From Lachnospiraceae bacterium (lineage in GTDB: Bacteria; Bacillota; Clostridia; Lachnospirales; Lachnospiraceae): 37,253 bases of DNA. The notes beneath the pieces are model-generated. The model made no database searches and was not told the origin of the DNA. It saw only the letters and a program-made list of their open reading frames with translations. This document shows, piece by piece, positions 1 through 37,253 of the stretch. A program made the position numbers and the translations under genes. The stretch is taken from positions 1-37,253 of the forward strand of contig JAFUKH010000009.1 in assembly GCA_017467845.1 (NCBI GenBank). The letters are read 5' to 3'. How positions within the stretch are numbered: position 1 is the first letter of the stretch; each line of letters opens with the position of its first letter.

Positions 1-260
1 ATCATATCCTTCAAATCCTTACGCTGCTCTACCGGGACAATCTGAGCAACTGGCTCTGATTTGCCGGAAAGTAGTGTATCTACAGACACGCCAAGAATCT
101 GTGCTAATTTGGGCAACAGACTGATATCCGGGCATGTTAAATCATTCTCCCATTTGCTCACAGCCTGTGGGCTTACATCCAGCATCTGTGCCAGATCCTC
201 TTGAGTAAAGCCCTTTTCTTTTCTAAATTGTGAAATTCGATTACCTAATGTATTTTCCAT
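1..260 (-). CDS. XRE-family helix-turn-helix regulator (3' end outside window)
   Basis: Reading the minus strand from 260 gives an open frame beginning MENTLGNRISQFRKEKGFTQ. It contains a classic XRE/Cro-CI helix-turn-helix: the segment QEDLAQMLDVSPQAVSKWEN is the recognition-helix region, followed by the usual PDISLLPKLAQILGVSVDTLL tail in pieces. The HTH covers about residues 5-66. After it the chain continues with a polar linker (EPVAQIVPVEQ) and runs off the window, so any C-terminal domain is unseen. A GAAGGGAG ribosome binding site lies about 9 bases before the ATG. It probably binds DNA as a dimer and may control itself, because two palindromes lie in its own leader. Family assignment is firm; the target is unknown. 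Confidence 0.9.
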   Translation of the reverse strand, partial: MENTLGNRISQFRKEKGFTQEDLAQMLDVSPQAVSKWENDLTCPDISLLPKLAQILGVSVDTLLSGKSEPVAQIVPVEQRKDLKDM

Positions 261-285
261 ACTGAAATACTCCCTTCGATTGATG

Positions 286-333
286 AACTATTCAGAGTCA
301 TGTGGCTCTGAATAGTTATGATAAATATATCAT
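286..333. promoter_or_regulatory. Two palindromes in the leader of the XRE gene
   Basis: AACTATTCAGAG (286-297) and CTCTGAATAGTT (306-317) form a perfect 12-bp inverted repeat around an 8-base centre. Directly beside it ATGATA (318-323) and TATCAT (328-333) form a second inverted repeat with a 4-base spacer. Both lie between the start codon of the XRE gene and its likely promoter. They could be regulator operators or, for the longer one, an mRNA leader hairpin. The palindromes are seen directly; the role is inference. Confidence 0.55.
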
Positions 334-399
334 CTCAAACTATGAAAAAGAATGGATTGTCAGTTGAGTAAGGGTGATTTTTCTCAACCATACGTTGAA

Positions 400-428
400 A
401 ATCCGCTCAACTATCAGTTGAGCGGATT
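400..428 (-). terminator. Rho-independent terminator after murG
   Basis: AATCCGCTCAACT (400-412) pairs perfectly with AGTTGAGCGGATT (416-428) around a 3-base loop. Reading the minus strand, the hairpin follows the murG stop by about 10 bases and is followed by a short T-rich stretch (TTTTC). The U-tract is short, so termination may be partial. Confidence 0.7.
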
Positions 429-437
429 CTTTTACGC

Positions 438-1505
438 TTAATCTTCACACACTTCTTTAATTAATCCCATAATGGTATCAATGGAATCCAGCTGTCCGCT
501 TTTACTCATGGTGTCGTAGTAGGACTGTCTGGTGAAGTATAATTCATTCACTTTTTCTGCCAGAATTTCGCCGGTTAAATCGTCTTCATCCAGCACCAGG
601 GAGAATCCCTGTGCCTCGAAGGATTTTGCATTCAGAATCTGGTCGCCGCGGCTGCTTCTTGCAGGAAGGGGAATCAAAATGTTGGGCTTATGGAGTGCCA
701 AAAGCTCGCAGATGGCGTTGGCACCTGCGCGGGAGATAACGATATCTGCCATGGCAAACAAGTCCTTCAATTCCTTCTTAATATACTCAAACTGTTTGTA
801 ACCGGGTGTGGTAAGGAGCAAATTGTCGATTTTGTCCTTGCCGCAGAGATGTACCACCTGAAAATCCTCCAGGAGCTTGGGAAGTGCGTCTCTCACGATT
901 CGGTTTACATTGGCTGCACCTAAGGAGCCGCCGATAACCATGATAACCGGCTTGTTGGCGGTAAATCCGCACATTTCCAAACCGGCCAGTTTATTTCCCT
1001 GCTTTAGTTCTGCACGGATAGGAGAGCCGGTAAGGACTCCCTTATTCTCCGGGAGCATCTTTAACGTCTCAGGAAAGTTGCAACAGACCTTGGTAGCTAC
1101 CGGGAAGCAAAGCTTGTTGGCAAGCCCCGGCGTCATGTCTGATTCATGGATGATGCAGGGAATACCTAAGGAGGCAGCAGCACGGACAACCGGCACACTG
1201 ACAAAGCCGCCTTTGGAAAACACCACATCAGGCTTTTCTTCCTTTAAGTATTTCTTTGCTTCGCTGTAACCCTTTAGTACACGGAACGGGTCTGTAAAAT
1301 TTTTTACATCGAAATAACGACGGAATTTGCCGGTAGAGATTCCCTTGTAAGGAATCTTAAAATCTTCGATCAGCTTTTTCTCGATTCCATCGTAAGAACC
1401 CATGTAAGACACCTGAAACCCGGCTTCCTTTAAGGAAGGAAGCAGAGCGATGTTGGGAGTCACATGGCCGGCAGTGCCACCACCGGTTAATACTATTTTT
1501 TTCAT
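438..1505 (-). CDS. murG: MurG, UDP-GlcNAc:lipid I N-acetylglucosamine transferase
   Basis: MurG transfers N-acetylglucosamine from UDP-GlcNAc to undecaprenyl-diphosphate-MurNAc-pentapeptide (lipid I), giving lipid II at the inner face of the membrane. The 355 residues match the usual family length. The N-terminal glycine-rich loop GGGTAGHVTP (residues 8-17), the HESDMTPGLAN segment of the acceptor domain, and GGSLGAANVN at the start of the C-terminal UDP-GlcNAc-binding domain are all present. RAGANAICELLAL near residue 260 is the nucleotide-sugar site. An AGAAGGG motif precedes the ATG. It lies 15 bases downstream of the TSCPD gene and is probably cotranscribed with it, away from any division and cell-wall cluster in this window. 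Confidence 0.97.
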   Translation of the reverse strand: MKKIVLTGGGTAGHVTPNIALLPSLKEAGFQVSYMGSYDGIEKKLIEDFKIPYKGISTGKFRRYFDVKNFTDPFRVLKGYSEAKKYLKEEKPDVVFSKGGFVSVPVVRAAASLGIPCIIHESDMTPGLANKLCFPVATKVCCNFPETLKMLPENKGVLTGSPIRAELKQGNKLAGLEMCGFTANKPVIMVIGGSLGAANVNRIVRDALPKLLEDFQVVHLCGKDKIDNLLLTTPGYKQFEYIKKELKDLFAMADIVISRAGANAICELLALHKPNILIPLPARSSRGDQILNAKSFEAQGFSLVLDEDDLTGEILAEKVNELYFTRQSYYDTMSKSGQLDSIDTIMGLIKEVCED

Positions 1506-1520
1506 AGGTGGGCGCCCTTC

Positions 1521-1757
1521 TTATAAAAATGCTTCTAATGCTTTGGCAAGCTGGTCCGGACAGGAGGTAGACTTAAATCCACAGGTGATGCCCTGTAATC
1601 TGGAAATCGCGTCCTTCACTTCCATACCCTTTACAAGTGCAGCAATACCCTTTAAGTTGCCGTTGCAGCCACCGGTAAAGCTAACAGATTCAATAATGCC
1701 ATCCTTTACTTCCACATCAATTGCAGAAGAACAAGTTCCTTTTGTCTGATATCTCAT
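1521..1757 (-). CDS. TSCPD-domain small protein (TIGR03905-type)
   Basis: This 78-residue protein carries the motif STSCPDQLAKAL near its C-terminus, the signature that names the TSCPD domain. It also has paired cysteines (GTCSS near residue 8, GGCNGN near 31, GITCGF near 58) that could bind a metal or iron-sulfur centre. The TSCPD domain is known at the C-terminus of some class II ribonucleotide reductases and as stand-alone proteins such as this; the stand-alone function is not established. It is the first gene of a two-gene operon with murG and has a good promoter upstream at 1798-1826. Confidence 0.88.
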   Translation of the reverse strand: MRYQTKGTCSSAIDVEVKDGIIESVSFTGGCNGNLKGIAALVKGMEVKDAISRLQGITCGFKSTSCPDQLAKALEAFL

Positions 1758-1797
1758 AATAATTTCTCCGTTTTCCTTATGTAATCTTAATGAAATG

Positions 1798-1826
1798 ATT
1801 GTAGCACATGGTGAAAATTACTTCAA
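1798..1826 (-). promoter_or_regulatory. Sigma-A-type promoter for the TSCPD-murG operon
   Basis: On the minus strand TTGAAG (-35, 1826-1821) is followed after exactly 17 bases by TACAAT (-10, 1803-1798). It sits about 40 bases before the TSCPD start codon. Confidence 0.65.
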
Positions 1827-1885
1827 TACCAAGACGAATGTCGAATGTTTGCAGAATAAGTCGACGGCATAGCGTTCTACAACTA

Positions 1886-1914
1886 TTGAAAAAACGTCAA
1901 TGCGTAATTATACT
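1886..1914 (+). promoter_or_regulatory. Sigma-A-type promoter for the membrane-protein gene at 1962
   Basis: TTGAAA (1886-1891), 17-base spacer, TATACT (1909-1914). It lies about 48 bases upstream of the ATG at 1962 and diverges from the TSCPD-murG promoter. Confidence 0.6.
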
Positions 1915-1961
1915 AATATTGTAAATATTTAACGTACACTTTTAATGGGGAGGAAAGGTAC

Positions 1962-2639
1962 ATGTTTGAGGTTTTTGAAAAGGAAAAAATTATCGTAGTA
2001 TTAATGTTTGTATGTTTGCTGATTAGCATTTTGGTACGACTTGTTCTGGCATTTGTATATCAGGAAATGATTCAGGAAACGGAGAATATGTCTACAACCA
2101 ATCACAAGATGCTAAAGCAGTGTAAATTAAAGTTTTCAAACTGCTGCAAAATGAATAATGGAATGCAGAATATACCGATTTTTGTGGATAAGTTTTTGAA
2201 CCGTCTTGCCCTTTGGAAAATACCTCTTGATACAGTATATCACCTATCGGGCCAATTCATGTTGCTATCCGTTGTTTTTTCCGGAATTGGTACCTGTAAG
2301 CAATTGGCAAAGGGAAGCGTGCTGGGAGAAGTGATTCCCTTTTACCTGTTTTGTATGATTGGAGTTTACCTTTATTTTACGGTGTCGTCCGTTCTGGATG
2401 TGCAGGGTAAAAAGAACAATTTGAAAATCAATCTGATAGACTATCTGGAGAATCATATGTCCTCCAGAATTCAAGGGGTGGATGAGGAAATTCGCAATTT
2501 TGAAGGGGCGAAGCCTTCTGAGAAAAAGAGCGTAGAGCTGATACCTCTGGGCGAACGCAGACCGGAGATTGTACACTTCTCTAACGAGAGCAGCGCAGAA
2601 CTGGAGGCACTTTTAAAGGAGTTCTTGACTTTTTCTTAG
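1962..2639 (+). CDS. Membrane protein of unknown function
   Basis: The 225-residue product begins with a strong transmembrane segment (about residues 9-33), then a polar Cys/Met-containing region with KFSNCCKMNN. Two further hydrophobic segments follow (about 95-115 and 122-143), and then a charged C-terminal tail of about 80 residues (SRIQGVDEEIRNFEG and onward). I recognise no named domain. GGGGAGGAAAGGT just before the ATG is a strong ribosome binding site. The gene is monocistronic, between its own promoter and a terminator-like hairpin at 2706-2735. The tail ends in a leucine/glutamate-rich helix (SSAELEALLKEFL) that could mediate protein contact. The gene call is firm and the function is not. 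Confidence 0.8.
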   Translation: MFEVFEKEKIIVVLMFVCLLISILVRLVLAFVYQEMIQETENMSTTNHKMLKQCKLKFSNCCKMNNGMQNIPIFVDKFLNRLALWKIPLDTVYHLSGQFMLLSVVFSGIGTCKQLAKGSVLGEVIPFYLFCMIGVYLYFTVSSVLDVQGKKNNLKINLIDYLENHMSSRIQGVDEEIRNFEGAKPSEKKSVELIPLGERRPEIVHFSNESSAELEALLKEFLTFS

Positions 2640-2653
2640 GATTCTCTTAATAT
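2625..2653 (+). promoter_or_regulatory. Possible promoter overlapping the 3' end of the preceding gene
   Basis: TTGACT (2625-2630), 17 bases, TAATAT (2648-2653). A transcript from here would cross the hairpin at 2706-2735 before the dehydrogenase gene. A second, weaker pair (TTCAAT, 16 bases, GATAAT ending at 2705) would start inside the hairpin and avoid it. Confidence 0.4.
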
Positions 2654-2705
2654 TGCACTAGGTGAAAAATGGAGACTTTCAATTAAATAAAATCTATGCG
2701 ATAAT

Positions 2706-2735
2706 GGGTCTGTGTGTTAATACAGACCCGTTTTT
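2706..2735 (+). terminator. Rho-independent terminator or leader attenuator
   Basis: GGGTCTGT (2706-2713) pairs with ACAGACCC (2722-2729), followed by G and five T. It may end transcription of the membrane-protein gene, but it lies only about 18 bases before the next start codon, so it could also act in that gene's leader. Confidence 0.7.
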
Positions 2736-2753
2736 ATGTTAATGGAGGTTTTT

Positions 2754-3713
2754 ATGAATATTGTAGTTTTGGAAAGACATAGTGCAGGTACAGATATTGT
2801 AGTGGATTATTCTGCGTTAGGCGACTGTACCTATTATCGCAATACATCTACTAAGGAAGAGGTAATAGAGCGTGTAAAGAATGCGGACGTTATCGTAGCC
2901 AATAAGTCTCCTTTAAATGAAGAGACCTTGAAGGATGCGCCCAATGTAAAGCTTATCTGTGAGCTGGCAACCGGTTTTGATAATGTAGACCTTGCGTATT
3001 GTACCGGTCGTGGTATTAAGGTTGCAAATGTAAGAGATTACTGTACGGATATGGTGGCACAGCATACATTTGCTCTGGCGCTGGCATTGTCGGAGAAGCT
3101 TTCTTATTATGATAATTATGTAAAATCTGGCGTGTACAGTGGACAGGATCGTTTTTCCAATTTTGATATTCCTTTCTATGAATTATCCGGCAAGACCTGG
3201 GGCATTGTAGGCATGGGCAACATCGGTAAGAAGGTAGCACAGATTGCCACAGCCTTCGGCTGCAAGGTTATTTTCCACTCGGTTACCGGCAAGAGTACTG
3301 TGACAGACTATCTGCAGGTGGATAAGGATACTCTCTTGAAAGAGAGTGACTTTTTATCTCTGCATTGCCCGCTCAGTGACCTTAGTCGCAACTTTATTGA
3401 TGAGGATGCTTTACGTAAGATGAAGAGGACCGCAGTGCTGATTAATGTAGCTCGTGGTGCAGTTGTGAATAACAGGGATTTATATGAAGCGCTTGTTTCC
3501 GGTGAGATTGCGGCAGCGGGGCTTGACGTGGTGGAAAAAGAACCCTTGCAATTATCCAATCCTTTGAGTAAACTAAAGGACAGCAACAAAATAATTATCA
3601 CTCCGCATCTCGCATGGGCAAGTGTGGAGGCACGTACCAGATGTGTGGAGGAGGTAGGTCGCAATATCGAGGCTTTCCAGAGAGGGGAAAGCCGGAACGT
3701 TATAAATGAATAA
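2754..3713 (+). CDS. D-2-hydroxyacid dehydrogenase (NAD-binding)
   Basis: An oxidoreductase of the D-isomer-specific 2-hydroxyacid dehydrogenase family (the D-lactate, glycerate/hydroxypyruvate and phosphoglycerate dehydrogenase group), interconverting a 2-keto acid and a D-2-hydroxyacid with NAD(H). The Rossmann motif GIVGMGNIGKKVAQIA is at about residues 149-164. INVARGAVVNNRDLYEAL carries the substrate arginine region, and TPHLAWAS carries the catalytic histidine. I chose the ATG at 2754 rather than 2736 because GGAGG at 2744-2748 is correctly spaced for it, giving 319 residues. The exact substrate cannot be read; a hydroxypyruvate/glycerate role is as likely as D-lactate. It forms a short operon with the GtrA gene. 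Confidence 0.9.
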   Translation: MNIVVLERHSAGTDIVVDYSALGDCTYYRNTSTKEEVIERVKNADVIVANKSPLNEETLKDAPNVKLICELATGFDNVDLAYCTGRGIKVANVRDYCTDMVAQHTFALALALSEKLSYYDNYVKSGVYSGQDRFSNFDIPFYELSGKTWGIVGMGNIGKKVAQIATAFGCKVIFHSVTGKSTVTDYLQVDKDTLLKESDFLSLHCPLSDLSRNFIDEDALRKMKRTAVLINVARGAVVNNRDLYEALVSGEIAAAGLDVVEKEPLQLSNPLSKLKDSNKIIITPHLAWASVEARTRCVEEVGRNIEAFQRGESRNVINE

Positions 3714-3727
3714 AGAAAGGTTTGGAT

Positions 3728-4153
3728 ATGATCGAAAAGATTAAAGGATTATTTGTTAAATACGAAGAGATTATCATTTATCTGATTGTAGGAGTGCTGA
3801 ATACTATTGTTTCTTGGGCAGCATGCTTTGTTGCAGAACTTTTCCTAAATCCGGATATTAGTTGGCAGAATGATATCATCAATGTTATCGGCTGGGTGGC
3901 TGGTGTGGTATTTGGCTACTTTGCAAATCGTAAATGGGTATTTAAGAGTACCAATCCTGAGATATTAAAGGAATTTACTTCTTTTGCCGGTGGACGAATC
4001 TCTACGGGAATTTTGGATATTGTGATTATGCGAGTAGCTGTAAATGTGATTCACATGGACTACTGGATTGCAAAGATATTCATTTCTTCCGTACTGGTTA
4101 TGATTGCAAACTATGTACTCAGCAAATTATTTGTATTTAAAAAGAAAAAATAA
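3728..4153 (+). CDS. GtrA-family membrane protein
   Basis: This small polytopic protein of about 141 residues has four hydrophobic helices and the family hallmarks LIVGVLNTIVSW at the start and FGYFANRKWVFKS in the middle, plus IANYVLSKLFVFKK at the end. GtrA-like proteins are thought to help move lipid-linked sugars, or to serve glycosyltransferases that decorate cell-surface polysaccharide. No glycosyltransferase lies next to it here, so the partner is unknown. The start at 3728 (ATG) is preferred over the TTG at 3722 because AAAGAAAGG ends 7 bases before it. The gap to the dehydrogenase is 14 bases, so they are probably cotranscribed. Confidence 0.92.
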   Translation: MIEKIKGLFVKYEEIIIYLIVGVLNTIVSWAACFVAELFLNPDISWQNDIINVIGWVAGVVFGYFANRKWVFKSTNPEILKEFTSFAGGRISTGILDIVIMRVAVNVIHMDYWIAKIFISSVLVMIANYVLSKLFVFKKKK

Positions 4154-4166
4154 AGTTTGTTAGGGC

Positions 4167-4388
4167 ACACCGCCTGAGCCAATGGCATTTAGTTTAGAAA
4201 TGGTTCTGTGAGAAAATGATATGTCTTATGAAGACCCTTGAAAAACGTCAGTACTTAGCGAGGTATTTTCGAGCTTAGTACTGCTACGTTTTTCACGGAG
4301 TGAGAACGTGTCTTCATAAGACATATTGTTGTTGAACAGAGACATTTCTAAACTAAATGACATCGTCGCTTTGGCGGTGTTTTTTTTT
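4167..4388. repeat. ~220-bp palindromic element, copy 1 (ends in T-tract)
   Basis: Nested perfect inverted repeats: ACACCGCC (4167-4174) with GGCGGTGT (4373-4380); a 17-bp pair at 4186-4202/4343-4359 (CATTTAGTTTAGAAATG); a 17-bp pair at 4219-4235/4310-4326; and an inner AGTACTTAGC/GCTTAGTACT pair at about 4250-4285. The outer arm runs into nine T, so the whole can work as a terminator for the GtrA operon. A second copy lies at 12203-12425 in the opposite orientation. No protein is encoded. Confidence 0.85.
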
Positions 4389-4396
4389 GCCCAAGT

Positions 4397-4435
4397 TTCA
4401 CAATTTGAACACATTTTTCCCACGAAATGAACACA
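4397..4435 (+). promoter_or_regulatory. Four phased 11-nt direct repeats upstream of the three-adaptor operon
   Basis: The core CAC recurs at 4399, 4410, 4421 and 4432, an exact 11-base period. The best units are TTGAACACATT and ATGAACACAAT, 22 bases apart. The same arrangement occurs at 12424-12462 before the next operon. Direct repeats with an 11-base period are typical of sites bound by OmpR/PhoB-type response regulators. No convincing -10 is visible directly downstream in this copy. Confidence 0.6.
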
Positions 4436-4486
4436 ATTCTATGGCAGACTAAGGAAAACACTAGAAAACTTAGGGAAGGACTGCCA

Positions 4487-5926
4487 ATGAAAAAGAAAAA
4501 AATAATTGTAATAGTAGTGATTGTTATCTTGGCCATAGCTATGGCAGCAGTGAGATTTATTTTCCTGACAAAAGAAAACAAGCCGGAGGATACCGGAGGG
4601 GAAGAATTCTATGCGCAGGCGGAAAGTATGGGTGCCGTGTCGGCAGCATACGGAATCACCAGCATCGGAACCCTGGAAGAGGAATTCCCCATCCAGGGAC
4701 AGAGTACATATTTGGAGGTAGAGGAGACTTATGTGACCTCCGGCGAAGCAGTGACAGCAGATACGAAGCTGCTGAAATTTACTCAGGAATCGCTGGATGC
4801 GCTTTTAGAGGAATTGGAACAGACCGAGAAAGAAGCGTCCCTGGCTTATCGTGCCGGATTGATTGAGTTTGAGCAGGAAAAAATTAATCTGGAGTATGAA
4901 AAAGACAGTGCGATTTTGGCCGGTGAACAGGCAGAGGCAGTTTACGAGGAGACTATATCCGGGCTGTCACAGAGCATGGATATGGCTGAGGAACAACTGA
5001 CGGAAACCAAGGAGCAGATTGCGGATTATCAAGAAAAGATTTCCACCAATTATTATTATAACCAGATGCAGGCGGCGCAGGCTACCTACGATGAAAATCT
5101 GGCTCTTTTAAAGGAGCGCATGGGAGAATGGGGCGTGTCCTGGAGTCAGGTGATTTCCGGTGGTGGCGGAGGTGGAATGCAGATGGGCCGTAGTGTAAGT
5201 GGCGGCGATGTGTACTCCCAATATGTGACAGTGCTGTCGGATTTATACAAGGTATTGGAGTCCAATCTGAAGAATTTGGATGCAGCGAAGGAAGCCTATG
5301 AAGATATGGAGCAAAATGGTCAGTTGGAATTACAGACCCTGCAGCTCAGTCTTCCTTCCCTGGAAAAGACCTATGCAGAGCAGCAGGAAAGCTACGACAG
5401 CAGAGTATTGCAGGCGAAGCTGACCATGGAAACCACTTTAGCCAAGGCAGAGGCCGCGGAGAAAAACTACGAAACGGATTTAGAAAAGGCAGAGTCGGAT
5501 TTTGAAGCATTGGAGGATGCCTATGAAGAAGCGAAGGAGAATCTGGAATGCTTTCACACAAGGGTATCTTCCGGATATTACTATGCTTCTGGGGACGGAG
5601 AGCTGCTTCGCTTTAATGTGCGCAAAGGTCAGACTATTTCCGAGGGCAGTAGAATATATACCATGACCAATCCGGAGAAGATGACGGTTTCCGTATCTGT
5701 GGAGCAGGATAATGTAGCCTCCATAAAAGTAGGAGATACGGTGACGGTGGTAAGCTCTGAAAACGGAATGTTTGAAGGCGTTGTAGAGTCGGTGAATCCG
5801 ATTTCCACATCCTCCAGCCAGAGCAGTGTGACCTACAGTGTACAGGTAGTGATGACCGGAGATTATGAAGCATTATCCAATAATGAGACAGTAACCGTGT
5901 ACTTTGGGATGAAAGGAGAAGAATAA
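4487..5926 (+). CDS. HlyD/MacA-like membrane-fusion adaptor, first of three
   Basis: This 479-residue exported adaptor has an N-terminal membrane anchor (KKKK then about residues 5-27 hydrophobic). A beta-barrel/lipoyl half follows, then a long coiled-coil hairpin rich in Glu/Ala/Gln (about 95-365), and a closing lipoyl and barrel part with the family-like stretch GDGELLRFNVRKGQTISEG. Adaptors of this family bridge a MacB-type permease to outside partners or act as substrate chaperones. A glycine/methionine run (GGGGGGMQMG, near residue 225) sits inside the coiled-coil region. The ATG at 4487 follows GGGAAGGA by 6 bases; the upstream in-frame ATG at 4427 overlaps the phased repeats and is unlikely. 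The stop shares a base with the next start. Confidence 0.88.
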   Translation: MKKKKIIVIVVIVILAIAMAAVRFIFLTKENKPEDTGGEEFYAQAESMGAVSAAYGITSIGTLEEEFPIQGQSTYLEVEETYVTSGEAVTADTKLLKFTQESLDALLEELEQTEKEASLAYRAGLIEFEQEKINLEYEKDSAILAGEQAEAVYEETISGLSQSMDMAEEQLTETKEQIADYQEKISTNYYYNQMQAAQATYDENLALLKERMGEWGVSWSQVISGGGGGGMQMGRSVSGGDVYSQYVTVLSDLYKVLESNLKNLDAAKEAYEDMEQNGQLELQTLQLSLPSLEKTYAEQQESYDSRVLQAKLTMETTLAKAEAAEKNYETDLEKAESDFEALEDAYEEAKENLECFHTRVSSGYYYASGDGELLRFNVRKGQTISEGSRIYTMTNPEKMTVSVSVEQDNVASIKVGDTVTVVSSENGMFEGVVESVNPISTSSSQSSVTYSVQVVMTGDYEALSNNETVTVYFGMKGEE

Positions 5927-7527
5927 TGGCTAAGTTATCTAAGAAAAAACGTAACCGAATATTTATTGTTCTTCTGGCACTTATTTTGGTAGTAGCAGCG
6001 TGTTATACCGCTCTTATTCAGCCTTATCTGGAACGGGACGAGTTGGTATACGAAGAGACGGAAATCTATCAGGATACTCTTACGGTAAGGGTTTCAGAAA
6101 GTGGTTCATTGGGATACGGCTTGCATGAGATTGCTTATGATGTGGACGTTCAGGTATCGGATGCGGAAGAAGAGGAGGATGAGGAAGAGGATGAAGAGGA
6201 GCTGGTGCAGCGTTATCTGGAAATCGAAGAGATACATGTGGCAGCAGGGCAGCAGGTGGAGGCAGGACAGGAGCTTCTGACTTTATCATCCGAGTCTGTG
6301 GAAAGTGTGAGAAAGCTTTTGCAGACAGCACTTGCATCTGCCAAGTCGGACTATGCAGATGCAGAGGATGAATACAACCTGGCAGTGATTGATGTAGAGA
6401 TTACCAATGAAATCACGGAAAACGCCGGTAAATATGCAGAGACAATTTATACAAAGGGTAAGCAGAGTATTATAAATGAGATTACTTCCATGGAGCTGGA
6501 GATTACCGACCGTATCGGTAACAGAGAGGCTTTGAATGAAGCTATGGCAGAGGCTCAGGAGGATTATGGGGAGGCGAAAAAGACTTATGATGAAGTAAAG
6601 GCCTCCTATGAAGCCTATTATTCTCCGGACAATGCAGCCAATTTTATGGTGGGATTACAGGAATTCCTAAATGCCCAGAGTACATATGAGAGAGCTCTTT
6701 CTGCAGTGGAATCCGCACAGAAAAGTATTGATGATAATGAGAGCGCAATTGAAAGTCTTCAAACGGCGGTAAAGGCAGCCAAAGCGGTGAAGAATATCGC
6801 ACTCCTGGAGAATGAGCAGACCTATGTGGAAGACACTATGAACAGTGAAAATGCGGATTTGGTATATCAGGCAACCTTGGAGAGCTTGGAAAGTGACTTA
6901 CAGGAAGCGGAAGAAGAGAAGCTTTTGATGGAGGAGAAGTTGGCAGCTTTTGAAGAACTGGTGGGCGAGGACGGCGTGCTTCGTGCTCCGGAAAGCGGAA
7001 TGATTACTTCCGTGTCTTATGAAGAAGGGGATACACTGGAAAAGGTGGGAACGCTTTTCTATTACACCACGGCAGAGGATATGACCATTTCCGTGGATGT
7101 AACACAGGAGGATATAGTGGCTTTAGAAGTGGGAGATGATGTGGAGATTATCTTTAATGCCTACGAAGACCAGATTTTCACAGGGCAGATTGCAAGTATT
7201 GATACTACTGCAACATCCGCAGAGACACCTACGGTCAGCTACAGTGTAGTCGTTGATGTAGATGGTAATCTGGACCAGCTTTACGGTGGTATGACCGCCA
7301 AGATTAATTTTGTGGTGGCAAACAGTGAGAATACCTTGTATATATCCCGTAAGGCATTGGTGTCCGAAAACGGTAAGTATTATGTATACAAAAAGAGCGG
7401 TCTTGCCGGAAAAGAGCTGGCAGAGGTGGAGATTGGACTGAAAAATGAAAGCTACGTGGAAATACTATCAGGTTTATCCCCGGAGGATACCATATATGTA
7501 GCGACTTCGGTAAGTGGAGCAAATTAA
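5926..7527 (+). CDS. HlyD/MacA-like membrane-fusion adaptor, second of three
   Basis: 533 residues: a membrane anchor (about 11-28); a lipoyl-like segment interrupted near residues 80-93 by an almost purely acidic run (EEEEDEEEDEEE); a long coiled-coil hairpin (about 125-340); then LRAPESGMITSVSYEEGD, the second lipoyl half; and a C-terminal barrel plus membrane-proximal domain ending in LSPEDTIYVATSVSG. This longer layout is that of MacA/YknX-type adaptors that pair with MacB-like permeases. The acidic insertion could bind cations or basic substrates; that is inference. It is translationally coupled to the first adaptor (TAATG overlap) and followed almost directly by the third. Confidence 0.9.
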   Translation: MAKLSKKKRNRIFIVLLALILVVAACYTALIQPYLERDELVYEETEIYQDTLTVRVSESGSLGYGLHEIAYDVDVQVSDAEEEEDEEEDEEELVQRYLEIEEIHVAAGQQVEAGQELLTLSSESVESVRKLLQTALASAKSDYADAEDEYNLAVIDVEITNEITENAGKYAETIYTKGKQSIINEITSMELEITDRIGNREALNEAMAEAQEDYGEAKKTYDEVKASYEAYYSPDNAANFMVGLQEFLNAQSTYERALSAVESAQKSIDDNESAIESLQTAVKAAKAVKNIALLENEQTYVEDTMNSENADLVYQATLESLESDLQEAEEEKLLMEEKLAAFEELVGEDGVLRAPESGMITSVSYEEGDTLEKVGTLFYYTTAEDMTISVDVTQEDIVALEVGDDVEIIFNAYEDQIFTGQIASIDTTATSAETPTVSYSVVVDVDGNLDQLYGGMTAKINFVVANSENTLYISRKALVSENGKYYVYKKSGLAGKELAEVEIGLKNESYVEILSGLSPEDTIYVATSVSGAN

Positions 7528-7528
7528 G

Positions 7529-9205
7529 ATGAAAAAGAAAACAATTATAATCGGCGGAGTAGCCATAGCAGCATGCCTGACGGCAGGGCTGATATTTGGG
7601 GGCTTTGAAACAGAAGAGACCACCTACCGAGAGGTGGCTGTAGAATATGGAACGCTGGTGGTAGGCATCACGGAAAGCGGTGCTGTGGACATCGGAACGG
7701 TGGATCAGATTTTTGAACTGGATATGAGTGCGCTGCAGAGAGTGACTACGGAAAATGGTTCCTCATCAGGAAGCAGCAACATGGGTAATGCTATGGGTGG
7801 TGGAACGCCCGGTGGTGGAGCTGGTGCAGGAATGGATATGTTCAGCCAGATTTTCAATATGGCGGGCGACAATTCTGCTACCCAGGAAAGCAGTGATTCC
7901 CAGCTGATCATCGGGGAAGTATGTGTGGCAATCGGTCAGCAGGTACAGGAAGGGGATACGCTATATATTCTTGAGGAAAGCGGTGTAAATGAGCTTACTC
8001 AGGAGCTTTCCGGCAATGTGGATTTAGCAAAGACTGATTTAGATGCTCTGATTGCGGATCAGGAGCTTTCTAAGAAAATTGCAGAGTATACATATGAAAT
8101 CAGCACTGAATACGGAGACTATGCAGAAACGGAAAGAAGTCTTACCATACAGCAGCTACAGGATGCAGTTACAGAGAAGCAAGAGCTGCTGACCGCCGCA
8201 AAAGAGACCTTAGCAACCTATCAGGAGAATTTATCCCAGGCCAAAAGCGATTTAGAAAAGGCAGAAGCTGCACTGGAAGCTCTTGAATGGAGTAGAGATA
8301 ATACAAACAAAGACACAGAGCTGTATTTATATACCCAGTATTTTACCGATGCGGAGGAATATCAAAGTGTAGTGGATACATTGTTGCAGAAGGTAGAGCA
8401 GCTGGAGGAGAATATTTCCCGTGCGGAAAGTAATGTGGAAAGCTATGAGCAGGAGATTGCAAGCGCAAAGAGGGAACTGGCTTCCGGGCAGCTGAGTGCG
8501 GAGAATACCTATGAGCTGCGTGTGCTTGCATATGAAAATGCTCAGGAAACCTATGATATTACTCTGGCATACCTGGAGGAGGATTTGCTTGCGCAGCAGG
8601 AAGTATATGAGGAAGCAGAGAGCAAATGGGCGGAATTTTCTTCCCACATCTCCGGAAATGAAGTGCAGGCAAAGTACAACGGTGTTATTACCAGTGTAGG
8701 TCTTGCCCAGGGCGACAGCCTGACTACCGGAGCAACGGTGGTGACGCTGTATGATGCAGAGGATGTGTCCATGACCGTTTCTCTGGAAGAGGAGGATATG
8801 ACAGCTATTCAAGTGGGTGGCATGGCCAATATTACTTTTACTGCATATCCTGAGACTGTATATAAAGCGGAGATTACAGAGATTTCCGATGGAGAAACGG
8901 ATTCCTCCGGAACCACCACCTACGATGTGACGGTTACTTTACAGGGAGATGTATCCGGTCTTTTCCAGGGAATGACCGGTGAGATTACCTTTATCACTAA
9001 GGAAAGTAAGGAAGTACTCCATGTATCTAACCGTGCCATTATCCGTGACGGTAAGAAGTCCTATGTAAAGGTGAAAGATGCTTCCGGCAACGTAAAAAAG
9101 GTAGAGGTTGTGACCGGTTTCTCGGATGGCGTATCTGTAGAAATTATCGATGGATTGCAGGAGGGGGACATCGTATTGGTAGAAAGTAAGGTGAGTGAAT
9201 CATGA
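7529..9205 (+). CDS. HlyD/MacA-like membrane-fusion adaptor, third of three
   Basis: 558 residues with a membrane anchor (about 4-22), the lipoyl/coiled-coil/lipoyl/barrel plan of MacA-type adaptors, and a C-terminal domain (LHVSNRAIIRDGKKSYVKV then VEIIDGLQEGDIVLVES). A Ser/Gly/Met-rich insertion (about residues 77-115, with SNMGNAMGGG and MDMFSQIFNM) splits the N-terminal lipoyl part. I use the ATG at 7529, which follows GGAG by about 10 bases; the in-frame GTG at 7514 lies inside the previous gene. The gene ends in an ATGA overlap with the permease, so production of the two is coupled. Confidence 0.9.
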   Translation: MKKKTIIIGGVAIAACLTAGLIFGGFETEETTYREVAVEYGTLVVGITESGAVDIGTVDQIFELDMSALQRVTTENGSSSGSSNMGNAMGGGTPGGGAGAGMDMFSQIFNMAGDNSATQESSDSQLIIGEVCVAIGQQVQEGDTLYILEESGVNELTQELSGNVDLAKTDLDALIADQELSKKIAEYTYEISTEYGDYAETERSLTIQQLQDAVTEKQELLTAAKETLATYQENLSQAKSDLEKAEAALEALEWSRDNTNKDTELYLYTQYFTDAEEYQSVVDTLLQKVEQLEENISRAESNVESYEQEIASAKRELASGQLSAENTYELRVLAYENAQETYDITLAYLEEDLLAQQEVYEEAESKWAEFSSHISGNEVQAKYNGVITSVGLAQGDSLTTGATVVTLYDAEDVSMTVSLEEEDMTAIQVGGMANITFTAYPETVYKAEITEISDGETDSSGTTTYDVTVTLQGDVSGLFQGMTGEITFITKESKEVLHVSNRAIIRDGKKSYVKVKDASGNVKKVEVVTGFSDGVSVEIIDGLQEGDIVLVESKVSES

Positions 9206-10623
9206 GACTATCCGAAATTTTTAGATTAGTATGGTTAAACCTTTCCCAGAATAAATTTAAGGTAATTCTCACTTCCATCGGTATCGTGGTGGGCTGTGCC
9301 ACTATTATGATGGTAATTGCAATCGGTACAGGCGGTAAGATGGAGGTTGCGGAGCAGTTTAAGAACCTGAATGCAGGTGCCATTGATATCAGCTTCGAGG
9401 GAGGCAATCGTGGCAGCGTAGGCTTTGGTGGCAGAGGAGACAGCTCTGAACGTGGCGGTGGCTTTAGTGCACCGGATATGAGTAATATGCCAAGTATGGA
9501 CTATGGAGGCGGAATGCCGAATATGGATTTGGGCGGAGAGATGCCAAGTATGAGTTTCGGAGGAGAGGGTATGCCTGACTTCGGCGGTATGTTTGGTGAC
9601 TTCGGCGGAGGCGGCAGAGGCGATGGCGGAGATGACCGTATGAATCAGGAAAGCGTTACCCTTACCGATTCTGATAGAGAAGATTTGGAGATTTTTGTGC
9701 CCGGTGTCAGTGATACTACCATATCTTACTCTACCACTACATCAGTAGAAGGAGGAGAGCTGGAATCTGCCTCCTATTATACCATTGCCGGTGTGCAGGA
9801 GAACTATCTGGAAATCAGTAATCTGACATTGGCGGCAGGCAGCTTTTTGTCAGAAGAGAATAATGACGGGAAAGAAAAGGTCTGCATACTGGGACAGTCT
9901 GTGGCAACAGAGATTTTTGGAGATGCCCAGTCTGCCATGGAGGAGGAAATCTATATAGACGGCAGACCGTATACAGTGGCCGGTGTTCTTCAGGAAATGG
10001 GAACCGTTGCTTCCGGAATCAGTCCGGATACCGCTATTTTTATTCCTTATGATACGGGTATTAAATATATCACCGGAACAAGTATTAGTCCTACAATCAC
10101 TGTTATTGCAGAAGACGTCAATAATATTACGGGTGTTATCGAAAATGTGGAACTGGTTCTTGCAGACAGCTATCCCAATACAGAGTTTACCATTTCTGAT
10201 GCGGGCAGCAAGATGGAAGCGGCAAATGCATCCAATGATACCCTGCAGCTGCTCCTTGTGGCCATGGCAGTGATTGTATTTATCGTTGGCGGTATCGGTA
10301 TTATGAACGTGCTTTTCGTATCGGTAAAAGAGCGTACCAACGAAATCGGTATCCTGAAAGCATTGGGATGCTCAAGAAAGGATATCCTGCTGGAGTTCTT
10401 ACTGGAGGCAGCATGCATAAGTCTGGTAGGTGCGGTAATCGGCGTCCTGTTGGCACTGGGAATTACTCCGGTGGTGGAGCTTTTCTCCGTAAGAGTGGAG
10501 CTGTCGGTGATGGGAGCTGTGCTTTCACTGGTATTCGGTGTCATGACAGGTAGTATCTTCGGCTTCTATCCCGCATACAAGGCGTCCCGATTAGTACCGG
10601 TGGTTGCATTAAATGCAGAGTAG
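9202..10623 (+). CDS. MacB-like ABC transporter permease with Met/Gly-rich insert
   Basis: This 473-residue permease of the MacB/FtsX type has a first transmembrane helix (about 20-42), a large extracellular domain, then three helices (about 345-368, 395-420, 432-460). MNVLFVSVKERTNEIGILKA and the closing FGFYPAYKASRLVPVVAL segment are typical of the family. Between the first helix and the periplasmic-type core lies an extra insert (about residues 67-152) of Gly, Met, Asp and Pro with short irregular repeats such as MPSMDYGGG, MPNMDLGGE and MPSMSFGGE. It lacks an ATPase domain; the ATPase is encoded at 11540. MacB-like pumps in Firmicutes export peptides, toxins or envelope lipids; the cargo here is unknown. 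Confidence 0.92.
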   Translation: MRLSEIFRLVWLNLSQNKFKVILTSIGIVVGCATIMMVIAIGTGGKMEVAEQFKNLNAGAIDISFEGGNRGSVGFGGRGDSSERGGGFSAPDMSNMPSMDYGGGMPNMDLGGEMPSMSFGGEGMPDFGGMFGDFGGGGRGDGGDDRMNQESVTLTDSDREDLEIFVPGVSDTTISYSTTTSVEGGELESASYYTIAGVQENYLEISNLTLAAGSFLSEENNDGKEKVCILGQSVATEIFGDAQSAMEEEIYIDGRPYTVAGVLQEMGTVASGISPDTAIFIPYDTGIKYITGTSISPTITVIAEDVNNITGVIENVELVLADSYPNTEFTISDAGSKMEAANASNDTLQLLLVAMAVIVFIVGGIGIMNVLFVSVKERTNEIGILKALGCSRKDILLEFLLEAACISLVGAVIGVLLALGITPVVELFSVRVELSVMGAVLSLVFGVMTGSIFGFYPAYKASRLVPVVALNAE

Positions 10624-10650
10624 TTTGCAGGTGTTTGAAAGGAATATGAA

Positions 10651-11526
10651 ATGGCAAATGTAGATATGGAATTTGATGAAAAGACCATGATTCGGGAGCA
10701 GGAGCGCCTGGAAAAAGAGAAGAAGAGGAAAAAACATAAAAAGATTCGAAGAATCATTTTCCTGGTGGTGCTTTTGGTAATCTGTGTGGTAATCGGTTTT
10801 CTGCTATGGCGAAGCAAAACGGCCGGGCAGGAGGAGGCTACGGTGGAGGTAGTGACCCAGGCCGGACAGGAGATTGTGATTGCAAAGATTTCCCAGATTA
10901 ACGGGAATGAAATCACCTATGTAGTAGGTGAAGAAAGTCAGCAGAATCCGGGGCGTAGCGGTGAAAGACCGGAGCGTGGCGAAGCACCGGAGGGTGGTGA
11001 AATGCCTGACATGGGAAGCGTACCCGAGGGAATGGAAATGCCCGACATGGGAAGTATGCCTGAGGGAATGGAAATGCCCGACATGGGAAGTATACCTGAG
11101 GGAATGGAAATGCCTGATATGGGAAGTATGCCTGAGGGAATGGAAATGCCTGATATGGGAAGTATGCCCGAGGAAATGGAGATGCCCGATATGAGTGATA
11201 TGTCGCAGGGCAGAGGCCAGGGAAGAGGACAAGGCGGAGAACAATCCCGGACCGGTACTCAGGGTCAGAACCGCGGAGAAGGGCAAGGTGGCCGTGGCGA
11301 GAACATGGCAGCCGTCGCTGCAGAGGATGGCATCACCTATGATGGTGTACTCTACAAGATGGGGGAAGAAAGCTTTACCACTTATATTCCGGTGGGAACC
11401 GTGGTGACTACTAAGCTTGGTACTGAGACAACCTTCTCCAGACTGGCAGCAGGTGATTATGTTGCACTGGTGGTAGATGGTCAGGGTGATGAGCAGGTAA
11501 TCATGGCAGTTTATATTATCGGTTAG
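10651..11526 (+). CDS. Membrane-anchored protein with 12-residue Met-rich tandem repeats
   Basis: 291 residues: a charged cytosolic head (EKEKKRKKHKKIRR), one transmembrane helix (about 35-53), and an outside part. The outside part begins QEIVIAKISQINGNEITYVV, then a low-complexity zone (about 95-222), then a C-terminal domain with TTYIPVGTVVTTKLG and LAAGDYVALVVDG. The N- and C-terminal outside segments together look like a DUF5666-type small beta domain split by the repeats (inference). The zone holds five full and one partial copy of EMPDMGSMPEGM, then a Gly/Arg/Gln tail. Its place between permease and ATPase genes argues for a structural or substrate-handling role. Possible metal binding by the methionines is untested. 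Confidence 0.8.
   Translation: MANVDMEFDEKTMIREQERLEKEKKRKKHKKIRRIIFLVVLLVICVVIGFLLWRSKTAGQEEATVEVVTQAGQEIVIAKISQINGNEITYVVGEESQQNPGRSGERPERGEAPEGGEMPDMGSVPEGMEMPDMGSMPEGMEMPDMGSIPEGMEMPDMGSMPEGMEMPDMGSMPEEMEMPDMSDMSQGRGQGRGQGGEQSRTGTQGQNRGEGQGGRGENMAAVAAEDGITYDGVLYKMGEESFTTYIPVGTVVTTKLGTETTFSRLAAGDYVALVVDGQGDEQVIMAVYIIG
10999..11196 (+). repeat. 36-bp tandem coding repeat (five full units plus a partial)
   Basis: Units of 36 bases begin at 10999, 11035, 11071, 11107 and 11143, with a diverging sixth at 11179. Each encodes EMPDMGSxPEGM with x = V, M, I or M. Differences between units are mostly synonymous or conservative (GAC/GAT, CCC/CCT), so the protein repeat seems to be maintained. Confidence 0.9.
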
Positions 11527-11539
11527 GAGGCAATATTTT

Positions 11540-12202
11540 ATGATTCGAATGAAGGATATCAATAAGGGATATATGCTGGGTGAGGAGAAATTGCCTATTT
11601 TAAAGAATATCAATTTCTCTGTAAAGGAAGGAGAGTATGTTGCCATCCTTGGACCCTCCGGCTCCGGAAAAACTACTCTGATGAACATTATCGGTTGTAT
11701 GGATGTGATGGACAGCGGGGAGTATTTTCTGGATGGGATGGCGATTCATTCTACACCGGAAGAGGATTTAACCGAGGTGAGAAATCAGAAAATCGGATTT
11801 ATCTTCCAGAACTACCAGCTGATTCCCACCTATAATGTAATGCAGAATATTACCATGCCCCTGATTATGCGGGGGATGCACCATAAGGAGGCGGAAGAGG
11901 CCTGTATGGAGACCATTAAGCTTTTGGGGCTGGACCATCGTCTGGAGCACAGACCCAGCGAGTTGTCCGGTGGTCAGAAGCAGCGAGTTTCCATTGCCCG
12001 GGCTCTGGTCGGAAAGCCCTCCATCCTTCTTGCGGATGAACCCACGGGAGCCCTTGACCAGAACAGTGGTAAAGATGTACTGAAGCTCTTCCGGGAATTG
12101 AATGAGATGGGCAACACTATCGTAATGATTACCCACGACTTAAATGTAGCCCAATCTGCAAAACGTATTGTACGTATCGTAGACGGCGAACTCTATGAAT
12201 AA
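11540..12202 (+). CDS. MacB/LolD-type ABC transporter ATP-binding protein
   Basis: This 220-residue nucleotide-binding subunit has Walker A GPSGSGKTT (about residues 37-45), the Q-loop FIFQNYQLIPTYNV, the signature LSGGQKQRVSIARAL, Walker B ILLADEPTGALD and the switch histidine in MITHDL. The PTGALD form and the length are typical of the LolD/MacB/YknY group, which energises FtsX-like permeases such as the one at 9202. GGAGG lies upstream of the ATG. It is the last gene of the three-adaptor operon; the palindromic element begins directly after its stop. Confidence 0.96.
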   Translation: MIRMKDINKGYMLGEEKLPILKNINFSVKEGEYVAILGPSGSGKTTLMNIIGCMDVMDSGEYFLDGMAIHSTPEEDLTEVRNQKIGFIFQNYQLIPTYNVMQNITMPLIMRGMHHKEAEEACMETIKLLGLDHRLEHRPSELSGGQKQRVSIARALVGKPSILLADEPTGALDQNSGKDVLKLFRELNEMGNTIVMITHDLNVAQSAKRIVRIVDGELYE

Positions 12203-12425
12203 AAAACGGCTCCTCGGCCACAATGTCATTTAGTTTAGAAATTACTCTGGTCAAAAACGATGTGTTTTATTCTGACACGCTTTCACTCGATGTAAAACGT
12301 AGCAGTACTAAGCTCGAAAATACCTCGCTAAGTACTGACGTTTTTGGGCGGTCTTCATAAAACACATCATTTCCTCCCGGCATAATTTCTAAACTAAATG
12401 ACATTGCTCCTCGGGGGCCGTTTTT
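12203..12425. repeat. ~220-bp palindromic element, copy 2 (inverted relative to copy 1)
   Basis: It has the same plan as 4167-4388: outer arms AAAACGGC/GCCGTTTT, the ATTTAGTTTAGAAAT pair (about 12227-12241 with 12385-12400), a middle GATGTGTTTTAT/ATAAAACACATC pair, and the inner core. The ~50-base core (12294-12345) is the reverse complement of the core of copy 1 (4241-4293), nearly identical. The middle stem differs in sequence from copy 1 but stays paired, so the foldback itself appears to be conserved. The T-rich outer ends allow termination in both directions. Confidence 0.85.
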
Positions 12426-12462
12426 CACAAAATGAACACATTTTTCCCACAGTTTAAACACA
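12424..12462 (+). promoter_or_regulatory. Four phased 11-nt direct repeats upstream of the Gld-type operon
   Basis: CAC recurs at 12426, 12437, 12448 and 12459 (exact 11-base period), with the strong units ATGAACACATT and TTAAACACATT 22 bases apart. TGAACACATTTTTCCCAC is identical to the copy at 4406-4423. A possible -10 (GATAAT, about 12477-12482) lies 15 bases past the last unit, a spacing that suits an activator bound over the -35 region. Confidence 0.62.
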
Positions 12463-12514
12463 TTTCCATGGCAAAATAGATAATCGAAAAAGAATTGATT
12501 TAGGGAGGATCCAT

Positions 12515-13519
12515 ATGATTGAAGTAAGTGGTTTGACGAAAAAATATGGAAATCATAAAGCTGTGGACAATCTTTCCTTCAAGGTAGAAGAGGGACAGAT
12601 TTATGGCTTTTTGGGACCGAACGGAGCAGGTAAGAGTACTACCATGAATATTATTACAGGGTATCTTGCAGCCAGTGAGGGAACCGTACTGATTGACGGG
12701 CATGATGTATTAAAGGAGCCGGAGGAGGCAAAGAAATGTATCGGTTATCTGCCGGAGCTTCCGCCTCTTTACATGGAGATGACCGTCTATGAGTATCTGC
12801 AGTTTGTTGCAGAACTGAAAAAGGTAGAGAAGTCTGCCCGCAAGGAGCAGATTGCAGAAATCATGGAGATGACCGGCATCACGGATATGAAAAATCGTCT
12901 GATTCGCAATCTGTCAAAGGGTTATAAGCAGAGAGTGGGGCTTGCTCAGGCCATTATCGGTTATCCTAAGGTAATCATTTTGGATGAGCCCAGCGTAGGT
13001 CTGGACCCGAAACAGATTATTGAGATGCGTGAGCTGATAAAGAAGCTGGGAGAAAATCATACAGTCATCTTAAGCTCACATATCTTGTCAGAAGTAAGCG
13101 CGGTATGTGACCACATTATGATCATTTCCAAGGGCAAGCTGGTAGCCAGCGAAACCACAGAGAATCTGTCTAAGCTGATGAGTGGTGGAGATGAGCTTTC
13201 CATTACCGTTAAGGGTGATGAAAATGAGGTTAAGGGAGCACTGATTCCTATGGAAGGTGTTTCGGCAGTGGAGATTAGAGCTATTCGCGGGGAGGAAGTG
13301 GACGCTCTTGTAACCGTAGAAAGGGACGCAGATATCCGCGAAGCAGTCTTCTTTAAGCTTGCAGAGAAAAAGATGCCGATTTTATCCATGAGCCTGTCTC
13401 AGAAATCATTGGAGGATATCTTCCTTGAGCTTACCGAAGAACAGTCTGCAGAAGTGGCTCAGGAGGCTGAAACAGAAGTAGTAGTAGAGGAGGAACAGGA
13501 CAATGCCGGCGATTTATAA
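12515..13519 (+). CDS. ABC transporter ATP-binding protein (GldA-like)
   Basis: 334 residues with Walker A GPNGAGKST, signature LSKGYKQRVGLAQAI, Walker B VIILDEPSVGLDP and the switch HIL. It is of the DrrA/GldA/NatA type that serves ABC-2 permeases. After the ATPase core (about residues 1-220) there is an accessory C-terminal domain that ends in an acidic tail (EVVVEEEQDN). AGGGAGG is well placed before the ATG. The 3' end overlaps the permease gene by 17 bases. With the two following genes it makes the common Firmicute set of ATPase, fused GldF/GldG-like permease and DUF4340-like protein. The cargo is not known. Confidence 0.93.
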   Translation: MIEVSGLTKKYGNHKAVDNLSFKVEEGQIYGFLGPNGAGKSTTMNIITGYLAASEGTVLIDGHDVLKEPEEAKKCIGYLPELPPLYMEMTVYEYLQFVAELKKVEKSARKEQIAEIMEMTGITDMKNRLIRNLSKGYKQRVGLAQAIIGYPKVIILDEPSVGLDPKQIIEMRELIKKLGENHTVILSSHILSEVSAVCDHIMIISKGKLVASETTENLSKLMSGGDELSITVKGDENEVKGALIPMEGVSAVEIRAIRGEEVDALVTVERDADIREAVFFKLAEKKMPILSMSLSQKSLEDIFLELTEEQSAEVAQEAETEVVVEEEQDNAGDL

Positions 13520-15605
13520 GAGAGAGTTAAAATCCTATTTTCACTCCTTTATCGGACTTTTGTTTATTGGAGTCAGTTTATTTTTCGTAGGTTTGTATTT
13601 TACCGTATATAACGTAACATATGGTTCCCCATACTTCTCCTACGCAATTTCGTCTGTAATATTTGTATTTTTGATTTCTGTGCCGGTACTGACTATGCGA
13701 ATACTGGCGGAGGAGCGGCACAATAAAACCGACCAGTTGATTTTGACAGCACCGGTTTCCGTAGGAAAGATTGTTCTTGGTAAGTACTTAGCACTTCTTA
13801 CGATCTTCGCGATTCCTACGGTAATTATTTCAGTGTATCCGCTGATTTTAAGCCGCTTTGGTTCTGTACCGTTGACGGAATGCTATCTTGCTATACTGGG
13901 TTACTTCCTGTATGGTGCAGCCTGCCTTGCCATTGGTGTATTGGTTTCTGCAATGACGGAAAGTCAGGTAATTGCAGCAGTTCTTACCTTTGGGGCACTT
14001 TTTCTTGGGTATATGATGTCGTCAATCTGTAGCATCATCTCCTCTACCGGAAATGTGCTTACCGATATTCTCGGTTTATATGATATGTATACGCCCTTTG
14101 CAATGCTCTTAAACGGAACCTTGGATCTGGCGTCCGTAGTATACTTTATTTCCCTGATTGCCATTGCACTTTTCCTGGCAACCCAGGTAATCCAAAAGAG
14201 ACGTTACAGTGTGTCAGTAAAGCACTTTAGTGTGGGCGCTTACAGTACCGTAACTATCGGAATTTTTGTGGCAGCAGTTGTTGTGGTAAATATGATTGTA
14301 GGACAGCTTCCGGCCACCATTACTTCTATTGATGTAACCAGCAATCAGCTCTATTCCATTACGGATCAGACCAAGCAGTTCTTGGATACCTTGGATGAGG
14401 ACATTTCTCTCTATGTGCTGGTAAATGAAGAAGAGCAGGATATGACGCTGGGTCAGACTTTGGAGAGATACGACGATTACAGTGACCATATCACCGTAAC
14501 CTATGTGGACCCGGTTTTGAATCCCAAGTTTGCAAGTCAGTATACCAACAGCTCGGTGTACAGTAACAGTATTATTGTTGTTTCCGAGCAGAGAAGTAAG
14601 GTTGTAAGCTATGCAGATATCTATGAATCCAGCTATGATTATACCACCTATCAGTCCACTACCACCGGATATGACGGGGAAGGTCAGATTACCAGTGCGC
14701 TGGATTATGTGACTAGTGATGATATTCCCAAGGTATATCTGACCCAGGGGCATGGAGAAAGTTCCTTTTCGTACACCTTGAACGGTACCCTGGAAAAAGG
14801 CAATGTGGAGACTGCGGAACTGAATCTTATGGATGTGGAAGCGGTTCCTGAGGATGCGGCATGTGTGGTAATCCATGCTCCACAGAACGATTTTAGCAGT
14901 GATGACAAGGACAAAATTATTTCTTATCTTGATCAGGGCGGAAGTGTTATCTTTGTTGGTGGCGGCACGGAGACTCCTTTAACAAATTGCGAAGAAATTC
15001 TTGCATATATGAATCTGACCATGACCGACGGATTTGTGGTGGAGGATAGTGCAGACCATTATTATCAGGTACCGTTCTATTTGCTTCCGGAGGTAGAATC
15101 TCATTCCTATAGTAACGGAATCTATGGCAACTATTATGTTTTTGCACCATATGCAAATGGTTTGATTGTACCGGAAGATAGTGAGACCATCACCTATGAA
15201 AGCATCTTAACAACCTCCGACTCAGCATATGCGAAGCCATATACCAGCGAGTCCTATGAAAAGGAAGAGGGAGATGCGGAAGGACCATTCTCTATCGGTG
15301 TGCAGGCAGTGAAGACCTTGGAAGAGGGAGAGGCTACCTTAGTGGCATTCTCATGCAGCCAGATATTTACCGATAGCGCCAGTGAGATGGTAGGTGGTTC
15401 TAATCAGCAGTTAATTGTGAATGTTATCAGCAGTTTTGCAGGTCATGAAGTAAACGTATCCATTCCTGTGAAGAGCTTTGAGGTATCTTATCTGACCTTA
15501 AGCCAATCGGATATCGTACTTCTCACTTTTGTGACCACTATTTTACTTCCTGTGGCTTGCCTTGTGATAGGCTTTGTCATCTGGTTTAAGCGCAGAAGAA
15601 AGTAG
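13503..15605 (+). CDS. Fused GldF/GldG-like ABC-2 permease
   Basis: 700 residues in two parts. Residues 1-230 form an ABC-2 permease with about six helices; it starts AIYKRELKSYFHSFIGLLF and has RILAEERHNKTDQLILTAPV, the GldF/NosY-like loop. Residues from about 245 have one more helix and then a large outside region (SIDVTSNQLYSITDQTKQFL, YLTQGHGESSF, LDQGGSVIFVGGG) like GldG, an auxiliary domain related to a GATase-like fold. A final helix (about 675-695) precedes the basic end KRRRK. In Bacteroidota GldF and GldG are separate gliding-motility proteins; in this lineage the fused form has no known link to gliding. GAGGAGG precedes the ATG. Confidence 0.9.
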   Translation: MPAIYKRELKSYFHSFIGLLFIGVSLFFVGLYFTVYNVTYGSPYFSYAISSVIFVFLISVPVLTMRILAEERHNKTDQLILTAPVSVGKIVLGKYLALLTIFAIPTVIISVYPLILSRFGSVPLTECYLAILGYFLYGAACLAIGVLVSAMTESQVIAAVLTFGALFLGYMMSSICSIISSTGNVLTDILGLYDMYTPFAMLLNGTLDLASVVYFISLIAIALFLATQVIQKRRYSVSVKHFSVGAYSTVTIGIFVAAVVVVNMIVGQLPATITSIDVTSNQLYSITDQTKQFLDTLDEDISLYVLVNEEEQDMTLGQTLERYDDYSDHITVTYVDPVLNPKFASQYTNSSVYSNSIIVVSEQRSKVVSYADIYESSYDYTTYQSTTTGYDGEGQITSALDYVTSDDIPKVYLTQGHGESSFSYTLNGTLEKGNVETAELNLMDVEAVPEDAACVVIHAPQNDFSSDDKDKIISYLDQGGSVIFVGGGTETPLTNCEEILAYMNLTMTDGFVVEDSADHYYQVPFYLLPEVESHSYSNGIYGNYYVFAPYANGLIVPEDSETITYESILTTSDSAYAKPYTSESYEKEEGDAEGPFSIGVQAVKTLEEGEATLVAFSCSQIFTDSASEMVGGSNQQLIVNVISSFAGHEVNVSIPVKSFEVSYLTLSQSDIVLLTFVTTILLPVACLVIGFVIWFKRRRK

Positions 15606-15612
15606 GTGGCTC

Positions 15613-16176
15613 ATGAATAAACAAAAAAAACAATTACTTCTGATGGTTGCACTTCTGGTGGTCCTGGTAGGAGGCTATCTTGGTCTGGTAAAGTACAATG
15701 AATGGAACGAGCAGAAGAAGACAGAACAAGCTCAGAGTCAGGTGATTTATGTTACCCAATTAGAAGAGGGAAGTATCAATAAAATCAGCTACGAATATGA
15801 AGGTGAAACCATCTCCCTTGTGAAGGATGGGGAGACCTGGGTGAGTGAAAGTGACACCACTCTGGCAATCGTGCAGAGCACCGTAGAGACCATGGCGGAG
15901 AGAATGGCGGAAATTCAGGCTGACCTGACAATTTCCGATGCTACGGACAAGGAGCAGTATGGTCTTGGAGAAGGTGCAAGAAAAGTAACCTTTTCCACAG
16001 CGGATACTACTTATACCTTCTTTATCGGTGATTACAACAGTACTTCATCTGTTTACTATTGGGGTAATGATATTGACAACACCGTATACGTGGTAGGCGG
16101 CGAAAATGTAACCTGCTTTAATTACGGACTGGAAGATTTAATTGAAGAAGCAGAAGAGAGTACTTCTGCGGAGTAA
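15613..16176 (+). CDS. DUF4340-like exported protein (short form)
   Basis: 187 residues with an N-terminal signal anchor (KKQLLLMVALLVVLVGGYLG) followed by an outside domain with INKISYEYEGETISLVKDGE and EQYGLGEGARKVTFSTAD, resembling the DUF4340 repeat domain that follows GldG-like genes. Longer relatives contain more than one such domain; this one has about one. The ATG at 15613 follows GTAGGTGG and lies 7 bases after the permease stop. A strong terminator follows. It probably forms a surface complex with the outside domain of the permease (inference from context). Confidence 0.82.
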   Translation: MNKQKKQLLLMVALLVVLVGGYLGLVKYNEWNEQKKTEQAQSQVIYVTQLEEGSINKISYEYEGETISLVKDGETWVSESDTTLAIVQSTVETMAERMAEIQADLTISDATDKEQYGLGEGARKVTFSTADTTYTFFIGDYNSTSSVYYWGNDIDNTVYVVGGENVTCFNYGLEDLIEEAEESTSAE

Positions 16177-16220
16177 AAAGAAAGTCTCATCATACGTAAA
16201 GTGTGGTGAGACTTTCTTTA
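16177..16220 (+). terminator. Rho-independent terminator of the Gld-type operon
   Basis: AAGAAAGTCTCATCAT (about 16179-16194) pairs through a few G-U pairs with GTGGTGAGACTTTCTT (about 16203-16218), loop ACGTAAAG, followed by a short T/A-rich stretch. Confidence 0.8.
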
Positions 16221-16323
16221 TAGTTAAGATAGGTGGAATAGGAATCGATACCCTTTATAGAAACGATGAACTATAATATACTTATACAGCAGCTGGTGTA
16301 AATATACTGTAGAGAGGGAAAAT

Positions 16324-16887
16324 ATGAATATAGGAAAAAACTTGTATGAACTGAGAAAGAAGAATGCAATCACACAGGAGGCATTGGCGTTCGAGATGGG
16401 AGTTTCTGTGGCGGCTGTGTCTAAGTGGGAAAATGACAAAGCGCTTCCGGACATTATAATGCTGTGTCAGCTGGCAGATTTTTATCAGGTTACTACCGAT
16501 GAGCTGCTGGGAAGAACGAAAAAGCAGGAGTATATTGTATGTGATGATGCGCCGATTATCTTGAGATGTATGAAGGATATTCTGGAAAAGGAAGGCTTCC
16601 ATAATACCAGAACTGCCAATAAGGGTACAGTGCTTATGGAGATGATAGAGGAGAAAATGCCCTACGGAATATTCTTGGATATCGGTCTTCCGGATGTAAA
16701 CGGATTGGATATTCTGAAAGAGATTAAGAAAGAGTATCCGGAGGTAAAGGTAATCATGCTGACAGCAGATGATACGGAGAAATCAAAGAATATTGCCATT
16801 TCTTATGGGGCGGATATGTATATTACTAAGCCCTTTCTCCCGGAGCATATTCAGATGGCTTTGAAGACGTTGACGAAGAGCGTGTAA
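16324..16887 (+). CDS. XRE helix-turn-helix fused to a response-regulator receiver domain
   Basis: 187 residues. Residues 1-63 are an XRE HTH (ITQEALAFEMGVSVAAVSKW). Residues 68-187 are a receiver domain with the acidic pair D74/D75 (IVCDDAPII), phospho-acceptor D119 (GIFLDIGLPDVNG), T147 (IMLTAD) and K169 (YITKPF), so all residues needed for phosphorylation are present. The output domain is N-terminal, the reverse of most response regulators, and no histidine kinase gene is in the window. GAGAGGG precedes the ATG. It follows the Gld-type operon but has a terminator between. A role in controlling the neighbouring ABC operons is possible but unproven. Confidence 0.92.
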   Translation: MNIGKNLYELRKKNAITQEALAFEMGVSVAAVSKWENDKALPDIIMLCQLADFYQVTTDELLGRTKKQEYIVCDDAPIILRCMKDILEKEGFHNTRTANKGTVLMEMIEEKMPYGIFLDIGLPDVNGLDILKEIKKEYPEVKVIMLTADDTEKSKNIAISYGADMYITKPFLPEHIQMALKTLTKSV

Positions 16888-16950
16888 GAGAAAGAAAAGT
16901 GAGTTTTGAGATGCTTGCATATCCTCTATAAATGTGTAAAATTGATAGCG

Positions 16951-16994
16951 ACAGGGCGTATACCAGAAAATAGAATGGTTATGCCCTGTTTTTC
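16951..16994 (+). terminator. Rho-independent terminator after the XRE-receiver gene
   Basis: ACAGGGC (16951-16957) pairs with GCCCTGT (16983-16989), with further pairing inside (TATACC/GGTTAT), followed by TTTTT. Confidence 0.75.
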
Positions 16995-17207
16995 TATGTA
17001 GATAGCTAATTTTTGATGTTTTTATGTGTTTTGAAGCAGGTAAATGTGCTGTATTTGGAAGGATAAGGGAACCTACGGCCCGATACAGTGATGAAAGTGG
17101 GGCGTGGTGGTGTAAGCGGTGGATTTATAGCACGTAGAGTAGTTAGAATGTAACCAAAAGGTCAATGTTATCCGGAAGAATGACACTTCACTCAGAGGCA
17201 TATTTAT
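16995..17207. other. Intergenic stretch, nothing recognised
   Basis: Between two convergent terminators. No start codon with a ribosome binding site and a convincing protein, and no clear hairpin, was found. A G-rich patch (about 17093-17130) is notable only for composition. Confidence 0.5.
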
Positions 17208-17238
17208 AAAAAAAGACATGAATGTTGCCATTCATGTC
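17208..17238 (-). terminator. Rho-independent terminator after mtnN
   Basis: GACATGAATG (17215-17224) and CATTCATGTC (17229-17238) form a perfect 10-bp stem with a TTGC loop. On the minus strand it is followed by seven T (17214-17208), 14 bases past the mtnN stop. Confidence 0.9.
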
Positions 17239-17251
17239 CCATATATTTATA

Positions 17252-17950
17252 TTACAGCTTCTGCACAAAGCACTTGGTAATCTCTGCACAGTGATGTGCA
17301 GCCTCTCTCTCGAAGGTTGGGTAGTCCATTTCTGCACTTCCGTCTGCTTTGTCGGAGATGGCGCGGATTACTACAAAAGGTACTTTATTGAGGTATGCGG
17401 CGTGGGCGATGGAAGCACCCTCCATTTCCGCACAGTCCGCAGCAAAATTCTCAATTAAGTAATTCTTTACATCATTGCTGGAGATAAATTGGTCGCCGGA
17501 AACGATGCGACCGGTAGTGGTAGGAAGGTCAGGATTCACTTCCTTGCAGGCTTCTAAAGCCAGCTCTACCATCTTTTCATCTGCGATAAATTCTCTACAG
17601 CCCAGCTGAGGTACCTCGCCCAGAGGGTAGCCGAATACGCGTACATCTACATCGTGATGAATCACATCCTTGGAAACGATGATTTCACCGATGTCCAGTT
17701 TGGGGTTCAGGGAACCTGCTACGCCGGTGTTGATGATGTGAGTAACATCAAACAAATCCACTAAAATCTGTACGCAGATACCTGCATTCACCTTGCCGAT
17801 ACCGCATCTTACCACAACCACGTTAGCGGCATCCAAGGTTCCTTCAAAGAATTCCATACCTGCTTTTACGGTCTTTTTTTCTACTTTCATCTGAGCCTTT
17901 AAGGTTTCTACCTCCAGCTCCATTGCTCCGATAATTCCGATTTTACTCAT
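17252..17950 (-). CDS. mtnN: MTA/SAH nucleosidase
   Basis: Cleaves 5'-methylthioadenosine and S-adenosylhomocysteine to adenine plus the thioribose sugar, the first step of the Pfs-LuxS route that recycles SAH. 232 residues, family-typical. It has IGIIGAMELEVETL at the N-terminus (catalytic Glu region), NTGVAGSLNP, the ECAEMEG-like segment CAEMEGASIAH, and AISDKADG with the catalytic Asp (D200). I chose the start MSKIGIIGAM at 17950 because AAAGGCG lies at the right distance; an earlier in-frame ATG exists at 17977. It is downstream of luxS, which supplies the next step, with the 76-nt two-hairpin element in the gap. Confidence 0.97.
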   Translation of the reverse strand: MSKIGIIGAMELEVETLKAQMKVEKKTVKAGMEFFEGTLDAANVVVVRCGIGKVNAGICVQILVDLFDVTHIINTGVAGSLNPKLDIGEIIVSKDVIHHDVDVRVFGYPLGEVPQLGCREFIADEKMVELALEACKEVNPDLPTTTGRIVSGDQFISSNDVKNYLIENFAADCAEMEGASIAHAAYLNKVPFVVIRAISDKADGSAEMDYPTFEREAAHHCAEITKCFVQKL

Positions 17951-17959
17951 GTTCTTTCG

Positions 17960-18035
17960 CCTTTCATAAACCTGCAAACTTTGGCCGCAGGAACAAATTT
18001 ACCAGTTAAAATCTTGCATTTATGGATTTTTAACT
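17960..18035 (-). repeat. 76-nt two-hairpin intercistronic element, copy A (luxS-mtnN)
   Basis: Read on the minus strand, it starts at the luxS stop codon and ends with TATGAAAGG, which supplies the mtnN ribosome binding region. It shares AAAAATCCATAAATGCAAG, then CCTnCGG, CAAAGTTTGC and TATGAAAGG with 36891-36966, the same length. The first stem is AGTTAAAA(A)TC with GATTTTAACT around the loop CATAAATGCAA. The second hairpin is weaker here than in copy B. Confidence 0.8.
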
Positions 18036-18509
18036 TGGGTAATTTAATCGGTCTTCACCGATTCCGTATAATACATTGTCCAAATATTTTTTTGCAAGGT
18101 ATTTCGCCATACCTAAATTCATATCGAGATAGTTGCCGCAGTCCTTGGCGGATGCCCCCGGCACGTCTCCTTCAAAATCTCTGATAAACTCCCACATTTC
18201 TACCATCAAAGGAACAATATCCTTGGAGGTAAGGTCTCCTGCAAGAAGCAGGTAGAAGCCGGTACGACAGCCCATGGGACCGAAGTAGATGGTCTGATCC
18301 TTGTATACCGGATGGTTACGAAGATAGGTGGCTGCCAGATGCTCGATGGTGTGCATTTCCGCAGTGTTCATGACAGGTTCTTCGTTAGGACTGGTCATGC
18401 GCAGGTCAAAGGTGGTAATCACGCTGTTTCCTACCGTATCTTTTCGAGAAACATATACGCCCGGCTGGAGCTTAATGTGGTCTATTGTAAAACTTGCAAT
18501 CTTTTCCAT
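18030..18509 (-). CDS. luxS: LuxS, S-ribosylhomocysteine lyase
   Basis: Converts S-ribosylhomocysteine to homocysteine and DPD, the precursor of the AI-2 signal. 159 residues. The metal-binding motif HTIEH (H53, E56, H57) and the third ligand C124 (KDCGNYLD) are present, as is the catalytic cysteine C81 in PMGCRTGFY. The start MEKIASF at 18509 follows AAAGGAA; nine extra codons upstream lack a good site. It lies directly before mtnN in the same direction, forming the activated-methyl-cycle pair. Its leader carries the CAGTTCAC-type repeats; a possible but weak promoter (TTGATG with TGATAT at 17 bases) lies at 18781-18809 on the minus strand. Confidence 0.98.
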   Translation of the reverse strand: MEKIASFTIDHIKLQPGVYVSRKDTVGNSVITTFDLRMTSPNEEPVMNTAEMHTIEHLAATYLRNHPVYKDQTIYFGPMGCRTGFYLLLAGDLTSKDIVPLMVEMWEFIRDFEGDVPGASAKDCGNYLDMNLGMAKYLAKKYLDNVLYGIGEDRLNYPS

Positions 18510-18540
18510 AAGGGGTTCCTTTCTTTGTGAAATCATTTTT

Positions 18541-18582
18541 CAGTTCACGCGCGCCATTCGCAAAGGCGGCTCCGCCGCTTTG
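18541..18582. repeat. CAGTTCAC-type dispersed repeat, short copy
   Basis: CAGTTCAC then GCGCCATTCGCAAAGGCGG and CTCCGCCGCTTTG; GCGGC/GCCGC arms give a local hairpin. The same ~35 bases recur at 18601-18643 and, inverted and partial, at 28311-28342. Confidence 0.75.
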
Positions 18583-18600
18583 TGTTGTTTCTGTGCTGGT

Positions 18601-18760
18601 TTTCAGTTCACTGGCGCCATTCGCAAAGGCGGCTCCGCCGCTTTCCCGCTGCTTCGCAGCTAACTTTGCTCATTACTCGGCGCTCCCTCCGTCCTCATAG
18701 AAGAACACCTCATTATGCGAGCATATGAGTTGTCCTTCCACGAGGACGGGTGAACTGAAA
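18601..18760. repeat. CAGTTCAC-type element with terminal inverted repeats
   Basis: TTTCAGTTCAC (18601-18611) and GTGAACTGAAA (18750-18760) are perfect 11-bp terminal inverted repeats. Inside are CGGC/GCCG hairpins (18628-18644), a CTGCTTCGCAG hairpin (about 18650-18660), and an inner pair CCGTCCTC (18689-18696)/GAGGACGG (18742-18749). No open frame of note. It fills most of the gap between divergent luxS and the GH28-like gene and looks like a non-coding MITE- or REP-like insertion. Confidence 0.75.
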
Positions 18761-18858
18761 TCTAACATTTCCACTTAACTATATCACAAATCAACCTTGA
18801 CGGCATCAACTTTATGTTAGAAAATAAATATAGATAAAAAGGACTAGAGGAAATCGGC

Positions 18859-21456
18859 ATGGCAGTGAGATTAGCAACAGGTGCAACTGTTACGGCGGCA
18901 GACCTGGAGAAGAGATGTTATCTGAATATTGAGGTGTTCGGCGCAGTGTCCGGAGGTGACCCCGTAGCCAATACACGGGCGGTTAACGAAGCCATAGAGC
19001 AGGCGTCTAAAGTGGGCGGTTGTGTGCTGGTGCCGGAGGGTGAGTTCAAAGTATATACTGTGCGCCTGCAAAGCAATGTTAACATTAAGCTGGAAAAGGG
19101 AGCTGTCCTTAGAGCGGCAAAGACGGACATTCGCCATTCCTATGTAACCCAGCAGGGTGAGGGTGGCAACTACGATGAGCCGGAAGTAGAGATTTATGCA
19201 GGATTGCAAGATCATGGGCATACTTACTTTGCCAATAGTATGTTCTATGGTGCAGATTTAGAGAACATTATGATATATGGCGAGGGCTTAATTGACGGAA
19301 GCCAAATCGACCAGGAGACCGGGAAGAGGGAGTATGTGCTTCTTGGTGGTGACCCAATCGAACCGGAATATCGTAATCAGAATGGGCACCGGGGAGAATG
19401 GTTCGGTAATAAATGTATTTCCCTTTTGCGGTGTAAGAATGTGGTGCTGAAGGATTTTAATCTGGTCATCGGCGGACACTTTGCCATTATTGCAGAGGGT
19501 GTTACCAATATGCTGCTGGAGGGACTTTTGGTGGATACCACCAGAGACGCGCTGGATGTGGATTGTTGTCAGGATGTGACGGTGCGTGATTGTACCTTTA
19601 ATTCATTGACTGACGATGCACTGGTGCTCAAAGCATCCTACGGTGCGGGGATATTCATGCCCACTCGGAATGTGCTGGTGGAGGATTGTATTGTCAGTGG
19701 CTACGACGCAGGAAGTGTATATGCGGGAGTTTACAGCAGGGATAAGCTGATTGCCACGGATAGATGTGGCCCTACGGGACGTGTGAAGCTGGGTACGGAG
19801 TCCACTTGCGGTTACAATACCGTGACCATTCGCAGGGTGAAGTTTGACCGTTCCAGAGGCTTTGCCTTAGAGGCTGTGGATGGTGCGGATTTACATGATA
19901 TCTTGTTTGAGGACTGTGTGATGGACAATATCAGCAGTTCACCAATATTTATCCGGGCGGGAGAGCGCGGCAGATATCCGGTGACAGGTAACAGTGCAGA
20001 GGTGCTTTTGGTGGCCTCTGAGAGCAATGTACGGGTGGATAATCGTAATTGGGTACTTCCTTGTACGGACAAATATCAGAAATATCCACCGTTACGATAT
20101 ACACCATCCTACCGCAAGAACAAGATGGTAACGGTGGATGGACACAGTGAGTTCCCAATTGTGGATGAGAAGGAACCTGCAGTGCTGAACATGGCCAATA
20201 TAGAGCTTCGGGATGGCCAATATTATGTGAAAGGTAGTGCCGAGCCTTTAGCCAAAGGGCAGGAATACTACTACGCCAATGCAAACGGCAGCCCGTGTAT
20301 GGCTAAGGTGTCGGATATAGAAATCCGTAACGTGACGATTACCAATGCGGATCCACGATACCCCATGTTAATCATGGGTCTGGTGGACAGCCCCATTGAA
20401 AATGTAGTGCTGGAGAATATTAATGTAACCTTCCGTGGTGGTATGACTATGGAGCATGCCATAGAACAGCGACAGCTCAATACTAATTGGGAGTACGAGC
20501 AGTACGGAACAGCAAGCTCTGTGCAGTCTCTTCCCTGGCTGGTAAATACCTTCTTTTTAAAGAATGAGGGACTTCTTCCCAGAGTGAGCTGGAACGGGGA
20601 AAACAGTTGTTGGAAGGATGACCCCTACAATGTACCGGAGCTTCCCTATGTGTATCCGGAGCCAAGCAACTGGGGAATCTTACCGGCCTACGGATTGTAT
20701 GCAAGGCATGTGACAGGACTTACCTGTAAGAATGTGGAAATGCATACGCTGACAGAGGATGAGCGTCATGCAGTAGTTCTGACAGATGCGTCAGATATAC
20801 ATATGGAGGATGTACAGGCGGAGGCAAAAGAAGGAGTGGCCAAGCTGGTAACCGTGTGCAATCCTTATACCAGAGCGACCAATCATGAGTGCTTGCCGGG
20901 TGAACCTTACTTTGAAACCAAGGTAACGAACCTTTGGTTTATCAATGAAAAAGAGGATTCCATCTGTATGGAGGATGTACAGGAGATTACCTTGATGGCC
21001 CCTGCGCCGGGGACGCCTCGGGATGATTTGTATACATATCCTACGGTGCCCATACCGGAGAATGGTTACAGTTTTAAGGTTGCTACAGAGGATTACCCAT
21101 TGCCGGCTACGGTGTTCCGACCATTTTTACGGGTGGATAAGTGTATTAAGGTGCAAAAGGGGCAGATATTGGCGAAGACCCTGGTGCTTCGTGACCCTAT
21201 CGCACAGGCAACCATAAAAGAAAATGACGGTATGATTTATAATGAAGCCCGCGTCAGGGACTATGTAGTACCGGGATATCAGCGGAAATGTAAAGTCAAT
21301 TTGGAAAGCGTGGAGAATGGCTTACAGTTTGACACGGATACATTACAGCTGGTTTGGGATACAAGCAAAGCGGAGACAGGAGAATATACCCTTCGCTTTA
21401 CAATAGAAGATGAATGCATGAGAGATATTCAGGAGGTGCAAATTGAAATTTTCTAA
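18859..21456 (+). CDS. GH28-like right-handed beta-helix protein (pectin-active, putative)
   Basis: 865 residues. The N-terminal domain has the glycoside hydrolase 28 pattern: FGAVSGGDPVANTRAVNEAI, GGCVLVPEGEFKVYTVRL, SNVNIKLEKGAVL, then parallel beta-helix repeats. DALDVDCCQDVTVRDC and LTDDALVLKAS match the catalytic Asp region, and GTESTCGYNTVTIRRVKF follows where many GH28 enzymes have a GHG motif. A C-terminal Ig-like domain (GLQFDTDTLQLVWDTSKA) closes the protein. GH28 enzymes hydrolyse galacturonan linkages in pectin. There is no signal peptide, so it should be cytosolic and act on imported oligosaccharides if active. GAGGAAA precedes the ATG. It overlaps the GH53 gene by 14 bases. Confidence 0.82.
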   Translation: MAVRLATGATVTAADLEKRCYLNIEVFGAVSGGDPVANTRAVNEAIEQASKVGGCVLVPEGEFKVYTVRLQSNVNIKLEKGAVLRAAKTDIRHSYVTQQGEGGNYDEPEVEIYAGLQDHGHTYFANSMFYGADLENIMIYGEGLIDGSQIDQETGKREYVLLGGDPIEPEYRNQNGHRGEWFGNKCISLLRCKNVVLKDFNLVIGGHFAIIAEGVTNMLLEGLLVDTTRDALDVDCCQDVTVRDCTFNSLTDDALVLKASYGAGIFMPTRNVLVEDCIVSGYDAGSVYAGVYSRDKLIATDRCGPTGRVKLGTESTCGYNTVTIRRVKFDRSRGFALEAVDGADLHDILFEDCVMDNISSSPIFIRAGERGRYPVTGNSAEVLLVASESNVRVDNRNWVLPCTDKYQKYPPLRYTPSYRKNKMVTVDGHSEFPIVDEKEPAVLNMANIELRDGQYYVKGSAEPLAKGQEYYYANANGSPCMAKVSDIEIRNVTITNADPRYPMLIMGLVDSPIENVVLENINVTFRGGMTMEHAIEQRQLNTNWEYEQYGTASSVQSLPWLVNTFFLKNEGLLPRVSWNGENSCWKDDPYNVPELPYVYPEPSNWGILPAYGLYARHVTGLTCKNVEMHTLTEDERHAVVLTDASDIHMEDVQAEAKEGVAKLVTVCNPYTRATNHECLPGEPYFETKVTNLWFINEKEDSICMEDVQEITLMAPAPGTPRDDLYTYPTVPIPENGYSFKVATEDYPLPATVFRPFLRVDKCIKVQKGQILAKTLVLRDPIAQATIKENDGMIYNEARVRDYVVPGYQRKCKVNLESVENGLQFDTDTLQLVWDTSKAETGEYTLRFTIEDECMRDIQEVQIEIF

Positions 21457-23539
21457 ATTACTTAAAAACAAAGGTGTGGCTAGCCTGTTAGTAGCCGGAT
21501 TAGCACTGGGTTCTCTGACCGGATGCGGCGGAGAAGCGCAGGAACCAGTGGCATCAGATAGTGTTGTGCAGGATGTAGTAGAGACTTCCGCACCGGCAGA
21601 GTCTGAGCCTGTGGAAAATGCAGAGCCTGTAATTTATCAGGTGGCAGAGCAGAATTACATGCCGACTCTTCCTACCGGAATAGAGCAGGCAGAAATCTAC
21701 GTGGAGCCAATCGAAGGTTTATCTGAGGATTTCATCAAAGGTATGGATATTTCTTCGGTAATCGCACTGGAGCAAAGTGGTGTGAAGTACTACAATGCAG
21801 AGGGTCAGGAGCAGGATTTATTCCAGATTCTGGCAGACTCCGGTGTGAACTATATCCGTGTGCGTGTATGGAATGATCCTTATGATTCAAAGGGCGTGGG
21901 CTACGGCGGCGGTAACTGTGATGTAGAAAAGGCTGCAGAAATCGGTAGACGTGCAGCAGAGTGTGGTATGAAGCTTTTAGTGGATTTCCATTATTCTGAT
22001 TTCTGGGCAGACCCTGCAAAGCAGAAGGCACCTAAGGACTGGGCTCATATGACCTATGACAATAAAGTACAGGCAATGTACGATTGGACAGTAGAAAGTG
22101 TAAATGCTATTTTAGCATCCGGTAGTGATATCGGAATGATTCAGATTGGTAACGAGATTAATAATGGTATGTCCGGTGAGACCGATTGGACCCGTATCAC
22201 CGAGCTACTCGGTCAGGCAAGCAAGGCCATCCGTGATGTCAGCGCAGAGCAGGGAAGAGAGATTCCTATTGCAGTGCATTTCACCAATATTGATAACAAA
22301 AACGGTATCATGAACGTGGCACAGACCTTAGAGGATGCAGGACTTGATTATGATATTTTCGGTGTGTCCTACTACAGCTTCTGGCACGGAACCATGGAGA
22401 ATCTGACCGATGTTCTGACCGAGTTAAATACTCGTTTTGGTAAGCAGACCTGTGTTATGGAGACTTCTTATGCATATACCTTAGAGGATGGTGACGGCTT
22501 CGCCAACAGTGTTTCTGAGGTAGATTTAATTGAAGGTTATGCAGCAACCGTACAGAGTCAGGCAACCAATATCCGAGATGTCATGGCAGCTACTGCGGCA
22601 GCAGGGGATTCTGCTCTGGGTGTATTCTACTGGGAAGGTGCATGGCTTCCGGTAGGACCGGCAACCGCTGACAATTCTGCTATCTGGGAGCAGTATGGTA
22701 GCGGATGGGCATCCAGCACTGCGAAAAAGTACGATCCTGATGATGCAGGCCAGTACTATGGCGGAAGCTCTTGGGATAATCAGGCAATGTTTGACTTTGA
22801 GGGTAAGAAATTACCTTCTTTAGATGTATTTAAGTATGTGAACTACGGTACAGAGTGCGAACCAAAGGTTGATTATGTAGATGGAGTTTCTGCAGAACTT
22901 AATGTAAATGAAGCTGTGGTACTTCCGGAGACCGTGAATGTAGTATTCAATAACAGAGAGTTATCCGGACCGGTAGCAGTTACTTGGAACGAAGAGGATA
23001 TCGCGAAGATTGACACTTCTGTAATGGCAGACCATGTGGTAAGAGGTGAGCTGGAAGACGGCACTCAGGTAACCTGTGATTTAACCATTGCAAAGGTAAA
23101 TTACGTGCAGAACCCAAGCTTTGAAGAGAAGAATACTACTATGTGGAACGTAACCTATGTAGGCGATACCAATCCTACAGACTTCCAGACCAAGAGTGCA
23201 GATGCTATGACAGGTGACGTAAGCTTCCATTTCTGGTCAGAGTCTGAGCAGGATTTCAATATCGAGCAGACCATCTCCGGTCTTAGTGAAGGAAGCTATA
23301 CCTTTACCGCAGCTCTTCAGGGTGGCGATGTAGGAGATGCTGAAATCTACGCTTACGTGAAGGTTGGCGATACCGTATATCAGTCAGATCTTGTAAAGCT
23401 TTCCGGCTGGACTGTATGGCAGAATCCGGAGGTTCGTGATGTAGTGGTTAATGGAGAAGATGTCATCGTAGGTGTACATGTAAAGTGCCAGGCAAAGGGC
23501 TGGGGAACCATGGATGATTTCTATCTGTATAAGCAGTAA
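21443..23539 (+). CDS. GH53 endo-beta-1,4-galactanase lipoprotein
   Basis: 698 residues. A lipoprotein signal ends in LTGC (Cys28), so the enzyme should be tethered outside the membrane. The catalytic domain (about 90-460) shows GMDISSVIALEQSGVKYY, YIRVRVWNDPYD, DFHYSDFWADPAKQ, the acid/base Glu in IQIGNEINNG and the nucleophile Glu in CVMETSYAYT. GH53 enzymes cut beta-1,4-galactan side chains of pectin. Then come an Ig-like Big_4-type domain (about 475-550) and a C-terminal beta-sandwich starting YVQNPSFEE, probably a carbohydrate-binding module; CBM61 is a guess from its usual partnership. The start codon is TTG, set by AGGAGGTG at 21431-21438. Confidence 0.93.
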   Translation: MKFSKLLKNKGVASLLVAGLALGSLTGCGGEAQEPVASDSVVQDVVETSAPAESEPVENAEPVIYQVAEQNYMPTLPTGIEQAEIYVEPIEGLSEDFIKGMDISSVIALEQSGVKYYNAEGQEQDLFQILADSGVNYIRVRVWNDPYDSKGVGYGGGNCDVEKAAEIGRRAAECGMKLLVDFHYSDFWADPAKQKAPKDWAHMTYDNKVQAMYDWTVESVNAILASGSDIGMIQIGNEINNGMSGETDWTRITELLGQASKAIRDVSAEQGREIPIAVHFTNIDNKNGIMNVAQTLEDAGLDYDIFGVSYYSFWHGTMENLTDVLTELNTRFGKQTCVMETSYAYTLEDGDGFANSVSEVDLIEGYAATVQSQATNIRDVMAATAAAGDSALGVFYWEGAWLPVGPATADNSAIWEQYGSGWASSTAKKYDPDDAGQYYGGSSWDNQAMFDFEGKKLPSLDVFKYVNYGTECEPKVDYVDGVSAELNVNEAVVLPETVNVVFNNRELSGPVAVTWNEEDIAKIDTSVMADHVVRGELEDGTQVTCDLTIAKVNYVQNPSFEEKNTTMWNVTYVGDTNPTDFQTKSADAMTGDVSFHFWSESEQDFNIEQTISGLSEGSYTFTAALQGGDVGDAEIYAYVKVGDTVYQSDLVKLSGWTVWQNPEVRDVVVNGEDVIVGVHVKCQAKGWGTMDDFYLYKQ

Positions 23540-23567
23540 TATTTGATATGTAAATAGTGAAATATGT

Positions 23568-23617
23568 AAAGGCTGTTACGGCAACAGATGAATAATCTGG
23601 TGGCGTAGCGGCCTTTT
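23568..23617 (+). terminator. Rho-independent terminator after the GH28/GH53 operon
   Basis: AAAGGCTGTTACG (from 23568) pairs through G-U pairs with CGTAGCGGCCTTT, enclosing an inner CAGAT/ATCTG stem, and ends in TTTT (about 23613-23616). Confidence 0.75.
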
Positions 23618-24399
23618 GTGTTATGGTGACGACTGCTAATCAGAGCGAGATTCGCAACGCGTGTTTTGCTCTGTAGAAAAGTATCTATAGCAATTTTTGT
23701 GTTTGTGAGATACGGAAAATGTCCTAAATGAGGGAATCTGGTGGGTGTTTTGTATCTATGTGAAAAAAAGGTACGCTGGGATACCCCAAATTGTATTGAT
23801 ATGGTATCTGGGCATAAGAAAAATTTACTGGGAAACTTTCGGAGCTTTTTTTCAGCATTTTGAAACCTAAATAGTATCTTTGGAACAAATTTTTTAGCAT
23901 AGAGACAAACAAGAAATGATTTATTTTGTTACTGTCGACCTTTTCGGAATTGAAGAGCTGTGGTAGTATGAGAGAGGTTGGGAATTTGAATTCGTGTGGC
24001 TGATTTTCGGGGCATTGGAGTGCAAGCAGAGGATACTATTACATAAATGCTGCTTGTTTGGACATACTGCGACGTGAAAGAGAAATATGTCCGCAGAGAA
24101 TTGTGTTTTTGGAGATAGGATATGAGTTTATAATTATGGTGTTCAAGAAGTTGTGGATTATTGGACATGAGGGTGTCTACAAAACGGGGCTGTCCAGAGA
24201 TAAGGAATTTCTCGGACATAGGATGTGCTAATACGGCAAGGCGTCCAAAGCAATCGGCGTCGTTGGATATGTGAAGCGGAATGATATTTATATGTCCAAA
24301 TAGAGACGGAGGGAGCTTTGTTTGAAGTAGGGATGTATTATGCTCCGGATGCCGTAGACATCTATGAAACAAATTTGGATTTATGAGGATGTTGATAAA
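23618..24399. other. ~780-base non-coding or decayed region, possible structured RNA
   Basis: No frame in this stretch gives a protein I recognise or a good ribosome binding site; a 147-codon minus-strand frame (24372-23929) has no family motif. From 24060 to 24299 there are five copies of GGACAT or ATGTCC. GGACATA (24060-24066), CTGC (24067-24070), TATGTCC (24086-24092) and GCAG (24093-24096) interleave as in an H-type pseudoknot. TTGGACAT (24161-24168) can pair with ATGTCCAA (24292-24299), enclosing TCCAA/TTGGA (24244-24248/24263-24267). It could be a structured RNA or the remains of genes. Confidence 0.35.
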
Positions 24400-24834
24400 A
24401 TGTTAGAAGTTAAATTTTATGACAATGTAGCAGATGAACTTTTGAAATTTGCCGTTATTATTTCAAAAACAAATGGTAAGTGGATATTTTGCAAACACAA
24501 GGAACGAGAAACTTATGAAGTGCCTGGTGGTCATAGGGAGCTAGGTGAAACTATAGTTGATACTGCAAAAAGAGAACTTGCAGAAGAAACTGGCGCTGTT
24601 GAATTTGATATTAAACCAATATGTGTGTATTCTGTTAAAGGAAAAACAAGAGTAAATGAAAATGTTGAAGACGAAAGTTTTGGTATGTTGTTCATAGCGG
24701 AAGTTTTTTCTTTTGAAGAATTACATAGTGAAATCGAAAAAATATTGATTACTGATACATTAGTAGAAAATTGGACATACCCTTTGATTCAACCTTTATT
24801 GATGGAAGAAGCAAAAAACAGAGGATTTATATAA
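24400..24834 (+). CDS. NUDIX hydrolase
   Basis: 144 residues with a complete Nudix box, GHRELGETIVDTAKRELAEE then TGA (residues 44-66), which binds magnesium and hydrolyses nucleoside-diphosphate derivatives. The substrate cannot be told from the sequence. I chose MLEVKFYDN at 24400, which follows GAGG; a 12-codon longer start at 24364 has no binding site. Base composition is more A/T-rich than in neighbouring genes, and the gene sits in a decayed stretch beside a broken AraC regulator. Both point to an acquired or eroding segment. Confidence 0.93.
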   Translation: MLEVKFYDNVADELLKFAVIISKTNGKWIFCKHKERETYEVPGGHRELGETIVDTAKRELAEETGAVEFDIKPICVYSVKGKTRVNENVEDESFGMLFIAEVFSFEELHSEIEKILITDTLVENWTYPLIQPLLMEEAKNRGFI

Positions 24835-24845
24835 ATACTAATTGA

Positions 24846-25130
24846 GCGAGCTATGAGTTTCATAGGGCATTTAGCTTTCTTACAGGGATGACTGCCAATG
24901 CCTATATTCACAACCGCAGGTTGTCTTTAGCAGGTAGAGAAATTGTAGAAACCAATGCTAAAATAACAGACATTGCGCTGAAGTATGGTTATGAAACACC
25001 AGAGAGTTTTTACGAAGGCATTTACAAGGTTTCATGGAATAGCAGATCCAGGAAAATGCTTTGTATGCGGGGCAGCGAACCCCCAAAAGTTTATATATAC
25101 CCCAGGGCACGAAAAATTCACTTTTGCAAG
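24846..25130 (+). pseudogene. Remnant of an AraC-family regulator (HTH part, frameshifted)
   Basis: From 24846 the frame reads ASYEFHRAFSFLTGMTANAY, then IHNRRLSLAGREIVETNAKI and TDIALKYGYETPESF, which is the DNA-binding domain of an AraC regulator. At the T-run 25007-25011 the frame breaks: dropping one T restores SFTKAFTRFHGI, the expected continuation. Nothing of the N-terminal part is found upstream, where a stop lies at 24843. After FHGI the AraC match ends and the following ~80 bases are unrelated. This is a truncated, frameshifted gene copy. Confidence 0.85.
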
Positions 25131-25249
25131 TAGGTTTCCTATCAAGATGTGTTAGTGGAGGTGCAACAATGTTATTACGGATGTGTGAAGTGAGGAAAAG
25201 ATATCTATAATACGATTTAAATAGGTGAAATAAATGGAGGACAAATAAA

Positions 25250-25807
25250 ATGGAATTAGTAAAAGGTAGACCGGAAAATACAGAGGGGCGGTTAGAGCGT
25301 GAAATCGCGGTATATGATTTGCTGGATAGCCTAGGCATCAGCTACCAGCGAATAGACCATGAAGAGGCTAATACCATGGAGGCATGCGCAGAGATTGACA
25401 AGGTATTGGATGCTCTTATCTGCAAAAACTTATTTCTCTGCAATCGTCAGAAAACCCAGTTCTATCTGTTGATGATGCCTGCGGATAAACCGTTCAAGAC
25501 CAAATATCTGACAAAGCAGATTGATTGTGCAAGACTATCCTTTGCGGACCCGGAGTACATGGAAGAGTTCCTACATATAAGACCAGGGGCTGTGTCCGTC
25601 ATGGGACTGATGAATGACAAGGAAAATCGAGTGCAGCTTCTGATAGACAAGCCGGTGATTGAAGCAGAGTACATGGGCTGCCACCCTTGCGTCAGCACTG
25701 CCAGCTTAAAGCTTCATGTGGCGGATGTGATGGGGAAATTCTTAGATGCGGTGCATCACAAACCGATTATAGTGGATTTACCCGTGGAGGAAGAACATGG
25801 ATTATAA
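25250..25807 (+). CDS. YbaK/ProX-type aminoacyl-tRNA deacylase domain protein
   Basis: 185 residues of the YbaK/EbsC/ProX superfamily, stand-alone relatives of the prolyl-tRNA synthetase editing domain that deacylate mischarged tRNA. Visible features are LDSLGISYQRIDHEEANTME near the start, KNLFLCNRQKTQFYLLMMPA, FADPEYMEEFLHIRPGAVS and MGCHPCVSTASLKLH towards the end. The exact mischarged tRNA (Ala- or Cys-tRNA-Pro) cannot be read. GGAGG lies about 11 bases before the ATG. The end overlaps the AlkD-like gene by 11 bases, so the two are probably one transcript. Confidence 0.88.
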   Translation: MELVKGRPENTEGRLEREIAVYDLLDSLGISYQRIDHEEANTMEACAEIDKVLDALICKNLFLCNRQKTQFYLLMMPADKPFKTKYLTKQIDCARLSFADPEYMEEFLHIRPGAVSVMGLMNDKENRVQLLIDKPVIEAEYMGCHPCVSTASLKLHVADVMGKFLDAVHHKPIIVDLPVEEEHGL

Positions 25808-26483
25808 GGCACTTCATGAAAGGCTACTTCGCCTTTCCACCACCGGTGGGCAGATATATGTTAGTAAGGTGACGCCGGGCAGCAAGCCGAGTCTGGGTGT
25901 GCGGGTGCCGGAGCTTCGTAAGATTGCAAAAGAGATTGCTAAGGGGGATTTTCGGGACTTTCTGGATAATGGGCCGGAGGAGTACTGGGAGTATGAGACC
26001 TTAAAGGCATTTGTTATTGGTTATGCCAAGATGGACATTGAAGAAGCTATTGTACAATGCCAAAACTTTATCCCAAAGCTTCACGATTGGAGTGTCAGCG
26101 ATGCCCTGTGCCAGAATTTTACCATTGCCAGAAAGTATCCGGAGCGTGTTTATCAGTGGCTCATGGAGATGGTGCAGATAGATGATGAATACCACCAGAG
26201 AGTGGTGGCGGTGATTTTAATGAGCCATCTGCTGGTGCCGGAGTACATTGATGGAATTCTGGACTGTATGAATCGTCTGAAAAATCCGGGATATTATACC
26301 AAGATGGGTGTGGCATGGTGCGTAGCTACTGCTTATGCCAAGTTTCCGAAGGAAACCCATGCATTTATGTTACATAATGAGCTGGATGATTGGACATATA
26401 ACAAGTCCATTCAGAAAATGATAGAGTCTTATCGTGTCACCGATGAGGCGAAGGAGATTCTTCGAACCATGAAAAGAAAGTAG
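25797..26483 (+). CDS. AlkD-like DNA alkylation repair protein
   Basis: 228 residues in HEAT-like helical repeats, as in the AlkD family of DNA glycosylases that remove bulky or positively charged alkylated bases such as N3- and N7-alkylpurines. GVRVPELRKIAKEI near the start, EYWEYETLKAFVIGYAK, and the family core HDWSVSDALC with the Trp and catalytic Asp are visible, then WCVATAYAKFP and a final helix TYNKSIQKMIESYRVT. GGAGG precedes the ATG, which lies inside the end of the deacylase gene. A GC-rich hairpin follows the stop. Confidence 0.93.
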   Translation: MDYKALHERLLRLSTTGGQIYVSKVTPGSKPSLGVRVPELRKIAKEIAKGDFRDFLDNGPEEYWEYETLKAFVIGYAKMDIEEAIVQCQNFIPKLHDWSVSDALCQNFTIARKYPERVYQWLMEMVQIDDEYHQRVVAVILMSHLLVPEYIDGILDCMNRLKNPGYYTKMGVAWCVATAYAKFPKETHAFMLHNELDDWTYNKSIQKMIESYRVTDEAKEILRTMKRK

Positions 26484-26508
26484 CCCGGCTGTGGGCACAG
26501 CCGGGCTA
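26481..26508. terminator. GC-rich hairpin after the AlkD-like gene
   Basis: AGCCCGGCTGTG (26482-26493) and CACAGCCGGGCT (26496-26507) form a perfect 12-bp stem overlapping the stop codon. No T-tract follows, so it may protect the mRNA end rather than terminate alone. From 26509 to 26730 no gene is seen; a TCAGGGA/TCCCTGA hairpin lies at 26610-26629. Confidence 0.55.
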
Positions 26509-26634
26509 TGTAAGGAGAATGTATGAAAACCCAATAAAAGGATAATTGTTTGTCGAAGCTAATCGGTCCCCAATACATTATTATCAAAATCCGCTAGCTC
26601 CATTCGGTATCAGGGATGTTTTTCCCTGAATCAT

Positions 26635-26650
26635 ATGATACATTTATCAT
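26635..26650. promoter_or_regulatory. Palindrome ATGATA-N4-TATCAT upstream of 26731
   Basis: ATGATA (26635-26640) and TATCAT (26645-26650). The half-sites and spacing match those at 318-333 in the leader of the XRE gene, so both may be sites for the same regulator. A TATAAA-like -10 lies nearer the start of the gene. Confidence 0.35.
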
Positions 26651-26730
26651 AACAGTAAAATGTGGCGAAATTATGGACGTAAAGTGAAAAAGTTCTAAAA
26701 GAAATAAACAAAGTATAAAGGAATCCGAAA

Positions 26731-27417
26731 ATGAAAATACAGCGTTTGCATTACAGGGCGAAATTGAAGAATGATTATGATAAAGAGGCATTTAAGAGCG
26801 AGCTTGTGAAATGTCAGGAAATGATCCGCAGTGCCCAGAAATCCGGTCAGGTGCTCACAGCAGCATTATATTTTGCTGATACCGCGGATATTAGCGAGAC
26901 ACTTTTTTTCTATTATGAAGGTGTGGGCGAGGATAATGTAGCTTCCCCGGAAGAATTGCTGGAGCCCATAAATGCCTTTTTATGGGAGTGGCCCGGGACA
27001 ACGGAAAGCCGTATCTGGGTGAAGATGTACCATATTTATTATCATTCCGTTCCGGAATCTGTGAAAGGCTGGAAGCGGGCTGCAAAGCCGGAGCTGCGCC
27101 GGGGGCGAATTGCTTTATTATATGAAGAAAAGCTCTTTAGCTATGTCTACTATCACAAAGCCATCGTGGATGAGGGGCTCCTTAAGGGGGACAAATATCA
27201 GTCTATCGCTCTTCATGAAAATGTGTTGTTCTCATATTTTGAAGAGCCGAAAACTATGGTTAATATTAAGAATTCTGCTAAGGAGTCCGAGGTCATTGAA
27301 GAGTGGCTCGCAGTGGACCCGGAGAGTCACTTTATTCATACTCCCGAGTGTGAGGGTTTGAATTTTATGTTTTTACCTACGCTGTTTGCATTAGGCGTAG
27401 AAGATTTGGAGGATTAG
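26731..27417 (+). CDS. Conserved-looking protein of unknown function
   Basis: 228 residues, soluble, without signal peptide or membrane helices. I recognise no domain. It is rich in aromatic residues (YFADTADISETLFFYYEG, IWVKMYHIYYHSVPE, LLYEEKLFSYVYYHKA) and acidic near the end (ECEGLNFMFLPTLFALGVED). AAAGGA precedes the ATG. It ends 4 bases before the TatD start and is therefore cotranscribed with it. Codon use looks like that of its neighbours, so it is a genuine gene. Confidence 0.75.
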   Translation: MKIQRLHYRAKLKNDYDKEAFKSELVKCQEMIRSAQKSGQVLTAALYFADTADISETLFFYYEGVGEDNVASPEELLEPINAFLWEWPGTTESRIWVKMYHIYYHSVPESVKGWKRAAKPELRRGRIALLYEEKLFSYVYYHKAIVDEGLLKGDKYQSIALHENVLFSYFEEPKTMVNIKNSAKESEVIEEWLAVDPESHFIHTPECEGLNFMFLPTLFALGVEDLED

Positions 27418-27421
27418 TTTC

Positions 27422-28192
27422 ATGATTATTGATACACATGCCCATTATGATGATAAGGTTTTTGATGAGGATAGAGAAGCGGTGCTGGCAGATTTGCAGG
27501 GAAAGGAAATCAGCAGGGTGATTAACAGTGGTTCCAGTCTGGCTGCCTGCAAGCGTACCCTGGAGCTGACGGAGAAGTACGATTTTATCTACGGTACTTT
27601 GGGTATTCATCCCTGTGACTGTGAGGAGTTGACAGAGGAGGATATACAGTGGATTAAGGAGAAGTGTGCATTGAAGAAAATTGTAGCTGTGGGTGAAATC
27701 GGTCTGGACTACTACTGGGATGAGCCGGACAGGGAGATTCAGAAAAAGTGGTTTGCCCGTCAGATGGAGCTGGCAAAAGAGGTGCAGCTTCCTATGGTGA
27801 TTCATTCCAGAGATGCAGCTCAGGATACCATTACCATGATGAAGGAACATTATGCTCGGGAGATAGGCGGCGTGATTCATTGTTACTCTTATAGCAAGGA
27901 ATCAGCTAGGGACTTTTTGGATATGGGCTTTTACTTCGGAGTAGGCGGGGTAGTAACTTTCCAGAACGGAAAGAAGCTGAAGGAGGTTGTGGAGTACCTT
28001 CCCATGGATCGCATTTTGACGGAGACGGATTCTCCTTATTTATCTCCCGTTCCTAACCGTGGCAAGCGTAACGACTCCCGGAATTTACATTATGTTGTGG
28101 CAGCAATTGCTGAGATTAAGGGGCTTTCCGTAGAAGAGGTTAAGGAGATTTGTAAGGCCAATGCCCATAGACTGTATACAAAGTTGAAATAA
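27422..28192 (+). CDS. TatD-family metal-dependent hydrolase
   Basis: 256 residues with all the metal-site motifs of the family: DTHAHYDD at the N-terminus (HxH), GEIGLDYYWD (Glu ligand), VIHSRDA, VIHCYSYS and TETDSPYLSPVPNRGKRN (Asp ligand). TatD proteins are deoxyribonucleases, often 3'-5' on damaged or single-stranded DNA, placed with repair and turnover. GGAGG lies before the ATG. It is the second gene of a pair with the unknown gene at 26731. Confidence 0.96.
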   Translation: MIIDTHAHYDDKVFDEDREAVLADLQGKEISRVINSGSSLAACKRTLELTEKYDFIYGTLGIHPCDCEELTEEDIQWIKEKCALKKIVAVGEIGLDYYWDEPDREIQKKWFARQMELAKEVQLPMVIHSRDAAQDTITMMKEHYAREIGGVIHCYSYSKESARDFLDMGFYFGVGGVVTFQNGKKLKEVVEYLPMDRILTETDSPYLSPVPNRGKRNDSRNLHYVVAAIAEIKGLSVEEVKEICKANAHRLYTKLK

Positions 28193-28244
28193 ATTCGTGC
28201 AGTTTTTAATACATTAAGAATATATAAAGATTCATAAATGATGG

Positions 28245-28273
28245 TAGACAACACTTTAGCGTAGTACTATACT
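28245..28273 (+). promoter_or_regulatory. Promoter of the NatAB-like ABC operon
   Basis: TAGACA (28245-28250), 17-base spacer, TATACT (28268-28273). The leader of about 90 bases contains the CAGTTCAC-type hairpin. Confidence 0.65.
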
Positions 28274-28294
28274 AAACATGGCAATACAAATGAA

Positions 28295-28343
28295 ACAGTT
28301 TACACGTCAGAACCGCCTTTGCGAATGGCGTGACGTGAACTGT
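28295..28343. repeat. CAGTTCAC-type hairpin element in the ABC operon leader
   Basis: ACAGTTTACACGTCA and TGACGTGAACTGT pair around CCGCCTTTGCGAATGGCG, itself able to pair CGCC/GGCG. The inner sequence is the reverse complement of the repeats at 18541-18582 and 18601-18643. It sits between the promoter and the ribosome binding site, so it would be part of the mRNA. Confidence 0.7.
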
Positions 28344-28372
28344 AGAATCATGAGGGAAGTAGGAGGAAGTAT

Positions 28373-29314
28373 ATGTCATTAGAAGTAAAAGAGTTAGTTA
28401 AGAGCTACGGAGACAAGACGGTTGTAGACCATCTTTCTTTTTCTCTGAAGGAGCCGGGTGTGTATGCGCTCTTAGGTACCAACGGTGCCGGTAAGACCAC
28501 ATCCATCCGCATGATTTTGGGGATGCTCGCTAAGGATTCCGGAGAAGTGCTTTGGAAGGGAAAGCCAATGGATTCCATGAACATGAACATCGGGTATCTG
28601 GCCGAGGAGAGAGGCCTTTATCCCAAGTATGAGCTGATGGATCAGCTCCTCTATTTTGCAAAGCTGAAGGGGGTAGCCAAGGACGTTGCCAAGGAACGTA
28701 TTGCTTATTGGGCGAAGCGTCTGGAGGTAGAGGAGTATTTATACCCGAAGCAGACAAAGGGCAAGAAGAAAGAGAAGCCCAAAATGGCTGACCAATTGTC
28801 AAAGGGTAATCAGCAGAAGATTCAGCTGATGGCTGCACTGATTTCTGAGCCGGAGATCTTGATTTTGGATGAGCCGCTCAGCGGTCTTGACCCGGTTAAT
28901 ACCGACCTTTTCAAGGAAATTATCCGTGAGGAAATTGCAAAAGGAAAATACTTGATTATGTCATCCCATCAGATGGCTACCATTGAGGAGTTCTGTAAGG
29001 ACATCACCATTCTGAATCGTGGTAAGGTGGTATTACAGGGTGATTTGAATGAGATTAAGAAGAGCTATGGCCGTGTAAATCTGTTTATCAAGTGTGACGA
29101 AGAGTTTGATGATGTGATTGCTAAGCATGGTCTGGAAGTATTAAACGACACACCGGATGGAAAGCAGTTGAAGGTGACAGGTGAAGAGCAGGCAAAGCAT
29201 TTCTTGAAGGACCTTCTTGCAGCAGACAAGACGGTAGTGCGTTTCGAGCTTCGTGAGCCTTCCTTACATGAAATCTTTGTAGAGAAAGCAGGTGCCCAGC
29301 ATGAAGAAGAATGA
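28373..29314 (+). CDS. ABC transporter ATP-binding protein (NatA-like)
   Basis: 313 residues with Walker A GTNGAGKTT, signature LSKGNQQKIQLMAAL, Walker B ILILDEPLSGLDP and the switch SSHQMATIEEFCK. A C-terminal accessory domain (about 215-313) follows, as in NatA/CcmA-like exporters. A Lys-rich insertion (KQTKGKKKEKPK) precedes the signature helix. GTAGGAGGAAG is an excellent ribosome binding site. It is the first of three genes with two ABC-2 permeases, and its end overlaps the first permease start by 14 bases. The cargo could be sodium, an antibiotic or a peptide. Confidence 0.95.
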   Translation: MSLEVKELVKSYGDKTVVDHLSFSLKEPGVYALLGTNGAGKTTSIRMILGMLAKDSGEVLWKGKPMDSMNMNIGYLAEERGLYPKYELMDQLLYFAKLKGVAKDVAKERIAYWAKRLEVEEYLYPKQTKGKKKEKPKMADQLSKGNQQKIQLMAALISEPEILILDEPLSGLDPVNTDLFKEIIREEIAKGKYLIMSSHQMATIEEFCKDITILNRGKVVLQGDLNEIKKSYGRVNLFIKCDEEFDDVIAKHGLEVLNDTPDGKQLKVTGEEQAKHFLKDLLAADKTVVRFELREPSLHEIFVEKAGAQHEEE

Positions 29315-30665
29315 TTATAGAGGCTGGCAGGAGGTGTTCCGCTTTTCCTTTATGCAGGGCGTGAAGCAGAAGTCCTTTACCGGTTTTCTAATCTTTATGT
29401 GTGTGCTTCTGATATTGGGTCCCATTGCACTTACTTTTTTCCAATCCGGAAAGGAGCCGGAGGAAACTAAGGTAACTGTCCAGAAGTTATACATTTTTGA
29501 TGAAGTAAATCTGGCAATTGATTACGAAAATGCGTTTGAGGGAACGGATTTGTCGGACGTCGATGTGGAAGTAAGGTCAGATATTACATATGAGGAGTAT
29601 AAAACTAACATAGAAGAATTGGAAGATACCAAGGACTTGGGTGTACAGATTGGCTATGAGGATTTGGGTTACTTCCAGCTGAACTTTGTTCGTCCTGCAA
29701 AGGCAGATTTGTCGGATGAGGAATGTGATATGGTCATTGATACTTTTGTGACGTTCTTTGAGGAGGCAAAACGAAAGGCTATTGATGTTACAGAGGAGCA
29801 GATGGCATTTATCAACCAGGCTGTGAATACAGAGGTACTTTTTACCGACGAAAGCGGAGCCATCATTGAGGAAGAAGAGGCCGCAGAGGGTATCTCCATG
29901 GATGAGTACTTTATCCTTTTGGGCGGAATCATGGTGTGCCTTATGATTATCACTTTAAACGGCAGTAGTGTTGCCAATGCTATTGTTACCGAGAAATCTA
30001 CCAGAGTGGTAGAGTATCTGATGATTAATGTCAGACCTATGGCACTGATTGTAGGTAAGATTCTTTCCTGCATTTGCCTCACATTAATTCAGTTTGGTGT
30101 AATGGGTGTGTCCTATCTGATATCTACTGTGATTCAGAAGGCACTGTTTTCTCAGGAACAGATTGATGCGACCATGGATTCTATGTCTGCGTTGCAGGCA
30201 TTCCAAGGATTAAATGTGGTGAATATCATTCTCTGCATCTTGATTATTTTGATGGGCATTTTGTTCTTCAGCATCTTGGCTGGTCTGGCAGGAGCCTCTG
30301 TCAGCAAGATGGAAGAGCTTGCGGAGGGTATGAAGGTGTACCAGATGGTGCAGGTAATCGGTTCCTATATTGGTATCGGTATCTGTATAATGGAGATGAT
30401 GGGAGGAGTAAATCCTTTAATCATCAATATTTGTGGATTGATTCCGATTTCCACACCATTTATTGTACCAGCTATGCTCCTTACGGGAAGGATGACAGTG
30501 ATGGTTGCATTGATCGGTTTTGTCCTTCTGACGTTGCTTACGGTGCTCCTTTACATTTTTGCAGCACGTGTATATGAATCTATGATTTTCTACAATGGTA
30601 AGGTACTTAAGTTGAAGGATATCTTAACTATTTCGGGAGTACGCAGTGGAAAGGGGGGCAAATAA
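29301..30665 (+). CDS. ABC-2 type permease (NatB-like), first
   Basis: 454 residues starting MKKNDYRGWQEVFRFSFMQG. One N-terminal helix (about 25-48), an outside domain of about 150 residues rich in Asp/Glu, then six C-terminal helices with EKSTRVVEYLMINVRPMALI and GKILSCICLTLIQFG, the ABC-2 permease core. The ATG at 29301 is preferred to the one at 29292 because AGGTG fits it. It is a paralogue of the next gene (both start with the same GWQ-VF motif), and the two probably form a heterodimer. Confidence 0.92.
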   Translation: MKKNDYRGWQEVFRFSFMQGVKQKSFTGFLIFMCVLLILGPIALTFFQSGKEPEETKVTVQKLYIFDEVNLAIDYENAFEGTDLSDVDVEVRSDITYEEYKTNIEELEDTKDLGVQIGYEDLGYFQLNFVRPAKADLSDEECDMVIDTFVTFFEEAKRKAIDVTEEQMAFINQAVNTEVLFTDESGAIIEEEEAAEGISMDEYFILLGGIMVCLMIITLNGSSVANAIVTEKSTRVVEYLMINVRPMALIVGKILSCICLTLIQFGVMGVSYLISTVIQKALFSQEQIDATMDSMSALQAFQGLNVVNIILCILIILMGILFFSILAGLAGASVSKMEELAEGMKVYQMVQVIGSYIGIGICIMEMMGGVNPLIINICGLIPISTPFIVPAMLLTGRMTVMVALIGFVLLTLLTVLLYIFAARVYESMIFYNGKVLKLKDILTISGVRSGKGGK

Positions 30666-30666
30666 T

Positions 30667-31956
30667 ATGAAAAAGAATGCTTTTGCCGGATGGCAGGACG
30701 TGTTTGCCTTTACCTGGAAGCAGGCGGTGAATGGAAAAGGATTTAAGGGAGCCACTGTTGGAATCGCGCTTCTTTTTCTTGTGGCAGGCTTAGCGATTAG
30801 TACTATTATGGCTTTTGTACAGAAGAAATCTGACAGCGAGGTATCTCCTATTGGGGTGGTATCTGTGACGGACGAAAGCGGGCTTGCAGTCCTATACCTA
30901 GATGGTTTTAAAGAGGCTAATGGTGATAAATACCCTCACATCTCATTTGAGAAAAATGCAGAGGAATATGCGTTGGAATTAAAAATCACCAAAGCGGAGG
31001 AAGGTTATTTACTGTCTGCTATTCTTCCAAATGAAAGTGAAATTTCGGAATCTGATGCAGAGGATTTTCTGGATGATTTTATGATTTGTATGGAACAGAG
31101 TAAGCTCTTATCTTCCGGAATTCCGGCCGAAAAGCTTGCCCTTGCCATGAGCGGTGTGTCTTATGATATGTATGAGGCAGGAGAGGAAGAAAAGAGTATT
31201 GGCGAGCAGCTGGTATCTCAGCTCCTTCCTATGATTGTTATTTTTGCAATGTATATGATGACTTTAATCTATGGTCAGAGTATTGGAAATATTGTCAGCG
31301 TGGAGAAATCCTCCAAGCTGATGGAGATGGTGCTGACCATGACCCAGCCCTATGCACTTTTGTTTGGTAAGATTGCTTCCACAGTGGTGCTTGCGCTTTT
31401 GCAGCTGGGACTATGGATTGTGTGCTTTGTGGGTGGCTTCTTTGGCGGTGATATTATCGCCAAAACAGTAATCTATCCCGACTATACGAACTACATCTTA
31501 CAGGTATTTGAGCTATTAAGTTTGCAGGATGGAAGCACAGCATTTTCCGTAGGTGCAGTTGTATTATGTATCCTTTGCATGTGTATCGGATTGTTGTTCT
31601 ATTGCGTCTTGTCCGGCACCATCGCTTCCTTTGCAAGCAAGGCAGAGGAGCTTGCCCAATGTATGGCATATTACCAGTTGGCGGTTATCGCAGGCTTTTT
31701 TGGAGCATATATACTTCCACTGCAGGATATTGAATGGGCCAATACCCTTCTTAGAATTGTTCCGGTTTCCAGTGCATATCTGCTTCCGGGAGATATTTTG
31801 GTAGGAAATGTAAACGTGGGACTTGGCATCGTCTATATGTTGGTACTCTTTGCATTCACGATCGCGCTGGTTCTGCTCGCGGGAAAGGTTTATAAGAACC
31901 AGTTGTTCCATAAGGGAACCAATATATTTGAACGTTTTAAGAAGAAAAAAGCATAA
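30667..31956 (+). CDS. ABC-2 type permease (NatB-like), second
   Basis: 429 residues starting MKKNAFAGWQDVFAFTWKQA, with the same layout as the previous gene: one helix, an outside domain, then six helices with VEKSSKLMEMVLTMTQPYAL and FGKIASTVVLALLQLG. AAAGGGGGG before the ATG at 30667 sets the start; the in-frame ATG at 30646 is inside the previous gene. A strong terminator follows. Two unequal permeases with one ATPase is a common arrangement for NatAB-type exporters. Confidence 0.92.
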   Translation: MKKNAFAGWQDVFAFTWKQAVNGKGFKGATVGIALLFLVAGLAISTIMAFVQKKSDSEVSPIGVVSVTDESGLAVLYLDGFKEANGDKYPHISFEKNAEEYALELKITKAEEGYLLSAILPNESEISESDAEDFLDDFMICMEQSKLLSSGIPAEKLALAMSGVSYDMYEAGEEEKSIGEQLVSQLLPMIVIFAMYMMTLIYGQSIGNIVSVEKSSKLMEMVLTMTQPYALLFGKIASTVVLALLQLGLWIVCFVGGFFGGDIIAKTVIYPDYTNYILQVFELLSLQDGSTAFSVGAVVLCILCMCIGLLFYCVLSGTIASFASKAEELAQCMAYYQLAVIAGFFGAYILPLQDIEWANTLLRIVPVSSAYLLPGDILVGNVNVGLGIVYMLVLFAFTIALVLLAGKVYKNQLFHKGTNIFERFKKKKA

Positions 31957-31962
31957 ATAATG

Positions 31963-32001
31963 AAGGAGTGTTGCATGATTGCTTCATGCGACACTCCTTT
32001 T
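31963..32001 (+). terminator. Rho-independent terminator of the NatAB-like operon
   Basis: AAGGAGTGTTGCATGA pairs with TCATGCGACACTCCTT around TTGCT, one G-U pair, followed by TTTTG. Confidence 0.9.
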
Positions 32002-32025
32002 GCTATGGTGACGAAGAAAAAGGTG

Positions 32026-32076
32026 TTGACTCTCAACCTAAGTTAAGGTTTATGCTACCTTCATAAGGTACCTTAT
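32026..32076 (+). promoter_or_regulatory. MerR-type promoter with 19-bp spacer and operator, plus a palindrome
   Basis: TTGACT (32026-32031), 19-base spacer, TATGCT (32051-32056). Inside the over-long spacer AACCT (32035-32039) and AGGTT (32046-32050) form a dyad. This is the hallmark of promoters untwisted by MerR-family regulators, so the gene at 32099 probably controls itself. A perfect 14-bp palindrome ATAAGGTACCTTAT (32063-32076) lies just downstream of the likely start site. Confidence 0.75.
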
Positions 32077-32098
32077 ATGTGACAAGGAGAATGAGATT

Positions 32099-33367
32099 AT
32101 GAGGATAGGAGAATTTGCTAAAATTTGCAATACAAGAATATCTGTACTGCGTCATTATGATAAGCACAATTTGTTAAAACCGGTATATACGGATCAGCTT
32201 ACAGGATACAGACATTATTCAGGGGAGCAGATTTCGGTTTTCTTTCGGATTACTGCATTAAAACAGGCCGGATTTTCTTTGAGTGAAATTCGTAACTTAC
32301 TAAAAGAGATAAGTAGTGATGGTGATGTGCTATATATCTTTGAAAAGAAAAGAGCAGAGATTAAGATACTTCTTCATAATCTAGAGAGTGCAGAAAGGCT
32401 TATGATAGGAGTAAATCATATGAATAATTTGGTCTTTGAAGAAAGAAAAGAAGGTATTTTTGCAAAATATTTAAAGCGAGGAGAAGCAAGTCTTGAAATA
32501 CTGTGTGAAGAGATAGAGCAGGAGCTTTGGAAACAGGATTTTCAGAGGATATCAAAAATCTCGGATGACAAAACAGAAATTATTTGTCAGGTTATAAAAT
32601 TGAAGAAACAGGCAGAAAAACTACAGGAAAATACACAGCTTAGTTTTGAAGATGATGAGCACGTAATCGGTAAATGGGAGGCTGTAGGTGAATATGTATC
32701 GAAGGAAGAATTTTTCGAAGAGAAAGAATGTCGGACGAATTGGTATTATGAATATCCCAGAATTCTCTATTTTCTTCCGGAAGGAGAGCGTTATTGGTGC
32801 TTTGGGTGGACCAAGGGAAAGCTCCTTATCGAAACAGGAGATACTTCTTTTGTAAACGATTATGAGGTGCAGATGGTAGGGGAAGAGAATTATATGTTTG
32901 TTTCTTATAAGTCCTATGATTATTGCAGAGGTGGTGTGCCGAAGATTTTGGTTTTGCGCCAGATGGACAAGAAAAGGTACTCTGCTAAGGAACTTGCTAA
33001 AAAGGATAATATTGATATGCCATTTGTGGAGGATGATAGGATCCTGGGGAAATGGAGAGCGTTTGATTTTATAAATTCCAAAGAAGAATTCTCACCGGAG
33101 GGAAGTGGAGAGCCCCCAATTTTCTTTAAGAGTATTGAATTTTTTCCGGGAGGAAGTTGTGATAGTGTGTATGGGGAAGAATTGATTACCGGAGATGAAA
33201 AACAGGCCTGGACAAAGGGATATTTGCTTAGAAAGTGGAATAGTTGTGCCTGCGCCTATGAGATTTACACAGTGGATGACAGAGAGTATTTGATTATGGA
33301 GTGGAAAAGTGGTGATTATCGTTGGGGAGGATTCCCCACAGATTACTATGTGTTTGTAAGAGAGTAG
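32099..33367 (+). CDS. MerR-family regulator with two tandem C-terminal sensing-like domains
   Basis: 422 residues. Residues 1-70 are a MerR HTH (MRIGEFAKICNTRISVLRHY, LTGYRHYSGEQ), then a helical dimer segment. From about residue 188 there are two related copies of a beta-rich domain: HVIGKWEAVGEYVSKEEF to SYKSYDYCRGGVPKILVL, and RILGKWRAFDFINSKEEF to EWKSGDYRWGGFPTDYYVF. The shared GKW start, the Tyr/Asp-rich strand and the GG-P end show duplication; they resemble lipocalin-like ligand domains (inference). Ordinary MerR proteins are 130-280 residues. The regulated target is probably its own promoter or the upstream ABC exporter. Confidence 0.9.
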   Translation: MRIGEFAKICNTRISVLRHYDKHNLLKPVYTDQLTGYRHYSGEQISVFFRITALKQAGFSLSEIRNLLKEISSDGDVLYIFEKKRAEIKILLHNLESAERLMIGVNHMNNLVFEERKEGIFAKYLKRGEASLEILCEEIEQELWKQDFQRISKISDDKTEIICQVIKLKKQAEKLQENTQLSFEDDEHVIGKWEAVGEYVSKEEFFEEKECRTNWYYEYPRILYFLPEGERYWCFGWTKGKLLIETGDTSFVNDYEVQMVGEENYMFVSYKSYDYCRGGVPKILVLRQMDKKRYSAKELAKKDNIDMPFVEDDRILGKWRAFDFINSKEEFSPEGSGEPPIFFKSIEFFPGGSCDSVYGEELITGDEKQAWTKGYLLRKWNSCACAYEIYTVDDREYLIMEWKSGDYRWGGFPTDYYVFVRE

Positions 33368-33420
33368 GATATAAAAAGGGCTGAGTATCTACACTCTTTG
33401 GATGAAAATCGAACAGATAT

Positions 33421-33449
33421 TTGACATGATAGTGGGAAGATGATATTAT
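33421..33449 (+). promoter_or_regulatory. Strong promoter of the antitoxin RNA
   Basis: TTGACA (33421-33426), 17-base spacer, TATTAT (33444-33449), near consensus. The start is expected near 33456. Confidence 0.8.
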
Positions 33450-33455
33450 AATAAT

Positions 33456-33546
33456 AGAAAAGGTGCTACCGATAGACGGTTAGCCCGAGTATATAACGAT
33501 TAAAAATAACCGCCAAGTTTTCTCAGGACAGGGCGGTTATTTTTGT
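33456..33546 (+). ncRNA. Putative type I antitoxin RNA (about 90 nt)
   Basis: A transcript from the promoter at 33421-33449 to the bidirectional terminator at 33502-33544 contains no open frame. It is convergent with the small toxin gene on the other strand and complementary to the 3' end and stop-codon region of its mRNA, the standard layout of type I toxin-antitoxin pairs. A small 5' hairpin (ACCG/CGGT) follows GGTGCTACC. Expression is inferred, not shown. Confidence 0.65.
33502..33544. terminator. Bidirectional terminator shared by toxin and antitoxin
   Basis: AAAAATAACCGCC (33502-33514) pairs perfectly with GGCGGTTATTTTT (33532-33544), loop of 17 bases. A-tract and T-tract on either side allow termination on both strands. 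The toxin stop codon lies inside the right arm (33537-33539). Confidence 0.88.
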
Positions 33547-33635
33547 GTCTTACTATTCTTACCAAGCGAATAGCCAAGACTGAAACAAGTCAAGCATAAG
33601 CTAATGACAGCAATCAAGCTTTCGATGGTTAACAT
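33537..33635 (-). CDS. Small holin-like type I toxin (32 residues)
   Basis: The minus strand from 33635 encodes a 32-residue peptide starting MLTIESLIAVISLCLTCFSL and ending GYSLGKNSKTQK: one hydrophobic helix with a short polar tail. That is the form of the putative holin-like toxins (TxpA/BsrG/Fst-like) common in Firmicutes. GGAGG lies 7 bases before the ATG. Such peptides insert in the membrane and stop growth when the antisense RNA is lost or outpaced. The gene has its own promoter with a LexA-like box and a shared terminator, with the antitoxin RNA converging from the other side. Confidence 0.85.
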   Translation of the reverse strand: MLTIESLIAVISLCLTCFSLGYSLGKNSKTQK

Positions 33636-33744
33636 AAGCAACTCCTCCATTCTAAGATTTCCACAAGTGGATTTCTATGTAAACAGAGGTCACAGTCCTC
33701 TGGAAGAAGACTAACCGCCTACCGTTATGGTAGCACCTAAAAAT

Positions 33745-33773
33745 ATTATATCGAATGTTTGTTCGAAAATCAA
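33745..33773 (-). promoter_or_regulatory. Toxin promoter with LexA-like box in the spacer
   Basis: On the minus strand TTGATT (33773-33768), 17-base spacer, TATAAT (33750-33745). The spacer holds CGAACAAACATTCG (minus strand, 33765-33752), 13 of 14 positions of the Gram-positive SOS box CGAACRNRYGTTCG. A bound LexA would block the promoter, making the toxin DNA-damage inducible (inference). Confidence 0.65.
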
Positions 33774-33850
33774 GCGTTGAGCGTCAGTTTTTCCTATAGG
33801 GAAAAATGCTATGTGGATACCGATTTTCTGGTTTTGAGGTATCTATATAA

Positions 33851-35956
33851 TTAATCCACCTGATAGAGCTTCACATCCCCACAGGAGAAGACTAGTGTAA
33901 AGTTCTCTGCGAAGGCATTCTCATCAATGGTGTAATTTGAGCGTTCATAGGAGGAAATAACCACGTAGGAGACATTGTAATATTCATACAGGTCCAGGTT
34001 CTCCAAGGGTGCTTCCAACATAAGCTTCACATGCTGCTTGCGCTCTGAGGTATCGATACCATGGAAATATAAGAAGGTATCGGCACCGCATACAACATTT
34101 CGTCCGGTAAGAGAGGGCAGTGCATTATTGTGGTGGGTACTGGTTAGGAATACGGCGTTTGCCGGAGTGTTTTCCTCAATGTACTCTGCAAGCTGCACAT
34201 GGCTTGCAGGATAAAGCTGGTAGCCGGATACCATTTCGCGCTGCAATGTCAGGATTCCGGAAAAGGTGGAAGCAAAGACAACACAGAAGCTGATAAAACG
34301 GATTCCTCCAATTCCTCGAAGCTGACGATACAATTCTACTGCATAGTCGGCAGCGACAATGCATAATAGCAGGTAGGCTGCATAGAGCAGCTTATTGTTG
34401 TCGTATACGTTAGGGGTAAATACAATAAATTCTGCAAGGAACCAGATAACAAGTGCCGGAAGCAACAGGTGTCTGGTTTTTTTGTACCCTGCGCAGACTC
34501 CGCCAATAATCAGTATGAGTGGCAGTCCAAGATTCTTTAAGTAAAACCATGGGTAAAAATCACCCAGATTGCCCCAGTTAAAATGACCTCTGAGGAACCC
34601 TCCTTCTGCCACCTGTCCGAAGGTCCAGAAAAGAAGCTGGGGAATTGCGAGAACCAGTACACAGAGAAGATAAACGCCCCAGGTGCTCAAAAGTTCTCTG
34701 TAACCATGCTTACGTAAATGCCCAATCAGAAGATAAATTCCATATAATACACAGAAACCGATACCCAAGATTCCAACCAGGAGCAGCTTCTCAGAAGCTA
34801 TGGAGCCGGCGTTTACCAGTTTCTGGAACAGGCACATCATAATTACAAAGCCCAAAAGAATAAGTCCACCATGCCAATTTTTCTCTTTTCCGGTTATAAC
34901 TCTGCGATATAAATAAGTAAGCAACCATGCTGCACTGATGAGTCCCGCGCTTAAGAAGGAGTGGGTGTGAATCATGGGGAGTGCACTGATAAATATTCCG
35001 GCATACAGAAAATACTGTTTTTTCTCTTTAAACACTGCTTGATGAAGCAGCCAGATTCCCGGGAAGAGTAAGGCGTATCCAAACAAGGTCGCTCTCTGAG
35101 GCAGGAACATATCCGCAATGATATTTACCCAGCGGATATTGTGGTCTACCAGATTGGTAGGCGTGGTGTAAAATCCGGTAAAAATATCTGCAAATTCAAA
35201 TTCTCTTTCTCTCGCCCAATCAATAAAATATAAAAATCCAAGTCCTCCATTAAAAAAGTAAAGAATATAAGTCAGAAATGCTTTGGCACGTGACTCTAAG
35301 ATAGTAATTGCCAGCAAATATACACTGCCCATAATCTGAGCGAATGCAGCCAGCATGGGAAGGATATAAGCTACTCTGAGGGATGCCCCCATCAGATAAA
35401 TGCTGGAAGAAATACTGTCTGACAAAAAGGGATAGGACAGTCTGGTACCGGGAAATAAAGAGTAATCCGGTGGGAACGAGCCCTGATTTGCAATACTGGT
35501 GATAAAGCCAAGATGCATATTCATATCACCATAGGTACACTGTCCGGCATACATAGAGCCATCGGCTCCCATGGGGATGGTATGTGTGTGCAGCAGATAT
35601 ATCCATAAAATCATGGTACCTACAAAAGCGAGAACGAACCACTTATGCTCCCGAAGCTGTGAGCCGAGACATAGAAGTCCTTTGTCAGCCTTTACGCCTC
35701 CCTTAATCGCCGGAATATAAGCCGGCAGAAGTACTACCATGGCTAAAATATGGGAAAGCAGGGTGAAATCAAAGAAAAAGGAGAATAATATGGGAAGCCA
35801 CTGCAATGTGAGGGAACCCACACAACTGCCCAATAAAATCTTTATCATAGGATTTTCCTTTTTTAGGAAATAACCTGCCAGTAAGATACCGGCAATCTGA
35901 AAATAGAAAAAATAAAGGAATCCCAGAAGATTTCCTAGTGCAGAACCAAACATCAT
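33851..35956 (-). CDS. Large polytopic membrane protein, GT-C glycosyltransferase-like
   Basis: About 701 residues with 12 or more hydrophobic helices and a hydrophilic C-terminal domain of about 140 residues (YPASHVQLAEYIEENTPANA, LTGRNVVCGADTFLYFHG). The first outer loop holds MGADGSMYAGQCTYGDMNMH followed by SFPPDYSLFPGTRLSYPF, an acidic-histidine loop as in GT-C enzymes that use polyprenyl-linked sugars. The assignment to GT-C rests on this loop and the layout and is not certain. GGAGG precedes two adjacent ATG codons (35956 and 35953); either could be used. No surface-polysaccharide genes flank it. The role may be glycosylation of a protein or envelope polymer. Confidence 0.75.
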   Translation of the reverse strand: MMFGSALGNLLGFLYFFYFQIAGILLAGYFLKKENPMIKILLGSCVGSLTLQWLPILFSFFFDFTLLSHILAMVVLLPAYIPAIKGGVKADKGLLCLGSQLREHKWFVLAFVGTMILWIYLLHTHTIPMGADGSMYAGQCTYGDMNMHLGFITSIANQGSFPPDYSLFPGTRLSYPFLSDSISSSIYLMGASLRVAYILPMLAAFAQIMGSVYLLAITILESRAKAFLTYILYFFNGGLGFLYFIDWAREREFEFADIFTGFYTTPTNLVDHNIRWVNIIADMFLPQRATLFGYALLFPGIWLLHQAVFKEKKQYFLYAGIFISALPMIHTHSFLSAGLISAAWLLTYLYRRVITGKEKNWHGGLILLGFVIMMCLFQKLVNAGSIASEKLLLVGILGIGFCVLYGIYLLIGHLRKHGYRELLSTWGVYLLCVLVLAIPQLLFWTFGQVAEGGFLRGHFNWGNLGDFYPWFYLKNLGLPLILIIGGVCAGYKKTRHLLLPALVIWFLAEFIVFTPNVYDNNKLLYAAYLLLCIVAADYAVELYRQLRGIGGIRFISFCVVFASTFSGILTLQREMVSGYQLYPASHVQLAEYIEENTPANAVFLTSTHHNNALPSLTGRNVVCGADTFLYFHGIDTSERKQHVKLMLEAPLENLDLYEYYNVSYVVISSYERSNYTIDENAFAENFTLVFSCGDVKLYQVD

Positions 35957-36108
35957 CAATCCTCCATATTTTTACTCGTAAAAGCGCACGTTGTGCTTAT
36001 TATCCTGCTTCGCAGGCAGTTCACATTATAGCATTTTCCGGATATTGTAGCAATACGACAAAGGGGTAGGCCGATTATTAAGATTTATTGAATTTCGATA
36101 AAAACATA

Positions 36109-36158
36109 TTGACTTTCGATGCGTACTGTTATAGAGTGTGCTTATCGAAAAACGATAA
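36109..36158 (+). promoter_or_regulatory. Promoter and CGATAA operator of the DUF2975-HTH operon
   Basis: TTGACT (36109-36114), 17 bases, TAGAGT (36132-36137). TTATCG (36142-36147) and CGATAA (36153-36158) form a palindrome with an AAAAA centre over the expected start site; further CGAT half-sites lie at 36095 and 36116. The small HTH protein encoded at 36673 is the likely binder. Confidence 0.6.
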
Positions 36159-36174
36159 ACTTACGGAGGTGGCT

Positions 36175-36663
36175 ATGAAAAAAGATAGTTTGACTAAGAT
36201 TACGAAATTGCTTTTAGACTTTATGTTTTACGCGGGGATTGTGGTGACATTGTCATTGCCGGCCAGTGTACGCTTTTTGATTGATTGGGTTTCCGGCAAC
36301 GGAAAGGATTCGCCCTTTGGATATCTTAGTGAAGGAATCGGCCAGCACTACGTGGAGGCGGTGGTGATTTATTTCTTCCTGGGAATTGCGGCGATTCTCA
36401 TCATATGGGAGCTGCGCAAGATGTTTAAAACAGTTTTACAGCAGAAGCCCTTCGTGATGGAGAATGTGAAAAGCTTACATAAAATGGCGAAAATCAGTTT
36501 TTTGATAGTGATTCTGGCAATTATCCGCAGTGCAGTGTATCTGACAATCGCCATGATGGTGGTGGTGCTGGTATTTGTCATCGCGGGACTTTTCAGCGAA
36601 GTATTATCCCGGGTATTTGAGGAAGCCATCAATTACAAAGAAGAAAATGATTTGACGATTTAG
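36175..36663 (+). CDS. DUF2975-domain membrane protein
   Basis: 162 residues with about four hydrophobic helices (about 12-35, 60-85, 105-125, 128-150) and the pattern of DUF2975 proteins: EALLRKMFKTV-like helix junction (WELRKMFKTVLQQKPFVMEN), then SLHKMAKISFLIVILAIIRS. These proteins are almost always encoded beside a small Cro/CI-type regulator, as here; their job is unknown. I use ATG at 36175 after ACGGAGGTGG; an in-frame start at 36088 lies upstream of the promoter. Confidence 0.9.
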   Translation: MKKDSLTKITKLLLDFMFYAGIVVTLSLPASVRFLIDWVSGNGKDSPFGYLSEGIGQHYVEAVVIYFFLGIAAILIIWELRKMFKTVLQQKPFVMENVKSLHKMAKISFLIVILAIIRSAVYLTIAMMVVVLVFVIAGLFSEVLSRVFEEAINYKEENDLTI

Positions 36664-36672
36664 GAGGTTTCC

Positions 36673-36894
36673 ATGGCGATAAGAATTAATTTGGATGTGA
36701 TGATGGCAAAGCGCAAAAAGGGTCTGACAGAGCTGGCCGGCGAAATAGATATCACTTTGGCGAATCTGTCCATACTAAAGAATAATAAGGCGAAAGCGGT
36801 GCGCTTTTCCACGTTGGATGCAATCTGCAAAGCACTTAACTGCCAGCCGGGGGATATTTTGGAATATGTAGAAGACGAGGAGAAGAACAGGTGA
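36673..36894 (+). CDS. Small Cro/CI-type HTH regulator (YozG-like)
   Basis: 73 residues, almost entirely a helix-turn-helix: MAIRINLDVMMAKRKKGLTE, LAGEIDITLANLSILKNNKA, RFSTLDAICKALNCQPGDIL. This is the YozG-like group that accompanies DUF2975 proteins and probably binds the CGATAA operator upstream of the operon. TAGGAGG lies before the ATG, and the gap to the DUF2975 gene is 9 bases. Its stop codon is part of the first hairpin of the 76-nt element. Confidence 0.93.
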   Translation: MAIRINLDVMMAKRKKGLTELAGEIDITLANLSILKNNKAKAVRFSTLDAICKALNCQPGDILEYVEDEEKNR

Positions 36895-36966
36895 AAAATC
36901 CATAAATGCAAGATTTTTCACAGGCAACTTTGCACCTACGGGTCAAAGTTTGCGAACTATGAAAGG
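36891..36966 (+). repeat. 76-nt two-hairpin intercistronic element, copy B
   Basis: Begins at the stop codon of the HTH gene and ends TATGAAAGG before the next start. GTGAAAAATC (36891-36900) pairs perfectly with GATTTTTCAC (36912-36921) around the loop CATAAATGCAA, which is identical in copy A. AACTTTG (36926-36932) pairs with CAAAGTT (36944-36950), with ACC/GGT inside closing a UACG tetraloop. Between copies the outer base pairs of stem 1 change together (GTT/AAC in A, GTG/CAC in B). Confidence 0.85.
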
Positions 36967-36980
36967 ATAGGGGTGTTGAA

Positions 36981-37253
36981 ATGAGTGAGGTTAGACAAGA
37001 AACTACGATTGAGATAAAGGAAGAAAAGATTCCGATAATGAAAGAGAAGTTTGGGGTATTTGGCGCGGCTACGTTCTTGTACGCTGTATTGTATGTATTT
37101 TGTATGTATCAAAATAAGTCAGGAATTACCTACCCTTTTTTCGTGGCAGGAAGTCTTTACTATTTCTATTATTCGTTTGGAAGGTTAGGGCTTACCTGGA
37201 AAAAAGGGAATCTATTTTACCTGATTAGTATCGCACTTTTGGCAGTGGCAACG
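36981..37253 (+). CDS. DUF4173-like membrane protein (3' end outside window)
   Basis: The frame starts MSEVRQETTIEIKEEKIPIM at 36981 after AGGGG and stays open to the window end (91 codons seen). After a polar N-terminus come hydrophobic segments (about 30-45, 52-65, 75-91), with KSGITYPFFVAGSLYYFYYS between, as in DUF4173/DUF4153 membrane proteins found beside DUF2975-HTH pairs. Family is inferred from this part; the rest is missing. Confidence 0.75.
   Translation, partial: MSEVRQETTIEIKEEKIPIMKEKFGVFGAATFLYAVLYVFCMYQNKSGITYPFFVAGSLYYFYYSFGRLGLTWKKGNLFYLISIALLAVAT

Follow-up and report, generated by a model that had tools for sequence, protein, structure and literature searches.

The window, a stretch of 37,253 nucleotides from a member of the gut-bacterial family Lachnospiraceae, holds six forward-strand genes encoding three distinct adaptors (A1, A2, and A3), a separate permease, a repeat protein labeled METP in this work, and an ATPase, in agreement with the initial annotation; Pfam matches bear out all of these assignments except that of METP, for which neither Pfam nor NCBIfam yielded a family above cut-off (Table 1). 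The genes constitute an operon and not a local accident, and the tight coupling attributed to them is apparent at the junctions, where A1 and A2 have 1 base in common, A3 and the permease overlap by 4 bases, and the remaining gaps measure 1, 27, and 13 bases. A further in-frame ATG for A1 occurs at 4427, and a plausible ribosome-binding site is visible by eye before 4487. Promoter-like sites in the window show no excess (13 vs. 13.2 in shuffles).

Table 1. Genes of the exporter operon and their low-complexity features (window coordinates).
Feature	Coordinates	Strand	Evidence or occurrence
A1, first adaptor, HlyD/MacA-like, 479 aa	4487-5926	+	HlyD_3 7.9e-9
A1 hairpin-tip insert, Gly/Ser-rich, variable	5147-5224	+	at least 20 aa in 50/57 loci
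A2, second adaptor, 533 aa	5926-7527	+	TIGR01730 96.1 bits; MP domain from about 7333
A3, third adaptor, 558 aa	7529-9205	+	TIGR01730 102.3 bits; MP domain from about 9014
A3 Gly/Ser/Met-rich insert, about residues 76-124	7754-7900	+	at least 20 aa in 56/57 loci
Permease, MacB/FtsX-type, without fused ATPase, 473 aa	9202-10623	+	MacB_PCD 5.5e-24, FtsX 2.9e-20
Permease Gly/Met/Phe-rich extracytoplasmic insert, residues 66-152, repeated G-M-P	9397-9657	+	at least 20 aa in 78/78 loci
METP, membrane-anchored accessory protein, 291 aa	10651-11526	+	homologues in relatives
METP in-frame 36-bp tandem repeat, (M/P/D/E/G)-rich 12-aa units	10999-11193	+	TRF 5.4 copies, 91% matches
ATPase, LolD/MacB-type ABC, 220 aa	11540-12202	+	ABC_tran 3.6e-34

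HlyD_3 and HlyD_D23 exceed their Pfam cut-offs in all three adaptors, and the TIGR01730 cut-off (94.9) is exceeded by A2 and A3, whereas A1 falls below it at 39.9 bits. Given that the adaptors share only 24-32% pairwise identity, the duplications that produced them are not recent. The permease scores above the Pfam cut-offs for both MacB_PCD and FtsX, as befits a MacB/FtsX-type (type VII) transporter, and among solved chains it comes closest to MacB and to the Streptococcus pneumoniae permease 5xu1; the ATPase likewise surpasses the ABC_tran cut-off. As permease and ATPase are separate genes, each alone (177.9 and 229.9 bits, respectively) scores short of the 966 bits of the MacB fusion equivalog NF007826.

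Adaptor architecture and low-complexity inserts

The membrane-proximal (MP) domain was detected by profile search in 56 of 57 A2 and 55 of 57 A3 proteins and in none of the 57 A1 proteins, the last being the only free test in this comparison, as A2 and A3 sequences from the same loci had served as seeds for the profile. A1 is otherwise composed of an N-terminal hydrophobic helix, a feature common to the adaptors (A1, 55/57; A2, 55/57; A3, 57/57 loci), and a long hairpin. Median hairpin arm lengths amount to 106/108 residues in A3, 112/107 in A2, and 123/120 in A1, with interquartile ranges of 0-2, such that the A1 arms are 11-17 residues longer than, and not equal to, those of A2 and A3; because these lengths hardly vary, their correlation within a locus was set aside as uninformative. 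If straight, arms of 106-123 residues would each span about 160 Å or more, in comparison with the 70 Å given for the MacA stem in the published description, and it is from arm length only that the "surface-spanning" machine envisaged in the initial annotation might be read.

The Met- and Gly-rich stretches noted earlier in A3, the permease, and METP, and to a slight degree in A1, recur in relatives and are conserved in both position and make-up, with Met enriched three- to sevenfold in four of the five inserts. Met accounts for 8.3% of the A3 insert (vs. 1.2% in the rest of A3) and 8.5% of the permease insert (vs. 2.6%); the A1 tip insert, which in the window is a short Gly-rich loop with two Met, is not clearly enriched (3.0% vs. 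2.3%). Across the Gly-rich stretches of the cassette, Met reaches 6.3%, against 2.9% and 1.7% in two controls. In seven outgroup permeases the corresponding region measures only 17-39 aa, and those of L040 and L045 carry short Met/Gly loops. A2 possesses a C-terminal tail in 38 of 57 loci (only 5 aa in the window), and METP displays a conserved core, GNE...PVGT...LGT.TTFSRL..GD, split by a Met-rich insert. METP homologues were found in 52 of the 76 named loci in which a permease and an ATPase are both present, and their absence from the other 24 indicates that METP is dispensable. A Met-Pro motif is common to the inserts of different proteins and is accompanied by enriched Phe-Pro in the permease, A2, and METP. 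Among the 55 loci in which the permease, A1, A2, and A3 inserts are readable (window included), the window has the most insert Met (39; median, 14). An exchange of Met-rich segments between the A2 tail and METP was also considered and found not to be significant (56 loci; Fisher p 0.23).

Conservation and descent of the adaptor set

The comparison of gene order across relatives that the initial annotation called for places A1-A2-A3-permease in 55 of the 58 named close relatives whose sequence extends 6 kb or more upstream of the permease, a count biased towards three-adaptor loci in that the scan patterns were drawn from three-adaptor permeases. The median intergenic distance at all three junctions is -4 bases, and of 79 named loci, 76 have an ATPase no more than 2.5 kb downstream of the permease. 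The named loci include some that are near-identical (L056/L057), and L089, which looks frameshifted or misassembled, was left out of the three-adaptor count. Smaller adaptor sets are not uncommon in the family: the 23 family genomes matched comprise 13 at an A2-level score (A2 thus being present in 13 of 397 family genomes), seven with two adaptors, two with one adaptor, and one cut by a contig end, with G565 (444 bits) representing a two-adaptor locus not counted among the 13. One two-adaptor relative resides on a Roseburia plasmid, and another (L170) has a further frame between its two adaptors.

One-adaptor loci branch first in the permease tree, followed by two-adaptor loci, and the 61 three-adaptor loci form one clade, so that adaptor number changes twice, from one to two to three, among 75 ingroup rows. 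The first permease tree comprised 31 named three-adaptor loci and the window; the larger tree comprised 60 of 62 and the window, L053 and L106 being without a usable permease frame. Left out of this one-two-three series were L173, which lies at a contig edge; L178, for which no adaptor was called and whose permease scores 162 bits; and L123, whose permease is truncated by the contig end. L172, with its first adaptor truncated at the start of the contig, was omitted from both the permease and adaptor trees, and the adaptor tree also excludes L174, whose second adaptor is split over two frames, and L045, which has a long branch. The adaptor tree contains two successive duplications, and A1, A2, and A3 each form a separate single clade; in seven two-adaptor loci, the first adaptors join A1 (support 97) and the second join A2 and A3 (support 93). 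The A3 profile scores best on the single adaptors of L167 and L168, while the single adaptors of L175 and L177 give slightly higher scores with the A2 than the A3 profile. By eye, the subtrees of A1, A2, and A3 resemble one another and the permease tree.

In the history established by these reconstructions, one ancestral adaptor gave rise to the A1 lineage and a second lineage, which later split into A2 and A3. The MP domain is kept by the first adaptor of the two-adaptor locus L109 (48.6 bits), weak in those of L169 (23.3) and L171 (17.9), and unmatched in those of L091, L166, and L170; given its retention in L109, the loss from A1 is placed after the first duplication. The same reconstructions establish that A1, A2, and A3 have been kept together, ordered, and tightly packed within the three-adaptor clade, and the adaptor number appears to have risen stepwise, with no reversal in the sample.

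Comparison with characterized exporters

The premise of the initial annotation that MacAB-like systems of Firmicutes carry one adaptor agrees with published descriptions of Gram-positive relatives, from which the window and the 55 three-adaptor loci depart. Spr0693-Spr0694-Spr0695 of S. pneumoniae, among the closest of these relatives, likewise combines a separate ATPase, a MacB-type permease, and a MacA-like adaptor in a cell without an outer membrane (permease vs. 5xu1, 5.4e-31; adaptor vs. 5xu0, 2.8e-9). As far as the published account extends, however, Spr0693 is the sole adaptor and forms a homo-hexamer, its MP domain is needed for ATPase stimulation, loss of the operon lowers the MIC of LL-37, and Met-rich inserts go unmentioned. 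YknWXYZ of Bacillus is described as resembling MacA/MacB, with YknW as an additional membrane protein encoded in the operon, and as protecting from or exporting the peptide SDP; it, too, has one adaptor. Escherichia coli MacAB-TolC shares the MacB_PCD and FtsX permease domains and the MacA-like adaptors, with MP matched by profile in A2 and A3, but differs from the present set in its fused ATPase, its single kind of adaptor, and its TolC partner: PF02321 outer-membrane factors gave no match in 18 of 20 system-carrying genomes (the window's genome and 17 of 19 others), the exceptions being G016 (22.6 bits, inside its own A2) and G008 (27.6 bits, in a 1092-aa frame).

More than one kind of adaptor on one pump, with split roles, has been described for TriABC-OpmH of Pseudomonas aeruginosa, although that system is built on an RND pump with two mutually unlike adaptors (TriA and TriB) and is not homologous as a system; by analogy, TriA-TriB pairs would match the three-fold RND pump just as (A1A2A3)x2 would match a permease dimer. 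The best solved match of A1 is Aquifex EmrA (4tko; 8.6e-11), an MFS adaptor that is described as having a 127 Å coiled coil and, like A1, no MP domain. Nevertheless, A1 groups by descent with the first adaptors of MacB-linked loci that have two; as some of these first adaptors retain MP, its absence from both A1 and EmrA looks convergent, in a tree that contained no EmrA. MacAB-like pumps studied so far have homo-oligomeric tubes, and what is new here is the presence of three unlike adaptors, probably forming a hetero-tube, in a MacAB-like operon.

Proposed assembly and alternative readings

Since gene order, separate adaptor clades, and inserts are all conserved, the hetero-adaptor ring suggested in the initial annotation is well motivated. 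With somewhat better than even confidence, we favor a MacAB-type (type VII ABC) exporter whose adaptor tube became hetero-oligomeric via two successive tandem duplications and which handles hydrophobic or membrane-active cargo; heteromeric assembly, stoichiometry, and cargo are all inferred. All three adaptors would contribute to a single tube, in the simplest case (A1A2A3)x2, seated on a permease dimer that is paired with two ATPase subunits, an arrangement that would suit the two-fold symmetry of MacB better than six identical adaptors and would bear on the six-on-two mismatch posed by MacA-type tubes, in descriptions of which a homo-hexamer sits on a dimeric pump. A2 and A3 would dock on the permease via their MP domains, A1, with its longer arms and disordered tip, would extend the far end of the tube, and the disordered Gly/Met/Phe-rich inserts (permease, A3, A2 tail, and METP) may provide flexible hydrophobic contacts close to the route of the substrate. 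Export would be powered by ATP hydrolysis through mechanotransmission, as in MacB, with membrane-active or hydrophobic compounds taken from the membrane's outer face and passed along the tube as far as the cell wall or past it. A hydrophobic cargo is plausible, antimicrobial peptides offering the best precedent, and the two-component systems that neighbor some loci would fit a role in inducible defense. A more specific conjecture, advanced only tentatively, is a fixed-order hetero-hexamer in which four A2/A3 subunits alone touch the permease, two A1 subunits serve as taller, MP-less struts, Met/Phe-Pro bristles form a sticky, metal-free passage for hydrophobic peptides, and the whole arose stepwise without reversal.

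The same architecture would also be compatible with a non-adaptive ratchet, differing from the favored reading only on cause: duplication followed by complementary loss, with each adaptor losing an interface, would yield a heteromeric ring without new function, as in the fungal V-ATPase ring. The stepwise ladder, with its two changes among the ingroup rows, and the loss of MP from A1 after the first duplication are what such a process would leave behind, but it leaves the greater length of the A1 arms, the disordered A1 tip, and the shared Met-Pro motif unaccounted for, and we hold it to be a serious possibility at somewhat less than even probability. A defensive role is itself contestable, for the system might instead secrete or assemble an endogenous surface product, such as a lipopeptide, polymer, or lipoprotein. 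Type VII relatives are described as including LolCDE and FtsEX, and most loci have no nearby kinase-regulator pair: only 15 of the 79 named loci have one no more than three ORFs away (its domains were verified in L054 and L067), and none sits directly beside the window's operon. Against this reading, the 612 flanking frames compared, all of 100 aa or more and hence longer than small peptide genes, yielded no conserved cargo or biosynthetic gene, and we deem it rather unlikely.

It is unlikelier still that the adaptors are interchangeable, each forming its own homo-hexamer that the permease would swap according to cargo or condition. Each adaptor does have its own N-terminal helix, and MacA, YknX, and Spr0693 form homo-hexamers according to published descriptions; however, the genes overlap or nearly touch and are kept together throughout the three-adaptor clade, and a tube made of A1 alone, without MP, would be likely to show poor coupling, given the reported need of Spr0693 for MP in pump stimulation.

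A soft-metal (Cu/Ag) exporter, in which the Met-rich segments would bind and pass on metal, appears improbable, and the soft-metal-bound cargo raised in the initial annotation fares poorly with it. The four Met-rich inserts have no Cys and 0.0-0.1% His, M-x-M is below chance in two of them and not above it in the other two, and Phe-Pro is enriched as well as Met-Pro; the lack of His and Cys is weak evidence against metal, though, because the whole proteins are also poor in both (His, 0.1-0.3%; Cys, 0.3-0.8%). M-x-x-M, by contrast, exceeds shuffles in three of the four (A3, 22 vs. 13.3; A2, 23 vs. 10.6; METP, 27 vs. 15.4), counts that are inflated by repeats. The disordered region of PcoB that is described as serving copper efflux is rich in His and Met, albeit with 17 His to 5 Met. 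A3 has a CusB-family match below cut-off, and METP was tried and rejected as CusF_Ec (E 0.042) or DUF5666 (E 0.045), each appearing below cut-off in one of ten homologues scanned; neither was found in the window's genome at 0.001, weak evidence in that METP itself scores below that level. Nor does a metal gene recur beside the loci in the list of flanking-gene clusters. Lastly, a meaningless chance tandem duplication, which the initial annotation had set against its own reading and in favor of which stands only the paralogy of the adaptors, is rejected as scarcely credible, as each position is monophyletic, order and inserts are conserved, and arm lengths are near-invariant.

The favored reading, that of a hetero-adaptor exporter, has implications beyond this locus. 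Living one-, two-, and three-adaptor relatives ordered on one tree would allow the gain of adaptors to be rebuilt and tested gene by gene, and the operon thereby lends itself naturally to testing how machines of this kind acquire components; the system also bears on the role of adaptors in cells without an outer membrane and on how a conserved low-complexity "language" (Gly-Met-Pro) may come to be common to unrelated subunits of one machine.

Two copies of a dispersed repeat, inverted relative to each other, flank the window's operon. A recent mobile cassette was considered and rejected, with no repeat-borne transfer claimed, given that the adaptor and permease trees are alike and that the repeat is widely dispersed, occupying 38 distinct places in the genome among the 47 matches listed.

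Gene order and distribution of the exporter cassette

The cassette belongs to the type VII ABC exporters and has several dissimilar adaptors. Its genes and their order match the six-gene operon described in the initial annotation: three HlyD/MacA-type adaptors (here A1, A2, and A3, in operon order), a permease, a membrane-anchored Met-repeat protein (here METP), and an ATPase. Pairwise identity between the adaptors is 24-32%. The window makes up an entire contig of the source assembly, which is 85.8% complete (3.0 Mb, 105 contigs).

Coordinates of the operon, its surroundings, and selected features in relatives
Feature	Record	Position	Strand	Remark
A1, adaptor	window	4487-5926	+	
A2, adaptor	window	5926-7527	+	
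A3, adaptor	window	7529-9205	+	
Permease, MacB/FtsX-type	window	9202-10623		
METP	window	10651-11526		
ATPase, LolD/MacB-type	window	11540-12202		
Terminator-like stem	window	4359-4381		just 5' of operon; consensus match only
Terminator-like stem	window	12406-12418		just 3' of operon; consensus match only
Inverted repeat pair	window	4180-4388, 12198-12406		flanks operon; 82% complementary, ~200 bp, palindromic
GldA/GldFG-like ABC-2 genes	window	12515-16176		directly 3' of operon
XRE-type helix-turn-helix + receiver fusion	window	16324-16887		small protein; by eye
XRE-type helix-turn-helix + receiver fusion	L065	12019-12696		small protein; by eye
Right-handed beta-helix/GH28-like protein and GH53 galactanase	window	18859-23539		galactanase with lipoprotein-like start
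One-adaptor MacB-like set	L209, Peptoclostridium acidaminophilum plasmid EAL2_808p	2022-8866		
Two-adaptor set	L208, Roseburia sp. 831b plasmid (243-kb)	5711-11953		
Long adaptor frame	L123	2990-5242		750 aa
Long adaptor frame	L174	9160-12138		992 aa

Among 60 relatives examined, a permease orthologue (66-76% identity) was found in eight same-genus genomes, and the adaptors on its contig pair with their own positional partners (A1 33-45% identity in seven genomes, A2 40-47% in seven, A3 43-52% in eight), with scores far above those to the other two adaptors. A named collection of one genome per species (84,980 species) was scanned with two short permease peptide patterns; 167 stretches matched, 84 of them coding for a relative, and the top 80, mostly Lachnospiraceae by record title, were retained (e.g., Kineothrix alysoides, Eisenbergiella tayi, Parablautia intestinalis, and Butyrivibrio). 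Because the patterns were drawn from three-adaptor permeases, this set is skewed towards three-adaptor loci; within it, A1-A2-A3 occur in order in 55 of the 58 loci with 6 kb or more of sequence 5' of the permease (L073, counted here, has A3 split over two frames), the exceptions carrying two adaptors (L091, L109) or one (L112). The remaining 22 are mostly cut by contig ends, with the right-hand part of the set visible, and all three adaptors can still be seen in seven of these 22 loci with less than 6 kb upstream. The median intergenic distance is -4 bases at each of the A1-A2, A2-A3, and A3-permease junctions, and gaps lie within -60 to +100 in 49/56, 56/56, and 56/56 cases, respectively. 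The ATPase follows at most 2.5 kb downstream in 76 of 79 loci having a permease, and METP is present in 52 of the 76 with both.

An A2 profile matched 23 of 397 family genomes (334 genera) at 1e-50, 13 of them at A2-level scores (587-745 bits). All three adaptors were read in the window and G590; G690 is cut by a contig end, and the rest of the 13 are counted by their A2 score. Of the ten lower-scoring genomes, when read, seven proved to hold two-adaptor loci (G565, G566, G677, G533, G541, G522, G587), a single adaptor is present in G641 and G492, and the locus of G629 is cut by a contig end. Across 398 genomes of the phylum, A2 was found only in the window's own genome; the runner-up genome scored 188 bits, and the top three loci have one adaptor each and come from another family. 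Searches of an open-access library listed no description of an ABC exporter with three adaptors.

From one adaptor to three

The permease tree (83 rows, with seven other MacB-like permeases as outgroup; support values throughout are SH-aLRT from quick searches) requires two changes in adaptor number: one-adaptor loci branch first, eight two-adaptor loci next, in an order resolved only in part, and then a single three-adaptor clade (99) of 61 rows, comprising 60 named loci and the window. A smaller tree of 52 rows gave the same outcome; the one-adaptor L209 falls on a long branch among the outgroup and is uninformative on this succession. In the adaptor tree (67 rows; clade support 100 for A2, 100 for A3, and 90 for A1, compared with 100, 99, and 99 in an earlier tree of 26 loci), the first adaptors of seven two-adaptor loci join A1 (97) and the second join A2 plus A3 (93), which indicates that a first duplication separated the A1 lineage from another, which later split into A2 and A3. 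The fungal V-ATPase ring is an example of a ring gaining a subunit by duplication. The two-adaptor form also occurs on a plasmid (L208), and the long adaptor frames of L123 and L174 are possibly fusions or merged hairpins.

The adaptors differ in architecture as well. With a sub-profile seeded from A2 and A3 of the very loci tested, the membrane-proximal (MP) C-terminal domain was detected in 56/57 A2, 55/57 A3, and 0/57 A1. Among first adaptors of two-adaptor loci (L208 being outside the comparison), that of L109 has it, those of L169 and L171 show it weakly, and those of L091, L166, L170, L172, and L174 lack it, the last two being incomplete or oddly framed; as these adaptors are mixed, the loss of the domain came after the first duplication. 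The two hairpin helix stretches (arms), measured between sequence anchors of our choice, have median lengths of 106/108 residues in A3, 112/107 in A2, and 123/120 in A1 (interquartile ranges 0-2), with extremes of 40-123 and 99-120 in the first and second A1 arms, 108-118 in the first A2 arm, and 108-115 in the second A3 arm; length varies most at the hairpin-tip insert of A1 (7-234 residues). Each arm pair would form one straight hairpin, and as straight helices the arms would span ~160-185 Å, compared with a stem of 70 Å in MacA.

Methionine-proline inserts and METP

Inserts of at least 20 aa, counting the window, occur in 78/78 permeases, 56/57 A3, 50/57 A1, 38/57 A2, and 35/48 METP, without residue-by-residue conservation. 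Methionine is enriched in them relative to the rest of the protein in the permease (8.5 vs 2.6%), A3 (8.3 vs 1.2%), the A2 tail (6.2 vs 1.4%), and METP (6.6 vs 2.0%), and hardly so in the A1 tip (3.0 vs 2.3%). Met-Pro pairs far exceed shuffled expectation in the permease (162 vs 25), the A2 tail and METP (81 vs 14 each), and A3 (12 vs 2.7), with no such excess in A1. At least three copies of [GEDSN][MF]P[GSDEN] are found in 31/78 permeases, 12/57 A2, 10/48 METP, 4/57 A1, and 0/57 A3, and in 0/712 other frames of the same loci, some of which are not genes because frames were called mechanically; single copies are unremarkable (31 per 121,086 residues in a control sample of genome sequence and 60 per 231,073 in the other frames). 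Met makes up 6.3% of Gly-rich stretches in the cassette, against 1.7% in the other frames and 2.9% in 400 kb sampled from the genome of one relative; the single strongly Met/Gly-rich stretch of that sample looks like the end of Ffh, the SRP protein. Since one-adaptor members already have the permease insert (58-87 aa across the region compared), and outgroup permeases are short there (17-39 aa, with short Met/Gly loops in L040 and L045), the insert predates the extra adaptors. Upstream of A1 in L054, L056, and L057, 'MPGGGPEARF' in the sensor part of a neighbouring histidine kinase recalls the Met-Pro motif.

METP has a conserved core interrupted by its insert and an N-terminal hydrophobic stretch in 46/48 cases, with a lipoprotein-signal-like start, by eye, in L048, L091, L109, L112, L168, L176, and L208. 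Family scans found no known family above cut-off, and one named record annotates the gene as 'hypothetical protein' and the adaptors under generic names.

Regarding the soft-metal-bound cargo raised by the initial annotation, the Met-rich inserts contain 0.0-0.1% His and 0.0% Cys, a lack that is weakly telling because the whole proteins are poor in both as well (0.1-0.3% and 0.3-0.8%). M-x-M is rarer than in shuffles in the permease and A2 and about as frequent as in shuffles in A3 and METP; M-x-x-M exceeds shuffles in A3, A2, and METP.

Assembly, cargo, and flanking genes

The cassette would work like the MacAB-like pumps of Gram-positive cells (PMC5768738; PMC5985334), and TriABC is a precedent for a single pump working with two different adaptors (PMC13328181). 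Three adaptor kinds in two copies each would be the simplest fit to six places on a dimeric permease; homomeric adaptor tubes may form instead of a mixed tube. The likely cargo class, membrane-active or hydrophobic compounds, is suggested by precedents (LL-37, SDP, and AS-48; PMC5768738; PMC5985334), by the two-component genes that lie beside a minority of the loci, and by the hydrophobic composition of the inserts.

A response regulator paired with a histidine kinase is found no more than three ORFs away in 15 of the 79 named loci that have flanking frames, 52 of these 79 having at least three upstream frames; the domains were checked in L054, L067, and two-adaptor L174, and the annotation of L209 also holds such a pair. 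An antisense frame of the ATPase recurs in 12 loci; apart from these, no flanking frame of 100 aa or longer is shared by more than six loci. An outer-membrane factor was sought with PF02321 in 20 system-carrying genomes (the G010 contig holds A3 onward only, and nine others are known by A2 and A3 only) and one plasmid record; 18 of the 20 gave no match, and the matches lie inside A2 itself in G016 and in one frame of G008. On plasmid EAL2_808p, the exporter set and two-component system of L209 adjoin a 'TolC family protein' gene, and PF02321 matches over cut-off, which is unexpected in a member of the Clostridia presumed to have no outer membrane.

The repeat flanking the window's operon belongs to a family with 47 matches in the source genome (38 distinct places by our count) and is either MITE-like or terminator-linked. 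GldA-like genes are also found near the cassette in five named loci, and one gene of the window's group is taken by us to be DUF4340-like. Both XRE/receiver proteins sit downstream of the operon.
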